From Gemmatimonadota bacterium (lineage in GTDB: Bacteria > Gemmatimonadota > Gemmatimonadetes > Gemmatimonadales > Gemmatimonadaceae): DNA of 64,000 nt. Where the stretch lies: NCBI GenBank assembly GCA_028287305.1, contig JAQBPX010000002.1, positions 1 through 64,000 on the forward strand, written 5' to 3'. The notes beneath the pieces were generated by a model. The model had not been told where the DNA came from, did not search any database, and worked only from the letters and a program-made list of their open reading frames with translations. Both the position numbers and the translations under genes were made by a program. Below, in pieces: positions 1 through 64,000 of this stretch (positions are counted from its first letter, which is position 1; every line of letters starts with the position of its first letter).

Positions 1-1030
1 CGTGCAGGAGCGCCTGCAGCCCGTGGCGGAGCGCCACCTTGCGCAGCACCGCCATCACGAGCTGGTTGTGGTCGGTCGCGATGTCCGTCTCCTCGAACAT
101 CGGCGCCATCTCGAACTGGCTCGGCGCCACCTCGTTGTGTCGCGTCACGATCGGCACGCCGAGCTTGTAGAGCTCGTGCTCCACCTCGGCGATGCACGCC
201 TGCACGCGCTCGGGAATGCCGCCGAAGTAGTGATCCTCCAGCTGCTGGCCGCGCGGCGGCGGCGCCCCGATCAGGGTGCGTCCGGCCATCACGAGGTCGG
301 GGCGCAGCGCGAACTGCGCGCGGTCGATCATGAAGTACTCCTGCTCCGCGCCCATGGTGGTGTACACGCGGTTCACGCCCGTGTCGCCCAGCACTTCCAG
401 CAGCTCGATCGCCTTGGCCGAGAGCACGTCGGAGCTGCGGAGCAGCGGCGTCATCTCGTCGAGCGCCTCACCGTTGTAGCCGATGAACACGCTGGGCACG
501 CAGAGGGTGCGGACGCCGGCGCTCTCGACGATGAACACCGGGCTCGCCGGGTTCCACGCCGTGTAGCCGCGCGCTTCCCACGTGGCGCGCAGGCCGCCGG
601 AGGGAAAGCTCGACGCATCCGGCTCGCTCTGGATCAGCTGCGCGGCGGTGAAGGTCTCCACCGGCTGGCGATCGTCGTCGAAGGTGAGGAAGGCATCGTG
701 CTTCTCGGCGGTCAGTCCCGTCTGCGGCTGGAACCAGTGTGTGAAGTGCGTGACGCCGCGCGAGATCGCCCATTCCTTGATCACCTCGGCCAGCACGGGC
801 GCGATGTCCACGTCGAGCTTCTTGCCGTGCCGGATGGCGCTGATCAGTCGCGCATACACGTCCTTCGGCAGCTTGTCGCGCATCTGCCGATGGCCGAAGG
901 TGTTGATGCCGAAGAACTCCGAGGTGCGGAGTGGGCGGCCATCGAGCGAGGGCGCGACATGCGGCTGCGCCACGCGCGATACCATGTCGCGTGAGGCGGC
1001 CTTGCGGGCAGACGGAGTGGCGGAAGGCAT
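1..1030 (-). CDS. glnN: Type III glutamine synthetase, N-terminal part (cut by window edge)
   Basis: Makes glutamine from glutamate, ammonia and ATP in the cytoplasm; GSIII is the large, often nitrogen-responsive form. The minus strand reads open from an ATG at 1030 to the window edge, giving 343 codons of a protein that is usually about 700 residues. Family-typical segments are visible: [32 protein letters not shown], the active-site segment [19 protein letters not shown] and DHNQLVM. The N-terminal extension starts [15 protein letters not shown], with no obvious Shine-Dalgarno. It is tandem with, and 165 nt downstream of, the MFS gene, so it probably has its own promoter (see 1135-1149). 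Identity is confident; the C-terminal half is not visible. Confidence 0.93.
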
Positions 1031-1134
1031 GGGTCCCTGGGTGCCAGCTGGTGAGGGTCGGAATCGGTGGACGAATTGCGCAGGCCGAGTGGCCAATAAA
1101 ATCTGCAATTAAGACAAACTCAGGACATCAATTT

Positions 1135-1149
1135 GCCGAAAATGTGCCA
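1135..1149 (-). promoter_or_regulatory. Candidate sigma-54 promoter upstream of glnN
   Basis: On the minus strand the sequence is TGGCAC-N5-CGGCA. It has a perfect -24 TGGCAC element and the invariant GC of the -12 element, but CG in place of TT before it. It lies about 105 nt upstream of the glnN start in the 165-nt gap after the MFS gene. Nitrogen-responsive sigma-54 control is known for some glutamine synthetases. One or two chance matches of this quality are expected in 64 kb, so this is only a candidate. Confidence 0.3.
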
Positions 1150-1195
1150 CCGGATCAAGCTTGTGGTCGTTAATCCGTGCGCGAATGACAAAATC

Positions 1196-2428
1196 CTACC
1201 CTGAGAGCTTCCTCAGGTCCCGGAGCGCGGGCACCTTCCACCCCACCAGCCCCACCACCGCCAGCGACGCCACCCCTCCGAGCACCACGGACGGCACCAC
1301 CCCGAGCAGCCGCGCCGCCACCCCCGACTCGAAGGCGCCGAGCTCGTTCGACGACCCGATGAAGACCTGGTTCACCGCCGAGACGCGCCCCATCAGCTCC
1401 GGCGGCGTCAGCAGCTGCAGCAGGGTGGATCGCACGAGCACGCTCACGTTGTCCAGCATCCCGCTCACCGCCAGCAACACGAGCGACAGCCAGAAGCTGG
1501 TGGAGACCCCGAAGCCGATGATGCACAGCGCAAACCCCGCCACGGCGAACAGCAGCGCTCGTCCCGCGCGTTGCATCGGCGGGCGATGTGCCAGCCAGAA
1601 CGACATCGCCACCGCGCCCGCGGCCGGGGCCGCACGAAGGATGCCGAGCCCTTGCGGGCCCACATGGAGGATGCGGTCGGCGAACACCGGCAGCAATGCC
1701 TCCGCCCCGCCGAGCAGCACCGAGAAGAGGTCGAGCGTCATCGCGCCCAGGATCACCGGCTGCGTCCGCACGAATCGTACGCCCTGTGAGAGGCTCTCGC
1801 GCATCCCCTCGGACGCGTCGTGGGTAGGCACCCATCGGTACTCGATCGTGAAGATGCTGAACAGCGCCACCGCCATCAGCACCACCACGGCCGCGTAGGC
1901 CACCGTCGCGCTGCTGAAGCCGTACAGCAACCCACCGAGCGCGGGCCCCACCACGGCGGCGCTCTGCCAGCTGGAGCTGCGCCAGGCGACCGCGTTCGCG
2001 TGAAACTCCCGCGGAATGATGTCGGCGCCGAGGGCCTGGCGCGCCGGTGCCAGGAACGCGCGCGCAATGCCGCTCGCGAAGATCACGGCGTAGAAGGGCC
2101 ATGCGCCGCGCGCGTGCCAGGCGGCCGGCATGCGCGCGAGCACCAGGAGCGCGATCGCGCACACGACCAGCGTTGCGAGCGCGAGCAGCGCGATTCGCTT
2201 GCGGTCAGCGCGATCCGCCACGTGCCCCGCGAAGAGCGACGTGGACACGAAGGGGAGCGCCTCGGCCAGCCCGATCAGCCCCAGCGACAGCGGGTCGTGC
2301 GTGATCGCGTAGATCTGCCAGGCGACCACCACGCCCTGCACCTGCGACGCGAGCGTCATCGTGAAGTAGCTCACGATGAACCAGCGATAGTCGCGATGGC
2401 GGAGCGCCGCGTAGGGATCGTGCGTCAT
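1196..2428 (-). CDS. MFS transporter (EntS-like exporter family)
   Basis: A 410-residue integral membrane protein of the major facilitator superfamily, probably a proton-driven exporter; substrate unknown. About 12 hydrophobic segments can be traced. The family loop motif between TM2 and TM3 reads GHVADRADRKR, and the second half repeats a related basic loop. The N-terminus (ALRHRDYRWFIVSYFTMTLA) matches the EntS/MFS_3 pattern. The ATG at 2428 fits the family N-terminus, although no clear ribosome site precedes it. It follows the cupredoxin gene by 34 nt on the same strand and may be co-transcribed with it and the DUF4142 gene. Nothing nearby identifies a cargo. Confidence 0.88.
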   Translation of the reverse strand: MTHDPYAALRHRDYRWFIVSYFTMTLASQVQGVVVAWQIYAITHDPLSLGLIGLAEALPFVSTSLFAGHVADRADRKRIALLALATLVVCAIALLVLARMPAAWHARGAWPFYAVIFASGIARAFLAPARQALGADIIPREFHANAVAWRSSSWQSAAVVGPALGGLLYGFSSATVAYAAVVVLMAVALFSIFTIEYRWVPTHDASEGMRESLSQGVRFVRTQPVILGAMTLDLFSVLLGGAEALLPVFADRILHVGPQGLGILRAAPAAGAVAMSFWLAHRPPMQRAGRALLFAVAGFALCIIGFGVSTSFWLSLVLLAVSGMLDNVSVLVRSTLLQLLTPPELMGRVSAVNQVFIGSSNELGAFESGVAARLLGVVPSVVLGGVASLAVVGLVGWKVPALRDLRKLSG

Positions 2429-2462
2429 CGCCGAATTCTAACGGCGGCGGCGCCTTGCGCGG

Positions 2463-2789
2463 CTAGCGCACCGTGAGCATGCCGCGCATCACGGGGTGTG
2501 CGTCGCAGTGATATGGGTGGTCGCCCGCTACTGGCGCGTAGTCCAGCGAGCTGGTGCCCGTGGAGAGCTCGGGCGTGGCGAACGACGAATCGCCCGCGGT
2601 GGCGGTGTGCGGCAGGATGTCGCGGTTCTCCCACCGCACGCTGTCGCCCGCCGCGATGGTCAGCGTCTCGGGCTGGAAGCGGAACTCCGTGATGCGCACC
2701 ACGTGCATCGCGGGCGCACGACGTGGCGCGGGCGCGACCGCACCGGTCACCATGACGGCGACACCGGCCGCGGCCGCGCGAAGCCGCAC
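2463..2789 (-). CDS. Exported cupredoxin (plastocyanin-like) blue-copper protein
   Basis: A small 108-residue periplasmic electron carrier or copper-binding protein. The N-terminus is a signal peptide (MRLRAAAAGVAVMVTGAVA). The mature part is a single cupredoxin domain with FRFQPETLTIAAGDSVRW and the complete type-1 copper ligand set: His in DILPHTAT, then Cys, His and Met in YHCDAHPVM near the C-terminus. Translation starts at a GTG whose G is the last base of the TAG stop of the upstream DUF4142 gene, so the two are very likely translationally coupled. The electron partner is unknown. Confidence 0.9.
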   Translation of the reverse strand: MRLRAAAAGVAVMVTGAVAPAPRRAPAMHVVRITEFRFQPETLTIAAGDSVRWENRDILPHTATAGDSSFATPELSTGTSSLDYAPVAGDHPYHCDAHPVMRGMLTVR

Positions 2790-3385
2790 TACTTCTTCCT
2801 GGCGGGGAGGATGGTGCCCTGGAGCTGCTCCGCGTGCGCGAGGTGCGCGGCGACCGCGGGGCGCACCGCGGACAGGAAGCGCTTCATGGACGTGTCACGC
2901 ACCTGCGGAATGAGCAGCCCGTCCAGCGCGCCAAGCAGGCGGCGATGGTAGCTCACCTCGTTGATCGCGTAGGCGGAATCGAAGCTGTGCCCCTCGAGCT
3001 CGCGCATGATGTCGCGCTTGCTCGCCGACTCGTCGCGGAGGTCGAGGCTGATCTCGTGCTCCTGGGGCTCCAGCGACTGCACGCCGATGATCTCTGTGAC
3101 CTGCGCCAGCAGGGCGCTGTGGTCGCTCATCATGCGGTCCGCAAAGCGCCGCACGTCCGCCGACTTCGAGCGCGTGGCCACGAGTCGCGCGTAGCTGATG
3201 TCGGTGTTGTTCGCGGCCAGGAAGATCGCCGCGATGTTCGCGTCGCTCAGCTGCGGGGGAGGCGCCACCGCTGACTTGCCCTGCTGGGCGACCCGGTCCG
3301 GGTCGGGCTTCAGGATCAGGCCGCATCCCATCATGGAGATGGCCACGGCAGAAACGATCACGGAGCGGGGAATGGCGACGCGCAT
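2789..3385 (-). CDS. DUF4142 family lipoprotein
   Basis: An exported DUF4142 (ferritin-like-fold) protein of unknown biochemical role. The start at 3385 is chosen over an upstream one at 3430 because GGAG sits five bases before this ATG and a signal peptide follows at once: MRVAIPRSVIVSAVAISMMG, then Cys as a possible lipobox (MMGC). The body is mainly helical, with the family pattern of a helix holding NNTDISYARLVATRSKS, then DVRRFADRMMSDHSALL, and a closing segment VAAHLAHAEQLQ. It overlaps the cupredoxin start by one base. Pairing with a copper protein suggests a cell-envelope stress or redox role, which is inference only. Confidence 0.85.
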   Translation of the reverse strand: MRVAIPRSVIVSAVAISMMGCGLILKPDPDRVAQQGKSAVAPPPQLSDANIAAIFLAANNTDISYARLVATRSKSADVRRFADRMMSDHSALLAQVTEIIGVQSLEPQEHEISLDLRDESASKRDIMRELEGHSFDSAYAINEVSYHRRLLGALDGLLIPQVRDTSMKRFLSAVRPAVAAHLAHAEQLQGTILPARKK

Positions 3386-3488
3386 GGAAACTCCAGTAGT
3401 GGGGTGCCAGATAGGGACGAGAGTCGGCACCCCGGAGCAACGCGCCAGGGCAAATCGCCCGTCCGGACCCCCGTCCGGACCCTCCGAA

Positions 3489-4316
3489 TCAGGCGCTCTT
3501 GGGCGCCGGATGCTCGGTTGCGAGCGTCTGGGGAGCGTTGCGGCGTGCCCAGACCTGGAACGCTTCCAGCGACGCCAGGCAGAATGACGCCCATGCGAGC
3601 CCGACCGTGACCCCGGCGATCACGTCCGACGGGTAGTGCACGCCCAGGTACATCCGGCTGGTGCAGATGAGGACGATCAGGACGATCGCCACTCCCATGG
3701 TTGCGATGCGGGCCGAGTGCGTGCGCTGGAGGCGGGCCGCCAGGTAGGCGACCGTTCCATACACGATCGTAGCGCTCATGGCATGCCCACTGGGAAAGGA
3801 CGAACTCATCGCGGTGGTGCCCCAGGCAATGATCTGGGGGCGAGGACGGTTGAAGGAGACCTTCATGATGTTGTTGAGCACGATGCCCCCGGCGGTGGCG
3901 AACAGCAGCAGCAGTGCCGATTGCCGATGCGTGGAAAGCCAGAGGAAGAGCACCGCGATCAGCACGATCATCATCACCACGGTGCCGGTGCCGAGGAGCG
4001 TGATCTCGAGCATCACGCGGTCGAGCAGCGGCGTGCGGTGCGCGCCGAGCCAGCGCAGCACGGCGTCGTCGAACTGCTGGGTGCTGCCCGCCCGCACGCG
4101 GGCGGCAATGCGCGCGAAGGCGGCCGTCGCCGCCACGGCCACCAGGGCGCCGGCGAAGAGCACGATGCCGAAGGCGGTGTATGCGCTGCCCACGTGACCC
4201 GCGAGCTTCCGAAGGATCCCGAACACGAGGTTCCACGCCAGCCGGAGCTGGCCCCTGCGTTTGTCGCGTCGGTCGAGCGAAGGCGAAGCCATGAATACGG
4301 TTGAATCAAGAGTCAC
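3489..4316 (-). CDS. PAP2-superfamily membrane phosphatase
   Basis: Probable membrane phosphatase acting on lipid phosphates such as undecaprenyl pyrophosphate or phosphatidic acid. The three catalytic motifs of the family are present in order: K-x6-RP in KVSFNRPRP, PSGH in SSSFPSGHAMS, and SR-x5-H in SRMYLGVHYPSDV. Five or six hydrophobic segments surround them. The frame opens at a GTG at 4316; an in-frame ATG at 4292 (MASPSLDRRD) is equally plausible, and neither has a convincing ribosome site. The gene is divergent from tRNA-Cys, whose 5' end lies 22 nt beyond the GTG. The exact substrate cannot be told. Confidence 0.87.
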   Translation of the reverse strand: MTLDSTVFMASPSLDRRDKRRGQLRLAWNLVFGILRKLAGHVGSAYTAFGIVLFAGALVAVAATAAFARIAARVRAGSTQQFDDAVLRWLGAHRTPLLDRVMLEITLLGTGTVVMMIVLIAVLFLWLSTHRQSALLLLFATAGGIVLNNIMKVSFNRPRPQIIAWGTTAMSSSFPSGHAMSATIVYGTVAYLAARLQRTHSARIATMGVAIVLIVLICTSRMYLGVHYPSDVIAGVTVGLAWASFCLASLEAFQVWARRNAPQTLATEHPAPKSA

Positions 4317-4338
4317 GCCGGCCTAACTTGCGACCTTC

Positions 4339-4410
4339 GGCGCCGTGGCCAAGTGGTAAGGCGGCAGACTGCAAATCTGCTATTCGTGGGTTCGATTCCC
4401 ACCGGCGCCT
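4339..4410 (+). tRNA. tRNA-Cys (anticodon GCA)
   Basis: A 72-nt cloverleaf. The acceptor stem pairs GGCGCCG at the 5' end with CGGCGCC at the 3' end, followed by discriminator T. The anticodon stem GCAGA/TCTGC encloses the loop CTGCAAA, placing GCA at positions 34-36. The T-arm reads GTGGGTTCGATTCCCAC. No CCA is encoded. The MarR start codon lies 5 nt after the 3' end. Confidence 0.96.
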
Positions 4411-4415
4411 CTCCG

Positions 4416-4892
4416 ATGAAAGGAAACCGTACTCCCGCGGAGCAGCGGGTCCTGAAGCTCTGGGTGGTGCTGTCACGCGCCTTCAACGCCGTGGCGCGCC
4501 ACACCAATGACGACATCGGCCGCCACGACCTCACGCCGACCGAGTTCGCCGTGCTCGAGGCCCTCTACCACAAGGGCCCCATGCTCCTCGGCGAGGTGCA
4601 GCGATCGATCCTGATCACCAGTGGTGGCGTAACGTACGTCATCGACCGCCTGGAAACGCGGGGACTGCTCGAGCGGCGCCTCTGCCCCGGTGACCGCCGG
4701 GCGCGCTACGCGGCGCTCACCCCCGCCGGCGAGGCGCTGGTGGCCGAGATCTTCCCGGCCCACATCGAGCGGATCACGGCGGCCCTGGGCGGCCTCGACG
4801 CGGGCGAACAGGCCGAGGCAATTCGCCTGCTGCGCACCCTGGGACGCTCAGCGGCCGAACGCTTCGAGCCGGCACCCGCGGCGGCGGACTGA
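4416..4892 (+). CDS. MarR-family transcriptional regulator
   Basis: A 158-residue winged-helix repressor of the MarR type. Visible are the N-terminal dimer helix (LKLWVVLSRAFNAV), the recognition region LTPTEFAVLEALYHKGP then LLGEVQRSILITSGGVTYVIDRLETRGLL, and the wing RRLCPGDRRARYAALTPAGEAL. The frame is open further upstream, but that part lies inside tRNA-Cys, so the ATG at 4416 is the first usable start. It is 5 nt past the tRNA 3' end, leaving no room for a ribosome site. Translation must be leaderless after tRNA 3' processing, or start differently. The target genes are unknown; the following operon is an obvious candidate. Confidence 0.88.
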   Translation: MKGNRTPAEQRVLKLWVVLSRAFNAVARHTNDDIGRHDLTPTEFAVLEALYHKGPMLLGEVQRSILITSGGVTYVIDRLETRGLLERRLCPGDRRARYAALTPAGEALVAEIFPAHIERITAALGGLDAGEQAEAIRLLRTLGRSAAERFEPAPAAAD

Positions 4893-4984
4893 CGCAGCCG
4901 CCGTCGCGCCTGTTGCGTGATGGCCTTCCGGGCGGCATGGTGAGGGAGTGGCGCGGCCGCCACGCCCTTCCCGACCCGGATTCC

Positions 4985-5833
4985 ATGCGCCTCGCGAGCG
5001 TTACGTTCGCCATCGTTTTCAGTGCTGCGGCGGCCCGGGCGAGTGGGGCACAGTCGCAGGCGGGCAATGCCCAGGGGACTGGTGCGCTTGCCGGCACGGT
5101 GCGCGATACCCTCGGCCGGCCGGTGGAAGGGGCCGTGGTGCGCGTGCTCGACGAGGGCACCACGGCGCGGAGCGACGCGCGCGGCGCGTGGAGCATGGCC
5201 GCAGTGCCGGCCGCCCGGCTGCGCCTGGTGGTGCGGCGGCTGGGCTTCGCGCCGGAGACGAGCAGCGTGGTGGTGGAGCGCGGGACGCTGGCGCACCTCG
5301 ACGTGCGCCTGTCGTCCTCGGTGCAGCAGCTCGAGGGCGTGAGCATCGAGGGGAGGGCGGGCGACGTCCCCATGAAGTACGTGGACACGCATCGCTTCGA
5401 CCTCTTCTATTCACGGCGTGCACGCGGCGGCGGAATCTTCCTCACGCGCGACGACATCGACCGAAAGGAACAGGCGTCGGTGCTCGACCTGCTGCGGCTC
5501 TCGTCGAACGCGAACATCATGCAGCAGGGCAGCAGCGTGCGGATCGCGTTCCCGCGCTGCCCGGCGCCGCGCGACCGGCCGCCGGCTCGCGCGCGCAATT
5601 CCGCGGGCCAGCTGCTGCCGGACGCGCCGCTGAGCGAGTTCGAGAACCTGGTGTTGTTCGTGGACGGGATGCGGGTGCGCGAGGCGGCCGGCCGGCTGGC
5701 TGACCTGAGCACCACCGACATCGAGGCGATCGAGATCTATCGCGGGTCCACGGAGCTGCCGATCGAGGCGGCACGGGACCATGCCTGCGCGGCCGTCTTC
5801 GTCTGGCTGCGCTACGAGAGCAAGGACAAGTGA
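4985..5833 (+). CDS. Exported protein with carboxypeptidase-regulatory-like and TonB-plug domains but no barrel
   Basis: A 282-residue secreted protein. The ATG at 4985 is chosen because it opens a signal peptide (MRLASVTFAIVFSAAAARAS). A carboxypeptidase-regulatory-like beta-sandwich follows (GTVRDTLGRPVEGAVVRVLDEG...VRRLGFAPE). Next comes a region resembling the plug domain of SusC/TonB receptors: GIFLTRDDIDRKEQASVLDLLRL ... LFVDGMRV ... STTDIEAIEIYRGS. The protein stops there; the roughly 600-residue beta-barrel of a true receptor is absent. Its stop overlaps the ECF sigma start by 4 nt. It may be a surface sensor or assembly protein for that sigma system, which is inference. Confidence 0.75.
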   Translation: MRLASVTFAIVFSAAAARASGAQSQAGNAQGTGALAGTVRDTLGRPVEGAVVRVLDEGTTARSDARGAWSMAAVPAARLRLVVRRLGFAPETSSVVVERGTLAHLDVRLSSSVQQLEGVSIEGRAGDVPMKYVDTHRFDLFYSRRARGGGIFLTRDDIDRKEQASVLDLLRLSSNANIMQQGSSVRIAFPRCPAPRDRPPARARNSAGQLLPDAPLSEFENLVLFVDGMRVREAAGRLADLSTTDIEAIEIYRGSTELPIEAARDHACAAVFVWLRYESKDK

Positions 5834-6435
5834 CCAGGCTCGAGCCGCGTGCCGACGCGGAGCGCGACTCCCTGTTCGAGCGGGACCTGCTGCCCCACCT
5901 GCCGGCTGTCGCGCGCTATGCGCAGTCGCTCGCCCGGGACGAGGTGGATGCGGGGGACCTGGTCCAGGAAACTTTTCTCAGGGCTTACCGATTCTGGACC
6001 ACGTTCAGGGCTGGCAGCGATGGAAAGCGGTGGCTCTTCGCGATCTGCCGCAACGTCTTCCTGGCGCAGCGGGAGCGGGAGAAGGTGGTGGTGCCGGCGG
6101 GGGACGAGCTCGAGCTCGAGACGCTGGCGGCGGTGCGGCAGCACAACGAGGCGAGCGACGATGGACTGGATGGATTGTTCGACCGGATCGACCTGGCGCC
6201 GGCCATCCAGGAAGCCATCGCCGCGCTCCCATCGGCGCAGGCGGAGGTCGTGATGCTGGTGGACGTGCAGGGACTGAGCTACGAGGAAGCGGCGGAAGTG
6301 GTGGACGTTCCCGTCGGCACGATCCGGTCGCGGCTCTATCGCGCGCGCCGCGTGCTGCAGGGCGCATTGATCGAGCAGGCGAGGGACGCGGGCTACGGCA
6401 AGTCGCCGGACTCCGGACGCACACCGTCACGTTGA
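5830..6435 (+). CDS. ECF-type RNA polymerase sigma factor
   Basis: A 201-residue sigma-70 factor of the extracytoplasmic-function class. Region 2 is seen in DEVDAGDLVQETFLRAYRFW and region 4 in GLSYEEAAEVVDVPVGTIRS followed by RLYRARR, the -35 recognition helix-turn-helix. It starts at a GTG overlapping the TGA of the upstream plug protein. It is followed 5 nt later by a zinc-finger anti-sigma gene, which gives a standard sigma/anti-sigma pair. The target is likely its own operon, including the cytochrome b and molybdoenzyme downstream. The inducing signal is unknown. Confidence 0.92.
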   Translation: MTRLEPRADAERDSLFERDLLPHLPAVARYAQSLARDEVDAGDLVQETFLRAYRFWTTFRAGSDGKRWLFAICRNVFLAQREREKVVVPAGDELELETLAAVRQHNEASDDGLDGLFDRIDLAPAIQEAIAALPSAQAEVVMLVDVQGLSYEEAAEVVDVPVGTIRSRLYRARRVLQGALIEQARDAGYGKSPDSGRTPSR

Positions 6436-6440
6436 GGGCG

Positions 6441-6695
6441 ATGACCCGAACCGAATGCGAGCAGGCCATGCGACAGCTCTGGGCGTACCTCGACGGTGCG
6501 ACCTCGGACGCGGACCGTGCCCGCATCGCGCAGCACCTCGCAGCGTGCGATGCGTGCACGCAGCACTTCAACTTCGAGCGCTCCTTCCTCGAGTCGCTGC
6601 GCCGGCTGCGCGAGGATACCACGGCGGACTTCACGTCGCTGCGCGACATGGTGCTCGGCGGGCTGCGCGCCCACGGATTCAAGGGGGGCGCATGA
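6441..6695 (+). CDS. Putative zinc-finger anti-sigma factor (zf-HC2)
   Basis: An 84-residue protein starting at the ATG at 6441, preceded by GAGGG. It carries the compact H-x3-C-x2-C anti-sigma zinc motif in HLAACDACTQH, after an N-terminal helix with an upstream Cys (TRTECEQAMRQLWAYLDGAT). No membrane segment follows, so it is a soluble ZAS-type anti-sigma and probably responds to a cytoplasmic, perhaps redox, signal. It sits directly after its likely partner sigma and overlaps the cytochrome b start by 4 nt. Too short to show anything more. Confidence 0.85.
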   Translation: MTRTECEQAMRQLWAYLDGATSDADRARIAQHLAACDACTQHFNFERSFLESLRRLREDTTADFTSLRDMVLGGLRAHGFKGGA

Positions 6696-7423
6696 GCGGC
6701 CACCCGGGGCTGGTGAAGCGCAATCACTGGGTGGTGCGGCTCACGCACTGGCTGAACGTGATCGCGCTGCCGCTGATGATCGGGAGCGGGCTGCGCATCT
6801 TCAACGCGCACCCATCGTTCTCGCGCCCCGGCGAGGGCAAGTTCGCGCTCAACCCGTGGGACGGCCATGAAGTGCCCGATTGGCTGACCTTCGGCCGCTG
6901 GCTGGGCGGCGCGCGGCACTGGCATTTCGGCGTGATGTGGCTGCTCGTGGTGAACGGCCTGGTGTACGTGGGCTTCCTCTGGCTGCACGGCGAGTGGCGC
7001 GACGTGGTGCCGAGGCGCCATGACGCGCGCGACGCGCTGGAGATGGCGAAGTTCTACCTCTTCCTGCGCAAGGAGCACCCGCACCAGGGCAAGCACAACG
7101 CGCTGCAGCGCGGCACGTACTTCATGATGCCGGTGCTGGGCGCGCTGATCGTGCTGAGCGGCATCGCGATCTGGAAGCCCGTGACGCTCGGCTTCGTCAC
7201 CGTGCTGTTCGTGAACTACAAGTGGGCGCGCGTGGTGCACTTCGGCTCGATGCTCGCGCTGGTGCTGCTGGCCGTGGTGCACGTGGTGATGGTGTTCGCG
7301 GTGGACCCCTACTCGCTGCGCTCGATGATCACCGGGTGGTACAACCCGCGGCTCTCACCGGAGGCGCGGAACGCGCGCCCATTCACGAACCTGCTTCCGC
7401 CAACGGAGGACACCGCCGCATGA
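6692..7423 (+). CDS. Membrane cytochrome b (cytochrome b561 / hydrogenase cytochrome b family)
   Basis: A 243-residue di-haem membrane electron carrier. Four or five hydrophobic helices are visible. Candidate haem histidines lie in RLTHWLNVIALPLMIGSGL, GARHWHFGVMWLLVVNGLVY, and the last helix VVHFGSMLALVLLAVVHVVM. A cytoplasmic loop of basic and acidic residues separates the two halves. The ATG at 6692 overlaps the anti-sigma stop by 4 nt, and its own stop overlaps the next start by 4 nt. Lying directly before a YedY-like molybdoenzyme, it probably passes quinol electrons to, or takes electrons from, that enzyme, as YedZ does for YedY. Confidence 0.85.
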   Translation: MSGHPGLVKRNHWVVRLTHWLNVIALPLMIGSGLRIFNAHPSFSRPGEGKFALNPWDGHEVPDWLTFGRWLGGARHWHFGVMWLLVVNGLVYVGFLWLHGEWRDVVPRRHDARDALEMAKFYLFLRKEHPHQGKHNALQRGTYFMMPVLGALIVLSGIAIWKPVTLGFVTVLFVNYKWARVVHFGSMLALVLLAVVHVVMVFAVDPYSLRSMITGWYNPRLSPEARNARPFTNLLPPTEDTAA

Positions 7424-8130
7424 CGCTCGATCGTCGACGCTTCCTCACGCTGAGCGCCGCGAGCGTCTCCGCGGCGATGCTGGCCGCCTGCGGTGGTGAC
7501 GCGGCGCGGCTGCATCCGCTGCTCGACCTGGCCACGCGGAAGAACGAGACGCTGGAGCGGAAGCTCTTCCGTTCGGGATCACGCAACCGCCCACCCGTGG
7601 ACGCGGGCGTGGCTGGTGAGAGCTTTCCGAGTTACTTCGTGTCGAAGCACATGCCCGTGTGGGACCCGGCGGTGCGCGGCGCGTGGCGGCTGGAGGTGAG
7701 CGGTGCGGTGCGCAAGCCGCTGTCGCTGTCGCTCGACGACCTGGTGCGGTTGCCGCGCATCAGCCAGAAGGTGGACCACTACTGCGTGGAGGGGTGGAAC
7801 GCGCGCGCGCAGTTCAGCGGGGTGCGCGTGAGTGACCTGGCGCGACTGGCCGGCGCAACGGAGGACGCGCAGTACGTGGACTTCCAGAGCTTCGACGATG
7901 ACTACCACGAGAGCTGGGACATGGCGAGCGCCATGCACCCGCAGACGATCGTGGTGATCGCGAAGGACGGGCACTTCCTCAATGCGTCGTATGGCGCGCC
8001 GGCGCGCGTGCACTCACCCGTGAAGCTCGGCTACAAGAACACCAAGTACCTGACGAAGGTGGTGTTCATGCCGAAGCGGAATGGCGGGTACTGGTCGGAC
8101 CTGGGGTACGAGTGGTATGGCGGCACGTAG
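7420..8130 (+). CDS. Tat-exported molybdopterin-dependent oxidoreductase (sulfite oxidase/YedY fold)
   Basis: A 236-residue periplasmic molybdoenzyme of the sulfite-oxidase superfamily. The N-terminus has a twin-arginine signal (LDRRRFLTLS) with a possible lipobox (LAAC). The fold signature runs from WRLEVSGAVRKPLSLSLDDL to the molybdenum-ligand Cys in YCVEGWN, then GVRVSDLARLAGA, and GAPARVHSPVKLGYKNTKYL near the end. YedY/MsrP enzymes reduce oxidised methionine in periplasmic proteins; other members act on sulfite or similar substrates, so the substrate here is open. It ends an operon in which all but one junction overlaps. No clear terminator follows. Confidence 0.88.
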   Translation: MTLDRRRFLTLSAASVSAAMLAACGGDAARLHPLLDLATRKNETLERKLFRSGSRNRPPVDAGVAGESFPSYFVSKHMPVWDPAVRGAWRLEVSGAVRKPLSLSLDDLVRLPRISQKVDHYCVEGWNARAQFSGVRVSDLARLAGATEDAQYVDFQSFDDDYHESWDMASAMHPQTIVVIAKDGHFLNASYGAPARVHSPVKLGYKNTKYLTKVVFMPKRNGGYWSDLGYEWYGGT

Positions 8131-8178
8131 TGCCGCGGTGTGCGGGGCTGCGGTTTGCGGTTTGTGGACTGCAGCTCC

Positions 8179-8355
8179 TCAGTCCCCGAGCTCCTGCATC
8201 AGTCGCCCCGCGAGCAACTTGATACCGGCCGGCGAGTCGTAGAAGCCGATCGCCAGGCGGCGGCGGATCTCGATCAGGCGATGGGGGGGCAGGTTGCCGT
8301 CGGACTGGTCGATTTGCATGGAGTTTTCGCTGGGCGCAGGGGAGGAGTCTGTCAT
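8179..8355 (-). CDS. Small FlgM-like protein (candidate anti-sigma-28)
   Basis: A 58-residue protein. The last 34 residues, beginning HRLIEIRRRLAIG and continuing FYDSPAGIKLLAGRLMQELG, resemble the C-terminal sigma-28-binding region of FlgM (pattern I..IR..I..G.Y......IA..L). The N-terminal 24 residues are polar and probably disordered, as in FlgM. It is shorter than usual FlgM (about 90-100 residues). Support comes from context: a strong sigma-28-type promoter lies just upstream (8366-8392) and a FliA/WhiG sigma gene lies 1.8 kb away. The predicted start of transcription is only a few bases before the ATG, so the message may be leaderless. The assignment is by eye and moderate. Confidence 0.5.
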   Translation of the reverse strand: MTDSSPAPSENSMQIDQSDGNLPPHRLIEIRRRLAIGFYDSPAGIKLLAGRLMQELGD

Positions 8356-8365
8356 ACACTCTCAG

Positions 8366-8392
8366 ATATCGTCACGACGCTTGAGAGCTTGA
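8366..8392 (-). promoter_or_regulatory. Sigma-28 (FliA/SigD)-type promoter for the FlgM-like gene
   Basis: On the minus strand the sequence is TCAA, a 15-nt spacer, then GACGATAT. The FliA/SigD consensus is TAAA or TCAA, N15, GCCGATAA/T. The match therefore has the exact spacing and one clear mismatch in the -10 octamer. It points at the FlgM-like gene at 8355, which is known autoregulatory logic for flgM. Confidence 0.55.
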
Positions 8393-8410
8393 CCGGCAGG
8401 AATTGCCGGA

Positions 8411-8438
8411 CGATTGTGCCAACTGGCACGATCGAAGC
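8411..8438 (+). promoter_or_regulatory. 24-bp palindrome overlapping a possible sigma-54 promoter
   Basis: CGATTGTGCCA and TGGCACGATCG form an inverted repeat with 10 of 11 pairs around a 2-nt centre (8411-8434). The right arm begins a -24-like TGGCACG at 8424, followed by N4 and AAGC, which keeps the -12 GC but not TT. A smaller repeat (CCGGCA/TGCCGG) lies just upstream. The site is in the space before the NtrC-type regulator and could be its operator, or an autoregulated promoter. The function is inference. Confidence 0.3.
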
Positions 8439-8554
8439 GTCGTAGCGGATAGAGTCGGGCTCGAAGGGGACTTTCATGAGCCGCTGCGGCTTTCTGTCCC
8501 CCATCCCGAGCCCCTCAGCTCCCCAGCCCCCGTCTCCTCGAGCCCCCGCAGTCC

Positions 8555-9931
<1,377 letters not shown>

Positions 9932-10173
9932 AGAAAAAAAGCGCTCATGCTCGCCGTTTCGGCCCTTCAGGTCTTTTCAGTGCACGGTATGACGACCGGC
10001 ATTTACTTCCGAACCCGGAAAAATCTGCCGGGTATACACGAAACATTTAGTGCGCAGTTTTCGTGTCAAGTTGTTGTTGATAAATGACTTACGGAGCAGT
10101 GCTCCAAGCGGTCCCGGGGTTGCCTTAGAAGAGTGCAGAGAAGAACGCACTCTCCCCTCCGCCGGACCCGCCA
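9932..10173. other. Intergenic space before the FliA-type sigma gene
   Basis: This 242-nt gap is AT-richer than its surroundings, with A-rich runs just after the response-regulator stop and a GATAAAT around 10078-10084. It probably holds the promoter of the sigma gene at 10174. I see no terminator hairpin and no sigma-28-type promoter with correct spacing. Confidence 0.4.
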
Positions 10174-10947
10174 ATGACTGCCAATCTCTGGGATGCCCTT
10201 GCTCGTGGCGATGAAGCCGCCCGTGACGAACTGCTCCAGTCCAACCTGAGCCTGGTGTATCACGTGGCGCGGCAGCTCTCGCGTCGCATGTCGGCCAGGG
10301 TGACCACGGACGAGCTCGTCAGCTTCGGGACCATCGGCCTCATTGGTGCCCTCGAGGCGTTCGACGCCGGGCGCGGGCTGGCATTCAGCACCTTCGCAGT
10401 CCCCCGGATCCGCGGGGCGATCCTCGACGAGCTTCGTCGCCAGGACCACGTGCCGCGCTCGATGCGCCGCAAGATGCGCCAGCTCTCCCAGGCGCGTGAG
10501 CGCTTCCAGTCCGCGAACGGGCGCGCGCCCTCCGACGTGGAGCTCGCGGAGGAGCTCGGCGTCGACGTCGCCACCATGTGGCAGTGGTCGGCCGACGTCG
10601 AGGGCGCCGTGCAGCTCTCGCTCGACCAGCCGGCAACCGCCGGCAGCGAGGATCGCCCGGAAGTGCGATTCGACCTGCTGCCGTCGCTCGACGAGCGCTC
10701 CGTGGAGGACGAGCTCACCCTCGAGCAGGAGAAGGTCTACCTGGAGGAGGCCATCCGCGCCCTCGGCAAGCAGGAGCGCATCGTGCTGTCGCTCTCCTTC
10801 TACGAAGGGCTCAAGCTGAAGGAGATCGGCGTCATCCTCGACCTCACGGAGTCGCGCGTCTCGCAGATCCGCACGCGTGCCCTGGCGCGCCTGCGCGAGC
10901 AGCTCGCCGGCCTGCGCGGCCCGGTCATCTCGAAGCTGGTCGCCTGA
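10174..10947 (+). CDS. FliA/WhiG-family sigma-28-type RNA polymerase sigma factor
   Basis: A 257-residue group-3 sigma-70 factor. Region 2 reads LVYHVARQLS, DELVSFGTIGLIGALEAFDA and FSTFAVPRIRGAILDELRR, followed by the FliA/WhiG hallmark DHVPRSMRRKMRQL. Region 3 is GRAPSDVELAEELGV. Region 4 is LGKQERIVLSLSFYEGLKLK, EIGVILDLTESRVSQI. In other bacteria this class drives flagellar and chemotaxis genes (FliA, SigD) or differentiation (WhiG). The nearby FlgM-like gene with a sigma-28-type promoter fits the same regulatory circuit. No flagellar structural genes lie in this window, so I leave the symbol blank. Confidence 0.92.
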   Translation: MTANLWDALARGDEAARDELLQSNLSLVYHVARQLSRRMSARVTTDELVSFGTIGLIGALEAFDAGRGLAFSTFAVPRIRGAILDELRRQDHVPRSMRRKMRQLSQARERFQSANGRAPSDVELAEELGVDVATMWQWSADVEGAVQLSLDQPATAGSEDRPEVRFDLLPSLDERSVEDELTLEQEKVYLEEAIRALGKQERIVLSLSFYEGLKLKEIGVILDLTESRVSQIRTRALARLREQLAGLRGPVISKLVA

Positions 10948-11042
10948 CGAGCTGACAGGCGGCATGGCCGCTTCCGGGGGGTGAAATCGCGCACTAGCTT
11001 CGCGATCTCCACCGATCCGTCTCCTTCCCCCCCGGCGACACC

Positions 11043-14000
11043 ATGCATCGCATCACGCGCCTCGCGCTGTCCCTCGCGCTCGCTGCCCCCACGATCCTCC
11101 CGGCGCAGAATGCGCCGAAGCCCACGCCCGGCTCCGAAGCACCAGGCGTGCGTGAGCCGGTGAACTTCGACACGCTGCGCGTCGGCGGCATGCGCTGGCG
11201 CAGCATCGGCCCCTTCCGCGGCGGCCGCGCGGTCGCGGTGGCCGGCGTGCCAAGCCAGCCGCTCACGTACTACATGGGCTCGACCGGCGGTGGCGTGTGG
11301 CGCACCGATGACGGCGGCAGCAACTGGCGCAACATCAGCGACGCACAGTTCCGCGTGGGCAGCATCGGCGCCATCGCGGTGGCCGACGACGACCCCAACG
11401 TGGTGTACGTGGGCACGGGCGAGTTCGCGGTGCGCGGCCAGTCGTCGTCGTACGGCGACGGCATGTGGAAGTCCACCGACGCCGGCCGCACGTGGGCGCG
11501 CATCGGCCTCGAGCGCACGCAGCAGATCGCGAAGGTGATCGTCCACCCGAAGAACAACGACATCGTGTGGGTCGCGGCGATGGGGACGCGCTGGCAGCCC
11601 GGCGCCGACCGCGGCATCTACCGCACCAACGATGGCGGCAAGTCCTGGAAGCTGCTGCTGCACCCGAGCGATTCCGCGCAGGCCGTGGACCTCTCCATCG
11701 ATCCCACCAACCCGCGCGTGCTCTACGCCGCGTTCTGGCATCACCAGCGCACGCCGTGGCAGGTGCGGAGCGGTGGCACCACCGGCGGCATCTGGAAGAG
11801 CACCGACGGTGGCGACACCTGGAACAAGCTCGGCGGCGGGATTCCAAACCTGGTCGGCAAGATCGGCGTCGCGGTGTCGCCGGCGAACCCGGATCGCGTG
11901 TACGCCGTGGTCGAGGCGGACAGCGGCGGCGTGTTCCGTTCCGATGACGCCGGCAAGACCTTCCGTCGCGTGAACGAGGACCGCCTGCTGCGCGCGCGCG
12001 CCTGGTACTACACGAACATCATCGCCGACCCGAACAACGCCGACGTCGTCTACGTCCTCAACGCCCCGATCACGAAGTCCATCGACGGCGGCCGCACCTT
12101 CGCCCCGCTGCGCGCGCTGCACGGCGACAATCACGCGCTCTGGATCAGCCCGCGCGACTCGAAGGTGATGATCAACGGCAACGATGGCGGCGCGAGCATC
12201 ACCTTCAACGGCGGAACGACCTGGTCCACGCAGGACAACCAGCCCACTGCGCAGATCTATCGCGTGAACACCGACGCGATGTTCCCGTACACCGTGTACG
12301 GCGCGCAGCAGGACAACTCGACGCTCGCCATCGCGAGCCGCTCGCCCAACGGCGCGATCGACCGCACCGACTGGTTCACGCTCGGCGGATGCGAGAGCGC
12401 GCACATCGCCTTCGATCCCGCGCACCCGCGCTACCTCTACGCGGGCTGCTACCAGGGGATGATCGACGAGTACGACCGCGACACGAAGACCACGCGCAGC
12501 ATCATGCCGTGGTTCGGGCTCGGGCTCGCGCAGCCGTCCAACGAACTGAAGTATCGATTCAACTGGAGCGCGCCGATCGCGACGAGTCCGCACGATCGCA
12601 ACGTCATCTACCATGGTGGCAACGTGCTGTTCCGCACGAGCGACCGCGGGCAGAGCTGGACGCAGATCTCCCCCGACCTCACGCGCAACGACAAGGCGAC
12701 GCAGGGCTGGGGCGGCACGCCGATCACCAACGAGAGCGCCGGGGGCGAGGTCTACGGCACCATCTACTACGTCGCCGAGTCGCCGCTCGAGGCGGGGACG
12801 ATCTGGACGGGGAGCGACGACGGCCTCGTCAACATCACGCGTGACGGCGGCAAGACGTGGACGAACGTCACGCCGAAGGGGATGGCGATCGGGCAGGTGA
12901 ACGCGATCGAGCTCTCGCCGCACGACAAGGGCACCGCGTGGTTCACGCTGTTCCGCGCGAAGTGGGCCGACAATGCGCCGTACATCTACAAGACGACGGA
13001 CTACGGCCGCACCTGGTCGCGCGCCGACGCCGGGATTCGCGGCGATGAAGTGGTGCGCGTGGTGCGCGAGGATCCCATGCGTCGCGGGATGCTGTTCGCC
13101 GGTACGGAGAGCGGTGCATATCTCTCGACCGACGGGGGCTCGAGCTGGAAGCGCTTCCAGCGCAACCTCCCACCGGTGCCTGTCACCGACCTGCAGTTCC
13201 GGAACGGCGACCTGGTCGCGAGCACCGAGGGTCGCGCCTTCTGGATCCTGGACGACGTGTCCCCGCTCGAGCAGCAGGCGGACACCGTGAACGCCGCGGC
13301 GTTCCTCTATCGCCCGCGCGACGTGGTGCGCACGTCGTTCGGCTCCTTCAATGCGCCAGGCGTGGGACAGAACCCGCCCGACGGCGCCATCATCAACCTC
13401 TGGCTGGCCGACGCACCGGATTCCACCGGCGTGAAGGTCGAGATCCTCGGCGCTGACGGCGGCGTGGTCCGCACGCTGTCCAGCAAGCGCGTGCCCGGCG
13501 CCATCGACCAGCCGCTGACAGTCATGAAGGGGCTCAACCGCTTCACGTGGGACCTGCGATCGGAGAGCATCGCGCGGTTGCAGGGGCTGTTCAGCTTCGG
13601 CAACCCCGAGGGCTATCGCGTGAACCCGGGGAGCTACACGGTGCGGGTGAGCGCGGCGGGCAAGTCGCTCACGCAGCCGCTGCGCGTGCTGCCGGACCCG
13701 CGCATCCAGGTATCGGAGGCGGACCAGCGCGCGCGGCAGCAACTCGTCGCCGCCGTGCAGGCGCGGCTGAACGAGATCTACAAGAGCACCACGCAGCTGC
13801 GCGCGGCCCGCACGCAGTCACGCAGCCTGGCCGACCGCGCCGCCGGGGTGCCGAACTCCGACAGCCTGCGCGCGCTGGCGAAGAGCGTCGCCGCTCGCGC
13901 CGACACGCTGGAGGAGCGCCTGGTGCAGCCGAGGACCACGAACGGGCAGGACATCCTCAACTATCGCCTCTCGTTCACCGAGCAGCTGTTCTTCCTCGCG

Positions 14001-14207
14001 AACGCCATCGACGGCTCGGAGACCGCGCCCACGCAATCCATGCGCGAGCGGGCCGATGCGCTCGAGGGCGAGTGGGGGCAGTACAAGCTGCAGGTGGACC
14101 AGGTGGTGGTCCGCGACGTGGCGCGGCTGAATGAGATGGCAGCCAAGATCGGGGTGCCGGCGGTGGCAGTGCCGGGGCCCGCTCCCGCAGCGAGGCCGAT
14201 TCCCTGA
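11043..14207 (+). CDS. Secreted Asp-box beta-propeller protein (sortilin/VPS10-like), paralogue 1
   Basis: A 1054-residue exported protein with signal peptide MHRITRLALSLALAAPTILP. The body holds about ten Asp-box repeats (S/T-x-D-x-G-x-x-W/F), for example RTDDGGSNW, KSTDAGRTW, RTNDGGKSW, KSTDGGDTW, RTSDRGQSW, ITRDGGKTW and KTTDYGRTW. This fits two stacked propellers of the sortilin/VPS10 and glycosidase-like class. An Ig-like section follows near residue 780 and a helical segment near 900-1000. Automatic labels such as 'glycosyl hydrolase' are common for this family, but no catalytic residues can be assigned. It is one of four paralogues in the window and converges on paralogue 2 across a shared terminator. 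Confidence 0.85.
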   Translation: MHRITRLALSLALAAPTILPAQNAPKPTPGSEAPGVREPVNFDTLRVGGMRWRSIGPFRGGRAVAVAGVPSQPLTYYMGSTGGGVWRTDDGGSNWRNISDAQFRVGSIGAIAVADDDPNVVYVGTGEFAVRGQSSSYGDGMWKSTDAGRTWARIGLERTQQIAKVIVHPKNNDIVWVAAMGTRWQPGADRGIYRTNDGGKSWKLLLHPSDSAQAVDLSIDPTNPRVLYAAFWHHQRTPWQVRSGGTTGGIWKSTDGGDTWNKLGGGIPNLVGKIGVAVSPANPDRVYAVVEADSGGVFRSDDAGKTFRRVNEDRLLRARAWYYTNIIADPNNADVVYVLNAPITKSIDGGRTFAPLRALHGDNHALWISPRDSKVMINGNDGGASITFNGGTTWSTQDNQPTAQIYRVNTDAMFPYTVYGAQQDNSTLAIASRSPNGAIDRTDWFTLGGCESAHIAFDPAHPRYLYAGCYQGMIDEYDRDTKTTRSIMPWFGLGLAQPSNELKYRFNWSAPIATSPHDRNVIYHGGNVLFRTSDRGQSWTQISPDLTRNDKATQGWGGTPITNESAGGEVYGTIYYVAESPLEAGTIWTGSDDGLVNITRDGGKTWTNVTPKGMAIGQVNAIELSPHDKGTAWFTLFRAKWADNAPYIYKTTDYGRTWSRADAGIRGDEVVRVVREDPMRRGMLFAGTESGAYLSTDGGSSWKRFQRNLPPVPVTDLQFRNGDLVASTEGRAFWILDDVSPLEQQADTVNAAAFLYRPRDVVRTSFGSFNAPGVGQNPPDGAIINLWLADAPDSTGVKVEILGADGGVVRTLSSKRVPGAIDQPLTVMKGLNRFTWDLRSESIARLQGLFSFGNPEGYRVNPGSYTVRVSAAGKSLTQPLRVLPDPRIQVSEADQRARQQLVAAVQARLNEIYKSTTQLRAARTQSRSLADRAAGVPNSDSLRALAKSVAARADTLEERLVQPRTTNGQDILNYRLSFTEQLFFLANAIDGSETAPTQSMRERADALEGEWGQYKLQVDQVVVRDVARLNEMAAKIGVPAVAVPGPAPAARPIP

Positions 14208-14320
14208 ACGAGGAGCTGGGGAGCTGAGGAGCTGAGGGGCTGAGGAGAGCACAGACAAGGAAGGGCGGCCGCGAACTGCGCGGCCGCCCTTCTGTTTTTC
14301 CCCAGCCCCTCAGCCCCCGA
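14208..14320. repeat. Nested palindrome with bidirectional terminator (family 3, copy 1)
   Basis: Between two convergent genes lies an intrinsic terminator: 12-bp arms AAGGGCGGCCGC and GCGGCCGCCCTT (14261-14291), a 7-nt loop, then CTGTTTTT on the plus strand. It is flanked by purine-rich AGCTGAGGAGCTGAGGGGCT repeats on the left and the complementary CCCCAGCCCCTCAGCCCC on the right, giving an outer inverted repeat around the terminator. A very similar arrangement occurs at 57985-58105. Confidence 0.8.
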
Positions 14321-17083
14321 CTACCTCACTCTCCCGACTTTGTCCCCCGGCCACTCCTTCACCGTGATCATCTGCACGTACTTCTTGCCGTTCACGGTGG
14401 TGGTCAGCCTGTAGGTGCCGGCTTCCACTCGCAGCAGTGACTGCGGGTCGGTGGGATCACCCTTCGTGCGCGGGCGCGGGCGATCGCGGTTCAGGTCCCA
14501 CTGCACGCTCTGCATCCCGGAGTAGCCCGGGCCGCTCAGCCGTCGCACGGTGTCGCCCTGCGCGGTGGTGACCAGCATGTCCACCGGGCCGTTGAGCGCA
14601 TCCTTCAGCCAGTAGCGGATGGTGGCGCCGCGCGGCGGGTTGCGCACCACGAAGGGCTGCGTGCCGAAGGCGGGATACGTGTTCGCCTGGCGATACTGCA
14701 GCGCCTCGCCCACCGCGAACAGGTGGAACTTCTCCGTGAGCAGCGAGTCGCTCATGTCCTCGAGCGCCGCCACGTTGAGCGTCCAGATGCCGCGGCCATG
14801 CGTGCCGATCACCAGCTCACGCTGTGCGAAGCTCATCGCGAACTTCTCGATCGGCACCGGCGGCAGTCCCCGCCCGAACTTGCGCCAGTTGCTGCCCGCG
14901 TCGAGCGAGACGTACATGCCGCGCGACGTGCCCGCGAACAGGATGCGCGCATTCTTCGGCGACTCGAAGATCGTGAGCGAGCCGCCGTCCGCCGGCAGCC
15001 CCGCCACGATCTCCGTCCACGTCTTGCCGTAGTCCGTGGTCCGGAAGAAGTGCGGGCGATAGTCGTCCCGATGGTGGCAATCATACGCCAGGTACGCCGT
15101 GCCCTCGGCGTGATAGCTCGCCGCGATCGTCGCGGCGAAGCAGCGCGTGGGCGCGGTCTTCGGGAAGTTCCCCGTGAGGTTCGACCACGTCTTCCCATAG
15201 TCGCGCGTGAGCCAGATCAGCCCGTCGTCGGAACCCGTCCAGATCACGTCCCTCGACTTCGGCGACTCGGCGATCGAGTAGATCGCGTGATAGGAAGTGT
15301 TCGTGTTCTCCGGCTCCGGGTGCAACCGGTCGGCGCGCGTCATGTCGGGACCCGCGAACTCCCAGTCGTCACCCTTCCGCAGCAGGCGGATGAGGCGGTT
15401 GGCGCCCACGTACACCACCGTGGAGTCGTACTGCGACTGGACGATCGGCGTCGTCCACCCATACGTGAGGTCGTACCCGCTCTCGGCGCCCGCGTCGAGG
15501 ATCGCCGGCGCGATCGGCGTCCGCTCCCACGTCCTGAGGTTCAGCCTCGACATGTTCCCGAACTGCGACTCGGAGTAGACGGTGGTCGGGTCGTTGAAGG
15601 GCACCTGCACCCACATGCCGTCGCCGCCATTCACCGAGTACCAGTCGGCGTCGGTCACGCCGGTTCCGTCACGCGTCTGGCTCGGCCCGCACCACACGCC
15701 GTTGTCCTGCAGCCCCGCGCAGATGGTGTAGGGTGACTGCGCGCTGTCCACCGCCACCACGTACGCCTGGCCGATGGGGATCTGCATGTGCTCCCACGCC
15801 TTGCCACGATCGTTCGTGATGTACACCCCGCCGTCGTTGCCGAGGATCATGTGCTCGGGATCCGCCGGATCGATCCAGAGCGCGTGATGGTCCACGTGCA
15901 CGTTGGTGAGCGTCTCGGGCTCGAAGGTGCGGCCGCCATCCTTCGACCCGAACAGGAACGTGGTCGTGAGGAACACCCGCTCCGGGTTCGTCGGGTCGAT
16001 CCACGCGTCGTCGTAGTAGTAATGCGGGTTCGCCGCCACGTCATTCACGTGCGTCCAGGTGACGCCCGCGTCATTCGAGCGGAAGATGCCGCCGTACTGC
16101 CCGTTGATCGTTCCCTGGATCCCCTTGTCCACGGCGATCATCGCGTAGAGGATGTTGGGGTTCTTCTCCGACACCGAGATCCCGACGCGCCCGATCTGCT
16201 CGTGCGGCAGCCCGTTGTTGAGCTTCGCATCGCTCAGCTTCGTCCACGTCTTGCCGCCATCGGCCGACTTCCAGATCGCGCTGCCCGCGCCCACGCCCTG
16301 CATGTGCGAGCCGCCCCAGCGCAGGCGATGCCAGCTCGCCGCGTAGAGCACTTCCGGGTTCGACGGATCCATCTCGAGGTCCACGAAGCCACTCGTGTCG
16401 TTGACGAAGAGCACCTTGCTCCAGGTCTTGCCGCCGTCGATGGTCTTGAAGATTCCGCGGTCCGGCCCCGTGCCCCAGAGGTGCCCGAGCGCCGCAACGT
16501 AGACGATGTTCGGGTCGGTCGGGTGGATGATCACACGACCGATCTCGCGCGTTTCCGACAGCCCCATGCTGGTCCAGGTGCGCCCCCCGTTCGTGGACTT
16601 GAACACCCCGTTGCCCCACGACTGCGATCGCAGCGAGTTCTTCTCGCCGGTTCCCACCCAGACGATGTTCGTGTCGGAAGGCGCCACGGCCAGGTCACCG
16701 GTCGTCGTCGCCATCGCGCTGTCGCTGATCGCGCGCCAGGTGATGCCCCCGTTCGAGGTCTTCCAGACGCCGCCGCCCGCCGTCCCCACGTAGATCGTCT
16801 TGCGGTACGGCCGGGGAACCGCGAGCGACGTGACGCGACCGCTGTACGCGGCCGGGCCCAGGTTCCGCGGGGCGAAGGTGCCAAGGAAGCGCGTCAGCGG
16901 GTCCTGGGCAGCGGCTGCGGCCACCGCGGCCTTGAGGCTGTCGGCCTTGGCCTGCACGGTGTCACGCCGCACAGGCGTCTTGAGGAGGCTGTCGCCCTTG
17001 TTGTCCTGGGCGGATGCGGGGGCGGCGACCGACGCGGCCAGCGCGGCGGCGAACCCGAAGATGGCGAGGCGGGAGAAGCGCAT
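14321..17083 (-). CDS. Secreted Asp-box beta-propeller protein (sortilin/VPS10-like), paralogue 2
   Basis: A 920-residue exported protein. The frame is open to 17206, but the ATG at 17083 starts a signal peptide (MRFSRLAIFGFAAALAASVA), so this start is used; no Shine-Dalgarno precedes it. Asp-boxes include KTSNGGITW, KSTNGGRTW, KTIDGGKTW, KSADGGKTW, RSNDAGVTW, LTRDYGKTW and RTTDYGKTW. The C-terminal part has an Ig-like segment ending in a short strand pair (YRLTTTVNGKKYVQMITVKE). It differs from paralogue 1 in lacking the long C-terminal helical part. Probably a surface or periplasmic binding or scaffolding protein, or a peptidase partner; the function is not established. Confidence 0.85.
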   Translation of the reverse strand: MRFSRLAIFGFAAALAASVAAPASAQDNKGDSLLKTPVRRDTVQAKADSLKAAVAAAAAQDPLTRFLGTFAPRNLGPAAYSGRVTSLAVPRPYRKTIYVGTAGGGVWKTSNGGITWRAISDSAMATTTGDLAVAPSDTNIVWVGTGEKNSLRSQSWGNGVFKSTNGGRTWTSMGLSETREIGRVIIHPTDPNIVYVAALGHLWGTGPDRGIFKTIDGGKTWSKVLFVNDTSGFVDLEMDPSNPEVLYAASWHRLRWGGSHMQGVGAGSAIWKSADGGKTWTKLSDAKLNNGLPHEQIGRVGISVSEKNPNILYAMIAVDKGIQGTINGQYGGIFRSNDAGVTWTHVNDVAANPHYYYDDAWIDPTNPERVFLTTTFLFGSKDGGRTFEPETLTNVHVDHHALWIDPADPEHMILGNDGGVYITNDRGKAWEHMQIPIGQAYVVAVDSAQSPYTICAGLQDNGVWCGPSQTRDGTGVTDADWYSVNGGDGMWVQVPFNDPTTVYSESQFGNMSRLNLRTWERTPIAPAILDAGAESGYDLTYGWTTPIVQSQYDSTVVYVGANRLIRLLRKGDDWEFAGPDMTRADRLHPEPENTNTSYHAIYSIAESPKSRDVIWTGSDDGLIWLTRDYGKTWSNLTGNFPKTAPTRCFAATIAASYHAEGTAYLAYDCHHRDDYRPHFFRTTDYGKTWTEIVAGLPADGGSLTIFESPKNARILFAGTSRGMYVSLDAGSNWRKFGRGLPPVPIEKFAMSFAQRELVIGTHGRGIWTLNVAALEDMSDSLLTEKFHLFAVGEALQYRQANTYPAFGTQPFVVRNPPRGATIRYWLKDALNGPVDMLVTTAQGDTVRRLSGPGYSGMQSVQWDLNRDRPRPRTKGDPTDPQSLLRVEAGTYRLTTTVNGKKYVQMITVKEWPGDKVGRVR

Positions 17084-17219
17084 GCGGAAGTGGATGGGAT
17101 GAAAGTGACCTATAGGATACGACGGGTACGTGAACTCGGCACCCCCGGGGTGCCCAAGGGGGTATCGCCGGGCCGCAAAGCTCGGCAACTTGAATGACAG
17201 CCTCACGCCTACCTGACGG

Positions 17220-17861
17220 ATGGATCCCTACAGCTTCAGCTTTGCGCTCGGTGCGGTCGGACTGGTGTCGATGGCTGCACTCGGCTTGGGCCATTCCGCG
17301 CACTCGGGCGCCGGTCACGCGGGCCACGGTGGCGTCGCCGGCCATGGCGGCCACGCCGGGCACGCTGGCCATGCGGGTCACGCCGGCCACGCCCACGCGC
17401 AGCACGGACACCCGCAACAGTCCCACGCGCAGCACGGCATCCGCTGGATGGACTTCGTGTCGCCGCGCGTGCTCTTCAGCCTGGCGCTCGGCTTCGGACT
17501 TGGCGGCACGATCGCCGGCGGGATGCCGTGGATCTTTCGCCTCCCGATAGGCATTGCCAGCGCACTGGTGCTCGAGCTTGCGCTCGTACGCCCACTCTGG
17601 AACGGCATGCTCATGTTCGCGTCGAAGCCGGCGATGACGCTGGAGTCCGCGATCACCGACTGGGCGACCGTCGTCACGCCCTTCAACGCGCAGGGTGACG
17701 GCGTGGTGTCCATCAAGCTGGATGGACAGATCCTCCAGCTGCTCGCCTGCCTGCCGGAGGGAGAACGGGACGGTCCCCGCCTCCGTGCCGGGGAGCAGGT
17801 TCGGGTCGAGTCGGTCGACCCGGTACGGAATCGCTGCACGGTGACGCGTCGCGCCACCTGA
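17220..17861 (+). CDS. NfeD-like membrane protein with a His-rich repeat linker
   Basis: A 213-residue inner-membrane protein. It has an N-terminal hydrophobic segment (residues 5-24), then a His/Gly/Ala-rich stretch of about 45 residues built on a GHA unit (HAGHAGHAGHAGHAHAQHGH). Two closely spaced membrane helices follow around residues 80-125, then a C-terminal soluble domain with an OB-fold-like pattern (GDGVVSIKLDGQ ... LRAGEQVRVESVDPV). Partnership with the flotillin gene 21 nt downstream supports the NfeD-like reading. The His-rich linker is unusual for the family and could bind metal. Frame and start are clear; the domain name is moderate. Confidence 0.7.
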   Translation: MDPYSFSFALGAVGLVSMAALGLGHSAHSGAGHAGHGGVAGHGGHAGHAGHAGHAGHAHAQHGHPQQSHAQHGIRWMDFVSPRVLFSLALGFGLGGTIAGGMPWIFRLPIGIASALVLELALVRPLWNGMLMFASKPAMTLESAITDWATVVTPFNAQGDGVVSIKLDGQILQLLACLPEGERDGPRLRAGEQVRVESVDPVRNRCTVTRRAT

Positions 17862-17882
17862 TTCACCCACCAGGAGCTTTCC

Positions 17883-19235
17883 ATGAATGGTTTCCAGAGC
17901 ATCGGCATGATCGCGGGCGTCGTCGTCGCCCTGCTGGTCGTGTTGCCGATCATCGTCTCGCAATTCCTTCGCGACGTCAACGCCGGTGAGATCCGGCTCG
18001 TGAGCTGGCTGCAGGGCTCCACCGTGATCTACCGCGGGCCGGGCAAGTCGAAGGAGATCCCGCTGCTCACCACGGGCACCACGATCCCGAGCGCGGCGAT
18101 CAACGTCGACATCGACATCACCGACCAGACCGCCGACATCGGCGACGACGGCATCCCGCGCCCCATCAAGGTGCAGGTGCTCTCGAGCGCCATCGTGTCC
18201 GTCGGCGATTCCGACGAGATGATCAAGACCGCCGCGAACCGCTTCTTCTCCAAGCCGCAGGACGAGCAGATGTCCACGCTGATCGACCTGCTCACGTCGA
18301 GCGGACGTCGCGCGGTGAACCTGCTCACGCACGACCAGCTGTTCTCCGCCAAGACCGCCGTCCGCACCCAGCCCGCGCTCGGCGCCGGCAACAGCGATGG
18401 CAGCGCCGTGACCATCGCGCAGCGCGCACCGCTCGCCGTGTCGCCCGGCATCGCAGACGAGGAGGACGACGATCCGCTCTCGATCATCATCCGCAAGGCC
18501 TGCTCGAAGGAGCTCACCGACCTCGGCCTCACCTTCAACTCGCTGAACATCAAGGTCGTGCGCTCCGACGTGGCCGAGGCGCGCCGCCGCCAGTCCGCCG
18601 CCGAGGCGACCGCGAACGCCGAAATTGTGGAAGCGCAGCAGAAGCGCCGCGCGCAGGAAGCGCGGCTCGAGGCGGAGAAGGTCATCAACGACAAGCAGCG
18701 CGAGCTCGCGCAGACGCAGGCGCAGAACGCGGCGATGATCGCGCAGGCCGAAGCCAAGCGGCAGACGGCCCTCGGCGAGCAGCGCACCGCGGAGCTGCAG
18801 GCCACGCAGATCGCGCAGTCGAAGGCCGACGCGCAGCGGCGCCAGATCGAGGCCGAGGCGGACGCGATCGCCGAGGCGATCAAGATCACGAAGATCGCCG
18901 AGGCCCAGGCCGACGCCATCCGCAAGGTGAACGACGCGGTGCGCGACGGCGGCGAGAACTACCTGCGCCTCAAGCAGCTCGAGATGATCCCGATGATCGC
19001 CCCGGCGATCGGCGAGGCGCTGTCGCGGGCGAAGCTCATCACCTTCTCCAGCGGCGGGGAAGATGGCGGCGCCGCTGGCTCGGCAGCGAGCAACCTGATG
19101 GGCGTGGTGCAGACGATCCTCGCGGCCGACATGTTGCGAGGGGGGATGCAGCAAGCCGACGACAAGGGTGTCTCGGCTCCGAAGAACGCGCTCCCGAGCG
19201 CGCTCGAGGACACCAAGCCCCCCGCGAAGCGCTGA
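17883..19235 (+). CDS. Flotillin/YqiK-like SPFH-domain membrane protein
   Basis: A 450-residue membrane-microdomain scaffold. An N-terminal transmembrane segment (about residues 8-28) is followed by an SPFH/band-7 domain (INVDIDITDQTADI ... NRFFSKPQDEQM ... LGLTFNSLNIKVVRSDVAEA). A long Ala/Glu/Gln-rich coiled coil runs from about 235 to 370 (QQKRRAQEARLEAEKVINDK and on), with a short C-terminal tail. Its ATG follows an AGGAGC about 5 nt upstream. It pairs with the NfeD-like protein, a common bacterial flotillin arrangement, and ends 4 nt before serA. An acidic insert (ADEEDDDP) interrupts the SPFH region. Confidence 0.9.
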   Translation: MNGFQSIGMIAGVVVALLVVLPIIVSQFLRDVNAGEIRLVSWLQGSTVIYRGPGKSKEIPLLTTGTTIPSAAINVDIDITDQTADIGDDGIPRPIKVQVLSSAIVSVGDSDEMIKTAANRFFSKPQDEQMSTLIDLLTSSGRRAVNLLTHDQLFSAKTAVRTQPALGAGNSDGSAVTIAQRAPLAVSPGIADEEDDDPLSIIIRKACSKELTDLGLTFNSLNIKVVRSDVAEARRRQSAAEATANAEIVEAQQKRRAQEARLEAEKVINDKQRELAQTQAQNAAMIAQAEAKRQTALGEQRTAELQATQIAQSKADAQRRQIEAEADAIAEAIKITKIAEAQADAIRKVNDAVRDGGENYLRLKQLEMIPMIAPAIGEALSRAKLITFSSGGEDGGAAGSAASNLMGVVQTILAADMLRGGMQQADDKGVSAPKNALPSALEDTKPPAKR

Positions 19236-19239
19236 GCAC

Positions 19240-20853
19240 ATGCCGAACTACCGCATCCTGGTGACTGACGAGGTCGATCCCGAGGGGGTCGAGCTCCTGA
19301 TGGCAGAGCCACAGTTCCAGGTGGACGAGCTGCCCACGATGCCGAAGGAGGAGCTGCTCGAGAAGATCGGCGACTACGACGCATTCGTGGGGCGCAGCGC
19401 CACGCGCATCACGCCGGAGCTGCTGGCGCGCGCGAAGAAGCTGCGCGTGGTGGGCCGGGCAGGCGTGGGAGTGGACAACATTGCAATGGATACCGCGACG
19501 TCGCTTGGCGTCGCGGTGATCAATGCCCCGGCGGGCAACACCATCGCCGTGGCGGAGCTGTTCTTTGGCGTGGTGATCGGGATACTCCGTCACCTGCCGG
19601 AGGCGGCGCAGTCGATGAAGGAAGGGCGCTGGGACCGCTCGGCGCTGCTGGGCACTGAGCTCAAGGGCAAGACGCTCGGCATCGTCGGCGTGGGTCGCAT
19701 CGGCTCCGAGATCGCGGTGCGTGCGCACGCATTCGGGATGACGGTGGTGGGCTACGATCCCTACATCGCCGAAGAGCGCTTCCGCGCGCTTCGCGTGCGC
19801 CGCACCGACTCGCTGGACGCGCTGCTCGAGGAAGCGGACATCGTCACGGTGCACACTCCGCTGAGCGATGAGACCAGGGGGCTGCTCGGCCGCAAGGAGC
19901 TGGCGCGGTTGCGAGCCGACTCGATCGTGGCCAACCTCGCGCGCGGCGGCATCATAGAGGAGGAGGCGCTGCGCGAAGCGCTGTCGAGCGGCCACCTGCG
20001 CGGCGCTGCGATCGACGTGTACGACAAGGAGCCGGCGGCCGCGGACCACCCGCTGCGCACGATGGAGGGCGTGCTGCTCACGCCGCACCTCGGCGCTTCC
20101 ACGGAGGAGGCGCAGCGCAACGTGGCGGTCGACGTCTGCATCGCGGTGCGCGATGCGCTGCTGCACGGCGAGCTGTCGCGCTCCCTCAACGTGGCCGCGA
20201 GCGACGGGCAGTGGAGCGAGCTGCGCTCGGCGCTGCAACTCACGCAGCGCTCGGCATCCATGGCCCGCGCGATCCTGGCCGACCAGGGGATGCGCGAGGT
20301 GCGACGCCTCTCGATGCGCTGCGGACCCGCGCTCGCCGGTGGGGCCGAAGTGCTCCTCTCGGCGGCCGCGATCGGCGTTCTCGAGCAGGTAGTCGAAGCG
20401 GAGCGACTCAACCTCATCAACGCCCGCTCGCTGGCCGAGGGGCGCGGCATCGAGCTCTCATGCTCGGTGAGCGACCAGCTGGGAAATGACTACGCGGTGG
20501 AAGTGTCGCTGAGCGGCGGCATGCGCGAGCTCGCGGTGGGCGGCGTGGCGGCGCCGGGTGGAACGCCGGCGCGGTTCACGCGCATCGGCAGCTTTCGCGT
20601 GGACGTCGCGCCGCGGCAGACGCTGCTCGTGCTCACCAACCACGACGTCCCCGGCGTGATCGGTCGCGTTGGCACCGTGCTGGGCGACGCCGGCGTGAAC
20701 ATCGCCGAGTATCACCAGGCGCGGCTGGCGCAGGGCGGGGAAGCGCTCGCGGCCGTCTCGGTGGATGGAGAGGTCGACGCGAAGCTCCGCACCGCATTGC
20801 TGGCGCTGCCCGACGTGCTCACCGCAACCGTCGTCAACTTCCGCGGCGCGTGA
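19240..20853 (+). CDS. serA: D-3-phosphoglycerate dehydrogenase
   Basis: First step of serine synthesis: oxidises 3-phosphoglycerate to 3-phosphohydroxypyruvate with NAD. A 537-residue long-form (type 1) enzyme. The substrate/NAD domains show GRAGVGVDNI, the Rossmann motif GIVGVGRIGSEIA, the catalytic Arg in NLARGG, Glu in DVYDKEP and His in LTPHLGAST. An allosteric intervening domain and a C-terminal ACT domain follow (LTNHDVPGVIGRVGTVLGDA), the usual site of serine feedback. The ATG at 19240 lies 4 nt after the flotillin stop, and the stop overlaps the next gene by 4 nt. It heads a serA-dehydrogenase-serB-serC unit. Confidence 0.95.
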   Translation: MPNYRILVTDEVDPEGVELLMAEPQFQVDELPTMPKEELLEKIGDYDAFVGRSATRITPELLARAKKLRVVGRAGVGVDNIAMDTATSLGVAVINAPAGNTIAVAELFFGVVIGILRHLPEAAQSMKEGRWDRSALLGTELKGKTLGIVGVGRIGSEIAVRAHAFGMTVVGYDPYIAEERFRALRVRRTDSLDALLEEADIVTVHTPLSDETRGLLGRKELARLRADSIVANLARGGIIEEEALREALSSGHLRGAAIDVYDKEPAAADHPLRTMEGVLLTPHLGASTEEAQRNVAVDVCIAVRDALLHGELSRSLNVAASDGQWSELRSALQLTQRSASMARAILADQGMREVRRLSMRCGPALAGGAEVLLSAAAIGVLEQVVEAERLNLINARSLAEGRGIELSCSVSDQLGNDYAVEVSLSGGMRELAVGGVAAPGGTPARFTRIGSFRVDVAPRQTLLVLTNHDVPGVIGRVGTVLGDAGVNIAEYHQARLAQGGEALAAVSVDGEVDAKLRTALLALPDVLTATVVNFRGA

Positions 20854-22226
20854 GCGACGCGGCCGGCGCCGTGTCGCGCGATGAGGACGTGCGCCGCTCG
20901 GCGGCGCGCGACGCATCGGGGCTGGAGCTGATTCCCGAGGCGGTCGCGAGGCCGACGGAAGAAGGCGAGGTGGTGGAGATCATCGCGCAGGCCTTGCATG
21001 GTGGCGGAAGCGTGACGCCCGCGGGCGGCCAGACGAGCACCACCGCTGCATCCATCACCGACCGCGGGACCCTGCTGTCGCTGCGCGAGCTGGGCAAGGT
21101 GATCGAGGTGGATGACGCGGCCCGCACAGCGCGCGTGCAGGCGGGCGTGCTGCTCGGGGAACTGAAGCGGATGCTCGCCGAGCGAGGGCTGTTGTTCGCG
21201 CCGGATCCAACGAGCGAGGATGACGTGACCGTTGGCGGAGCCATCGCGTGCAATGCGAGCGGCGCGCGATCGCTGCGCTACGGTGCAACGCGGCCGCACG
21301 TCATCGGTCTTCGCGTCGCGCTCGCCGATGGCACCGTTGCCGACGTGCGGCGCTCCGGGCTCGAGAAGAACACCGCGGGGTTCGCGGCGGCGCAGGAGCC
21401 CGTGGACTGGTTCGTAGGCAGTGAGGGAACGCTTGGCGTGATCCTCGAGGCGGAGCTGGCATTGCTGCCGCTGCCGCAGAGCGTCACGGGGCTCGGCATT
21501 CCGTTCGCGAGCGAGGACGAGGCGCTGCGCTTCGTCGCTGCAGCGCGCCAGTCGCGCGAGGTGTCGGCGCGCTGCCTGGAGTTCCTGGACGAGGGTGCGT
21601 TCGCGATTGCGCGCGCGAGCCGCGGCGAGCCGTGGGCGGAGCAGGCGCATGCGTTCGTGTACGTGGAGGAGGTGCCGGAGGGAGACAACGAGCCCGCGCT
21701 CGACGCGTGGCTGGCGCTGGCGGAGGCACATGGCGCGCGTGACGCCGACGTCGTGGTGTTCCAGGGCGAAGCCGAGTTGCGCGAGGCGCGCAAGATGCGC
21801 CATGCCGTGCCGGCGGCCATGCACGAACGCGCCGCGCCATTCCGCCAGCATGGCGGGCGCCGCGTTTCCACCGACTGGGCCGTGCCGTATCGCCGACTGC
21901 CGGAGGCTATCGCACATTCCCGCTCGCTGGCCGCCAGTGCGGGGATCGAGCAGGCGGTGACGTTCGGGCACGCGGGCAACGGCCATCCTCACCAGAACTA
22001 CGTGGCGCGCAGCGCCGGGGAGCTCGCGCGCATCGAGTCGGTGGTGGAGCAGACGCTGCGGCACGTGATCAGCCTTGGCGGCACCGTGGCGGCGGAGCAC
22101 GGCATCGGCAAGATCAAGCGGAAATGGCTGCCGCTGCAGATGAGCGCCACCCAGCTGCGCGTGATGCAGGGGCTGAAGGATGCGCTCGATCCGAAGGGCG
22201 TGTTCGCGCCCGGGAACGTGCTGTGA
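20850..22226 (+). CDS. FAD-linked 2-hydroxyacid dehydrogenase (GlcD / D-2-hydroxyglutarate dehydrogenase type)
   Basis: A 458-residue flavoenzyme of the PCMH/VAO family. The FAD-binding part reads VTPAGGQTSTTAASI, FAPDPTSEDDVTVGGAIACN and NTAGFAAAQEPVDWFVGSEGTLG. The C-terminal oxidase domain has FGHAGNGHPHQNY and AAEHGIGKIKRKWL, the typical His-rich metal site and active-site Glu-His. It starts at a GTG overlapping the serA stop and overlaps the serB start by 4 nt. In Pseudomonas a D-2-hydroxyglutarate dehydrogenase of this family removes the D-2-hydroxyglutarate that SerA makes while recycling NADH. The location inside a serine operon makes that the favoured role over lactate or glycolate oxidation. 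Confidence 0.85.
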   Translation: MSDAAGAVSRDEDVRRSAARDASGLELIPEAVARPTEEGEVVEIIAQALHGGGSVTPAGGQTSTTAASITDRGTLLSLRELGKVIEVDDAARTARVQAGVLLGELKRMLAERGLLFAPDPTSEDDVTVGGAIACNASGARSLRYGATRPHVIGLRVALADGTVADVRRSGLEKNTAGFAAAQEPVDWFVGSEGTLGVILEAELALLPLPQSVTGLGIPFASEDEALRFVAAARQSREVSARCLEFLDEGAFAIARASRGEPWAEQAHAFVYVEEVPEGDNEPALDAWLALAEAHGARDADVVVFQGEAELREARKMRHAVPAAMHERAAPFRQHGGRRVSTDWAVPYRRLPEAIAHSRSLAASAGIEQAVTFGHAGNGHPHQNYVARSAGELARIESVVEQTLRHVISLGGTVAAEHGIGKIKRKWLPLQMSATQLRVMQGLKDALDPKGVFAPGNVL

Positions 22227-22876
22227 GTCGCGCGCCGCGCTTTGCGTCGGTGGTGATCGACGTGGACTCCACGCTCTCGGGGATCGAGGGGATCGACTGG
22301 CTGGCGCGCCGGCGCGGGCCCGAGGTGGCGGAGCGGGTGGCGCAGCTCACGGACCTCGCAATGCGTGGCGAGGTTGCGCTCGATTCCGTGTATGGGGAGC
22401 GCATGGCCGCGGTGTCCCCCACGCGGAAGGACATCGACGCGCTCGCGAGTGAGTATCGCGCCGAGATGGCTGCGGGCGCAGGCGATGCCGTGCGCGCGAT
22501 GCGGGCGGCGGGGGTGAAGGTGACGCTGGTGAGCGGCGGGCTGCGTCCTGCAATCCTGCCTCTCTGCCGGAGCCTTGGGCTGCCGGATGCGGCGCTGCAC
22601 GCGGTGGAGGTGCGGTTCGGCGAGGGGGGAGTGTATGCCGGCTACGACACGGCGTCGCCGCTCACCACGCAGTCTGGCAAGGCGGGGGTCGTGGAGTCGC
22701 TCCAGCTCGCTGGCCCCGTGCTCGCGGTGGGCGATGGCGCGACCGACCTCGCGATGCGCAGCAAGGTGGACGCGTTCGCGGTGTACACGGGCTTCGTGCA
22801 GCGGGGCGAGGTGATCGCGAAGGCCGACCATGTGGTGGCGAGTTTTGCAGCGCTGCGCGAGCTTCTACTCTCATGA
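22223..22876 (+). CDS. serB: Phosphoserine phosphatase (HAD family)
   Basis: Last step of serine synthesis: hydrolyses O-phosphoserine. A 217-residue HAD enzyme with motif I IDVDSTLSGIEGIDWLA (both nucleophile aspartates and the SerB-type EGID cap-entry segment), motif II VSGGLRPA, motif III Lys in SGKAGVV, and motif IV VGDGATDLAM. The start is a GTG at 22223, in the 4-nt overlap with the upstream dehydrogenase; the open frame further upstream is shadow. It overlaps the aminotransferase by 4 nt. There is no N-terminal ACT domain, as in short SerB forms. Confidence 0.88.
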   Translation: MSRAPRFASVVIDVDSTLSGIEGIDWLARRRGPEVAERVAQLTDLAMRGEVALDSVYGERMAAVSPTRKDIDALASEYRAEMAAGAGDAVRAMRAAGVKVTLVSGGLRPAILPLCRSLGLPDAALHAVEVRFGEGGVYAGYDTASPLTTQSGKAGVVESLQLAGPVLAVGDGATDLAMRSKVDAFAVYTGFVQRGEVIAKADHVVASFAALRELLLS

Positions 22877-23991
22877 CCATCCCGATCCTGCCCATCGGCC
22901 CGCGCTTCGGCACCTTCTTCTTTCCCGGACCCACCGAGGTGCGCCCGGAGATCCTGGAAACGATGCAGAAGAAGATGATCCCGCATCGCGGCGCGGAGTT
23001 CGAGGCGCTGTTCGCGCGGATCGAGGCGGGGTTGCGGGACGTGTTCCTCACGGGGCGCCCGGTGTACGTGAGCACGTCGAGTGCGAGCGGGTTGATGGAG
23101 GGCGCCATCCTCAACGCGCCGGTGGGGGCGATCCTCGCGCTGGTGAACGGCTCGTTCAGCGAGCGGTTCGCGCGCATCGCGATGTCGTGCGGGCGCGAGG
23201 TGGAGATGCTCACCGTGGCGCCGGGCCGCACCTTCGAGCTGGCCGACGTGGAAGAGCGCCTGGCCGCGAGGAAGTATGCGGCCATGACCGTGGTGCACTC
23301 CGAGAGCTCGACCGGCGTGCTCACCGACGTTCGCGAGATGACCGCCGCCGCGCACCGGCACGGCGCCATGTGCCTGGTGGACAGCGTGACGGGCGTGGCG
23401 GGTGCGCCGCTGCAGTTCGATGCGTGGGAGATGGACTTCGTGCTCACGGGCTCGCAGAAGGCGCTCGCGCTGCCGCCGGGGCTGGCCTTCGCTGCGGCGT
23501 CTGCGGCGTATGTGGAGAGCGCGAAGACGGTCCCGAACCGCGGCAGCTACTTCGACATCGTGGAGTTCGACGCGTTCGCGCACAAGAACCAGACGCCGAA
23601 CACGCCGGCGGTGTCGCTGCTCTACGCGCTCGACGCGCAGCTGGCGGACATCGGCCGCGAGGGGATCGAGCGTCGCTGGGAGCGGCACGAGGCGATGCGC
23701 GCGGCCACCGAGCGCTGGGTGTACCGCTGCGCCGACCGCCTGGGAATTCCGTTGATGCACGTGGCGCCCGAGGGCGCGCGCTCACCGACGGTGACGGGGA
23801 TCTACCTGCCGAAGGACGTTCGCAGCAGCGACCTGGTGAAGGCGGTGGCGGGCCGAGGCTACGTGATCGGGGCTGGGTACGGACCGCTGAAGGACACCAC
23901 GTTCCGGATTGGGCACATGGGGGATCACACGCTCGATGGGCTCCATGGGTGCCTCGAGGCGTGCGAGAAGTCGTTGAGGTCGTTGACCTGA
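22873..23991 (+). CDS. serC: Class V aminotransferase, probable phosphoserine aminotransferase
   Basis: A 372-residue PLP enzyme. Seen are the N-terminal FFFPGPTEVRPEILETM, cofactor-binding TSSASGLMEGAI, the PLP-phosphate/Asp segment CLVDSVTGVAGAPLQFDAW, and the Schiff-base Lys in LTGSQKALALPPGLAF. The family includes SerC-like phosphoserine aminotransferases of the alanine-glyoxylate subtype and serine-glyoxylate aminotransferases. Being the fourth gene of a serA-serB unit, with a 4-nt overlap, favours transamination of phosphohydroxypyruvate, which would complete the pathway. A bidirectional terminator follows 12 nt after the stop. Confidence 0.78.
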   Translation: MTIPILPIGPRFGTFFFPGPTEVRPEILETMQKKMIPHRGAEFEALFARIEAGLRDVFLTGRPVYVSTSSASGLMEGAILNAPVGAILALVNGSFSERFARIAMSCGREVEMLTVAPGRTFELADVEERLAARKYAAMTVVHSESSTGVLTDVREMTAAAHRHGAMCLVDSVTGVAGAPLQFDAWEMDFVLTGSQKALALPPGLAFAAASAAYVESAKTVPNRGSYFDIVEFDAFAHKNQTPNTPAVSLLYALDAQLADIGREGIERRWERHEAMRAATERWVYRCADRLGIPLMHVAPEGARSPTVTGIYLPKDVRSSDLVKAVAGRGYVIGAGYGPLKDTTFRIGHMGDHTLDGLHGCLEACEKSLRSLT

Positions 23992-24002
23992 GAGCGCACA
24001 TG

Positions 24003-24033
24003 AAAAGGGCCCCGGCTTTCGCCGGGGCCCTTT
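24003..24033. terminator. Bidirectional intrinsic terminator after serC
   Basis: AAAGGGCCCCGGC pairs with GCCGGGGCCCTTT around a 4-nt loop. A-rich and T-rich ends serve both strands. It separates the serine operon from the convergent Asp-box gene at 24052. Confidence 0.88.
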
Positions 24034-24051
24034 CATGTTCAACGCGCGCGA

Positions 24052-27000
24052 TTACGGATCGCGGTCCTCGTCATCCCCGCCGAACCCGATGGTCGCGCCA
24101 TCGGTTCCGCTGATGCGCTCCACGCGGAGGACCTGCTTGTACGTCTGGCCTCCCACGCTGAGCGTCACGAGGTAGTCGCCGGTGTTGACGAGCGGCGTGG
24201 CGCCGCCGCCGAATCCACCACCGCCACCGCCGCCCGCACCGCGCGTGCGGAGCCGCGGCGGGGTGATCAGCGTCTGGAACTCCTGGAAGCCACCCGGGAG
24301 CAGGTTCTGCAGCGCCTGGAGGTCGATGCCGGCTGCCGCAGCGCCGCCAGCGGCACCACGTCCACCACCACCACCACCACCGCCGCCGCCACCACCAGCT
24401 GCGCCACCGGCACCCTGGATCGGGCCTTCACCCGGGCGCGCCTGGAAGCCACCGGCGCCACCGAAGCCGCCGCGACCACCACCACCGCCGCCGCCGAACT
24501 GCGCGAGGGCATCCTGCGGGTTGTTGACGAAGCGACGCAGCGCATCCGTCATCGGCTTCGGGATCGTTCCGGCCTTCTCCATGGAGTCGAGCACGAAGTT
24601 CGAGCGGTTCGCGCGCTCGGCTGAGTCACGCAGGCCGGCCGGGCTGAGCGGGGCGCGAGGCGCCGCACGACCGCGGAAGTCCCACATCACGCGCTGCACG
24701 CCGACCGTACTCGGGCCGTTGAGCGTGCGGAGCGTGTCGCCCTTCGCATCGGTGATGATGATGCGCGCCGGGCCCTGGACGGGCGACGCGATGCGATAGA
24801 CGATCTCGGCGCCATACTGCGGCGACGGGGCGGAGAACAGCTTCTGTCCCGCGCCGTTCGAGGACTCGCCCATGGCGGGTCCCTGGCCGTACTGGAACGC
24901 CTTCTTGGGCTCGAAGAGGTACACCGGCTTCGCGGCGACCGTGGCGGTCACCTGCTCGAGCGCGGCGACGTCCACGATCCAGAAGCCACGACCGTGCGTG
25001 GCCGCGATCAGCTCGCGATCGCGCGGGTGGATCTTCAGGTCGAACACGGGCACGGTGGGCAGGCCCGCCATGAGCGGCTGCCAGCTGTGACCGCGGTCGA
25101 GCGAGAACTGCACGCCCGAGGAGCTGCCGACGTACAGCAGGTCGCGATTGTAGGGATCCTCGCGCACCACGTGCAGGTAGTCGGAGGGATACGAGTTCTT
25201 GAGGCCCGGGGCGATCGAGTGGAAGCTGCGTCCACCGTCGTTCGTCACGAGCAGGTACGGCGTGAAGTCGTTCGTCCGATGCCCGTCGAAGGCGATGTAG
25301 AACGTCGCCGTGTCGAAGTGCGAGGGCTCGATGCGCGTCACGTACGTCTCGCTGGGCACGAGGCCCTTGAAGCGGTCCGTGAGGTTCTCCCACGTGGCGC
25401 CGTCGTTCTTCGTCTGCCAGACGTTGCCGTCATCCGTGCCGGCGTAGAGCAGGCCCGGGCGGACGTACGACTCGGCGAGCGCGACGACCGTGGCGTACGT
25501 CTCGGCGCCGGTGGCGTCGTTCGTGATGCCGCCGGTGGTGTTCATCGAGACGTCGATCTTCTTCGCGTCGCGCTTCGACAGGTCGCCGGAGATCGGGTAC
25601 AGGTTGTCGCCCAGCTGCGTGGACTTGAGCACGCGGTTGCCCGCGGCGTAGAACACGTTCGGGTTGTGCGGCGACAGGAAGAACGGCGTGTTCCAGTTGA
25701 AGCGCATGTCGAAGTCCATCGAGTCCGACTTCATGCGCGTGCGGATGTCGGTGAGGCGCGTCGAGATCTCCTTGGTCGGCGGGCGGCTGGTGTCGCCGCG
25801 AACCACGATCAGCGAGTCCTCGAACTGGCGGTACCGCGCACGCCACGAGGGCTTCACGAGGTTGGTGCGCTCGCCGGTGGCCACGTTGTAGCGGCCGATG
25901 TTGCCACCCTGGCTCTCGCCGAAGATGATGTTCGGGTCCACGGCGCTCTGCGCGCTGTAGAAGCCGTCGCCGCCGTTGTAGGTGAACCAGTAGGCGTTGG
26001 TCACGGGGCCGTTCTTGCGACGGCTGGGTCCGCACCAGGTGCCGTTGTCCTGCGCGCCGCCGCAGATGTTGTACGGGATGGCGTTGTCGTAGCTCACTTC
26101 ATAGAACTGCCCGATCGGGAGCTGCGCGCCAAAGGTGTAGTTGCCGCCCTTGTCGTGCGTCACCGAGACGCCGCCGTCGTCGCCGACGATGAAGTGCTCG
26201 GGGTCGTTCGGGTCGATCCACATCGCATGGTGGTCCACGTGGATGCCCTGCGTCGCCGTGCGGGCGGTCTTGCCGCCATCATCGGAGACCATGACGGGCG
26301 TGGACGAGAAGTACACGCGCATCGGGTTCTTCGGGTCGACGCGCACCTGGTTGTAGTAGAAGGGGCGCGTGTTGGCCTCGTTCGTATGCTCCCAGGTCTT
26401 GCCGCCGTCAGCGGAGCGATAGAGGCCGCTGAGCAGCTTCTGCGCCTTGTCGCCCGCCTTCGGCTTCGGGTTCGGATTGGAATCCGCCTCGACCGACGCG
26501 TAGACGACCTGCGGGCTGCTCATCGACACCGCCATGTTGATGCGGCCGAGCATCGTGGCGGGCCAGCCGCCACCCTGGATCTTGGTCCAGGTGTCGCCGC
26601 CGTCGAGGCTCTTCCACATCGCGGAGCCCTTGCCGCCCGACTTCAGGAAGTAGGGGCCGCGACTGCGCTGGTAGCTCGACGCGTACATCACGCTCGGGTT
26701 GCCGGGCTCGAAGGCGACGTCGATGAAGCCGGTGGAGTCGTCCACGAACTTGATCAGCTTCCAGGTGGCGCCACCGTCGGTGGTCTTGTAGAGGCCGCGC
26801 TCCGGGTTCGACTTCCACGCGGCGCCGAGCGCTGCGACGTAGACGACGTTCGGGTTGGTCGGGTGGACGATGATGCGGCCGATGTGCTGCGTCTTCTCGA
26901 GGCCCATCACCTTCCAGTTCAATCCGCCGTCGGTCGACTTGTAGATGCCGTAGCCGGGCTCGATCGTGTTGCGCGAGTTCTGCTCGCCCGTGCCTGCCCA

Positions 27001-27315
27001 CACCTGCATGGTGTCGGAGGGAGCGATCGCCATCGATCCCATGGCGACCACTGGGTACTTGTCGAACACCGGACGGTAGGTGGTGCCGTCGTTGGTGGTC
27101 TTCCAGATGCCGCCGCCGGCGGCGGCGACGAAGAAGGTCTTCGAGGGGCTGGGGATGCCGACGACGTCGGCCACGCGACCCTCGAAGTTGGCTGGGCCGA
27201 CCGTGCGCCAACGGAATCCGTTGGTCGCGACCGAGTCGATGGTTTGGGCCGAACTGGCGCTGGCTGCAACAGCCGAGAGCCCGACGGCAAGCGAGAGAGA
27301 CCGAATACGGAGCAT
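24052..27315 (-). CDS. Secreted Asp-box beta-propeller protein (sortilin/VPS10-like) with Gly-rich C-terminal insert, paralogue 3
   Basis: A 1087-residue exported protein. The ATG at 27315 is chosen because AGGAA lies 6 nt upstream and a signal peptide follows (MLRIRSLSLAVGLSAVAASA); the frame upstream to 27585 is not coding in character. Asp-boxes include KSTDGGLNW, KTTDGGATW, KSLDGGDTW, RSADGGKTW, QTKNDGATW and FSLDRGHSW. After the propellers and an Ig-like section comes a low-complexity region encoded by about 24200-24500, dominated by Gly with runs of up to 12, then a final beta segment with TGDYLVTLSVGGQTYKQVLRVE. That insert is absent from the other three paralogues. It is divergent from the GGDEF gene. 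Confidence 0.85.
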   Translation of the reverse strand: MLRIRSLSLAVGLSAVAASASSAQTIDSVATNGFRWRTVGPANFEGRVADVVGIPSPSKTFFVAAAGGGIWKTTNDGTTYRPVFDKYPVVAMGSMAIAPSDTMQVWAGTGEQNSRNTIEPGYGIYKSTDGGLNWKVMGLEKTQHIGRIIVHPTNPNVVYVAALGAAWKSNPERGLYKTTDGGATWKLIKFVDDSTGFIDVAFEPGNPSVMYASSYQRSRGPYFLKSGGKGSAMWKSLDGGDTWTKIQGGGWPATMLGRINMAVSMSSPQVVYASVEADSNPNPKPKAGDKAQKLLSGLYRSADGGKTWEHTNEANTRPFYYNQVRVDPKNPMRVYFSSTPVMVSDDGGKTARTATQGIHVDHHAMWIDPNDPEHFIVGDDGGVSVTHDKGGNYTFGAQLPIGQFYEVSYDNAIPYNICGGAQDNGTWCGPSRRKNGPVTNAYWFTYNGGDGFYSAQSAVDPNIIFGESQGGNIGRYNVATGERTNLVKPSWRARYRQFEDSLIVVRGDTSRPPTKEISTRLTDIRTRMKSDSMDFDMRFNWNTPFFLSPHNPNVFYAAGNRVLKSTQLGDNLYPISGDLSKRDAKKIDVSMNTTGGITNDATGAETYATVVALAESYVRPGLLYAGTDDGNVWQTKNDGATWENLTDRFKGLVPSETYVTRIEPSHFDTATFYIAFDGHRTNDFTPYLLVTNDGGRSFHSIAPGLKNSYPSDYLHVVREDPYNRDLLYVGSSSGVQFSLDRGHSWQPLMAGLPTVPVFDLKIHPRDRELIAATHGRGFWIVDVAALEQVTATVAAKPVYLFEPKKAFQYGQGPAMGESSNGAGQKLFSAPSPQYGAEIVYRIASPVQGPARIIITDAKGDTLRTLNGPSTVGVQRVMWDFRGRAAPRAPLSPAGLRDSAERANRSNFVLDSMEKAGTIPKPMTDALRRFVNNPQDALAQFGGGGGGGRGGFGGAGGFQARPGEGPIQGAGGAAGGGGGGGGGGGGRGAAGGAAAAGIDLQALQNLLPGGFQEFQTLITPPRLRTRGAGGGGGGGFGGGATPLVNTGDYLVTLSVGGQTYKQVLRVERISGTDGATIGFGGDDEDRDP

Positions 27316-27533
27316 GTCGATTCCTGTGGTGGGACCGATTCGCCGAAATGCGACGAGGCGCGCCTGGGGAGGGAGGCGTGCCAAAACGACAATACCTCTA
27401 CGTCGCCCCGTTGGCGAGTGTTGACCGGGCGGGGGTGGCCAGAATGCCCGGAACGCACCCAGCCGCCCGAAACTTGCACCAAATGAACGGCAGCTGAATC
27501 GCCTCGCGGCGGTACCTGAACCGCATTCTATAG

Positions 27534-28253
27534 ATGCGCTGGACCCTTCTCGCATTTCTCGTCGCCGGATGGCTGATTGCCGCATCGCCCCCGTGGGCGA
27601 AGGTGATCGGCGTCACGCTGGCGCTCGTCGCGGCGCGGCGGATCACCCTGGTCGAGCGCTCCCGGCTGCGTGAATTGGTGGGGCTCGCGCTCACCGACCC
27701 GGTGGGCGGCTGCCTCAATCGGCGCGGCTTCGAGCACCACTTCGCGCGCGCCGTGAAGCGCGCGCGCGAGCGCTCGGGGAACCTGGCCATCCTCGCCATC
27801 GACGTCGATCACTTCAAGCGCATCAACGACGCGCACGGCCACCTGGCCGGCGACCGCGTGCTGCACGAGCTCGCGCAGCTGCTCTGCGCACTGGCGCGCC
27901 CCGCCGATCGCGTGGCGCGCGTTGGCGGCGAGGAGTTCCTGGTGCTCGTGCCCGACTGCGATGCCGAGGAAGCGGGCGCGATCGCCGAGCAGGTGCGGGC
28001 ATCCGTTCACCAGCGGCGCTTCGCCGCGCTGCCGCCCACGGCGCGATTGACGGTGAGCGTGGGCGTCGCGGTGGAGGCGATGCACGACCTCGCGATGACT
28101 GCATCACTGCGTGCGCGCGCCGACGAAGCGCTCTACGTCGGCAAGCGACTCGGGCGCAATCGCGCGGTGATGTGGGCGCCCGGCATCCGCTCGAACGCCA
28201 CGCCACCGCGCGGCGAGGTGCGCACGCCGACGTGGAGCTCGATCATCAGCTGA
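27534..28253 (+). CDS. GGDEF-domain diguanylate cyclase
   Basis: Makes cyclic di-GMP from GTP. A 239-residue membrane protein: two hydrophobic segments at residues 3-18 and 23-35, then a GGDEF domain with TDPVGGCLNRRGF, the metal-binding AIDVDHFKRINDAHGH, and active-site GGEEF (131-135). An inhibitory I-site RPAD sits exactly five residues before it (122-125), so product inhibition is likely. There is no separate sensor domain. The frame begins at an ATG 218 nt from the divergent Asp-box gene start. A perfect terminator hairpin lies about 110 nt after the stop. Confidence 0.92.
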   Translation: MRWTLLAFLVAGWLIAASPPWAKVIGVTLALVAARRITLVERSRLRELVGLALTDPVGGCLNRRGFEHHFARAVKRARERSGNLAILAIDVDHFKRINDAHGHLAGDRVLHELAQLLCALARPADRVARVGGEEFLVLVPDCDAEEAGAIAEQVRASVHQRRFAALPPTARLTVSVGVAVEAMHDLAMTASLRARADEALYVGKRLGRNRAVMWAPGIRSNATPPRGEVRTPTWSSIIS

Positions 28254-28365
28254 CGCGAGCGTGGCGCGTCAGTGATGCGCACCCTATTGTGTTTCGCGAA
28301 CTACCATGCATATACTTCATGCACGCGTCGGCTCGCCGTGACTACCGGGAGCGCGCAAGTCGGCG

Positions 28366-28411
28366 AAAACGAAAACGCTCCGGCCTTCAGTGGCCGGAGC
28401 GTTTTCGTTTT
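28366..28411. terminator. Perfect 20-bp intrinsic terminator hairpin
   Basis: AAAACGAAAACGCTCCGGCC and its exact complement enclose a 6-nt loop (TTCAGT); the T-tail is part of the right arm and extends to TTTTT. It works in either direction and ends the GGDEF gene, opposite the slipin gene. Confidence 0.9.
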
Positions 28412-28431
28412 TCCTGGCTCGGGTGCGCCGG

Positions 28432-28626
28432 GGCCGGTTCCTCGGATGGCGCGGACTGAAGGGCGGAGAACTGCGCGGAGACTGCCAACTGCAACTGCCT
28501 TTGCCGCGGACTAGCTCGGAGGAGGGCGAAGGTGTCGCAGGCAGTTCCAGAAAGCGGTGCTGTTGCCGTCTCCGTGAGAGTCCGTATCAGTTCGTCCGCG
28601 CCATCCGAGGAGACCGGCCCCGGCGC
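28432..28626. repeat. Large imperfect intergenic palindrome (family 1, copy A)
   Basis: The left arm (28432-28500) contains TCCTCGGATGGCGCGGACT, and the right arm (28540-28626) ends with its complement. The centre holds GCAGTT/AACTGC elements. The last 48 nt (28579-28626) recur exactly, in the same orientation, at 30154-30201. It lies between the GGDEF terminator and the slipin stop. Confidence 0.85.
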
Positions 28627-28645
28627 TCGAGGGCCCACGCTGCTA

Positions 28646-29581
28646 TCACACCACCGGCGGAATGCCTCCGGAAGCAAGCTGCCCCGGCGCCTGGTGCGAC
28701 AGCTGCTGCTGCGCGAGCGCGGCCGAGCCGATCATCCCGCCGAGCCCCATGGACTCCACCGCGGTGCTCGGAACCAGCATCAGCGCGCCCTTCTCCTTCA
28801 GTCCCTCGTAGAGGATGTTCATCGCGCGCAGGTGCAGCGCGGTGGGGTTGTTCTGGTAGGAGTGCGACGCCTTCTCGAACAGGCCGGCGATCTCGACCTC
28901 GGCCTCGCCGAGGATGATGCGCGCGGCCTTCTCGCGCGACGCCTGCGCCTCGCGGCTCATGGCGTCCTGCAGCGACGTGGGAATCACGATGTCGCGCATC
29001 TCCACCGACTGCACCGTGACGCCCCAGGGGTTGGTGCGCTTGTCGATCAGCGCCTGCAGCTCATCCTCCACCTCCTCGCGGCCGCGCAGCAGTTGCGCCA
29101 GCGAGGTGCGGCCGATGATGTCGCGCAGGGCGGTCTGCGCGGCCCAGCTCACGGCCTGCGCATAGTCCTGTACCTCGAGTGCGGCCTTCTCGGCGTCGTA
29201 CACCATCCAGAAGAGCACGGCATCCACGTTCACGGGCACCGTGTCGGACGTGAGCGATTCCTCGGCCGCGAAGTTGGTGGTGATCACGCGCTGGTCGATC
29301 CAGGAGGAGACGCTCTCGAAGAGCGGCAGGATCCAGAAGAGTCCCGGGCCCTCGAGGGCGCGAAAGCGGCCCAGGCGCAACACCACCGCGCGGTCCCACT
29401 GCTGGGCGACTTTCGGGGAAAGGGAGCTGAGTCCCCCGGCCAGGATGCCGAGGATCATCGAGATCGGGTTCTGCGTGATGGCCGTGACCGTCACGCCGAG
29501 CGCGATGAAGCCGAAGAGCAGCAGGATCGCGACGATGTTGGTGCGCGGCGCACTGATGGACGGAATGCTGGCTGGGGGCAT
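28646..29581 (-). CDS. Slipin/stomatin-type SPFH membrane protein
   Basis: A 311-residue SPFH protein of the slipin kind, likely a membrane-domain scaffold or protease partner. Two N-terminal hydrophobic segments (residues 17-58) are followed by the SPFH core: QQWDRAVVLRLGRFRALEGP, GLFWILPLFESV, the VPVNVDAVLFWMVYDAEKA strand, TSLAQLLRGREEVEDEL, and TVQSVEMRDIVIPTSLQDAM. A short coiled coil (SREAQASREKAARIILGEAE) precedes a C-terminal helix and a Gly/Gln tail. Its start is 4 nt after the GntR stop, so the two form an operon under the GntR promoter. No NfeD partner accompanies this one. Confidence 0.9.
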   Translation of the reverse strand: MPPASIPSISAPRTNIVAILLLFGFIALGVTVTAITQNPISMILGILAGGLSSLSPKVAQQWDRAVVLRLGRFRALEGPGLFWILPLFESVSSWIDQRVITTNFAAEESLTSDTVPVNVDAVLFWMVYDAEKAALEVQDYAQAVSWAAQTALRDIIGRTSLAQLLRGREEVEDELQALIDKRTNPWGVTVQSVEMRDIVIPTSLQDAMSREAQASREKAARIILGEAEVEIAGLFEKASHSYQNNPTALHLRAMNILYEGLKEKGALMLVPSTAVESMGLGGMIGSAALAQQQLSHQAPGQLASGGIPPVV

Positions 29582-29585
29582 GTGA

Positions 29586-29966
29586 CTATCGAGTCTCCCG
29601 TGCGCGTCGCGCTTCGAGGTGACGGAGCACTTCGGGGTAGGTGATGCCGATGGCGCCGGCGTCGGCGAGGAGCGTGTCGACCATCAGGCGGAGCTCCCGC
29701 TCGCGATCGCGGGCCGGAGCGGGGGGGGTGTTCACGTCGCAGATGAAGGTGCCCACGCCGCGCCGCGTGGCGACGACGCCGTCTCGCTCGAGCCCTGCGT
29801 AGACGCGAGCGACGGTGTTGGCATTGATTCGGAGGTCGACGGCGAGCTGCCGCACGGTGGGCAGCTGGTCGCCGACCGCCATGCGCCCGGCCGCGATCTC
29901 GGCGCGAATGGCGCGCTCGAGCTGGGCATAGAGCGGGGTGGGGGAGGCGGGGTCGACGCGAATCAT
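29586..29966 (-). CDS. GntR-family repressor, short YtrA-type
   Basis: A 126-residue regulator. The winged helix opens with MIRVDPASPTPLYAQLERAI, then AGRMAVGDQLPTVRQLAVDL, the recognition helix NANTVARVYAGLERDGVVAT, and RRGVGTFI. Only a short helical tail follows, as in the YtrA subfamily, with no large effector domain. The ATG at 29966 is chosen because the residues before it lie in the promoter. A near-consensus promoter with a perfect palindrome between -35 and -10 ends about 9 nt upstream, so the message is probably leaderless and self-repressed. It precedes slipin by 4 nt, which is the likely regulated gene. Confidence 0.9.
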   Translation of the reverse strand: MIRVDPASPTPLYAQLERAIRAEIAAGRMAVGDQLPTVRQLAVDLRINANTVARVYAGLERDGVVATRRGVGTFICDVNTPPAPARDRERELRLMVDTLLADAGAIGITYPEVLRHLEARRARETR

Positions 29967-29974
29967 GTTGTTTG

Positions 29975-30002
29975 ATTGTACTATGTATTTAGTACAAGTC
30001 AA
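29975..30002 (-). promoter_or_regulatory. GntR promoter with operator palindrome between -35 and -10
   Basis: On the minus strand, TTGACT is followed by a 16-nt spacer and TACAAT. Overlapping them, TTGTACTA and TAGTACAA form a perfect 8-bp inverted repeat with a 6-nt centre (29976-29997). Short GntR regulators bind such GTACTA/TAGTAC boxes, which implies self-repression by occlusion. The predicted start of transcription is within about 2 nt of the ATG at 29966. Confidence 0.75.
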
Positions 30003-30020
30003 TGCCTGCCCGGTCGCACC

Positions 30021-30201
30021 AGGGCCGTCTCCTCGGATGGCGCGGACTAAAGGGCGGACAACCAGCGGAAACGACAACAGCACTGCTTTGGCAACTGCAC
30101 GCCCTGACGTCCGGGAGCAGTTCCAAAAGCAGTGCTGTTGCAGTCTCCACGAAAGTCCGTATCAGTTCGTCCGCGCCATCCGAGGAGACCGGCCCCGGCG
30201 C
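30021..30201. repeat. Large imperfect intergenic palindrome (family 1, copy B)
   Basis: The left arm begins near 30021 with TCCTCGGATGGCGCGGACT; the right arm is its complement with extension. Inner pairs include CAACAGCACTGCTTTGG with CCAAAAGCAGTGCTGTTG. The terminal 48 nt at 30154-30201 equal those of copy A. The copy sits upstream of the GntR-slipin pair while copy A sits downstream, so the pair is bracketed in direct orientation. Confidence 0.85.
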
Positions 30202-30241
30202 GAAGGACCCAACGGCAGGTCCTTCGCTGCCCACAGGAAGA

Positions 30242-31543
30242 CTACAGTCTCTCCACCATCCCAACGATCGCGTCCCTCGCCCGCTTGTCGTCCGACCGCG
30301 CGAGGTACTGGATCGCCCGTTTCCGCTGCTGCGGGTTCGTGTCCGTCTTCGCGACCGCGATCAGCTTGTCCACCGCCGCGGCGTCACCGGCCTGGGCGTA
30401 GATCGAAAGCAGCGCTTCCCGCAGCGTCGCGTCGGCCATGTCGTCGTAGAGCGCGATCATGTCCTTCGAGCTCGTGCCCGCGCGGCGCGCATACTCCAGC
30501 GCCCGGCGGCGCGCCGACTGCGTGGCGTTCTCGTCCTTCGCGATCGAGATGAACCACCGCGCCGTCTCCGCCCCTCCCGCCTCGGCGATCGACGACAGCG
30601 CCGCCTCGCGCGCCTTGTCGCCCGTGAGCGACGGGTACAGCTGGCGAAGCGCCGCCATGTCCGCCTGCGTCGCCCACTCGCGGCCCACGCCCCGGATCAC
30701 CCCCGCCATCACGTCATCCTGCAGGTCGGTCCGCCGGAGCGCCGAGCGCAGCCAGGCGCGCGCGCGCGGGTCGCCGGAGCTCGAGAGCGTGGTCACGGCC
30801 TCGCGCATCATCCACCCACTGTTCGCATCGCCCGCCGCCGACACGAGCGCCGGGATGCCGGCACCCTGCGGAAGCCGGGCGATGGTGCGAAGCGCGGACT
30901 GGCGCACCGGCTGCTCCTCGTTGGCATCGCGCGCAATCGCCATGAGGGCATCGGTCACGCGCCCCGACACCGCGGGCACGTCCTCGCTCTCGCGCGGGAT
31001 CCAGTTCATGGCCGAGCGTCGCACGTCGCGGGGACGCGTGGCGTCCCGCGCGATGGCGAGCAATGCGTCGGTGTTGTCCACGCTGTCGGCGATCATCGCG
31101 GGGAGCAGGGCATCGCGCCCGGCGCGCCCTTCATTGGTCGCGGCCAGGTGCATCAGCCACGCCGCGCCATCCCGCGTGGAGACGACACCCAGGTCGGTGG
31201 CACCGTCGCTCACGCGCGGCGTCCCTACGAAGGCGCTGAGTCCAACGATCTCGCTGCCGGCGCGATCGAGCACCACGCGCACGGGCCCGGCGGCGCAGCC
31301 CTCGCGGTTGGAGTCATAGCTGACGTAGTCGTTGCTGCCGTAGGTGGAGCTGCTCCAGTGGATGAAGCTCCGCCCGTCGCCGCACGCGCCGGGGCGCGCG
31401 GCGAAGGAGAACTGCAACCGGCCGGCCGGGGCGCGGCCGATGCGGTCCGCAAGTGACTGGGCGTGGGCAGCCTTCGGGACATGCACGAGGGCGCCGACGA
31501 TCACCAGCGACAGGGCGCCGAGGCGCGGGATGCGATTGGTCAT
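30242..31543 (-). CDS. Exported HEAT-repeat protein
   Basis: A 433-residue protein with signal peptide (MTNRIPRLGALSLVIVGALV). The first 100 residues form an unassigned beta-rich region with Cys pairs (GACGDGRSFIHW, REGCAAGPVRVV). The rest is a string of alpha-helical HEAT repeats of about 30-35 residues: ALLAIARDATRPRDVRRSAM, ALMAIARDANEEQPVRQSAL, RWFISIAKDENATQSARRRA, KLIAVAKTDTNPQQRKRAIQ. Such solenoids bind proteins. It is the last gene of a sigma/anti-sigma/HEAT/HEAT operon, and its start overlaps the upstream HEAT gene by 4 nt. The role is unknown. Confidence 0.85.
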   Translation of the reverse strand: MTNRIPRLGALSLVIVGALVHVPKAAHAQSLADRIGRAPAGRLQFSFAARPGACGDGRSFIHWSSSTYGSNDYVSYDSNREGCAAGPVRVVLDRAGSEIVGLSAFVGTPRVSDGATDLGVVSTRDGAAWLMHLAATNEGRAGRDALLPAMIADSVDNTDALLAIARDATRPRDVRRSAMNWIPRESEDVPAVSGRVTDALMAIARDANEEQPVRQSALRTIARLPQGAGIPALVSAAGDANSGWMMREAVTTLSSSGDPRARAWLRSALRRTDLQDDVMAGVIRGVGREWATQADMAALRQLYPSLTGDKAREAALSSIAEAGGAETARWFISIAKDENATQSARRRALEYARRAGTSSKDMIALYDDMADATLREALLSIYAQAGDAAAVDKLIAVAKTDTNPQQRKRAIQYLARSDDKRARDAIVGMVERL

Positions 31544-33237
31544 TTGTCCACGAGCTCCGTAAGCAGCTTGGCGACGCGGGGATCCTTGTTGCGGCTCAGG
31601 TAGTTGATGCCCATGCGGCGCAGGTTCGGATCGGTGGACGTGCGGACGATCTCTATCAGCTTGTCGGCGGCCTCGGGCTCCTTGCGCTGCGCGAGGAGCG
31701 AGACGATCTGCTCCCGCATGGCGCGCGTGTCCGCGGCGTCGAACATCTTGCCGAGCTCGGCGACGGGAATCACCGTGCGACCGATCCGGTTGAGCGCGGC
31801 GGCGCGCATCTCCGGCGACTCGTTCGTGTTGCGCGCGATGCCCACCAGGAACTGTTCGTTCTCGGCACCGCCGATCCGGTAGAGCGCGCTGAACACCGCG
31901 TCCTTCAGGCGCTGGCTGTCCAGCCGGCCGTACAGCGCGCGCAGGTACGTGGCCTCATCGGCGCCACCGCGCGCCAGGCTGTAGATCGCCTCGGCGCGCA
32001 ATCCCTCGCCAACGTCCTTTCGGTCGATCAGCGCACGGATCGCCGAACGGCCCTTGCTGCCCTCCATCTGCGAGAGCGAGTTGATGGCGGCGCGCTGGAT
32101 GCGCTCCTCCTTCGACGTGCGCAGGAGCTCTTCGATGGTGCCGCTCGCGTCGCCCGGCATGCGGCCAAGCGCCGAGAGGGCTTCCACGCGCACATCCAGG
32201 TCGCCGTCACCCCGCGCGACGTTGGCCAGGATGTTCGTGGCCACGGTGTCGTTGCGGCGCGAGAGCAGGAACAGCGCGCGACGCCGCAGCTCCGTGGAGC
32301 AGGCGTCCTTCTTCTCGAGCACGCGACGGAGGATCGGCAGCGCACTCGCGGGATCCATCTGCCCGAGCGCGCTCAGCGCCTCGACGCGCACGCTCAACTC
32401 TTCCCGGTCGCAGGCATCGCCGCTCTGCATGGCGGTGGCCTCGACCTTCGCCGCGGCCGACGCGTCACCACGAGCGGCCAGTGCGCCGCGCACACGAGTC
32501 GCCAGGGCCGACGCATCGGTCGCGAGCGACTCACGCGAGTAGCGCAGCCCGCTGGCGAGCCGCTGCGACTGTCCGTCGAGCACGCGAAGCGCCGACTTGA
32601 GCTCATCGGTGGTGCCGATGCGATAGCGGGAGAACGCCTCCCAGTAGGCGCAGTCGGCGGCGTAGGCCGACTTCGGATACTTCGCGGTGATGTCCGCGAA
32701 GAGCTGGGCGGCGCGGCGATACTCGCCGCGATTCAGCGCCTCGCGAGCGCCGCGATACACGGAGTCGGCGGGATCGTCCTGCTGCCACGACGCGCGCGGC
32801 GTAGTGGAGAAGCGCTCGCGACTGCCGAATACATCGGAGCTGAAGCCACTGAGCGTGCTGGCTCCGTCGAACAACGGGCGGGCCATGTCCATGGTCAGGC
32901 GCGCGTCCTCACTCGCCATGCGGAGCTGGTCACCCGCGAGGCGGAATGCGTCGCCTTCGAGGCGGGAGCGGTTCGCATCGAACAGCGACATGGCGGACGT
33001 GAGCTTCGCGTCAGCGACGGCGAGGTCGCGCAGGCCGCCGAGGTCGGCGCTGAAGCGCCAGTCGGGGGTGAGCCCGCTCAGGGGCTCCATGGCTGGCAAC
33101 GGCGCCAGTGGAGCGAGCGGAGCCAGCGGCGCCATGGGCGCCAGCGGCGTGAGCGGACGGGCGGGTTCGGGCAGCTGCGCGGCGATCGCGTTGAACGCGA
33201 GGGCGGGCAGCACGGAGAGAATGCGAAGGCGCGACAT
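31540..33237 (-). CDS. Exported TPR/HEAT-repeat protein with Leu-Ala-Pro repeats
   Basis: A 565-residue protein. A signal peptide is followed by a proline-rich spacer of repeated LAP units (about residues 28-50: LTPLAPMAPLAPLAPLAPLP), likely rigid and exposed. A helical section follows, then a YbgF-like TPR pair (ALNRGEYRRAAQLFADITAK, YPKSAYAADCAYWEAFSRYR), then about eight HEAT repeats (ELSVRVEALSALGQMDPASA, LDVRVEALSALGRM, ERIQRAAINSLSQMEG). The start lies 8 nt after the anti-sigma-like gene. It shares its repeat style with the next gene and probably works with it in the cell envelope. Confidence 0.85.
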   Translation of the reverse strand: MSRLRILSVLPALAFNAIAAQLPEPARPLTPLAPMAPLAPLAPLAPLPAMEPLSGLTPDWRFSADLGGLRDLAVADAKLTSAMSLFDANRSRLEGDAFRLAGDQLRMASEDARLTMDMARPLFDGASTLSGFSSDVFGSRERFSTTPRASWQQDDPADSVYRGAREALNRGEYRRAAQLFADITAKYPKSAYAADCAYWEAFSRYRIGTTDELKSALRVLDGQSQRLASGLRYSRESLATDASALATRVRGALAARGDASAAAKVEATAMQSGDACDREELSVRVEALSALGQMDPASALPILRRVLEKKDACSTELRRRALFLLSRRNDTVATNILANVARGDGDLDVRVEALSALGRMPGDASGTIEELLRTSKEERIQRAAINSLSQMEGSKGRSAIRALIDRKDVGEGLRAEAIYSLARGGADEATYLRALYGRLDSQRLKDAVFSALYRIGGAENEQFLVGIARNTNESPEMRAAALNRIGRTVIPVAELGKMFDAADTRAMREQIVSLLAQRKEPEAADKLIEIVRTSTDPNLRRMGINYLSRNKDPRVAKLLTELVDK

Positions 33238-33245
33238 GTTGGTCC

Positions 33246-33950
33246 TCAGTCGGCGGAAAGCGCGGCGGCGGCAGTGCGCAGCCGCGGGATGACGTTGTGC
33301 TGTTCGAGAGCCTGGTTGATCAGGTCCATCTCCGCCTTGCCGGAGTCACGCTGGCCGGGCGGAATGTTCACCACCTGCGCGAGCACCAGCTCCAGGTCCT
33401 CGAGCAGCGTCCGGAACCGCGGGTCCTGCGCGGCGGGCGAATCGAGGAGGAGGCGGGTGGTGAGCAGGAGGTCGTTCGCACGACCGGCGAAGCGCGCGTC
33501 CGCACCCCCGGCACGTGATTCACTCGGGAGCGACGCGAGCAGCGCGGCGGTCCGGTCGAGGTACTCATTCGCGGTGGGCTGCAGCTGCCCGGGCATCACC
33601 TCGTCCACGCGACTCACCTGGGCCACGGACATCACGCGCTGCGGCGCTGCGCCCGAGGAACCGTGCGGCAGCATCCGTCCGAGTCCCACGCCCAGGATGA
33701 TCCCGGCCGCGGCAGCCAGCCAGCGCGGCGGGCGACGGAACCACTGTGCGTTCGCCGGCACGATCCGCAGCGTGGCCGATGGCGACGCGAACGCCTCGCC
33801 CTCGATCGCGCTCCACATCGCATCCAGCGGCAGCTGCTCGCCGGGCGCGTTGTAGTGGCGCTGCGCGAGCTCGCGGAGGCGCTCGTCCATCAGCTCGTCC
33901 ATGGGATCGGGTGTTACGTGGTGCGATGAATCGTGCGTCATGTGCTTCAC
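33246..33950 (-). CDS. Single-pass membrane protein, probable anti-sigma factor
   Basis: A 234-residue protein with a cytoplasmic N-terminal region (DELMDERLRELAQRHYNAPG), one transmembrane helix near residues 77-93 (WLAAAAGIILGVGLGRML), and an extracytoplasmic helical domain with YLDRTAALLASLPSE and LLTTRLLLDSPAAQDPRF. It carries no zinc motif. It overlaps the ECF sigma stop by 4 nt, the classic place for a membrane anti-sigma. Its N-terminus would hold the sigma and the outer domain would sense signal. The assignment rests mainly on topology and context. Confidence 0.65.
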   Translation of the reverse strand: MKHMTHDSSHHVTPDPMDELMDERLRELAQRHYNAPGEQLPLDAMWSAIEGEAFASPSATLRIVPANAQWFRRPPRWLAAAAGIILGVGLGRMLPHGSSGAAPQRVMSVAQVSRVDEVMPGQLQPTANEYLDRTAALLASLPSESRAGGADARFAGRANDLLLTTRLLLDSPAAQDPRFRTLLEDLELVLAQVVNIPPGQRDSGKAEMDLINQALEQHNVIPRLRTAAAALSAD

Positions 33951-34519
33951 TCCTTCATGAAGACCGAGAGCGCTTCCCGCAGCTGCGCCCGCGCGGCGAA
34001 CAGCCGACTCTTGCAGGTGCCTTCCGCCACTCCCAGCACTTCGGCGATCTCGCCGTGCGTGAATCCTTCGAGGTCGTGCATTACGAACGTGGTGCGATAG
34101 ATCTCGGGAAGCGCCCCGATGGCGGCGTGCAACCTCTCCTTCAGGTCCGGATCCGCCTCGACCGAGGTGGAGGCGACGTCATGCTCGTCCAGCAGCGTCG
34201 TCTCGTGCTCGGAGCGCCGCTTGAGGCGACGCCTGGTGTCGGACCCCACCGAGAGCGCAATGCGATGCAGCCAGGTGCCGAGCGCCGAGTCGCCGCGAAA
34301 GCGCGGCAGCTGGCGAAAGGCGCGAACGAACGTCTCCTGCGTGAGCTCCCGCGCCACCTCGTCGTCGCCGACGAGGCGAACGGCAAGGCGGTAGATCCGG
34401 GGGGCGTGCGCATCGTAGAGACTGCGCGCCGCCACCCTGTCTCCCGCGACCACCCGGGCGATCAGCTCGGGTTCGGTCACGGCGCTGGTGGGCTCAATGG
34501 CCAAGGCGACTCGTGTCAC
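33947..34519 (-). CDS. ECF-type RNA polymerase sigma factor
   Basis: A 190-residue ECF sigma. Region 2 is ARSLYDAHAPRIYRLAVRLV and DEVARELTQETFVRAFRQLP; region 4 is ALPEIYRTTFVMHDLEGFTH, then GEIAEVLGVAEGTCKSRLFA. It starts at a GTG at 34519, 4 residues before VALAIEP. A GAAC-N17-CGTC promoter typical of ECF autoregulation lies just upstream. It heads an operon with a membrane anti-sigma candidate and two exported HEAT proteins, which suggests an envelope-stress or surface-assembly response. Divergent from the DUF5916 gene. Confidence 0.92.
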   Translation of the reverse strand: MTRVALAIEPTSAVTEPELIARVVAGDRVAARSLYDAHAPRIYRLAVRLVGDDEVARELTQETFVRAFRQLPRFRGDSALGTWLHRIALSVGSDTRRRLKRRSEHETTLLDEHDVASTSVEADPDLKERLHAAIGALPEIYRTTFVMHDLEGFTHGEIAEVLGVAEGTCKSRLFAARAQLREALSVFMKE

Positions 34520-34540
34520 GTGACTGGACTCGGCATGTTG

Positions 34541-34565
34541 GACGCAGGCAGCCTGAAAAGCGTTC
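34541..34565 (-). promoter_or_regulatory. ECF-type promoter (GAAC-N17-CGTC)
   Basis: On the minus strand GAAC is followed by 17 nt and CGTC, the common ECF sigma arrangement. It ends 22 nt before the GTG of the sigma gene at 34519. This implies self-activation of the sigma-HEAT operon, with a leader of only about 10-15 nt. Confidence 0.5.
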
Positions 34566-34660
34566 GATCGGTGGGCACGAGGGGGTAAGGAATTGGTATT
34601 ACAGCGCTCGGGAGGGGGCCGTCGCTTCTATAATGACGCACCCCACATCCTCCCCCGTAA

Positions 34661-37375
34661 ATGCTTCGTCACCGCTTCATGTCCCGCGGTTGCCGCCTGC
34701 TGGGCGCCGCGCTCATTGCCGCGAGCCTCTCAGCCCCCGCCGGCGCGCAGGAGAAGGTCCAGGCGCCGCGCCCGGTGAAGGGCGCTACGGCGGTGCGGGT
34801 TCCCAACGGCGCGATCACGCTCGACGGGCGCCCCATGGAGGATGCCTGGAAGAACGTCCCCGTGATCCGCGACTTCGTGATGAAGGAGCCCACGGAGGGT
34901 GGCGTCCCCACCGACAGCCTCCAGGTCCGCATCGCCTACGACGACGCGGCCCTCTTCGTGGCCCTTCGCATCGTGAGCCGCAACCCCGCCGGCATCCAGG
35001 CGCCGGTCGCGCGCCGCGACAACATCGGCGCCGCCGAGCACGTGTGGATCTCGCTCGACACGTATCACGACCGGCGCACCGCATACTCCTTCGCCGTGAC
35101 CGCGAGCGGCGTGCGCGGCGACTGGTACCACGGCATCGACAACGAGACGAACATCGACCTCGAGTTCGACCCGGTGTGGCAGGCGGCGTCGCATCGCGAG
35201 CCCACCGGCTGGACGGCCGAGATGCGCATTCCCTTCTCGCAGCTCCGCTTCAACGATGCGGCCGAGCAGGTGTGGGGAGTGAACTTCGACTTCTGGTCGC
35301 CGAGCAGGAACGAGGACGTATTCTGGATCCCGGTGCCGCGCAACGAGACGGGCTGGTCGAGCTGGATGGGCACGCTCACGGGCATTCGCGGCATCCACCC
35401 CACGCGTCGCCTCGAGCTGCTGCCGTACGTCGCCAGCGACGCGAAGCTCAATGCCGATCGCGACCGCGCGAACCCGTTCGACGATGGCCGCAACATCGAG
35501 AAGCGCGTGGGCGGCGACCTCAAGATGGGCGTGGGCCCGAACCTTACCCTCGAGGCCACGGTGAACCCGGACTTCGGCCAGGTGGAGGCAGACCCCGCCG
35601 AGGTGAACCTCTCGGCGTTCGAGACCTTCTTCACCGAGAAGCGGCCGTTCTTCCTGGAGGGCGCGCGCAACATCACGGGCAGCGGCGCGAACCTCTTTTA
35701 TTCCCGCCGCATCGGCGCCCGCCCGCGCGGGGGAGCCGACGCCGACTACGTGGACTACCCGAATACCGCCGCCATCCTCGGCGCCGCAAAGCTCACGGGC
35801 CGGCTCTCGAGCGGCACCACGCTCGGCATGCTCACCGCCGTCACGAATCGCGAGAGTGCCCGGCTGTACGACGTGGGCACCGGCCTGCGACGCGACACGC
35901 TGGTTGCGCCGAGGGCGGGCTACTTCGTGGCGCGCGTGGGACAGCAGTTCGGCGCGGAGGGAAGCACTGCAGGCGCCATGGTCACGGCGGTGCAGCGTGA
36001 CCTGGCGAGTGGGGAACCGCTGTCCGCGCTGTTGACGAGGCGCGCGTACTCGGCCGGAAGCGACTTCGAGATGCGCTTCAGGCAGGGCGCGTACTCGCTG
36101 GGCGGGTTCGTTGCCGGCTCGTACGTGGACGGCGACAGCACGGCGATCGGCCGGCTGCAGCGCTCGAGCGCGCGCTACCTGCAGCGGCCGGATGCGAAGT
36201 CGTATCACTACGATCCCTCTCGCACGTCGCTCAGCGGCTACTCGGCATACATGTATGGGTCGCGGAACAGCGGGAAGCACTGGCTCTACGACCTCACCGT
36301 GGGCACGGAGTCGCCGACGTTCGAGACGAACGACATGGGCCGCGTGGGCACCGCGGACGGGCTGGTGTCGGAGGGGAGCGTCACGTGGCGGGAGACGAAG
36401 CCCGGGGTGCGGCTGCGCAGCTTCAGCTCCGTGCTCAGCGGCGCCACAGAGTGGAACTACGACGGTGACCGACAGTACGGAGAGCTGCGCACCGACAACA
36501 CCTTCACCTTCCCGAACTTCTGGCAGCTGACCGCGAGCGCCTTTCACGACGTCCGCGGCCTGGACGAACGCCTCACGCGCGGCGGGCCGCTGATGGGCAC
36601 TGGCTACAACAACGTGGGGATCATCGCGCTGGCGAACTCGTCGGCCGCGACCACGCGCTGGCAGGCGCGCGTGTATTACGGCAAGGATGAATTCGGGGCC
36701 CCGACCAACCGGCTGAGCGGGCTGCTGTCGTTCAAGCCCACGCCGCAGTGGGCATTCTCGATGCAGCCGAACTTCCTGCGCATCGTCACCACGCAGCAGT
36801 ACGTGACCACGCTCGGCGGCGGCCGGCTGCAGACGTACGGCAATCGCTACGTGTTCGCGCGCATCGACCAGAGCACCTTCATCGCGACCACGCGACTCAA
36901 CTACACCTTCACGCCCGACGTGAGCCTGGAGGTGTACGCCGAGCCGTTCGCGGCGAGCGGGGCGTACTCGAAGTACGGAGAGCTGGCGGCGCCTGGCGCG
37001 CGCGGGTTGAGGCTGTACGGGACCGATGGCACCACCACGAGCTACAGGGGCGACACGCTGGTGGTGACGGACAACGCGACGCCCACTGCAGGCTTGCCGG
37101 CGACGTTCAAGCTGGCGCCGAACGACTTCAACGTGCGCTCGTTCCGCAGCAACGTGGTGTTCCGGTGGGAGTACCGCCCGGGCTCGACGCTGTTCGTGGT
37201 GTGGCAGCAGAACCGGAGCGCAGATGCGCCCTACGGTGACCTGGTGAGCATCGGGGACCTGGCGGACCCGTTCCGGTCGCGGGTGGGGTCGAGAGGGTTC
37301 GGGGCGAGTGGAGTGAGCCATGAGCTGAGCAACTTCTTTGCGGTAAAGCTGAACTTCTGGATACCGGCTTTGTAG
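34661..37375 (+). CDS. DUF5916 outer-membrane protein with CBM9-like N-terminal domain
   Basis: A 904-residue exported protein; an alternative ATG at 34679 would also start the signal peptide (MSRGCRLLGAALIAASLSAP). The N-terminal domain is CBM9-like (NGAITLDGRPMEDAWKNVPV, LQVRIAYDDAALFVALRIVS, WTAEMRIPFSQLRF). The DUF5916 part follows with LTLEATVNPDFGQVEADPAE, VNLSAFETFFTEKRPFFLEG, FYSRRIGARP and then alternating amphipathic strands to the C-terminus, consistent with a beta-barrel. Function is unknown; a carbohydrate-related surface role is guessed from the CBM9-like fold. Its TAG stop lies inside a dispersed repeat (37372-37409). Confidence 0.88.
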   Translation: MLRHRFMSRGCRLLGAALIAASLSAPAGAQEKVQAPRPVKGATAVRVPNGAITLDGRPMEDAWKNVPVIRDFVMKEPTEGGVPTDSLQVRIAYDDAALFVALRIVSRNPAGIQAPVARRDNIGAAEHVWISLDTYHDRRTAYSFAVTASGVRGDWYHGIDNETNIDLEFDPVWQAASHREPTGWTAEMRIPFSQLRFNDAAEQVWGVNFDFWSPSRNEDVFWIPVPRNETGWSSWMGTLTGIRGIHPTRRLELLPYVASDAKLNADRDRANPFDDGRNIEKRVGGDLKMGVGPNLTLEATVNPDFGQVEADPAEVNLSAFETFFTEKRPFFLEGARNITGSGANLFYSRRIGARPRGGADADYVDYPNTAAILGAAKLTGRLSSGTTLGMLTAVTNRESARLYDVGTGLRRDTLVAPRAGYFVARVGQQFGAEGSTAGAMVTAVQRDLASGEPLSALLTRRAYSAGSDFEMRFRQGAYSLGGFVAGSYVDGDSTAIGRLQRSSARYLQRPDAKSYHYDPSRTSLSGYSAYMYGSRNSGKHWLYDLTVGTESPTFETNDMGRVGTADGLVSEGSVTWRETKPGVRLRSFSSVLSGATEWNYDGDRQYGELRTDNTFTFPNFWQLTASAFHDVRGLDERLTRGGPLMGTGYNNVGIIALANSSAATTRWQARVYYGKDEFGAPTNRLSGLLSFKPTPQWAFSMQPNFLRIVTTQQYVTTLGGGRLQTYGNRYVFARIDQSTFIATTRLNYTFTPDVSLEVYAEPFAASGAYSKYGELAAPGARGLRLYGTDGTTTSYRGDTLVVTDNATPTAGLPATFKLAPNDFNVRSFRSNVVFRWEYRPGSTLFVVWQQNRSADAPYGDLVSIGDLADPFRSRVGSRGFGASGVSHELSNFFAVKLNFWIPAL

Positions 37376-37409
37376 TCATCCTGAGCGAAGCGAGGGATCT
37401 GCCGTTCGC
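37372..37409 (+). repeat. 38-nt dispersed REP-like repeat, copy 1
   Basis: The unit begins GTAGTCATCCTGAGCGAAGC and ends TCTGCCGTTCGC. An exact copy lies in the opposite orientation at 49796-49833. The TAG stop of the DUF5916 gene is bases 2-4 of the repeat. Similar CATCCTGAGCGAAGC repeats are known from many bacterial genomes. Confidence 0.85.
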
Positions 37410-37433
37410 AGTCACTGAAACTGCTTCGACTGC

Positions 37434-37605
37434 AACTGCCTTGAGCCACGGGTTTCACTGGCGCGCTGCGCGCGCGACACGAGATTCACCAGTGGCAGTT
37501 ACAAAAGCTCCTCTCGGGCAGCCGAGGGGAGCTTTTTTTGAAGGCGCACCGAACCCGAGTCACGTCGCGAAGCGACGTCAGTGAAACCCGTGGCTCAAGG
37601 CAGTT
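37434..37605. repeat. Large palindrome enclosing an intrinsic terminator (family 2, copy E)
   Basis: The outer arms are perfectly complementary over 27 nt (37434-37460 with 37579-37605; AACTGCCTTGAGCCACGG at the left) and continue imperfectly inward. The core is an intrinsic terminator: AAAAGCTCCTCTCGG and CCGAGGGGAGCTTTT with one mismatch, a 4-nt loop and T7 (37503-37540). The arm sequence recurs in the element at 60675-60836. Confidence 0.88.
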
Positions 37606-37675
37606 GGCAGTTGCAGTTGGTAGTTTCCCGGGCCGCGGTGCAGCGAAGGGTCCCTGTTTGTAGTAGGATTTCCCC

Positions 37676-38923
37676 ATGCCCTACCCCAAGGCGCTCCACA
37701 AGAACCTCACCGTCCAGGTCCTCGTCGCCATCAGCCTCGGCGTGCTGCTCGGCGTGATCTCGCCGGGCACCGCCAAGGCGATGAAGCCGATCGGCGACAC
37801 GTTCGTGAACCTCGTGAAGATGGTGATCGCCCCGATCATCTTCCTCACGATCGTCACCGGCATCGCCAACATGCACGACCTGAAAAAGGTCGGGAAGGTG
37901 GGCGGCAAGGCGTTCCTCTACTTCGAGATCGTCAGCACCTTCGCCCTGGCCATCGGGCTGCTGGTGGTGAACCTCACGAAGCCGGGCGCCGGGCTCGACG
38001 TCTCGAGCATGGCCAAGGGCGACATCTCCGCCTATACCGCGCAGGGCAAGGCGATGTCGTTCGTGGAATTCCTCACGCACATCGTGCCGGGCAGCGTGGT
38101 GGACGCGTTCGCGAAGGGCGACGTCGTGCAGGTGGTGTTCTTCGCCGTGCTCTTCGGCGTGGCGCTGAGCATGACGGGCGAGCATGGCCGCCCGCTCCTC
38201 GACTTCTTCGAGCGCATCGCGCAGGTGTTCTTCCGCATCACCGCAATCGTGATGGTCGTGGCGCCCATCGGCGCCTTCGGCGCGATGGCCTACACCGTGG
38301 GGAATTTCGGCGCCAAGGCGCTGCTCCCCCTCGGCCGCCTGATGCTCGACGTCTACCTCACGATGTTCCTGTTCGTCTGCGTCGTGCTGAACATCATCGC
38401 GCGGATGTACGGCTTCTCGCTCTGGAAGTTCCTCCGCTACATCAAGGACGAGATCCTCCTCGTGCTCGGCACCAGCAGCAGCGAGGTGGCGCTGCCGCGC
38501 ATGCTCGACAAGCTCGAGCGCTTCGGCTGCTCCAAGGCCGTGGTGGGGCTCGTGATCCCCGCCGGCTACTCCTTCAACCTCGACGGAACCTCCATCTACC
38601 TGAGCATGGCAACAATTTTCATCGCCCAGGCGTTCAAGGTGGACCTCTCCATCGGCCAGCAGGTATCGCTGCTGATGGTGCTCATGGTGACGAGCAAGGG
38701 CGCGGCCGGCGTCACGGGCTCCGGCTTCATCGTCCTTGCGAGCACGCTTTCCGCCCTCAAGGTGGTGCCGGTGGAGGGGCTGGCGCTGGTGCTCGGCGTG
38801 GACCGCTTCATGAGCGAGGCGCGCGCGATCGTGAACCTGATCGGCAACGGAGTGGCTACGGTGGTGATTGCGAAGACGGAGAACGCGTTCGACGAGGCGA
38901 AGCACCAGGAAGCCATCGCATGA
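37676..38923 (+). CDS. Dicarboxylate/amino acid:cation symporter (DAACS, DctA/GltP family)
   Basis: A 415-residue inner-membrane symporter for C4-dicarboxylates, glutamate or aspartate, driven by sodium or protons. Family motifs are intact: [15 protein letters not shown] (serine-rich re-entrant loop), [14 protein letters not shown], and [16 protein letters not shown], then [20 protein letters not shown]. Eight or so membrane helices are apparent. AGGA lies 9 nt before the ATG. Its stop overlaps the next small gene by 4 nt. Substrate choice between dicarboxylate and amino acid cannot be made safely by eye. Confidence 0.93.
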
Positions 38924-39330
38924 AGTCGCGCTGGATGCTGCACAAGGACCGCTACGTCATGTACCTGGACTACGCCGACTTCGGCAACCGGCTCGAGGAG
39001 CTGCGGGTCGAGGTGGTCGAGGCTGACGGCCTGATCCTCAAGGAGCGCCCGAACAGCGTCGCAGTGCTGATCGACCTCCGCAACACCGTCGCGAGCGGCG
39101 GGGTGGTGAGAATGTTCAAGGAGAGCTCCGTCATCACCACGCCGTTCATCCGCCGCCACGCGCTGGTGGGCGTGACGGGAATCAAGCGTTACCTGGCCGA
39201 GAAGGTCGCGCTACTCAATCGCCGCCCGATGCGCCTGTTCGACACGCCGGAGCAGGCGCTCGACTGGCTCGTGTCCGACGGCGGCGGGCTGGAAGGCGGC
39301 GACATCATCGGGGCTGCGCCCACCGCGTGA
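38920..39330 (+). CDS. SpoIIAA/STAS-like conserved protein
   Basis: A 136-residue cytoplasmic protein with alternating strands and helices ([53 protein letters not shown]) resembling the SpoIIAA-like STAS fold found in many proteins of unknown function. It is co-translated with the symporter through an ATGA overlap and could modulate it, as STAS domains do for some anion transporters; that is inference. Its last 26 bases overlap the 3' end of the convergent hydrolase gene. Confidence 0.65.
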
Positions 39331-40162
39331 GCTCGTCCGCCACCTCGGCGGGTTCGTCCCAGTGCACCCAGTGGCCAGCCGAGGGATAGTGAATGACCTG
39401 CGTGCTCGCGGGGAGGCCGTTCAACAGCTCGGCGCCGAGGAAGGGATCGCGGTCGCCCCAGAGGATGAGCGTGGGGACGTCGCCCTTCGGGCGGTGCGAA
39501 TGCGCTGCGCCCGCCGAGCGAAAGGCCGCGCGATAGTAGTTGAGGGCGGCGGTGAGCGTGCCGGGCACCGAGAGCGCCGCCTGCTCGTCCGCCCAGTCCT
39601 GCTCGGTGAACGCTGCCTTGCGTTGCACCGCGTGGCGCAGCGAGGCGCGAATGCCGCGCAGCGCGTTGCGTCGCAGCAGGAATTCCGGGAGCAACGGCAG
39701 CTGGAAGAAGAAGATGTACCAGCTCTTCTTCGCCTGGCGCATCGTGCGCAGCGCCTTGAGGAATTGCCTGCTCGGCGGCGAGTTGAGGATCGCGAGGCGG
39801 TCCACCACCTCCGGATGATCGTCGGCGGCGCGCCAGGCGACCGCGCCACCCCAGTCGTGTCCCACGAGGAGCGCGATGCGACGATGGCCGAGTGCGTGCG
39901 CGAGGCCGATGATGTCGAGGGCGACCGTGGATGCGCGGTAGGCGTCGACGTCCTGCGGCTTCGACGAGTTGCCGTAGCCGCGCATGTTCGGCGCGATCAC
40001 TCGGAATCCGGCGGCCGCGAGCGGCTCCATCTGGAAGCGCCAGGTGCGCGCGTGGTCGGGGAAGCCGTGGAGCAGGATGACGAGCGGGCCGGTGCCCAGC
40101 TCGAGGTACTCGAGCTCGATGGTGCCGACGGCGATGCGCTTGAACTCAAGGCGTTCGGTCAT
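39305..40162 (-). CDS. Alpha/beta hydrolase, epoxide-hydrolase-like
   Basis: A 285-residue soluble hydrolase. The ATG at 40162, in a 4-nt overlap with the creatininase stop, is the natural start; the frame upstream is shadow. Motifs are the oxyanion HGFPDHARTW, nucleophile elbow VGHDWGGAVAW (Asp nucleophile, as in epoxide hydrolases and dehalogenases), cap domain, acid segment LILWGDRDPFLG and the His in SAGHWVHWDEP. The Asp nucleophile argues for epoxide hydrolase rather than esterase. Substrate unknown. Its 3' end overlaps the opposite-strand gene by 26 nt. Confidence 0.88.
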   Translation of the reverse strand: MTERLEFKRIAVGTIELEYLELGTGPLVILLHGFPDHARTWRFQMEPLAAAGFRVIAPNMRGYGNSSKPQDVDAYRASTVALDIIGLAHALGHRRIALLVGHDWGGAVAWRAADDHPEVVDRLAILNSPPSRQFLKALRTMRQAKKSWYIFFFQLPLLPEFLLRRNALRGIRASLRHAVQRKAAFTEQDWADEQAALSVPGTLTAALNYYRAAFRSAGAAHSHRPKGDVPTLILWGDRDPFLGAELLNGLPASTQVIHYPSAGHWVHWDEPAEVADELTRWAQPR

Positions 40163-40965
40163 GGCTGCGGGCCTTCTTCGTAGAGGTCGGCGGTGTCGGC
40201 GCTCGCGAGCTCGGTGAGGAATTCTGCGACCCTCTCGCAGATGGCGGTCACGTAGCGCTCGCCCTTCTCGGCCGTGGCGGCCTTGGGGTCGCCGATGCCG
40301 GTGTCGGCGCTGACCTTCGTCCATTGGCGCGGCGCCCATGCCCAGCCCTCGCGGATGCCGGCCAGTTTCGACTGCTTCGCGGCGCCGTTGCCGGCGAGAT
40401 CGAGTGGGAGGACGAGATCGGGTGCGAGGTGCATCATTACGCTGGTCTCGAGCTCGCCGGCGTGGTCGCCCTGGTCGTCGAAGTACGCCTTCGGATCGAC
40501 GACCTTGTACCAGTTGATCACGGAGAGGAAGACGCGCGTGCGCGGCTGCAGCTCGCGGATCATCTGGCGAAAGTCGTTGCCACCGTGGCCGTTGAGGATC
40601 ACGAGCTTGTGGATCCCCTGTGCGTCGAGCGACTGGCACACGTCAGCGAGCACGAGCGCCTGCGTCGAGGGGTTCATGTTGATGCAGAGCGGGATGTCGA
40701 GCTGGCCCGTCTGCACGCCGAAGGGGATGGTAGGCAGGACGATGGCCCTTGCTCCCTCGAGCCAGGCGAGACGCGCCGATTCGGCAGCGATGCGCTCGCT
40801 CTCGATGACGTCGGTGCCGTAGGGGAGGTGGAAGTTGTGCGCCTCCGTGGCGCCCCAGGGGAGGAGCGCGACGTCATATTTCGTGTGGCTGACGGAGTGC
40901 CAGTTGGTCTCGGCCAACAACCAGGGTTTCGGGGGCACGGGTAGCGGGGGCTCGGGTACGACCAA
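40159..40965 (-). CDS. Creatininase-family amidohydrolase
   Basis: Up to 268 residues. Metal-binding motifs of the family are present: LLPWGATEAHNFHLPYGTD (Glu, His, Asp), LNGHGGNDF, and DQGDHAGELETS. The family includes creatinine amidohydrolase, riboflavin-pathway FAPy deformylase and mycofactocin MftE; which one applies is not evident, and no mycofactocin genes are near. The open frame starts at a TTG at 40965; a GTG at 40938 is also possible, and the conserved part begins near PWLLAETNW. It is divergent from msrB and overlaps the hydrolase gene downstream. Confidence 0.85.
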   Translation of the reverse strand: MVVPEPPLPVPPKPWLLAETNWHSVSHTKYDVALLPWGATEAHNFHLPYGTDVIESERIAAESARLAWLEGARAIVLPTIPFGVQTGQLDIPLCINMNPSTQALVLADVCQSLDAQGIHKLVILNGHGGNDFRQMIRELQPRTRVFLSVINWYKVVDPKAYFDDQGDHAGELETSVMMHLAPDLVLPLDLAGNGAAKQSKLAGIREGWAWAPRQWTKVSADTGIGDPKAATAEKGERYVTAICERVAEFLTELASADTADLYEEGPQP

Positions 40966-41026
40966 TGCGGAACTACGAGGAGCGCGTGGCGATTATGGCA
41001 CTGATACCCAATGGAGAGAAGCTCTC

Positions 41027-41416
41027 ATGATGGACGAGACCCGCAAGAAGGAATTGAAGGAGAAGCTGACCGCCGAGCAGTACCAGGTGGCCTGTGAGCA
41101 CGGCACGGAGCGCCCCTTTACGGGGCAGTTCTGGAATTCGAAGGAGGATGGGACGTACGTGTGCGTCGCGTGCGGCACCGAGCTCTTCGACTCGAACACG
41201 AAGTTCGACTCGGGCACCGGCTGGCCGAGCTTCTACGATGTGCTGAACGCGAAGAACGTGGAGACCACCGAGGATCGCACGTACGGCATGCGCCGAGTGG
41301 AGTGCCATTGCGCGAACTGCAAGGCGCACCTGGGGCACGTGTTCGAGGATGGGCCGAACCCGACGGGGCTGCGGTACTGCATCAACTCGGCTTCTTTGGA
41401 GTTTGAGAAGCGGTAG
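41027..41416 (+). CDS. msrB: Peptide-methionine (R)-S-oxide reductase
   Basis: Repairs methionine-R-sulfoxide in proteins. A 129-residue MsrB with KLTAEQYQVACEHGTERPF, structural-zinc pairs CVACG and CANCKAH, the active-site region DSGTGWPSFYDV, and catalytic Cys in LRYCINSASLEF. GGAGAG lies 9 nt before the first of two adjacent ATGs (41027 and 41030). Its stop is only 3 nt from the stop of the convergent TrlF-like gene, so the left boundary of the low-GC insert falls exactly here. Confidence 0.95.
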   Translation: MMDETRKKELKEKLTAEQYQVACEHGTERPFTGQFWNSKEDGTYVCVACGTELFDSNTKFDSGTGWPSFYDVLNAKNVETTEDRTYGMRRVECHCANCKAHLGHVFEDGPNPTGLRYCINSASLEFEKR

Positions 41417-41419
41417 GGG

Positions 41420-44092
41420 CTAGGAGATCTTCATTCCATATTTTCGCGTCTTGAGGGAAAAGGAGGCCGTACCCCCTTCCAGATGTTGGATTACTGCGTC
41501 CTTCACGACGGGTCTGTCCATTGCGCCATGGGTGGCGAGCAGTGCTTGGGATGCGGAGGCAGTCAGGACGTGATACCGATCAGTGTCCGATGCGACGGCG
41601 ACGGTCGGATTGTGCGTGGTGAGGATAAATTGGCGATTCGACTTTCGTTCGCGAATTTGTAGAGTTACGTCCTGATAGACCGAGGTAATGTCTAGTGCAT
41701 CCTCAGGCTGATCGATTACGATCGGCCGGGTGCCTTCCGCCAGCGCGATGATGAGCAGTGCCGTACACTTCTGCCCAATCGACAGCTGTGCGAGGTCGTA
41801 GAAGTTACCGTCGTCCTTTCTGTAGCGAATGACTGGCCCGTCGTGCACAATGTCCTCATGCTCCAATGCTAGAATGCGCCTGCGGTCCGCGTGCGCTACT
41901 AGATGCCCGACAAGCTTATTGGCGAGCGCCGTAGTGATGGAGGCGCGCTTCGCTAGCGTTGATCCATCGTTTTGCAGCACCAGAGCGACCAACTCGGCAG
42001 GCAAGACGGTGTCACAGACCGACCGGATAGTTGCATCCTGCAAATGGGAACCGGTCTTCAGGACTGTCAATTCGTCGAGATAGTCGCTTCGATTAGCGCT
42101 GGCTGTGATTTGCAAATCGAGCCTGCCGCCCGAGGCGAGCGTAAGCTCTTCGTACTTTCGCCGTCGTAACTCAAATCGACGCGAACTCTCGCTCGCTAGC
42201 TCGACCAACAACTGATCGCGTGCGGTCTTCAATTTCGGGACGCCGTCAATCTGTTTCTGAAGCGTATGCACGGCCTTCCGAAGCGCAGTTCGCTCCTTTT
42301 CCAGGCGATCCTTCTGGGTCAGCAGCGCCGTCTTATCGCCTCCCTGCGCCCGAACCCACTCCTCGTATTGTTTCCTTTTTTTCGCTACGACATCATCCCA
42401 GCTCAGAGCAGCAGAACGGGCCTTCTTTGCCAGTTTAGTGACCGCCGATTCAAGAACCTTAGCGTTTGCCTTCAGCTTCTTCGCATCAGCATCGAGATCC
42501 GAGAGCAACGTTTGTAGTTCTGAATCCGATTCGAAGTCCTTCGGAAGCTTCGGAAGTGAGCACCCACCGATGCTTTCGCTGATCCCTTCAACTGCCTCTT
42601 CGATCTCCTCGACGAATCGGTCGATCTTTGTAAAGCAGTCGGTCTTTGGCTTCAGCTGTTGCAGAACGAGATGCTCCGCGGAAGCAAGCGACTTGTCCAG
42701 TTGCGCGATCTTCTCCTCGTTTGTGGCGAGCGCGCGCTGCCGCCCGTCGATTTCGTCCTCCGCGAGGGAGCAGGCCGCCACGTTTACGTCCAGAGTTCGA
42801 AGCTCCGTTCTTATGGCGCTCACGCGCGCGTCAATTGATGCGAGGTCGAGTAGGCCGTCGATCAGCCTCAGCTGCGCACTATTGTCTTTCGCAATCTCTA
42901 GCGCTTCTGTTTGGCTGTACGCAAGAATTGGGAAAAGTTCACCAAGGTTTCCTTTGAAGGAATTGCCAGACTCCCTGTAGAAGACTTTCATCGGATTGCT
43001 CGCGCCATCGTACCGCCGTTCCACGATCAATACTTGGTCAGCTTCCAGTTGGATCGTGGCCGTGACGATGCCACCAGTACCCAACTGTGCGTTCAACTTC
43101 GACTCCATATCCTGCTCAATGGTTTCAACAGGCGATGGCTGATCGAGAGCGAATCGAATCAACTCAACTAGAAGAGATTTCCCAACGCCCTTTCCGCCGA
43201 TGATCGAATTGAGACCCTCGTGAAATTCAAACTCAATCTTCGCAAGAAAGCCTTGTGATGCTGATATCGCGAGAATACGAGGGTACAGTCGGTCAGGAAC
43301 TAGATCGGAGCCTTCATCCGTAATTATCCGGACGTCTGGATCAAGAAAGCACTGCTTTAAGCCCTCGTGAGTGCACCCATCCATCTTGAACCAGCTGAAT
43401 CGCGCTCCTACTCCATCAATGGAATGCCCATCGTCAGTAATCGGAGTGCGGTTATCAGACGCCCGATAGTAGGCGAGCCGACGCCGGAAATGCGGATCTT
43501 CTCCGCTTAACAGCGGCGAAGTCTTTTTTATGTGTTTGATCTCAACCGCAGCGAGATACGGCGAGTTCATTGTCCGGATGCGCTGCTGGCCGGACATGTC
43601 ATTCATCACGCCCTTGGAGGAATCCGCGTGAGCGAGAATCGCTAGCGCCCCCTCCTCCGCGATGATTTGGAGGGCATCCTCCGGGCTTTTGGGCGAAACT
43701 GCATCCAGACTGCCGTACTGGTCTGAGGGGAAATCCATCTTCGCCAGGAGGTGCTCGATGGACTTCGTTGTCGCCTCTAGCGGAAAGAGGGCAAGAAGGT
43801 GAACTCCCGCCTTGCCTCCTGCGACTGTGAGCTCGACGCCTGGGAAAACGGTCAGACCAGTTCCCTTCGCGGCAGCTTTGAGCTTGTCGACCCAAGCTCC
43901 TGTATTGTGATCCGTGACCGCTATTCCGTGAATGCCACGGGCTATTGTGCGCGATACAAACTCCTCCGCAGAAATAGTCCCGACGTAATCGGCTGAAGCT
44001 GGCGTGTGAACGTGGAGGTCGAGCTTGAGCCACCTCAAGCCGTGATTCTGCTGAGTCATAGAACGCTGGTTGAGAGGATTGGGGCTCGGCAC
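41420..44092 (-). CDS. TrlF-like PHP-domain/SMC-like ATPase (defence-associated)
   Basis: An 890-residue protein. The N-terminal PHP phosphoesterase domain (about 20-260) has LDLHVHTPASAD, AVTDHN and ILAHADSSKG. An ABC/SMC-type ATPase has Walker A GGKGVGKS (299-306), a coiled-coil middle (about 430-680), signature LSIGQ (770-774), Walker B IVIDQPEDALD (791-802) and switch TTHN (826-829). All catalytic motifs are intact. This combination matches the family known to me as TrlF, found in defence islands. A second start at 44059 (MTQQNHG) is possible; neither start has a ribosome site. Base composition is clearly lower in GC than neighbours. It is divergent from the TIR-like gene. Confidence 0.85.
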   Translation of the reverse strand: MPSPNPLNQRSMTQQNHGLRWLKLDLHVHTPASADYVGTISAEEFVSRTIARGIHGIAVTDHNTGAWVDKLKAAAKGTGLTVFPGVELTVAGGKAGVHLLALFPLEATTKSIEHLLAKMDFPSDQYGSLDAVSPKSPEDALQIIAEEGALAILAHADSSKGVMNDMSGQQRIRTMNSPYLAAVEIKHIKKTSPLLSGEDPHFRRRLAYYRASDNRTPITDDGHSIDGVGARFSWFKMDGCTHEGLKQCFLDPDVRIITDEGSDLVPDRLYPRILAISASQGFLAKIEFEFHEGLNSIIGGKGVGKSLLVELIRFALDQPSPVETIEQDMESKLNAQLGTGGIVTATIQLEADQVLIVERRYDGASNPMKVFYRESGNSFKGNLGELFPILAYSQTEALEIAKDNSAQLRLIDGLLDLASIDARVSAIRTELRTLDVNVAACSLAEDEIDGRQRALATNEEKIAQLDKSLASAEHLVLQQLKPKTDCFTKIDRFVEEIEEAVEGISESIGGCSLPKLPKDFESDSELQTLLSDLDADAKKLKANAKVLESAVTKLAKKARSAALSWDDVVAKKRKQYEEWVRAQGGDKTALLTQKDRLEKERTALRKAVHTLQKQIDGVPKLKTARDQLLVELASESSRRFELRRRKYEELTLASGGRLDLQITASANRSDYLDELTVLKTGSHLQDATIRSVCDTVLPAELVALVLQNDGSTLAKRASITTALANKLVGHLVAHADRRRILALEHEDIVHDGPVIRYRKDDGNFYDLAQLSIGQKCTALLIIALAEGTRPIVIDQPEDALDITSVYQDVTLQIRERKSNRQFILTTHNPTVAVASDTDRYHVLTASASQALLATHGAMDRPVVKDAVIQHLEGGTASFSLKTRKYGMKIS

Positions 44093-44193
44093 ACTAAGCT
44101 GCCTCGCCTAAACCGTCTCCGGAAGTCACGCAGCGTCTCACAGGATTGGCGATTGACCACTCCCAATGGCCATGCTGGCTTGAGCCCTTGTGG

Positions 44194-44207
44194 ATGATTG
44201 GAATCAT
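44194..44207. promoter_or_regulatory. Perfect palindrome ATGATTGGAATCAT in the divergent island promoter region
   Basis: A 6-bp perfect inverted repeat with a 2-nt centre lies inside the 247-nt gap between the TrlF-like and TIR-like genes. TTGTGG and TATCTA flank it at about 18-nt spacing on the plus strand, so it could be an operator at the TIR-gene promoter. It is short and could be chance. Nothing else is recognisable in the gap. Confidence 0.25.
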
Positions 44208-44339
44208 GGGGTATCTATGGTCACCCTCTGAGGCGGTCTGCGCTCTGCCGAGACTTCGTCACGCATCGGGGTCACGTTGGCGGATCGAGACTCGCCACGC
44301 GAGCCTGGCACCGGACCACGAACAACCGAGAAACACGGG

Positions 44340-45257
44340 ATGCACGTCCACGTATTCTTTTCTTGGCAGTCAGACAATGCAGGAAGGCACGGAAATGTGA
44401 TTGGGCGAGCCCTCGCTCGGGCGACCGACTGCGTGGCTTCGAATGAATCCATTGCATTTCGTCCAACGGTCGATCAGGACACGCGCGGTGTTCCGGGTAC
44501 GCCTTCGATGGTATCGGCGATCCTTCGGAAGATCGATCTTTGTAGCGTGTTTGTGGCTGACGTCACCCTCACATTCGAGGGCATCGAGAGCAGTCGAAAG
44601 TCACCAAACCCCAACGTGCTTCTCGAGCTTGGGTATGCGTTGCGCCGACTGGGCCCAGAAAGAGTTCTCATTGTTCTGGACACTGCTTTTGGTGCGCCCG
44701 AGCAACTGCCGTTCGACCTTCGAGGAAGCAGAGCAATCACATACAACAGCGTCGACGATCCGCAGATAGTGGAAGACCGCCTGTTCGATGAGTTCACGGC
44801 TGCCCTCCGATTAATCCTGAGCAACGCAGGTCCGCCGGCAGACATCGCACCGCCGGTTCATCTGGAGCTTGAGTTCACAAAGGAGCGTCTCGAGCAGGAG
44901 CGTCACGAATATCGACTTCATGTAAGTGTGACAAACCGTGGCAACGAACTGCTTCGCGATTGGGCAGTCGAGGTACGTTTTCCTGGACCACTCCTACACC
45001 CCAATCGCCAGTATCCCGTCGTAGGCAACCACCTTCCTGATCGGCGAGTGGTGATGCGACAGATAGAAGCAAACCATAGCGGTCCGATATACCCAGGCGA
45101 GAAGAAGGAACTGATGGGAATCGACTACATCATGACTCGCGAGTCGCGCGAAGAAGCAGATATGTTGTTTGCGCAAAAAGTTGAAGCATTCTTCTTCGCT
45201 GAGGGAGCGCGCCTAGCCTCAGCTTTTCGATTGGTCCGTGAACTGCAGGTATTCTAG
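44340..45257 (+). CDS. TIR-like (CAP12/Pycsar-type) protein with C-terminal beta-sandwich domain
   Basis: A 305-residue protein; the ATG at 44340 starts directly with the TIR strand MHVHVFFSWQSDN. Further TIR-like features are KIDLCSVFVADVT and NPNVLLELGYALRRLG, with a candidate catalytic Glu at 97, then LPFDLRGSRAITY. TIR domains of this type in defence systems cleave NAD or bind nucleotide signals. Residues about 155-305 look like a beta-sandwich (VHLELEFTKERLEQE, YRLHVSVTNRG, WAVEVRFPGPLLHP, YPGEKKELMGIDYIM), possibly a sensing or binding part. It is followed 114 nt later by the QxK gene on the same strand. Function is inferred. Confidence 0.75.
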   Translation: MHVHVFFSWQSDNAGRHGNVIGRALARATDCVASNESIAFRPTVDQDTRGVPGTPSMVSAILRKIDLCSVFVADVTLTFEGIESSRKSPNPNVLLELGYALRRLGPERVLIVLDTAFGAPEQLPFDLRGSRAITYNSVDDPQIVEDRLFDEFTAALRLILSNAGPPADIAPPVHLELEFTKERLEQERHEYRLHVSVTNRGNELLRDWAVEVRFPGPLLHPNRQYPVVGNHLPDRRVVMRQIEANHSGPIYPGEKKELMGIDYIMTRESREEADMLFAQKVEAFFFAEGARLASAFRLVRELQVF

Positions 45258-45371
45258 CCACGAGTTGCATCGGATCCGAACCATGCGGCGAAGCACGAGC
45301 AGGCAGGGAGTCGAACGAGCAATTCCCCAATACCATTGTCCGAGCGGCTCGGGAGCAAGATCAGGAGTGGA

Positions 45372-46016
45372 ATGAGACTTTCGGAGAAGAGCATCGAACT
45401 CAACTTTTGCGCGCAGCTTCAGTCCCGGCTTGGGAAGCGCATCTTGTGGTTCGGCCTCACTCAAGCACAGGAGAAGAAAGCTGGCTTTGACGCATACACG
45501 CGTGTAGGTGGGCGCCTTCTCATCTTGCAATTCAAGGCGTCCGCGTATGTATTGAAGAATGGCGCACGTCGGTTCCACGCGCCGCATCACCAGCTCGACG
45601 CACTAAGAAAATCGGGGCGTAGGCGACAGAACAGCGTCTTCTATGTATTTCCCGGAATTGGCACCTCGGTGGAGTTGGCCCGCGATCCGGACTTGGTGAA
45701 GCAATGCCAATTTCTTGATGCCGGTAGCATCCCCGATTCGGTGAAGCAACCGACGAGGCCCGACGGCAAGCCGCGCAAGAATAAAGTTCATCACGTTGAT
45801 GTTTCGGCAGGAATAGCAGTAATTCATTCGGAACCGGTAACAGCGCGTCTCGTCGGCGCGCGACAACTTCTTGAATCGCCGAGTCGTGGATCGCGCGATG
45901 ACATGACGCTTGAAATCGGACCCATCACAGCCGCACTTGAAGGCGAATACGAATGGTTCGAGGATGCTACTCGAACGATTCGCGGCGCTGCATTGGCCGC
46001 GATAATTCTAGATTAG
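45372..46016 (+). CDS. Unrecognised island protein with PD-(D/E)xK-like pattern (QxK variant)
   Basis: A 214-residue soluble protein. AGGAG 5 nt before the ATG at 45372 decides the start over a TTG at 45336. The N-terminus shows a helix with E9 (SEKSIELNFCAQLQ), then GFDAYTRVGGRLLILQFKAS, giving D40 and Q53-x-K55. This is the order E...D...QxK of Mrr-like nucleases. The middle has HAPHHQLDALRKSGRRRQNS, and strands such as NSVFYVFPGIG and HHVDVSAGIAVIHS follow. I do not recognise the family, and the nuclease reading is by eye only. Lower GC and its place beside the TIR-like gene suggest a shared defence unit. Confidence 0.4.
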   Translation: MRLSEKSIELNFCAQLQSRLGKRILWFGLTQAQEKKAGFDAYTRVGGRLLILQFKASAYVLKNGARRFHAPHHQLDALRKSGRRRQNSVFYVFPGIGTSVELARDPDLVKQCQFLDAGSIPDSVKQPTRPDGKPRKNKVHHVDVSAGIAVIHSEPVTARLVGARQLLESPSRGSRDDMTLEIGPITAALEGEYEWFEDATRTIRGAALAAIILD

Positions 46017-46157
46017 AAATGAGATGGGGATGTCGGCGGTCTTGTATTCGCATAGTTACGGAGCTGGAACGACTACTTCGTAACTTGAGGAGTCTGCGTC
46101 CCGCGAGAAGTGGTACGTTGGATTGTGTCGACCGCCGGCGAGTGAGTGTTCGCCCAC

Positions 46158-47015
46158 TCAAACGGCGCTTAGTGCAAACCGTGTAATCTCCGGCCGAACA
46201 TTGAACCTTACCCGCTGCAAATGCCCCAGCCCGCGGTTGATGTAAAGCCGCCTTCCCGTCCCCAGCACCTCCACCTCCCCCGCCACATACCGCCGGTTCT
46301 TCACCGGTAGCAACGGCGGCGGCAGGAACGGCGGCTTGCACTGCCCGCCATGTGTGTGCCCTGCCAGCACCCACCCTCGATAGTCGCCCCACTGCAGTTC
46401 GTCCTGGGCATCGGGGTTGTGACACAGTACGATCGCGGCATCACCCGAGCGCTGCGCCAGCGCCCGCATCGGGTCAGCGGTCCCGCTCCACAGGTCATCC
46501 GTCCCGACGAAGTCGAGCCCCTGCACGTTCACCGACTCGTTGCGCAGCACGTGCACGCCCGCGTGCTCCGCGATGCCCTGCACTCGCCCCGCGACCTTCA
46601 TGTCGCGCCAATATAACCCGTAGTCGTGGTTGCCGAGCACGCCGATCGTCGCCAGGCGGCCCCGCGGCATGTGCCGCATCACGAGCTTCAACTGCTGCCA
46701 CTGCTCTTCCTGGCGGTTGCCGCGGTGCGTGAAGAAGTCGCCCGTGATCACCAGGATGTCCGGTGCGAGCGCGGCCACGCGCGCGAAGCTCTCGATGATG
46801 TACGAGTCGTCCACGTCGGGGCCGATGTGGATGTCGCTCAGCTGGATCATGGTCTTGCCGACCAGCGACGCCGGCAGGTTTTCAATCGGCAGGTCGCGCT
46901 CCACCACCTTGACCCAGTGCGGCTCCACGCGCCAGGTGTATCCGCCGAGCGCAGCGGCGCCCGCGAAGGCGCCAAGCACTGCGCGTCCAACAAAATCGCG
47001 TCGCGAGATCGACAT
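46158..47015 (-). CDS. Tat-exported metallophosphoesterase
   Basis: A 285-residue binuclear-metal phosphoesterase. The ATG at 47015 opens a twin-arginine signal (SISRRDFVGRAVLGAFAG), so it is preferred to the upstream start. Motifs are QLSDIHIG, VITGDFFTHRG, VLGNHDYG, CHNPDA and LAGHTHGGQ, as in the YkuE/YaeI group thought to act on lipid or envelope phosphates. It follows the barrel-SnoaL gene by 4 nt and is probably co-transcribed. Its 3' end faces the island across 141 nt, where a hairpin of AGTTACGGAG with CTTCGTAACT lies at 46057-46086. Confidence 0.9.
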   Translation of the reverse strand: MSISRRDFVGRAVLGAFAGAAALGGYTWRVEPHWVKVVERDLPIENLPASLVGKTMIQLSDIHIGPDVDDSYIIESFARVAALAPDILVITGDFFTHRGNRQEEQWQQLKLVMRHMPRGRLATIGVLGNHDYGLYWRDMKVAGRVQGIAEHAGVHVLRNESVNVQGLDFVGTDDLWSGTADPMRALAQRSGDAAIVLCHNPDAQDELQWGDYRGWVLAGHTHGGQCKPPFLPPPLLPVKNRRYVAGEVEVLGTGRRLYINRGLGHLQRVRFNVRPEITRFALSAV

Positions 47016-47019
47016 CAGG

Positions 47020-48048
47020 TCAGGGCAGCGCCACAGATTTGCATCCCACTCCTTCACACGCGAGCGCGACGAACACTTCGCTGCGAATGAGCCAGCGTCC
47101 ATCTCGGCGCACCCACTGGGCCGAGTAGCGACCGGTGATAGTGCGCGGCCCGTTGGGCGAGCCGATGTTCGCGCGCCACGTTCCCGTCTCGAAGGCGAGT
47201 GGCCACACGGCGCTCACGTCGACGCCGGTCGTCTCACGCGTGTACACCACGCTCGTGTCGCTGCGATCGGTTCCCACGATGCGCAGGTACTCCGCGCGCC
47301 CCACACCGAGCGCGCCCAGGCCGCGCCGAATGGTCACGTCATCCGTCCAGTAGCTCGCGGTCGCGGCGGTGTCGCCGCGCGCCATCGCATCGTTTTGCGC
47401 GAGGCGCGCGCGTCGTATTGCATCGACGTCAGTCGTCAGGCTCACTGCAGGCTCAACGGGCACGCTTCCTACGTTGGTGCTGTTGACGAACCGGAGCGTC
47501 ACGCCGAATCGGAGCAGAAGCAGCCCGAATCCGTCGGTCGACGGACGGGAATCGGCGCGTGCCTCGAAGGTCGTTCCCACACGACTGCCGCGAGCGCCGA
47601 TCGCGATCGAGGCATGCGGACTGAACGATCCTCCGAGGTCGCTGCGGCTCACGTTCATGTACGAGAATCCACCACCGAGTGCGACGAGGCTGCCCTCGCC
47701 CCTGAACCAGCGATGCTGGTAGGTCGCGCCGAATGCGCTGGTGCTCGGTGCGGGGCCGGTGCATCCCTGGGCAACCGAACCGGATGCCGGAACGACGCAG
47801 GGCGTATCCTTGCGAACGGTTGCGCTCCATTCGAGCTCGAACGCTCCCGGCGCATTCGCTCCACTGGAAAAGCCGATTCCGGCGCGACCGCCGAGTGTCA
47901 GCTGTCCATCGACTCCGGCGCCGCTCACGTACACGGGGCCCGCGGAGATGAACGGATAGACCTCCTGCGCCTCGAGCGACGCTGCCGCTCCAGTGAGGAG
48001 CACAGCCATCATCGCGAACGCACGCCGCGCTCGGCTTCCATGTGTCAT
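47020..48048 (-). CDS. Exported beta-barrel-like protein fused to a SnoaL/DUF4440 domain
   Basis: A 342-residue protein. The ATG at 48048 has GGAG 8 nt upstream and a signal peptide (RRAFAMMAVLLTGAAASLEA). Residues about 35-190 are alternating strands with aromatic ends (VYPFISAGPVYVSGAG, AFGATYQHRWFRGEGSLVAL, GFGLLLLRFGVTLRF), as in small outer-membrane barrels. Residues about 210-335 form an NTF2-like domain of DUF4440/SnoaL type (ARLAQNDAMARGDTAATASY, WTDDVTIRRG, GRYSAQWVRRDGRWLIRSEV). The combination is uncommon, and I cannot say whether the NTF2-like part faces the periplasm. Function unknown. Confidence 0.65.
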   Translation of the reverse strand: MTHGSRARRAFAMMAVLLTGAAASLEAQEVYPFISAGPVYVSGAGVDGQLTLGGRAGIGFSSGANAPGAFELEWSATVRKDTPCVVPASGSVAQGCTGPAPSTSAFGATYQHRWFRGEGSLVALGGGFSYMNVSRSDLGGSFSPHASIAIGARGSRVGTTFEARADSRPSTDGFGLLLLRFGVTLRFVNSTNVGSVPVEPAVSLTTDVDAIRRARLAQNDAMARGDTAATASYWTDDVTIRRGLGALGVGRAEYLRIVGTDRSDTSVVYTRETTGVDVSAVWPLAFETGTWRANIGSPNGPRTITGRYSAQWVRRDGRWLIRSEVFVALACEGVGCKSVALP

Positions 48049-48128
48049 CAAGTTGCTCCGGGGGTCAGCACAAGCTCGTAAACATCGTGGGTTCAACATC
48101 TTGGCTCCCGAATCGGCTAGATTCAAGC

Positions 48129-49595
48129 ATGACTGGTACACAACCGACATTCAATTCGCTCAAGCTCCATCCCAACCTGCTCAAGGGGATCAAGGAGCTG
48201 GGCTTCACGCGTCCCACGCCCATCCAGGGCGACGCGATTCCGCCGGCGCTCGAAGGGCGCGACCTCCTCGCCTGCGCCATGACCGGCTCGGGCAAGACCG
48301 CCGCCTTCCTGCTCCCGATCCTGCACCGCCTCATGGAGAAGCCGCGCGGCACCACGCGCGCGCTGGTCGTCACGCCAACCCGCGAGCTCGCCGCGCAGAT
48401 CCTCCAGGTGCTCGAGGAGCTCGCCGTCCACACGCCGATCACTGGCGCGGCCGTGTTCGGCGGCGTCGGCATGGGGCCACAGGAGCACGCATTCCGCAGC
48501 GGCGTCGACGTCCTCATCGCGACGCCGGGCCGGCTCCTCGACCACCTCAAGTCGCCATACGCGAAGCTCGACAAGATCGAGATCCTGGTGCTCGACGAAG
48601 CCGACCGCATGCTCGACATGGGCTTCCTGCCCGACATCAAGCGCATCATCAGCAAGGTGCCACCCAAGCGGCAGACGCTGTTCTTCAGCGCCACCATGCC
48701 GGGCCCCATCGGCGCACTCGCGCGCGAGATGCTCGACAAGCCCGCCACGATCAACCTCGAGCGGAAGTCGGCGCCTGCCGTCGGCATCACGCAGGCGATT
48801 TATCCGGTCGCCGCCGACCTCAAGTCGGCGCTCCTCACGGAGCTGCTCAAGCGCGGCATCATGCAGCAGGCGCTCGTGTTCACGCGCACCAAGCACCGCG
48901 CCAATCGCGTCGCCGAGTTCCTGATCAAGAAGGGGATCAAGGCGGAGCGCATCCACGGCAACCGCTCGCAGGCGCAGCGCACACAGGCGCTCGCCGGCTT
49001 CAAGGATGGGACGTACACGGTGCTCGTCGCGACGGACATCGCCGCGCGCGGCATCGACGTCGACCAGCTCGAGCACGTGGTGAACTTCGACGTACCCATG
49101 GTGCCGGAGGATTACATCCACCGCGTGGGTCGCACCGCTCGCGCCGAAGCGACGGGTGACGCGTTCACCTTCGTGTCGCCGGAAGAAGAGGGCGAGCTCT
49201 CGGCCATCGAGCGCGCAGTGGGCAAGCGCCTGCCGCGCGTGACGCTGCCGGACTTCGACTACAAGGCCCGCTCGCAGGAGAAGCTCGAGGTGCCGCTGGC
49301 CGAGCGCATCGCGCAGATCCGCGCGAAGAAGGCGGAGGATCGCCAGCGCGCCAAGGCGAAGCTCGAGCGCAAGGAGTCGGGGTCGCGCGGTGGTTCGAGC
49401 TCGAGTCGCGGGCCGTCGACGCGGTCGTCGTCTTCCACGTCCGGCTCATCTCGGCCAGCAGCTCCTGCTGCGCGCGGCGAAGCGCCAGCGCGTGGCGAGG
49501 GTGGGTCGCGCGGGGCTGATGACCAGAAGCGTCGTCGTCGTGGTGGACGTGGGCGTAGCGGTGGCGGGTCTGGGTCTGGTCCATATTCAGGCTAA
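48129..49595 (+). CDS. DEAD-box RNA helicase (RhlE-like)
   Basis: A 488-residue ATP-dependent RNA helicase for ribosome assembly or RNA turnover. It has the Q-motif region FTRPTPIQGDAIPPALEGRD, Walker A AMTGSGKT, PTRELA, GGVGMG, TPGRLLDHL, DEAD in LDEADRMLDMGF, SAT in FFSATMP, then ATDIAARGIDVDQLEHVVNF and HRVGRTAR. The C-terminal 100 residues are charged, then Ser/Gly/Arg-rich (RGGSSSSRGPSTRSSSSTSG), an RNA-binding tail. The ATG at 48129 matches the family N-terminus (FNSLKLHPNLLKGIKELGF). Divergent from the barrel gene by 80 nt; a terminator-palindrome follows. Confidence 0.95.
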   Translation: MTGTQPTFNSLKLHPNLLKGIKELGFTRPTPIQGDAIPPALEGRDLLACAMTGSGKTAAFLLPILHRLMEKPRGTTRALVVTPTRELAAQILQVLEELAVHTPITGAAVFGGVGMGPQEHAFRSGVDVLIATPGRLLDHLKSPYAKLDKIEILVLDEADRMLDMGFLPDIKRIISKVPPKRQTLFFSATMPGPIGALAREMLDKPATINLERKSAPAVGITQAIYPVAADLKSALLTELLKRGIMQQALVFTRTKHRANRVAEFLIKKGIKAERIHGNRSQAQRTQALAGFKDGTYTVLVATDIAARGIDVDQLEHVVNFDVPMVPEDYIHRVGRTARAEATGDAFTFVSPEEEGELSAIERAVGKRLPRVTLPDFDYKARSQEKLEVPLAERIAQIRAKKAEDRQRAKAKLERKESGSRGGSSSSRGPSTRSSSSTSGSSRPAAPAARGEAPARGEGGSRGADDQKRRRRGGRGRSGGGSGSGPYSG

Positions 49596-49612
49596 GGCAA
49601 CGAAACAAATTG

Positions 49613-49769
49613 GCCGCGGTGCAACGCGGTACAACGCTGAACTGCTCGTCGTTGCAGTTCACAAAGCAAAGCAGGACCCCAATGTGTTATCGGGGTCCTG
49701 TTTTGCTCTTGATGGCGTCCCGAGGTGCGGTTCAGCGTGGGCCGAAGGCCCACCGCGTTGCACCGCGGC
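49613..49769. repeat. Large palindrome enclosing an intrinsic terminator (copy F)
   Basis: The left arm GCCGCGGTGCAACGCGGT at 49613-49630 pairs with ACCGCGTTGCACCGCGGC ending at 49769, and ACGCTGAAC pairs with GTTCAGCGT further in. The core (49665-49707) is a terminator with 16-bp arms, AGCAAAGCAGGACCCC and GGGGTCCTGTTTTGCT, one mismatch and an 11-nt loop. It lies between two convergent genes. Confidence 0.85.
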
Positions 49770-49795
49770 TCATTGGTTAGTTCGGCCCCGGCGCA

Positions 49796-49833
49796 GCGAA
49801 CGGCAGATCCCTCGCTTCGCTCAGGATGACTAC
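49796..49833 (-). repeat. 38-nt dispersed REP-like repeat, copy 2
   Basis: An exact inverted-orientation copy of 37372-37409. As in copy 1, bases 2-4 of the repeat (TAG) are the stop codon of the adjacent gene, here the DUF885 protein at 49830. Confidence 0.85.
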
Positions 49834-51644
49834 TTGGCGGTGCGCTTCGTCCTCCCAACCCACTCCCGCACGCGCTTCTCCAGCACATCCAGCGGCACCG
49901 CGCCTCCGCCGAGCACCACATCGTGAAACGCGCGCTCATCGAACTTCGCCCCCAGCGACTTCTCCGCCTCGGTGCGCAGCCCCCTGATCCGCAGCTGCCC
50001 GATCTTGTACGCGAGCGCCTGGCCCGGGTCGTTGATATAGCGGTCCACCTCATTCACTATATCCGTCTCGGTCTTCGCGCTGTTCGCCTTGAAGTACGCG
50101 ATCGCGGAGTCCCGGCTCCATCCGTACTCGTGCAGCCCGGTGTCGAGAACGAGCCGGATCGCGCGCCACATCTCGTACGTCATCTGCCCGAACCTGCTGT
50201 ACGGGTCCGTGTAGAGCCCGATCTCGCCACCAAGGCTCTCGGCGTACAATCCCCACCCTTCTATGAAAGCGGTGGTGCCGCCATAGCGGCGGAACTCCGG
50301 CACTCCCTCCAGCTCCTGCGCGAGCGCGATCTGCAGGTGATGCCCCGGCACCGACTCGTGCATCGATAGCGCCTCCATCTCCCACTTGGGCCGCGCGTCG
50401 AGCTTGTAGGTGTTCACGAAGTACGTGCCCGCACGCCCCACATCCGGCGCGCCCTGCTGGTAGTAGGCAGTCGTGACCGAGGGAGCAGAGCTCGACGGAA
50501 TCGTCGCGACGCCATACGTCAATCTCGGCAGCTTCCCGAAGATGCGCGGCAGCTCGGGGTCGATGCGCTTGACGATGTCCCGATACGCGCGCACGAGGCT
50601 CGCCGAGTCTGTGAAGAAGAACTGCGGGTCGGTGCGGAGGAAATGCACGAACGCCTGGAAGTCCCCGTGAAATCCGACGGCCGAGATCAGCGAGTCCATC
50701 GACGTCCGGATGCGCGCGACTTCCTTGAGGCCGAGCGCGTGAATCTCCTTCGGCGTCATTCCCGTGGTCGTCTGCACCTTGGCCTTGTACGCATACCACG
50801 CCTTCCCATTCGGCAGCTCGCTCATGCCGATCGACTCGCGCGCGCCGGGGATGTACGTGTTCGCCAGGTAGTCGCGAAAGTCGTGCAGCGCCGGCTCGAG
50901 CGCGTGAAAGGCCGAGACCGCGCGCGACGTCAGGCGGTCGCGGTCCTCCTGCGACATGCCCTCCGGCATGTGGCGGAAGTCCAGCAGCAGCGGGCTCGCC
51001 ATCGGATCACTCGTGAGCAGGTCGTCCACCTGCCTGGGGACGTCGCGCAGCGTGACCGCGGGCGGCGTCACCTTGTCGGCCAGCCCCTTCTCGAGCAGCT
51101 CGCGCGTCTGCGTGAACACCGCCGGCGCAGACTCGAGGCGCTTCAGCAGGTTCTCGTAGTCCGCCACGGTGGAGTGCGGCGAGGCGAGGAACAGGTTGAC
51201 GACGTACTGCTGTGGCCCGCCCTCCTGCGACACCGCGAGCAGCTCACTCGGGAACTTCGTGCCCTCGACGTTCAGCTGTGACTGTCGAAGGAACAGGTCG
51301 TAGTTCAGCTGGTCGCCGGCCGAGAGCTTGTCGCGGTCGATCGAGCGGATTGCGCGCAGGGGTCGCAGCATCTCCTTGTTATACCGCTCGAAGGCCGCGA
51401 GCGAGTTGTCGGACCAGCGATCGTCCTGCCCCGGGTAGCCGTTGTACGTCGCGTTTTCCGGGAAGGTGACGTTGAGATACTCCCAGTCGAGCGCGAGCAG
51501 CTTCTTCAGCCGGGCCGCGTCGGCGCCCTTCGCGGCGGTGATGGCGGCATAGCGCGCGTCGAACTGCGCAGGCGTGTCCTGCGCGACGGCGCGCGCGATG
51601 GGGAGGGCGAGCGCGAGGACAGCGAGGCAACGGAGTATTCTCAT
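49830..51644 (-). CDS. DUF885 family exported peptidase-like protein
   Basis: A 604-residue secreted protein. The ATG at 51644 begins a signal peptide ([20 protein letters not shown]) and is chosen over an upstream frame start. DUF885 features are the early [31 protein letters not shown], the zinc-type motif [14 protein letters not shown] (HExxxGHH), [16 protein letters not shown] and [14 protein letters not shown]. Family members are thought to be metallopeptidases of M32/M3-like fold. It may act with the other exported peptidases here on imported oligopeptides. Its stop codon lies in a 38-nt repeat. Divergent from the fourth Asp-box gene by 72 nt. Confidence 0.88.
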
Positions 51645-51716
51645 GCCCGGATTCTGGCGCGGCCATGCGCCCCCCGCAACTGGACGGGCTTTACACGGGC
51701 CGATACGTTCTGCGTC

Positions 51717-54644
51717 ATGCGAACCTCCTTCCGACTCCTCGCGCTGGCCAGCTTCCTTGGCCACGCCAGCACGCTCTCCGCCCAGGTAGACGCTCAGCTC
51801 CTTTCACCCCTCCGCTGGCGCATGATCGGCCCGCATCGCGGGGGCCGGACCGTGGCCGCCGTGGGCGTGCCGGGCACGCCGACCACCTTCTATCAGGGCG
51901 TGAACAACGGCGGGGTCTGGCGCACCACCGACTACGGGCGCACCTGGGTTCCGATCTTCGACTCGGCGCCCACGGGCTCAGTAGGCTCGATCGCGGTCGC
52001 AGCCTCCGACCCGAACGTCATCTATGTAGGCAGCGGCGAGGGACTGCAGCGCCCCGACCTCTCCACCGGCGACGGCGTCTACAAGACCACCGACGGCGGA
52101 AAGACATGGACGAACACGGGCCTCCGCGACGGTCAGCAGGTGCCCGCGATCATCGTGGACCCGGCCGACGCCAACCGCGCATTCGTCGCCGTGCTCGGCC
52201 ACCCCTACGGGGCCAACACGGAGCGCGGGATCTTCCGCACCACGAATGGCGGGCGCACGTGGGATCGCGTGCTCTACAAGGACGAGAACACGGGCGGGAT
52301 GGACCTCGCGTTCGACCCGTCGAACTCGCAGGTGATCTATTCAGTGTTGTGGTCGGCTCGCCAGTCTCCATGGGAGTCAGGATCGTCGGTCACGCTGTCC
52401 GCCAACAATGGTCTCTACAAGAGCACAGACGGCGGCACCAGCTGGCGCAAGCTCGGCGAGGGACTGCCGAGCGCCGCTGATGGACTGGGGCGCATGGGCA
52501 TCGAGGTCGCGCGCGCGAACCCGAGCCGCCTCTACGCAATTGTCGGAGCGCAGAAGAACGGCGGGCTCTATCGCAGCGACGACGCCGGCGAGCACTGGAC
52601 GCTCGTGAACAACGACGAGCGGGTGTGGGGGCGCGACGGAGACTTCAATGAAGTGCGCGCCGACTCGAAGAACGCCGACGTCATCTACGTCGCGAACGTC
52701 GTGACGTGGAAGTCGGTGGACGGTGGAAAGACCATCCAGTCATTTCGCGGCGCTCCCGGTGGCGACGACTATCACCGCCTCTGGCTGCATCCCACCGACC
52801 CGAAGACGATCCTGCTCACCAGCGACCAGGGCGGCGTGATCACGCAGAATGGCGGCGAGAGCTGGAGCTCATGGTACAACCAGCCGAGCGCGCAGTTCTA
52901 TCACGTAAGCACCGACAACGCATTTCCGTATCGCGTGTGCGGCGGCCAGCAGGAGAGCGGCAGCGCGTGCGTCCAGAGTCGCAGCGACGACGGGCGCATC
53001 ACCTTCGCCAACTGGCATCCCGTGGCGGCCGAGGAGTACGGGTATGCGGTGCCCGATCCGCTGAATCCCGACCTGGTGTACGGCGGCAAGATCAGCCGCT
53101 ACGACCGGCGGAACGGACAGGTGCAGGACGTCAGCCCCAAGGCGTTCCGGGACGCTGACTATCGGCTGGTTCGCACCGCGCCGATCGCGTTCAGCCCGGT
53201 GGACAAGCGCACGCTGTTCTTCGCGAGCAATCGCGTCTGGAGCACGCGCGACGGCGGCGAGCACTGGACGATTCGCTCGCCCGACCTCACGCGCGCGTCG
53301 AGCGCGGTGCCGCCGAACTTCGGCGCATTCGCGGCGCTCGACCCGGCGAAGGGCGTGCATCATGGCGTCGTGTACGCGCTGGCGCCGAGCCCGCTCGACA
53401 TCAACCGCATCTGGGCGGGGACGGATGATGGGCTCGTGCAACTGACGACGGACGGGGGCGCACACTGGCGCGACGTCACGCCGCCGGCGCTGCGCGACAG
53501 GCCGTGGTCCAAGGTCTCGATCATCGACGCGAGCCACTTCGACGCGCACACCGCCTACGTCGCGGTGAACACCTTCCGGCTCGACGACCTGCGCCCGCAC
53601 CTGTTCGCGACGCACGACGATGGAAAGACGTGGACGGAGATCGTGAACGGCATTCCGGCCGAGGGGATCACGAACGTCATTCGAGAGGATCCGGTGCGAC
53701 GCGGGCTGCTCTATGCGGGCACGGAGCGCAGCGTGTTCGTGTCGCTCGACGACGGCGCGCACTGGCAGTCGCTGCGCAACAACATGCCGGCGACGAGCAT
53801 TCGCGACCTGGTGATCAAGGACAACGACCTGGTGATCGCGACGCACGGGCGTTCGTTCTGGATCATGGACGACGTCTCGGCGCTCAGGCAGCTGGCTGCA
53901 GGCATGCCGACGAAACCGGTGCACGTGTTCAAGCCGGCGGTTGCGACGCGCGTGCGATACAGCGCCTGGCCCGACACGCCACTGCCGCCCGATGAACCAG
54001 CAGGAGAGAATCCGCCCGATGGCGCGGTGATCGATTACTGGCTCTCGAGCGCGGCGACCGGCCCGGTGACGATCGAGGTTCGCGATGGCGCCGGCCGCAT
54101 GGTGCGGCGCTACTCGAGCACCGACACGGTGAGCGTGCCGCGCGACACCGGCAACTGGCCGTGGTACTGGCAGCGGCCTGGGCAGCGCGTGGCGACGAGC
54201 GCAGGCGCGCATCGCCTCGTGTGGGACCTTCACTTCACCGCGCCGAAGGGCGACATCAGCTATCCCATCTCCGCCACCCCGTTCAACACGCCTCCGGATC
54301 CCAAGGGACCGTGGGTGAATCCGGGGACGTACAGCATCACGGTGAGGACGCCGAGCTCCGAGGCGACGACGACGCTCACGGTGCGCATGGACCCGCGCGT
54401 GAAGAGCGCGCCGGCCGCGTGGGCGAAGCAGTACGCGCTCTCGCTCAAGGCGTACGATGCGCTGGCGCGCGTGAACGCGGTGGCCGGCGGCACCGATGCG
54501 CAGAAGGCGACGCGCGCTGACGTCGCCGGGCAGTTGCAGGCGCTGCTCGACCTGTTCCAGGGGAGCGAGTTGACGCCTACGTCGCAGGCTGAGGCGGCAC
54601 TTGGTGCGGTGCTGGCGAAGGTGCCGAAGGTCCTTTCGCCGTGA
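51717..54644 (+). CDS. Secreted Asp-box beta-propeller protein (sortilin/VPS10-like), paralogue 4
   Basis: A 975-residue exported protein with signal peptide MRTSFRLLALASFLGHAS. Asp-boxes include RTTDYGRTW, KTTDGGKTW, RTTNGGRTW, KSTDGGTSW, RSDDAGEHW, STRDGGEHW, LTTDGGAHW, ATHDDGKTW and VSLDDGAHW. An Ig-like section (VIDYWLSSAATGPVTIEVRD) and a helical C-terminal segment near 890-970 follow, so its layout is closest to paralogue 1. The family fold is clear but the role is not; the DUF885 peptidase is transcribed divergently from the same 72-nt space. A strong terminator follows 21 nt after the stop. Confidence 0.85.
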   Translation: MRTSFRLLALASFLGHASTLSAQVDAQLLSPLRWRMIGPHRGGRTVAAVGVPGTPTTFYQGVNNGGVWRTTDYGRTWVPIFDSAPTGSVGSIAVAASDPNVIYVGSGEGLQRPDLSTGDGVYKTTDGGKTWTNTGLRDGQQVPAIIVDPADANRAFVAVLGHPYGANTERGIFRTTNGGRTWDRVLYKDENTGGMDLAFDPSNSQVIYSVLWSARQSPWESGSSVTLSANNGLYKSTDGGTSWRKLGEGLPSAADGLGRMGIEVARANPSRLYAIVGAQKNGGLYRSDDAGEHWTLVNNDERVWGRDGDFNEVRADSKNADVIYVANVVTWKSVDGGKTIQSFRGAPGGDDYHRLWLHPTDPKTILLTSDQGGVITQNGGESWSSWYNQPSAQFYHVSTDNAFPYRVCGGQQESGSACVQSRSDDGRITFANWHPVAAEEYGYAVPDPLNPDLVYGGKISRYDRRNGQVQDVSPKAFRDADYRLVRTAPIAFSPVDKRTLFFASNRVWSTRDGGEHWTIRSPDLTRASSAVPPNFGAFAALDPAKGVHHGVVYALAPSPLDINRIWAGTDDGLVQLTTDGGAHWRDVTPPALRDRPWSKVSIIDASHFDAHTAYVAVNTFRLDDLRPHLFATHDDGKTWTEIVNGIPAEGITNVIREDPVRRGLLYAGTERSVFVSLDDGAHWQSLRNNMPATSIRDLVIKDNDLVIATHGRSFWIMDDVSALRQLAAGMPTKPVHVFKPAVATRVRYSAWPDTPLPPDEPAGENPPDGAVIDYWLSSAATGPVTIEVRDGAGRMVRRYSSTDTVSVPRDTGNWPWYWQRPGQRVATSAGAHRLVWDLHFTAPKGDISYPISATPFNTPPDPKGPWVNPGTYSITVRTPSSEATTTLTVRMDPRVKSAPAAWAKQYALSLKAYDALARVNAVAGGTDAQKATRADVAGQLQALLDLFQGSELTPTSQAEAALGAVLAKVPKVLSP

Positions 54645-54665
54645 TGCTCCTGTAGTGAAATGGGG

Positions 54666-54705
54666 ACGGCGGGCTGTTCCGCACTGCGGACAGCCCGCCG
54701 TTTTT
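54666..54705 (+). terminator. Intrinsic terminator after Asp-box paralogue 4
   Basis: CGGCGGGCTGTTCCGCA pairs with TGCGGACAGCCCGCCG around a tight loop, followed by TTTTT. A strong rho-independent terminator on the plus strand. Confidence 0.9.
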
Positions 54706-54822
54706 CTCATGGCGACGTCAGCCGTGCAAGCCGAGCCGTGCGAACGACTTGCGTGAATCGGATGGGTGCGGCACCGCGGTTGCCTTGTAATGGGGCGAAG
54801 ACTTTCCCCAGGAGTCCAGAAG

Positions 54823-55386
54823 ATGAAGCTCAATCGATTGATCCTCACCGCGGCTGCCGTCGCCGCGATCGCGCCCTCCGCTTTCGCCCAGGGCACTGTC
54901 CGCGACGTGGTGCTCGGCCGCAGCACGCCCACGCAGCGGGACACGCGCGGCACCACGCGCACGTCCAATGGCGGCGTCTACGACAGTCGCAACAACGCGA
55001 ACGTCCCGCCGGGCCAGATGCCGCCGAACGGCATGTGCCGCGTGTGGATCGATGGCGTGCCCGCCGGCCAGCAGCCGCGCGCCGAGAGCTGCCAGCAGGC
55101 CGAGCGCGATCGCGTGCGCTACGGCAGCAATGCGCGCGTGATCTACGGGAACAGCAACAGCAATGGCCGGGTGAATGGCCAGCAGTATCCCTCGAACGGG
55201 CAGCAGTACCCGAATGGCCAGGCGCGCCGTCGCGACGACAATGACGATGACGATCGCAACGTGCAGGGCCGCAGGAATGACAGCTACAGCAAGGGGAACG
55301 GGCAGTACAAGGGCAAGAAGGACAAGGACTGGAAGAAGGACAATAAGAACAAGCAGGACAAGCACGACGACCGCGACGACCGGTAA
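54823..55386 (+). CDS. Exported protein with charged, disordered C-terminus
   Basis: A 187-residue protein; the ATG at 54823 has AGGAG 8 nt upstream and starts a signal peptide (MKLNRLILTAAAVAAIAPSA). The middle contains a short conserved-looking motif PPGQMPPNGMCRVWIDGVPA and a second Cys (AESCQQAERDRVRYG). From about residue 115 it becomes Asn/Gln/Tyr-rich, then Asp- and Lys-rich (DNDDDDRNVQGRR, KGKKDKDWKKDNKNKQ) to the end. I do not recognise a function. It stands alone between two terminators. Confidence 0.8.
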   Translation: MKLNRLILTAAAVAAIAPSAFAQGTVRDVVLGRSTPTQRDTRGTTRTSNGGVYDSRNNANVPPGQMPPNGMCRVWIDGVPAGQQPRAESCQQAERDRVRYGSNARVIYGNSNSNGRVNGQQYPSNGQQYPNGQARRRDDNDDDDRNVQGRRNDSYSKGNGQYKGKKDKDWKKDNKNKQDKHDDRDDR

Positions 55387-55406
55387 CGGTTCGTCCCAGT
55401 CGAATG

Positions 55407-55445
55407 AAGCGGGTGGCGCCTCCTCTCCGGCGTCACCCGCTTTTC
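55407..55445 (+). terminator. Intrinsic terminator
   Basis: AAGCGGGTGGCGCC pairs with CGGCGTCACCCGCTT with a small bulge, followed by TTTTCATTT, 20 nt after the stop of the charged exported protein. Confidence 0.85.
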
Positions 55446-55465
55446 ATTTGGCTTCCCTTGTTGCG

Positions 55466-55733
55466 CTCCATACGTAGGGGTCTTGTGGCGTACTCGCATC
55501 CTGGGTCTACTCGGAAGGGGCCGCGGACGAACGGAAGCGGAACTCCGCGGACACTACAGAAGCAAGGCAAAGCCTTGGTAACTGCACACGCATGGGGTTC
55601 GAAGCCCATGGGTGTGCCGTATCAAAGAATCAGTTGTCGTGGTAGTATCCGCGGAATTCCGCTTCAGTTCGTCCGTGGCAGTTTCCGAGGAGACCAAGGA
55701 CGCCAGTACGCCAAGTGACCCCTACGTGTGGAG
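55466..55733. repeat. 268-bp MITE-like palindromic element (copy C)
   Basis: The outermost arms CTCCATACGTAGGGGTC and GACCCCTACGTGTGGAG pair almost perfectly, and complementarity continues inward for about 90 nt per side with mismatches. The centre has two further hairpins: AAGGC/GCCTT, and a nested CACAC-CATGGG/CCCATG-GTGTG. It contains TTCGTCCG and GAGGAGACC elements shared with copies A and B. No gene is inside. It lies between the terminator at 55445 and the prolyl oligopeptidase gene. Confidence 0.85.
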
Positions 55734-55805
55734 CGCAAGGGAGTCGCTTCCCACACCCGCCCGGCAGCGATATGTTCGCGGCGTCACCCGACCCCGGAGC
55801 ATTGC

Positions 55806-57965
55806 ATGCTGAACCGTCGCTTCCTTGGCGCGCTGTCCACGTTCACACTGTTCGCCGCGTCGCTGGGCGCACAGGTGCAGCAATCCGCCATCAGCTACCC
55901 GGCCACGAAGCAGGTCGAGCACGTGGACGACTACTTCGGCACCAAGGTGGCGGATCCCTACCGCTGGATGGAGGAGCTCGATGCGCCCGACGTGAAGGAC
56001 TGGGTCGCGAAGCAGAACGCCGTGACGCAGGCGCAGCTCGCGCAGATGCCGATGCGCGAGCACTTCAAGCAGCGCATCACCGAGCTCACCAACTATCCCC
56101 GCATGAGCCTCCCGTTCATCGAGGCCGGCCGGATGTTCTACACGCGCAACTCGGGACTGCAGAAGCAGAGCCCGTGGTTCATGCGCAACGGGATGACGGG
56201 CACCGAGCAGATGGTGTTCGACCCGAACGCGCTCTCGGCCGACGGCTCGCTGGCGCAGTCGGGATTCTCGCCGTCGCCCAACGGCAAGTACCTGCTCTAC
56301 GGCGTGTCGGAAGGCGGCGCCGACTGGCGCGTGCTCTACGTGCGCGACCTCGCGAGCGGGCGGCAGCTCTCCGACACCGTGCGCTGGCTCAAGGGCGGTG
56401 GCTCGAGCTGGACGAAGGATGGCGAGGGCTTCTACTACTCCCGCTATCCCGAGCCGGAGAAGGGCAAGCAGCTGCAGAACGCCATTCGCGACGGCTCCAT
56501 CTACTATCACCGCATCGGCACCACGCAGCAGCAGGACGTGAAGATCTATTCGCGCCCCGACCAGCCCGAATGGTTCGTGGGCGGTGGCGTCTCCGAGGAC
56601 GGCAGGTATTTCTGGGTCTACGTGAACGCGGGCTCCACGAACAACAACCGCCTCTATGTCGCGGACCTCGGCGACCCGAAGCACCCGAAGGTCACGGCGC
56701 CCATCAAGCCGCTGTTCGAGAAGGGTGATGCGTCGTATGGCGTGATCGGCAACGAGGGAAGTCGCGTCTTCCTGCAGACGGACCTCGGTACGCCGAATGG
56801 CAAGATCGTCTCCTTCGACATCTCCGATCCGTCGCCTGCGCACTGGCGCACGCTCGTGCCGGAACAGAAGTACCCGATCGACCAGCTGACGAAGTTCAAG
56901 GGCGGGCTCGCCGTGAGTTACCTGGTCGACGTGAAGTCGGAGGTGCGCCTCTTCAGTCTCGAGGGCACGCAACAGGGAACCATCCCGCTGCCGGGGATCG
57001 GTACCGCCGGGCAGTTGAGCTCACGCGAGGATGCCACGGACGTCTACTACTCGTTCACGTCACCGCTCTATCCGCCGAGCTCCTTTCACTTCGACCCGGT
57101 GACGAAGCGCAGCACGCCGTGGTTCGTGCCGAAGCTCGGCTCCTTCAACCCCTCGCTCTACGAGACGAAGGAAGTATTCGCGACCTCGAAGGACGGCACC
57201 AAGGTTCCGGTGTTCCTGACGATGCGAAAGGGAATGAAGCTCGACGGCAACAACCCGGCGATGCTGTACGGATACGGTGGATTCCAGATCAACACGCAGC
57301 CGGGCTTCTCCACCGCGGCGGTCGCATGGATCGAGCAGGGCGGCGTGTGGGGCACGGTGAGCATGCGCGGCGGCACCGAATACGGTGAGGGCTGGCACAG
57401 GGGCGGCATGCTCGACAAGAAGCAGAACGTGTTCGACGACTTCATCGCCGCGGGCGAGTACCTGGTGAAGGAGAAGATCAGTTCTCCCGCGAAGATGGGC
57501 ATCATGGGCGGCTCGAATGGCGGGCTGCTCGTGGGCGCAGTGGAGGAGCAGCGGCCCGACCTGTTCGCGGTGGCGCTCCCAGCGGTGGGGGTGATGGACA
57601 TGCTGCGCTACCACAAGTTCACTGGCGGCAACGCTTGGGCCACCGAGTACGGCTCGAGTGACTCGTCGAGCCAGTTCCCCTACCTGCTGAAGTATTCGCC
57701 GGTGCACAACGTGAAGGCAGGAACCTGCTATCCGGCCACGCTGATCACCACCGCCGACCACGACGACCGCGTGGTGCCGAGCCATTCGTACAAGTTCGCG
57801 GCAGCCATGCAGGCCGCGCAAAGCTGCGCGCGCCCGGTGCTGATCCGGGTCGAGACGAATGCATCACACGGCTATCGCCCGCTCGACAAGAGGATCCAGG
57901 AGCAGGCGGATCTCTGGGGCTTCGCCGCGGCAGGGATGGGGATGAGGCTCACTGTGCAGCCGTAG
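55806..57965 (+). CDS. Prolyl oligopeptidase (S9A family), exported
   Basis: A 719-residue serine peptidase that cuts short peptides after proline. The ATG at 55806 opens a signal peptide (MLNRRFLGALSTFTLFAASL). The N-terminal part DDYFGTKVADPYRWMEELDA starts the propeller, which continues with YSRYPEPEKGKQL. The hydrolase domain carries nucleophile Ser in GGSNGGLLVG, Asp in TADHDDRVVPSHS and His in NASHGYRP, all intact. LYGYGGFQINTQPGF and GGTEYGEGWHRGG are standard family segments. A periplasmic location would let it work with the DUF885 peptidase on peptides. Confidence 0.95.
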   Translation: MLNRRFLGALSTFTLFAASLGAQVQQSAISYPATKQVEHVDDYFGTKVADPYRWMEELDAPDVKDWVAKQNAVTQAQLAQMPMREHFKQRITELTNYPRMSLPFIEAGRMFYTRNSGLQKQSPWFMRNGMTGTEQMVFDPNALSADGSLAQSGFSPSPNGKYLLYGVSEGGADWRVLYVRDLASGRQLSDTVRWLKGGGSSWTKDGEGFYYSRYPEPEKGKQLQNAIRDGSIYYHRIGTTQQQDVKIYSRPDQPEWFVGGGVSEDGRYFWVYVNAGSTNNNRLYVADLGDPKHPKVTAPIKPLFEKGDASYGVIGNEGSRVFLQTDLGTPNGKIVSFDISDPSPAHWRTLVPEQKYPIDQLTKFKGGLAVSYLVDVKSEVRLFSLEGTQQGTIPLPGIGTAGQLSSREDATDVYYSFTSPLYPPSSFHFDPVTKRSTPWFVPKLGSFNPSLYETKEVFATSKDGTKVPVFLTMRKGMKLDGNNPAMLYGYGGFQINTQPGFSTAAVAWIEQGGVWGTVSMRGGTEYGEGWHRGGMLDKKQNVFDDFIAAGEYLVKEKISSPAKMGIMGGSNGGLLVGAVEEQRPDLFAVALPAVGVMDMLRYHKFTGGNAWATEYGSSDSSSQFPYLLKYSPVHNVKAGTCYPATLITTADHDDRVVPSHSYKFAAAMQAAQSCARPVLIRVETNASHGYRPLDKRIQEQADLWGFAAAGMGMRLTVQP

Positions 57966-57984
57966 GCTGCAGGGGCACGGGAAT

Positions 57985-58105
57985 ACAGGGGCACGGGGGC
58001 TGGGGAGCTGAGGACTAAATGAAAGGGCGGCCGCGCATAGCGCGACCGCCCCTTCGTTGTCAGTGCAGTCCCCAGCCCCTCAGCCCCTCAGCCCCTCACA
58101 CCCGC
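57985..58105. repeat. Nested palindrome with bidirectional terminator (family 3, copy 2)
   Basis: GGGGCTGGGGAGCTGAGG on the left and repeated CCCCAGCCCCTCAGCCCC on the right form outer arms around a terminator stem of GAAAGGGCGGCCGCGC and GCGCGACCGCCCCTTC (58021-58054). The layout and arm sequences match 14208-14320, and again it separates convergent genes. Confidence 0.8.
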
Positions 58106-58107
58106 TT

Positions 58108-59598
58108 CTAGTACCGGTAGTGATCCGGCTTGTACGGCCCATCCACCTTCACGCCGATGTACGCGGCCTGCTCGGCGGTGAGCTGCGTGAGCTTCACGCC
58201 GAGCTTGTCGAGGTGCAGGCGCGCGACCTTCTCGTCGAGGTGCTTCGGCAGCACGTACACTTCCTTCTTGTACGCGCCCGTGTTCGTGAACAGCTCGATC
58301 TGCGCCATCACCTGGTTGGTGAAGGAGCTCGACATCACGAAGCTCGGGTGGCCGGTCGCGCAGCCGAGGTTCATCAGGCGCCCCTCAGCCAGGATCATCA
58401 CCGAGTGGCCGTCGGCGAAGCGATACTCGTCGTACTGCGGCTTGATGTTGATCCGCTCGATGCCGGCAACCTTCTTCAGGCCGGCCATGTCGATCTCGTT
58501 GTCGAAGTGGCCGATGTTCGCGACGATCGCCTTGTCCTTCATCTTCGCCATGTGCTCGGCGGTGATGATGTTGAAGTTGCCCGTCGCCGTAATGAAGATG
58601 TCGGCGGTCGAGAGCACGTCGTCGAGCGTCGTGACCTGGAAGCCTTCCATGGCCGCCTGCAGCGCGCAGATCGGGTCGATCTCCGTGATCACCACGCGCG
58701 CGCCCTGGCCGCGCAGCGCCTGCGCGCAGCCCTTGCCCACTTCACCGAAGCCGAAGACGACCGCCACCTTGCCGGCGATCATGACGTCGGTCGCGCGGTT
58801 GAGGCCATCGAGCACCGAGTGACGGCAGCCGTAGAGGTTGTCGAACTTCGACTTCGTCACGGAGTCGTTCACGTTGATGGCGGGGAAGAGCAGCGTGCCC
58901 GCCTTCATCATCTCGTACAGGCGATGCACGCCCGTGGTCGTCTCTTCCGTGACTCCCTTCAGGTCCCTGGCCACAGCGGTCCAGCGGCCCGGGTGCAGCT
59001 TCGACTCCTGGTTGATCAGGCCGAGGATGACGCCCCACTCCTCGGGATCGTTCTTCGGGTCGAACGCGGGAATCTTCCCGGCCTTCTCGTACTCGGCGCC
59101 CTTGTGCACGAGGAGCGTGGCGTCGCCGCCGTCATCGAGCAGCATGTTGGGGCCGGTGCCATCCGGCCACATGAGGGCCATGTCCGTGCACCACCAGTAC
59201 TCCTCGAGCGTCTCGCCCTTCCACGCGAACACCGGCACGCCCTTCGGCTCGTCCACCGTGCCGTGCGGGCCGACCACTGCCGCGGCCGCCGCGTGATCCT
59301 GCGTCGAGAAGATGTTGCACGACACCCAGCGCACGTCGGCGCCGAGGTCGGTGAGCGTCTCGATCAGGACAGCCGTCTGCACGGTCATGTGCAGTGAGCC
59401 CATGATCTTCGCGCCGCGCAGCGGGAACTTGCCCTTGTACTCCTCGCGCAGCGACATGAGGCCCGGCATCTCCTGCTCGGCGAGCCGGATCTCCTTGCGC
59501 CCGAACTCGGCCTCGCCGAGGTCCTTCACCTTGAACGGCTCGCGTCCCGCCTCACGTGCTGCGGTGAACGGATCGAGCTCGGTTGCGATCGTGGCCAT
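58108..59598 (-). CDS. ahcY: S-adenosylhomocysteine hydrolase
   Basis: Splits S-adenosylhomocysteine to adenosine and homocysteine, relieving inhibition of methyltransferases. A 496-residue enzyme of the long bacterial form with [36 protein letters not shown], the NAD-binding [40 protein letters not shown] and the C-terminal [18 protein letters not shown] lies 10 nt before the ATG. It follows the ArsR-methyltransferase gene on the same strand by 69 nt. I see no SAH riboswitch in that gap. Confidence 0.97.
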
Positions 59599-59667
59599 CG
59601 TGTTCGGTCTCCTGGTGCGTGATTGAGTGGTGGTGCGTGGTGCGAGTGGTGCGAATCGTGACGCCTG

Positions 59668-60600
59668 CTATGCCGCGCGGGCCGTGACTGCCTGCAACGC
59701 GGGTCCCTTCGCCGCCGCATCCACCGGGAGCGGCGTGCATCGAACGTTCGTGAATCCTGCGCCTTGCAGCCATTCCGTGAGCTGCGCGCCCTCGAATCCA
59801 AGCCATGCGTGCCCCATCTGCTGGCGGTACTCGGCGCGGTCGTGCGGCAGCATGTCCATCAGCAGGATCCGGCCGCCCACGCGCAACGAGCGTCGCGCCT
59901 CGGCGAGCGCGCGATCCGGCTCGGGCAGGTAGTGAAGGACCAGCAACATCATGGCGACGTCGAGCTCACCGTCCGCCACCGGCAGCGCCTCGAGCTCGCC
60001 AAGGCGCGTCTCCACGTTCTCGTGCTCGTGGAGGCGGCGGCGCGCGACGGCGAGCATGGACTTGCTCGCATCGATCGCGACGACTCGCCGCACGAATGGT
60101 GCGAGTGCGGCAGCGGACTGCCCGGTACCGCAGCCGAGGTCGCCGACCGTGAGATCGGGGTCCACGAGGGCGAGCAGGCCGCCGAGCAGGGACGTGACGC
60201 CGAACAGCTCAGCGCGCACGGCGTCCCACTGTCCCGCAGCGCTCGCGAAGAACTCGCGCGATCGCGCGCTCCGCTCCGCGACGATGCGCTGGAGCCGGCG
60301 ATGGTCCTGCGCCGCGGCGGGCGCGTCGGTCACCTGCTCGCGCACCAGGTGCCAGAGCTTGCGGGCGCCGGCGTCGAGTCGCGCTTCCACGGCATACAGG
60401 CGGCTGGTGCCCTCGGCGCGCACGCTCACCCATCCGTCGTCGCCGAGCAGCTTGAGATGCCGGCTGACAGTGGACTGCGGGAGCTGCAGCACGGCGCAGA
60501 GCTCGCCCACCGTGAGCTCGTGCCGCTCGAGGACGAGCAGCAGGCGGGCCCGGGTGGAGTCGGAGAGTGCGCTGAGGCGTTCGAAGACCGTGGATTCCAT
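59668..60600 (-). CDS. ArsR-type regulator fused to a SAM-methyltransferase domain (SahR-like)
   Basis: A 310-residue protein. The N-terminal winged helix has FERLSALSDSTRARLLLVLE, then LTVGELCAVLQLPQSTVSRH and LKLLGDDGWVSVRAEGTSRL. The C-terminal class I methyltransferase fold has VGDLGCGTGQSAAAL, RVVAIDASKSMLAVA and LHYLPEPDRALAEARRSLRV. From memory, SahR regulators of methionine and SAH metabolism are ArsR-type proteins, some with a SAM/SAH-binding methyltransferase-like domain. Position directly before ahcY fits an SAH-responsive repressor of that gene. It could instead be an active methyltransferase, because the SAM motif is intact. Confidence 0.8.
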   Translation of the reverse strand: MESTVFERLSALSDSTRARLLLVLERHELTVGELCAVLQLPQSTVSRHLKLLGDDGWVSVRAEGTSRLYAVEARLDAGARKLWHLVREQVTDAPAAAQDHRRLQRIVAERSARSREFFASAAGQWDAVRAELFGVTSLLGGLLALVDPDLTVGDLGCGTGQSAAALAPFVRRVVAIDASKSMLAVARRRLHEHENVETRLGELEALPVADGELDVAMMLLVLHYLPEPDRALAEARRSLRVGGRILLMDMLPHDRAEYRQQMGHAWLGFEGAQLTEWLQGAGFTNVRCTPLPVDAAAKGPALQAVTARAA

Positions 60601-60606
60601 TCGTCT

Positions 60607-60622
60607 ATGCGGATATACGGAT
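60607..60622. promoter_or_regulatory. Direct repeat TGCGGAT-A-TACGGAT before the SahR-like gene
   Basis: Two 7-nt direct repeats differing at one base lie 6 nt upstream of the ATG at 60600, where an autoregulatory ArsR-type operator could be. The role is inference. Confidence 0.3.
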
Positions 60623-60674
60623 GGAAGCTAGCAAACGGGGTCGCGCCAGGCAAGGGTCTCCCGCACCACGGCCG

Positions 60675-60836
60675 AACTGCCTTATGCCACGGGTTGCACG
60701 GGCGTCGCTGCGCGACGCGACACGGGTCTGAGTGGCCATAAAAAAGCTCTCGAGTTGGTCCAGAACTCTTTTTGCTAAAAGCAACGGCAGTGTCGCGCGC
60801 GCAGCGCGCCAGTGAAATCCGTGGCATGAGGCAGTT
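60675..60836. repeat. Large imperfect palindrome (family 2, copy D)
   Basis: AACTGCCTTATGCCACGG at 60675 pairs with the complement ending at 60836 (CCGTGGCATGAGGCAGTT), and CGCTGCGCGACGCGACAC pairs imperfectly with the opposite GC-rich stretch. The centre is AT-rich, with GAGTT/AACTC and T5. The right arm, read in reverse, nearly matches the left arm of the 37434-37605 element. It lies between two tandem minus-strand genes. Confidence 0.82.
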
Positions 60837-60870
60837 GCAGTTGAGGCAGTTTCAGTGGCCCAAAAGAAAG

Positions 60871-60900
60871 AGCGCCCCGGCCGCGATGGCCGGGGCGCTT
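60871..60900 (-). terminator. Intrinsic terminator after the subtilase gene
   Basis: On the minus strand AAGCGCCCCGGCC pairs with GGCCGGGGCGCT around a 5-nt loop and is followed by CTTTCTTTT. It is 25 nt past the subtilase stop. Confidence 0.88.
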
Positions 60901-60925
60901 TTCCTTCAGTCGAACGGGCCGGGTG

Positions 60926-62380
60926 TTACAACCCCAGCGCCCGACGGACGCTGATGCGGCCGCGGCCGAACTGCGGATCGGTCCCCGGCTGCCCGAGGTC
61001 CGCCGCAGACTTCTCGATCGCCGCGCGGATCTTGCTCGGCTGGCCATGACCCATCTCGGCCACGAGGAGGCCGGCGAGGCCGGCGACGTGCGGGGTCGCC
61101 TGGCTGGTGCCGATGTAGCCCGTCACGCGGTTACCCGCCTGGCAGCCCGCGAGGACCGGGACGCCAGCGCCGGTGAAGCCCGCGAGGCGCGTCTTGCTGC
61201 AGTACGACCACACCCACGAGTAGGCGTCGGTGCCCCACGGCCACGCCGAGTACGCAACGCCACCATTGCCGCCGGGACCGGCGACGCTGATCGCGGAGCG
61301 ACCGAAGTTCGTGTAGTAGCTCGAGAGGTCCGGGGAGCCCGAAGAGACCACCGGGCCGACCGCGGAGACGCAGATGACGTGCGACTGGTTGCAGTACGTC
61401 GAGTTGAAGTTGCCGTCGTGATCGAGGTCGGCGGCATCATTGCCCGCGGCGACCACGATGAGCATGCCCTTCCTGTTCGCGTAGTTGAAGACCTTGTTGA
61501 TCAGCGACGTGAAGCGACCGTTCCCGGCCTTCGAGAAGCCGCCGCCGAGGCTCATGTTCGCGACGTCGGCGCCGTGATCGGCGGACCAGAGCACGCCGTT
61601 CAGGACCGCGCTCAGCGTGCCGGAGCCCGAGGCGGAGAGGACCTTCACGCCGATCAGCTTCGTCTTCGAGCCGACGCCCGCATGCACCGCGGCCTTGCTC
61701 GAGACCTGCGCCGCCACGTTGGTGCCGTGCCCGTTGAAGTCGCTGATGTCGTTGCGCGTGGGGAAGTAGTGCGCGCGCGTCGCGTTGTCCGAGGCGACGA
61801 ACGAGGCCGAGCGCGAGAGGTCGACCAGTCCGTTGAGGTCCGGGTTGTCGTAGTCGATGCCCGTGTCGATGATCGAGACGGTCACGCCGGCATCGCCGAG
61901 CTTGCCGGCCGCCCAGGCGTACTGCGCCTCGATGTCGCGCATGTTCCACTGCCAGGAGTAGCGCGGCGCGGCGGCGGGGTTGCTCACGCTCTCGATGGTC
62001 ACGTCGCCGATGGCGTTCGCGTCGGCGTCCATGGTGCTGCCGGCGGGAAGGTCGAGCGAGAACTCCTCGTCGCCCTGCACTTCGCGCACGCCGTTGAGCG
62101 CGCCGAGCGCGCCGGGATTCGAGATGCCGGAGACGACGGCGATGCCGGCTTCACCGTGGACGGACTCGATGGTGCCGCCGAGGGCTGCGATGTCATCGCC
62201 GAGTGAGGGGCTGAAGCCCTGCGGGCCGGCATTGAGGATGTACTTGCCGTTGCCGGAGGCGGCGACGCTGGCAGCGGCGTGCGTGCCGGTGGCGGTCGCT
62301 GCGGTAACGGTGGGCTCGGAGGAGCAGGCGGCGAGCGCGAGCGCGCCGAGGGCGGGGATGAGGCGGCGAATCGAGTGCAT
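60926..62380 (-). CDS. Subtilisin-like serine protease, lipoprotein
   Basis: A 484-residue exported S8 peptidase. The signal ends in a lipobox (ALALAACSSE), so it is membrane-anchored. An inhibitor-like propeptide (about residues 45-115: GKYILNAGPQGFS ... GEAGIAVVSGISNPGALGAL) precedes the catalytic domain. The triad is Asp in SIIDTGIDYDNPDL, His in FNGHGTNVAAQV and Ser in GYIGTSQATPHVAGLAGLL; the oxyanion Asn region is VVAAGNDAADLDHDG. All are intact. The ATG at 62380 fits the signal peptide. It probably matures or degrades envelope or external proteins. Divergent from the histidine kinase gene by 188 nt. Confidence 0.95.
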   Translation of the reverse strand: MHSIRRLIPALGALALAACSSEPTVTAATATGTHAAASVAASGNGKYILNAGPQGFSPSLGDDIAALGGTIESVHGEAGIAVVSGISNPGALGALNGVREVQGDEEFSLDLPAGSTMDADANAIGDVTIESVSNPAAAPRYSWQWNMRDIEAQYAWAAGKLGDAGVTVSIIDTGIDYDNPDLNGLVDLSRSASFVASDNATRAHYFPTRNDISDFNGHGTNVAAQVSSKAAVHAGVGSKTKLIGVKVLSASGSGTLSAVLNGVLWSADHGADVANMSLGGGFSKAGNGRFTSLINKVFNYANRKGMLIVVAAGNDAADLDHDGNFNSTYCNQSHVICVSAVGPVVSSGSPDLSSYYTNFGRSAISVAGPGGNGGVAYSAWPWGTDAYSWVWSYCSKTRLAGFTGAGVPVLAGCQAGNRVTGYIGTSQATPHVAGLAGLLVAEMGHGQPSKIRAAIEKSAADLGQPGTDPQFGRGRISVRRALGL

Positions 62381-62568
62381 GTAGCGGAGACCCTGTGGTG
62401 GGAGTGGGGCTTACGAGCGAACTCATCGTGGGGAGCCCGGAACCAGCGTCGGTCCCGCTGAGCAGCCCACATCATGCGATGCGGAGCTGACCTTGTCAAT
62501 TCGTTTGTTTGTAAGAGACGCGCTCGCCTGCCGATTGACCCCGGGGCTTCATCCGGTCACTATCCCGC

Positions 62569-64000
62569 GTGCCCCCGCAGCCCATCTCGCGCCCCGACGG
62601 CTCGCTGCTCGCCGTCAGGCGCGCCGCCATCACGAACGACTGGCGCCTCGCCATCCTCGCGTCCTTCACGGTCGCGACCTTCGTGCTGCGACGGGTGGGA
62701 TTTCCGGCGCCGCAGGCGATGTTCTTCCTCTTCTGCGGCTGGACCCTCCTGGTGCTGGCCTTCGGCATCGCCTTTCGCCAGCTGCACACGTCGTTCGCCG
62801 CGAACACCCTGCACACCGTGGTGTGGTGCCTCGACGTCACCTTCCTCAGCGCCGTATACACGCAGATCGGCGGCGGGTGGTGGCTGGGGCCGACCAACCA
62901 CGCGTTCGTCGTGGTCTTCGCGTATGCGTCGCTGCCGCGGAAGCGCGCCGGCATCGTGGCCGGTTACGCGATCGTCGCCTACGTGGCGCTGAACATCCTG
63001 CTGGTGAATGGGTGGGTGAGCACGGAGCAACCCTTCTTCGGGATCGAGCCGCTCGCCGGTCGCGCGGGACTCGCCGTGACGGTCACCGCGCTCGGCACCA
63101 TCGCGCTGATCGCGTTCGCCATCGTGCAGGACGGCTTCATCCGCATCATGCGCTCATCGGAGATGCGCGCGCGGGCGCACGAGGAGCGCCTGCGCCAGGC
63201 GCAGAAGATGGAGGCGCTCGGGCGCCTGGCCGGCGGCATCGCGCACGACTTCAACAACCTGCTCACGGTGGTCACCGCGCACACGCAGTTCCTGGCGCGC
63301 GGCATCGAGCCGGGCACGTCGCGCCGCAAGGACGTGGACGCCATCCACGACGCCGCGATGCTCGCCGGCACCCTCACCAACCAGCTGCTCGCCTTCAGCC
63401 GCAAGCAGGTGGTGCAGGAGCGCATGCTCGACCTCAACGAGCGCGTCCGCTCCATGGACCGCATGCTGCACCGGCTGCTCGACGACCGCATCAGCGTGCG
63501 CACCACCTTCCACCAGCGGGAGCTGCCGATCGTCGCCGACCCCGGGCAGCTCGACCAGCTGGTGCTCAACCTGGCGCTCAACGCGCGCGACGCCATGCGC
63601 AACGGTGGCACGCTGACCATCGAGACCGACGTCGCCTTCCTCGATCCCGAGTCGGCGCAGGAGTCGGGTCACCCCACGGGCGAGTACGCGCTCCTGCTCA
63701 TGCGCGACACCGGTCACGGCATGAGCGAGGCGACGAAGCAGCAGGTGTTCGAGCCGTTCTTCACCACCAAGCCGGAAGGCGAGGGCACGGGACTCGGGCT
63801 CGCGACCGTGGCCGGGATCGTGGAGCGCTGCGGCGGCTGGATCGACCTCGACAGCGAGGAGGGCAAGGGCACCACCTTCCGCCTCTACCTGCCGCTGGGC
63901 GAGCTGCCGGCCGTGCGCACGTCATCGGTGGCGCTCATGCCGCCGCGCGGCGGCACAGAGACGGTGTTGGTGGTGGAGGACAACCAGCAGCTGCGCGACG
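62569..64000 (+). CDS. Hybrid sensor histidine kinase (cut by window edge)
   Basis: The frame is open from a GTG at 62569 to the window end, giving 477 codons. Residues about 20-200 contain five or six membrane helices (LAILASFTVATFVL, FFLFCGWTLLVLAFGIAF, GIVAGYAIVAYVALNILLVN, GLAVTVTALGTIALIAFAIV). The dimerisation helix has the phospho-acceptor His in GGIAHDFNNLLTVV. The ATPase domain shows LNLALNARDAM (N box), DTGHGMS (G1), FEPFFTTKPEGEGTGLGLAT (F/G2). After a short linker a receiver domain begins (TVLVVEDNQQLRD) and is cut off. The ligand of the membrane sensor is unknown. The start has no clear ribosome site. Confidence 0.9.
   Translation, partial: MPPQPISRPDGSLLAVRRAAITNDWRLAILASFTVATFVLRRVGFPAPQAMFFLFCGWTLLVLAFGIAFRQLHTSFAANTLHTVVWCLDVTFLSAVYTQIGGGWWLGPTNHAFVVVFAYASLPRKRAGIVAGYAIVAYVALNILLVNGWVSTEQPFFGIEPLAGRAGLAVTVTALGTIALIAFAIVQDGFIRIMRSSEMRARAHEERLRQAQKMEALGRLAGGIAHDFNNLLTVVTAHTQFLARGIEPGTSRRKDVDAIHDAAMLAGTLTNQLLAFSRKQVVQERMLDLNERVRSMDRMLHRLLDDRISVRTTFHQRELPIVADPGQLDQLVLNLALNARDAMRNGGTLTIETDVAFLDPESAQESGHPTGEYALLLMRDTGHGMSEATKQQVFEPFFTTKPEGEGTGLGLATVAGIVERCGGWIDLDSEEGKGTTFRLYLPLGELPAVRTSSVALMPPRGGTETVLVVEDNQQLRD

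Follow-up and report, generated by a model that had tools for sequence, protein, structure and literature searches.

A low-GC insert with TrlF, TIR-like and orphan genes in a Gemmatimonadota genome, probably an acquired islet of independent defence genes

Genes of two kinds used against phage, a TrlF-type gene and a TIR-like gene, stand side by side with an orphan gene in a stretch of low GC content in a Gemmatimonadota bacterium. An earlier note on this DNA had read the locus as a defence island whose three genes act together. Is it one defence system, a set of separate ones, or a group of resident genes with unusual composition? The analysis of the window, by which we mean the whole 64-kb stretch of DNA examined, favors an acquired small defence islet of independent one-gene systems over one three-gene system, with a probability of roughly two in three.

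The insert and its borders

The locus comprises the following features.

Flank before the insert: msrB (PF01641) and a creatininase (PF02633), from profile matches
41417-46157, no strand: the low-GC insert as a whole, delimited by GC composition
41420-44059, minus strand: TrlF-family protein of about 879 aa, PHP plus SMC/ABC-like ATPase (NF045780, PF02811, SMC/AAA matches, motifs)
44060-44339: intergenic region of 280 bp separating TrlF from the divergent TIR gene, from the gene map
44340-45257, plus strand: TIR-like putative NADase of 305 aa with a C-terminal beta-sandwich (PF10137, CBASS TIR effector profiles, AlphaFold2 model)
45372-46016, plus strand: orphan protein of 214 aa with a GFD...LQFK (D...QxK) nuclease-like pattern (codon-position GC, AGGAG)
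46158-47102: metallophosphoesterase bordering the insert (PF00149)

The lower-GC insert of three genes described in the earlier note is borne out by composition and by count, all three genes being intact. GC content is 0.554 in the insert (55.4%) versus 0.679 (67.9%) in the remainder of the window, which makes the insert the minimum among all 4.7-kb segments of the 64 kb (mean 0.668, sd 0.032). At third codon positions the three insert genes have a GC content of about 0.57-0.62, computed for TrlF and the orphan after re-phasing to their true frames, versus 0.83-0.95 in the flanking genes, and rows with at most 30 G+C of 60 make up 26% of the insert versus 1.2% of the remaining window. Two row counts given previously are exact (30 of 60 G+C for 43141-43200 and 42 of 60 for 19921-19980). 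The borders are msrB and a metallophosphoesterase, as named in the earlier note, and housekeeping genes lie directly at both ends. Since msrB ends at 41416 and the TrlF stop codon begins at 41420, the gap between them is 3 nt, as had been claimed.

Composition and patchy distribution together indicate that the insert was likely acquired horizontally. Among 395 Gemmatimonadota genomes, TrlF scores above cut-off in 17 and the TIR gene is matched in five, while the orphan has no relative beyond one weak, chance-level fragment in genome G016; such patchiness is what would be expected of acquired genes. A protein query of 58 family or order relatives returned no full-length TrlF match, only partial PHP or ATPase matches. 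Could the genes instead be old residents, with a low GC owed to relaxed or special codon use? Consistent with this, no mobile-element gene is seen at the insert, no boundary repeat or recombinase was found there (only an 11-bp, chance-like direct match), and no empty site is available for comparison: the search yielded no second genome from the genus, and the adjacency of msrB and the metallophosphoesterase is not kept in any family relative found, as msrB is not the neighbor of the metallophosphoesterase in those that have it (G031, G010, G024) and no metallophosphoesterase adjoins the best msrB loci. The GC step of twelve points, however, falls exactly at the housekeeping boundaries, and the 58 family or order genomes hold no vertical relatives, which renders long residence most improbable.

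The three proteins

The first gene is, judged by its sequence, a true TrlF-family member. Its longest frame opens at GTG 44092; ATG 44059 is the more likely start. The product scores 392.6 bits against NCBIfam NF045780 over profile positions 2-944 (curated cut-off 350) and matches the PHP profile PF02811 as well as SMC/AAA profiles. In an alignment with three relatives from the phylum and a Gordonia plasmid copy, to which it is about 26-28% identical, the motifs DLHVHT, TDHN, PGVE, AHAD, DGH, GGKGVGKS, IGQK, VIDQPED and TTHN are present, so that the PHP metal-binding motifs and the Walker A, signature, Walker B and H-loop elements are intact. The intact TrlF-like PHP/SMC ATPase of the earlier note is therefore confirmed. 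The closest known systems, TrlF (NF045780) and Ppl (NF042955), share with it the fusion of PHP and SMC/ABC-like ATPase, the motifs, the length, the order of parts and the single-gene layout. It scores 267 bits against the Ppl model, far under the equivalog cut-off of 1000 (212 bits with the PADLOC Ppl model), and is for this reason assigned to TrlF as a relative of Ppl rather than to Ppl proper. Genes of the TrlF type were also found on many conjugative plasmids. Other Gemmatimonadota carry TrlF-profile matches that lack the PHP half (L060 1375-3399; L061 1495-3396 and L062 1474-3381, both on the minus strand); two ORFs come directly after the ATPase in L060 and L061, one repeat-like (about 370-380 aa) and one response-regulator-like, an arrangement that looks like a separate SMC-ATPase operon.

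For the second gene, whose coordinates are corrected here to 44340-45257, sequence profiles give matches only at the edge. PF10137 (gathering cut-off 24.7) scores 22.6 bits for the protein and 24.7 for the frame, over about residues 85-137 only, and the CBASS TIR effector profiles are similarly marginal; searching PDB sequences with a profile of the TIR family gave no real match. The claim of a TIR-like protein is upheld by structure prediction. An AlphaFold2 model built from a 37-sequence alignment (mean pLDDT 84.9) finds its best solved match in TIR-STING (7un8; Z 14.1, 2.4 A over 133 residues), followed by SPARTA TIR-APAZ and then by DNPH1-type nucleoside hydrolases, whose folds are related. 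Plain Foldseek placed GH3 glucosidases at the top; these were rejected for an rmsd of 17-19 A and a mismatch across two domains. The C-terminal domain of the model is a beta-sandwich.

All 37 aligned sequences keep N92, E96 and D126. The NADase site of SfSTING comprises S10, R78, N80, E84 and D110 (PMC9402430), which S8, N92, E96 and D126 of the window protein resemble in part (S10, N80, E84 and D110), with identical N-to-E spacing; the equivalence was set by spacing and neighborhood, not by superposition. The model thus predicts a TIR fold with a catalytic Glu and helper Asn and Asp, and the protein would act as a NADase. Among known effectors, CBASS Cap12 or TIR-STING (SfSTING) and the Pycsar TIR effectors (PF10137) share the fold, the N..E spacing and the conserved Asp, whereas the window protein has the C-terminal beta-sandwich in place of a recognized STING or other cyclic-nucleotide domain. 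No CD-NTase lies beside the gene, which is surrounded by TrlF, the orphan and housekeeping genes, so the locus does not qualify as CBASS. The bSEFIR proteins are likewise lone TIR-superfamily effectors with a C-terminal sensor, but the window protein itself gives no bSEFIR match and carries a different C-terminal domain.

For the third gene the most likely start is ATG 45372, which an AGGAG precedes by a few nucleotides; TTG 45336 offers an alternative beginning. Its GC by codon position resembles that of the TIR gene, and this composition together with the AGGAG suggests that it is a real gene. The earlier note's unrecognized protein with a nuclease-like QxK pattern is an apt description: QFK comes about 13 residues after GFD within the GFD...LQFK pattern, and Pfam, NCBIfam, PADLOC and PHROG return no match. 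PD-(D/E)XK nucleases of the Mrr-like D...QxK type share this arrangement; the likeness lies in a short sequence pattern and, unlike them, the orphan has no profile match. A single-sequence fold model (pLDDT 29) is too poor to show a fold. A nuclease nature is read from the short pattern, and the protein is best called a putative PD-(D/E)XK-like nuclease.

The collections searched gave no convincing relative of the orphan. The fragment in G016 was rejected, being weak and overlapping a PIN/VapC-like frame. No relatives were present in 50 TIR-bearing genomes, in plasmids or phages (the weak plasmid matches that were inspected were rejected), or in viral contigs even with degenerate patterns, which were drawn from an alignment including two hand-made variants and served solely to widen the search. 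Among 299 genomes from the phylum to which G400 belongs, one weak, chance-like match was the only result, and a search of genome contigs, which reached close relatives only, gave none.

The TIR family and the question of joint action

The TIR gene belongs to a large family. A collection scan recovered at least 438 relatives with the same N-domain, and the nearest relative comes from the taxonomic family to which the window belongs. The best 80 of these (L079-L158), from many phyla, share one TIR-like N-domain marked by WQSD and NPNVxxELG motifs, which Pfam matches only at cut-off. Clustering of the separable C-terminal parts of these best 80 of at least 438 relatives, along with the window's own, yielded 15 sequence clusters, of which eight are singletons, and hence at least seven recurring types. 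The cluster of the window protein has four members, namely the window, L079, L080 and L081, whereas in L082 the C-terminal part matches the bSEFIR profile. A domain like that of the window is also borne by a GGDEF protein in genome G323 (L069 7552-9186, minus strand; 32% over 141 residues), which is the behavior expected of a sensor module. The C-termini of this modular family look as swappable sensors would. Partial relatives sit on plasmids; in three sphingomonad plasmids (L071, L073, L075) a tyrosine or site-specific integrase gene follows them directly, an adjacency that suggests integrase-linked mobility.

Do the three genes of the insert act together? On such a reading TrlF would sense and cut, the TIR protein would kill the cell and the orphan would serve as an accessory nuclease. 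What speaks for this is adjacency: the genes are contiguous, share a common composition and flank a divergent 280-bp region that is presumed to hold promoters. Their distribution elsewhere points the other way. No searched genome has two of the genes side by side, and no credible TrlF was found in flanks of up to 8 kb around the best 80 of at least 438 TIR loci; in L141 a weak match of the SMC type lies about 7 kb away from the TIR gene. The full-length TIR relatives (L079, on the same contig as in G004, L080 and L081) stand alone among unrelated genes, and their genomes lack TrlF throughout. Conversely, no TIR gene is near the TrlF loci of the phylum, within flanks that mostly reached to about 1.5 kb. 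Four genomes (G090, G413, G433, G404) do hold both a TIR relative and a TrlF-profile match, but on separate contigs or beyond each other's range, and in two of the last three the TrlF-profile match is below cut-off. The joint action proposed in the earlier note, and the co-occurrence elsewhere on which it was to be checked, thus fail to find support; a single three-gene system is very unlikely, and the arrangement is probably neighborhood only. The kinship to defence genes stands, since TrlF and TIR proteins are both of kinds used against phage, and the "island" amounts to two defence-type genes and one orphan, three genes in all.

A narrower partnership is easier to entertain. The TIR gene and the orphan might form a two-gene operon of an effector with a nuclease or regulator, TrlF being an unrelated neighbor: they share a strand, a gap of 114 nt and a like composition, and a strong ribosome-binding site precedes the orphan. 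Three full-length TIR relatives nevertheless lack such a downstream gene, and an orphan without relatives leaves no conserved pairing to be seen, so this too is unlikely. It is a long shot that the orphan founds a new family of QxK nucleases, paired with a TIR NADase that bears an unrecognized beta-sandwich sensor and acquired beside TrlF.

How the islet may work and what it adds

Ppl is a single-gene anti-phage exonuclease that acts on ssDNA in the 3'-5' direction. The TrlF of the window most likely works like it; the mechanism is carried over from a relative, because the Ppl model is matched below its threshold (267 of 1000 bits). In the favored islet of independent systems, the SMC-like ATPase part of TrlF would sense a phage-associated state of DNA or nucleotides, and would then license the metal-dependent PHP exonuclease. 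The TIR protein would be a single-gene abortive-infection effector, in which the C-terminal beta-sandwich senses an infection cue, whereupon the TIR domains may oligomerize and hydrolyze NAD+. The orphan, downstream of the TIR gene and co-directional with it, may be a third system or an accessory to the TIR gene.

As a system the islet is ordinary, and it is of mild interest for its modular TIR family and its orphan. With it, the inventory of a little-studied phylum grows by a TrlF and a TIR effector, and the TIR family, with at least 438 relatives on varied C-terminal parts, would make a direct study of infection-sensor swapping possible.

Follow-up and report, generated by a model that had tools for sequence, protein, structure and literature searches.

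Gene A of the window (the whole 64,000-nucleotide stretch of DNA analysed here), which lies at 44340..45257 on the forward strand and encodes 305 residues, is probably a stand-alone, single-gene TIR immune effector in which a TIR-like domain is joined to a sensing beta-sandwich, and gene B, the 214-residue orphan that follows it on the same strand (45372..46016), would be an independent passenger rather than an obligate partner. This reading is built on the domain layout of the gene A protein, its predicted fold, a conserved glutamate (E96), the modular C-termini of its relatives, the finding that no neighbour is conserved, and a locus whose composition is atypical. An earlier sequence-only reading suggested that the two genes might constitute an undescribed two-gene system; this has little support, and A and B are better seen as neighbours than as the parts of a new machine.

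A probably acquired island of three genes

In their host genome (G000, contig C16; 4.37 Mb in 39 contigs), genes A and B lie beside a divergent gene for a TrlF-family protein with PHP and AAA/SMC-like ATPase parts (41420..44092, reverse strand), and the three together form a stretch of atypical composition, 41420..46016, bounded by msrB, which ends at 41416, and by a metallophosphoesterase gene (46161-47102). The TrlF gene ends 3 bp from msrB, at the island border, and the further gaps are 247 bp between TrlF and A, 114 bp between A and B, and 144 bp between B and the metallophosphoesterase gene. Nine 500-bp windows covering 41500-45999 had a GC content of 0.52-0.58, and outside the island it was 0.62-0.69 (windows 36000-40999) and 0.64-0.71 (46500-51999). 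Similarly, GC3 was 0.62 for TrlF, 0.56 for A and 0.57 for B, compared with 0.74-0.96 for nine flanking genes. Based on these atypical GC and GC3 values, TrlF, A and B look like one island gained by horizontal transfer.

No convincing flanking repeats were found around the island and no sigma-70-like promoter was found within 43900-46200. A possible ribosome-binding site of gene B, AGGAG, was read at 45363..45367 on the forward strand, 4 nt 5' of the ATG. The metallophosphoesterase beside gene B had one strong orthologue (E <= 1e-40; genome G010) among 26 genomes including its own, and because this was the only one of 11 queried window genes to match the 15-kb stretch around that orthologue, no empty island site could be read there. 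The TrlF protein scored 392.6 bits against NCBIfam NF045780 over residues 18-886, above the family cut-off of 350, and the gene is probably independent of A and B; the caution already voiced about this divergent neighbour stands.

The TIR-like domain and beta-sandwich of gene A

A TIR-like domain, recognised by FFSWQSDN and NPNVLLELGYAL, followed by a beta-sandwich had been proposed for gene A; both motifs are present in the translation, and this architecture was supported by structure prediction and fold comparison. The ATG agrees with the start of a 48% identical relative at L018:3084-3998. Our AlphaFold (AF2) model, made with 26 aligned sequences of which only the window protein and the L018 relative fully cover the C-terminal domain, had a mean pLDDT of 81 and consisted of a TIR-like domain at residues ~1-163 (44340..44828, forward strand; placed by fold matches and alignments A2 and A3) and a predicted beta-sandwich, the proposed sensor, at residues ~172-305 (44853..45254, forward strand; placed by secondary structure and pLDDT). 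A conserved FFSWQSD lies near the N-terminus, and PNPNVLLELGYA holds the invariant E96, the candidate catalytic glutamate. Within NPNVLLELGYA this residue was invariant in 26/26 rows of alignment A3 and 32/32 rows of A2, so that gene A has a conserved helix glutamate after NV, the equivalent of which we take to be the catalytic one in TIR NADases. In hmmsearch, NVLLE was aligned with the glutamate of Cap12 NVVFE at a non-significant E of 0.23.

Judged by profile comparison, gene A is TIR-like and of the CAP12/PCTIR branch. CAP12-PCTIR_TIR (PF10137) was its sole Pfam match at E <= 1 (E 1.1e-4), and because the score of 22.6 bits is under the curated cut-off of 24.7, we call the protein TIR-like and not a PF10137 member. 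Against the Cap12 equivalog NF050172 it scored 13.5 bits, far under the cut-off of 450, and DUF4062 gave no Pfam match at E <= 1. NCBIfam names no such TIR-like family, eight of eight proteins having no match at E <= 0.001. The best match in BFVD was a CAP12-type TIR protein. The top Foldseek rows for gene A, glycoside hydrolase family 3 proteins, had an rmsd of ~19 Å and were dismissed, since an alpha/beta domain and an Ig-like one were taken to be stacked there by chance.

The substrate is the chief uncertainty for gene A, since N-glycosidases of related fold fit the model nearly as well as TIR domains do. The N-domain of the model was closest to the TIR domain of SfSTING (7un8_A; Z 13.9, 133 aligned residues, 2.5 Å), with DNPH1 (Z 13.5), MilB (Z 12.9), the SPARTA TIR-APAZ protein (8ifl_A; Z 12.6) and the NDTs (Z ~12) among the further matches (all VIA-align 2), and the scores of SfSTING, DNPH1, MilB and SPARTA TIR-APAZ lie within 1.3 of one another. 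The model thus has a TIR fold, with the related NDT/DNPH1 fold nearly as high. Because the N-glycosidase folds match nearly as well, NAD+ may not be the substrate of gene A, which could instead be a nucleotide N-glycosidase effector (DNPH1/MilB/nucleoside deoxyribosyltransferase-like) that damages the nucleotide pool. We consider this alternative unlikely: Nuc_deoxyrib_tr was matched by two of the 26 aligned family members, but the CAP12/PCTIR TIR model PF10137 was matched by 20 of the 26 (E <= 0.01), and the best PADLOC match of gene A was a TIR effector model (E 1.3e-6).

The C-terminal domain gave no Pfam match at E <= 10. Its sole listed match in fold comparison (VIA-align 2) was the receptor-binding domain of rat alpha-1-macroglobulin (1edy_B; Z 11.5, 114 aligned residues), over model residues 170-303. 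If our reading of gene A is true, an alpha-macroglobulin receptor-binding-like beta-sandwich would be a new sensor type among the domains that arm TIR effectors.

The likeness of gene A to TIR domains, as measured by sequence searches, is well above chance. At E <= 1e-6 it had matches in three of 298 genomes of the phylum, namely its own, G004 (48% identity, residues 4-306) and G125 (the TIR part only), and the G004 protein at L018, from another Gemmatimonadota genome, was the sole full-length relative found. Scanning genome contigs yielded 39 loci, which span one archaeon, Streptococcus, Trichococcus, Bacteroidota, Alphaproteobacteria, Acidobacteria, Verrucomicrobia, Planctomycetes and others, and 68 plasmid records matched gene A, none covering >= 80% of it. 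The C-terminal regions of 44 TIR proteins, gene A included, fell into 13 blastp clusters at E <= 1e-4 (at least 50 residues were needed, six loci with shorter ends were left out, and the duplicates L011, L012 and L013 were removed), and that of gene A clustered with L018 alone. Among 282 neighbouring ORFs of 49 TIR loci, the window excluded, no family occurred in more than three loci; three families reached that number, two of them limited to close Streptococcus relatives and the third found in two of those Streptococcus loci and one other. Given the 13 C-terminal clusters and the lack of a recurrent neighbour, the TIR domain resembles a cassette that is combined with many different sensors and is tied to no fixed partner gene.

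If our reading of gene A is true, these proteins would form a broad TIR-like family with an N-terminal FxSWQSD and at least 13 different, unrelated C-terminal partners, found in bacteria and one archaeal genome, and the family would offer a ready protein set in which to look for the phage parts bound by the individual C-terminal domains. Two local arrangements were also seen among the relatives. In three Streptococcus loci (L020:3917-5941, L021:2547-4574 and L022:3917-5941), a gene of 674-675 residues is followed 36 bp later by the start of the TIR gene, and in L020 this first gene matches PDC-S56, a candidate defence family of PADLOC. On three sphingomonad plasmids (L004, L005 and L007), a tyrosine recombinase/integrase gene lies directly 3' of the TIR gene, and such an adjoining gene may explain how the TIR cassette moves.

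Gene B and its relation to gene A

The coding frame of gene B looks real. It runs for 214 codons without a stop, whereas 0/5,000 shuffles were stop-free, and of the six frames it had the best codon score when only TrlF was used to train the model. This score is weak, as a reverse frame of gene A received 0.063 and the true frame 0.055. The AGGAG close to the ATG also speaks for a real frame. The gene also contains an 18-nt imperfect direct repeat (83%) at 45687-45704 and 45732-45749, 45 nt apart.

An Mrr-like nuclease had been suggested for gene B, and of this the residues E9, D40, Q53 and K55 (numbering starts with the ATG at 45372) are indeed present, in an order that we take to fit the PD-(D/E)xK pattern. 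A loose E-D-QxK motif was no rarer than chance: 98 of the 265 ORFs on this contig contain it, as do 12,715 of 20,000 shuffles of gene B. With hydrophobic strand context added, the motif was found in 1/265 ORFs, gene B itself, and in 72/20,000 shuffles, and with a further G-hydrophobic-D in the same single ORF and in 12/20,000 shuffles; these strict forms are suggestive only, because they were written after seeing gene B. Beyond the residues the nuclease assignment was not upheld. There was no Pfam match at E <= 10, and hhalign against 11 Mrr_cat domains (of 12 found in related genomes) gave a probability of 0.24 over 15 columns that do not include the D-QxK part; 27 of 60 shuffled B sequences equalled or exceeded this result, whereas each of the 11 Mrr_cat members reached 95-100 when left out in turn. 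The AF2 single-sequence model of gene B had a pLDDT of 29 and held no information for or against the alpha-beta-beta-beta-alpha-beta core of the PD-(D/E)xK superfamily. If gene B encodes an enzyme, a nuclease would be the leading guess, drawn from four residues.

Our search for relatives of gene B was similarly unproductive. NCBIfam, PADLOC, PHROGs and PDB sequences gave no match, nor did plasmids at E <= 0.01 or phages at E <= 0.1; at E <= 10, tblastn returned one plasmid and six phage records (best E 4), which we judged to be noise. A peptide-pattern search of viral and genome contigs, a method that detects close relatives only, found none, and the pattern FYVFPxIG hit eight viral contigs, none of them B-like. 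In slightly overlapping genome samples searched at E <= 1e-4 (E <= 0.001 for the sample of 17), gene B was found in 1/395 (its own genome), 0/17, 0/349, 0/199, 0/115, 0/121 and 0/169; for the samples outside the phylum, a negative answer carries no weight unless some genome is positive. In a sample of 99 genomes at E <= 0.001, two weak matches were found besides the gene's own genome, and these are the sole matches that would favour relatives of gene B. That in G016 (L002; E 1.3e-4, 39% over residues 117-193) covers only ~70 residues at an ORF start and is presumably part of a PIN/VapC toxin, judging by the sequence of the ORF, and that in G001 (L003; E 9.7e-4) lies in a compositionally biased open frame of 948 residues; both were put down to chance. 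The same two were the best matches of gene B (E 5.5e-5 and 9.6e-4) when phmmer was run with filters off on all ORFs of 54 loci, and every other match, those in all TIR loci included, had E 1.5 or worse.

Whether A and B belong together was approached through the neighbourhoods of gene A relatives, and repeated A-B adjacency in unrelated genomes was not found. The one full-length relative of gene A (1/1) sits in G004 between a serine-hydrolase-like and a lipoprotein-like gene, both named from their translations, with neither B nor TrlF adjoining, and G004 had no TrlF match at E <= 1e-30. The GC3 of this relative is 0.54, compared with 0.80 for the preceding hydrolase gene and 0.61 for the lipoprotein-like gene that follows, as if it had arrived alone, without B. 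That this type of gene travels alone rests on n=1, because one full-length relative was found, and the lowered GC3 of the gene following the relative speaks against a stand-alone A. No B-like ORF was present near any of the 49 TIR loci, and literature listings of open PMC papers, those on TrlF included, named no pair of TIR with beta-sandwich or of TIR with nuclease.

Two larger units have to be weighed against the reading of gene A as a stand-alone effector. A true two-gene system, in which B would sense or cut invading DNA and A would be the NAD-depleting arm, agrees with much of the layout: the two genes are co-directional and 114 bp apart within one island, with alike, low GC3, which fits co-acquisition as a unit, and the E-D-QxK residues of B stand in a strand-like context. 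Against it are the G004 relative without B, the TIR loci without any B-like ORF, and a gene B for which no homologue, nuclease profile or fold support was detectable in these searches, and we regard such a system as quite unlikely. The more specific form of the idea, a rare, undescribed system with a divergent QxK nuclease of no known family that would license a TIR plus beta-sandwich NADase on detecting or cutting foreign DNA, seems very unlikely. Extending the unit to TrlF, so that TrlF, A and B would make up a single composite module of defence genes with its transcription starting in the 247-bp divergent region, would account for the atypical composition common to the three amid ordinary genes. 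However, three weaker TrlF homologues (26-30% identity), found in a set of 139 related genomes that leaves out its own, had no relative of A or B in their short flanks (best E: A, 0.033; B, 0.48), and the relative of A in G004 has no adjoining TrlF. A composite module is highly improbable in our estimation.

Proposed mechanism and known systems

For the preferred reading, gene A as a stand-alone effector, a course of action can be proposed by analogy. SpbK is a single protein whose sensor docks on the phage portal, clusters the TIR domains and starts NAD+ breakdown (PMC12847820), and Swarozyc acts in the same way (PMC13174449, a preprint), with a TIR-like DUF4062 domain, a portal-binding auxiliary domain and a conserved Glu. 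For DndH, a comparative study (PMC10853773) suggests that invader recognition may involve the binding of DNA sugar or protein by beta-sandwich domains. From the two-part anatomy of SpbK and Swarozyc together with this suggestion for DndH, we infer for gene A steps of sensing, clustering and NAD+ loss. The TIR-like domain would be an NAD(+)-consuming enzyme, inactive as a monomer or dimer; a phage component would bind the beta-sandwich as the trigger and cluster the TIR domains; the clustered domains would break down NAD+; and the loss of NAD+ would stop the infected cell, as in abortive infection. The catalysis, the trigger and the abortive outcome are proposals, as is any activity of gene B.

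Several known systems can be compared with this locus. Mrr_cat nucleases (PF04471) share the E...D...QxK order with gene B, but no profile similarity was detected. The CAP12/Pycsar-effector TIR domains (PF10137; SfSTING, PDB 7un8) have the TIR fold in common with gene A and an aligned NVxxE, whereas gene A is below the Pfam and Cap12 equivalog cut-offs and has a predicted beta-sandwich as its second domain, and no CD-NTase or cyclase was found among eight window proteins scanned. The TIR-APAZ protein of SPARTA is alike in TIR fold, with Z up to 12.6, but the same eight proteins gave no APAZ or Argonaute match. Swarozyc (PMC13174449) resembles gene A in having a TIR-like domain, a second domain and a conserved Glu, and differs in carrying DUF4062, for which gene A gave no match. 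SpbK likewise consists of a TIR domain, an NADase in SpbK and putatively so in gene A, and one second domain, but the SpbK sensor is an N-terminal four-helix bundle (PMC12847820), whereas the second domain of gene A is C-terminal and a predicted beta-sandwich. What is left is a different, proposed sensor attached to a familiar type of TIR effector, within a small and probably acquired island that also holds TrlF and an orphan gene.
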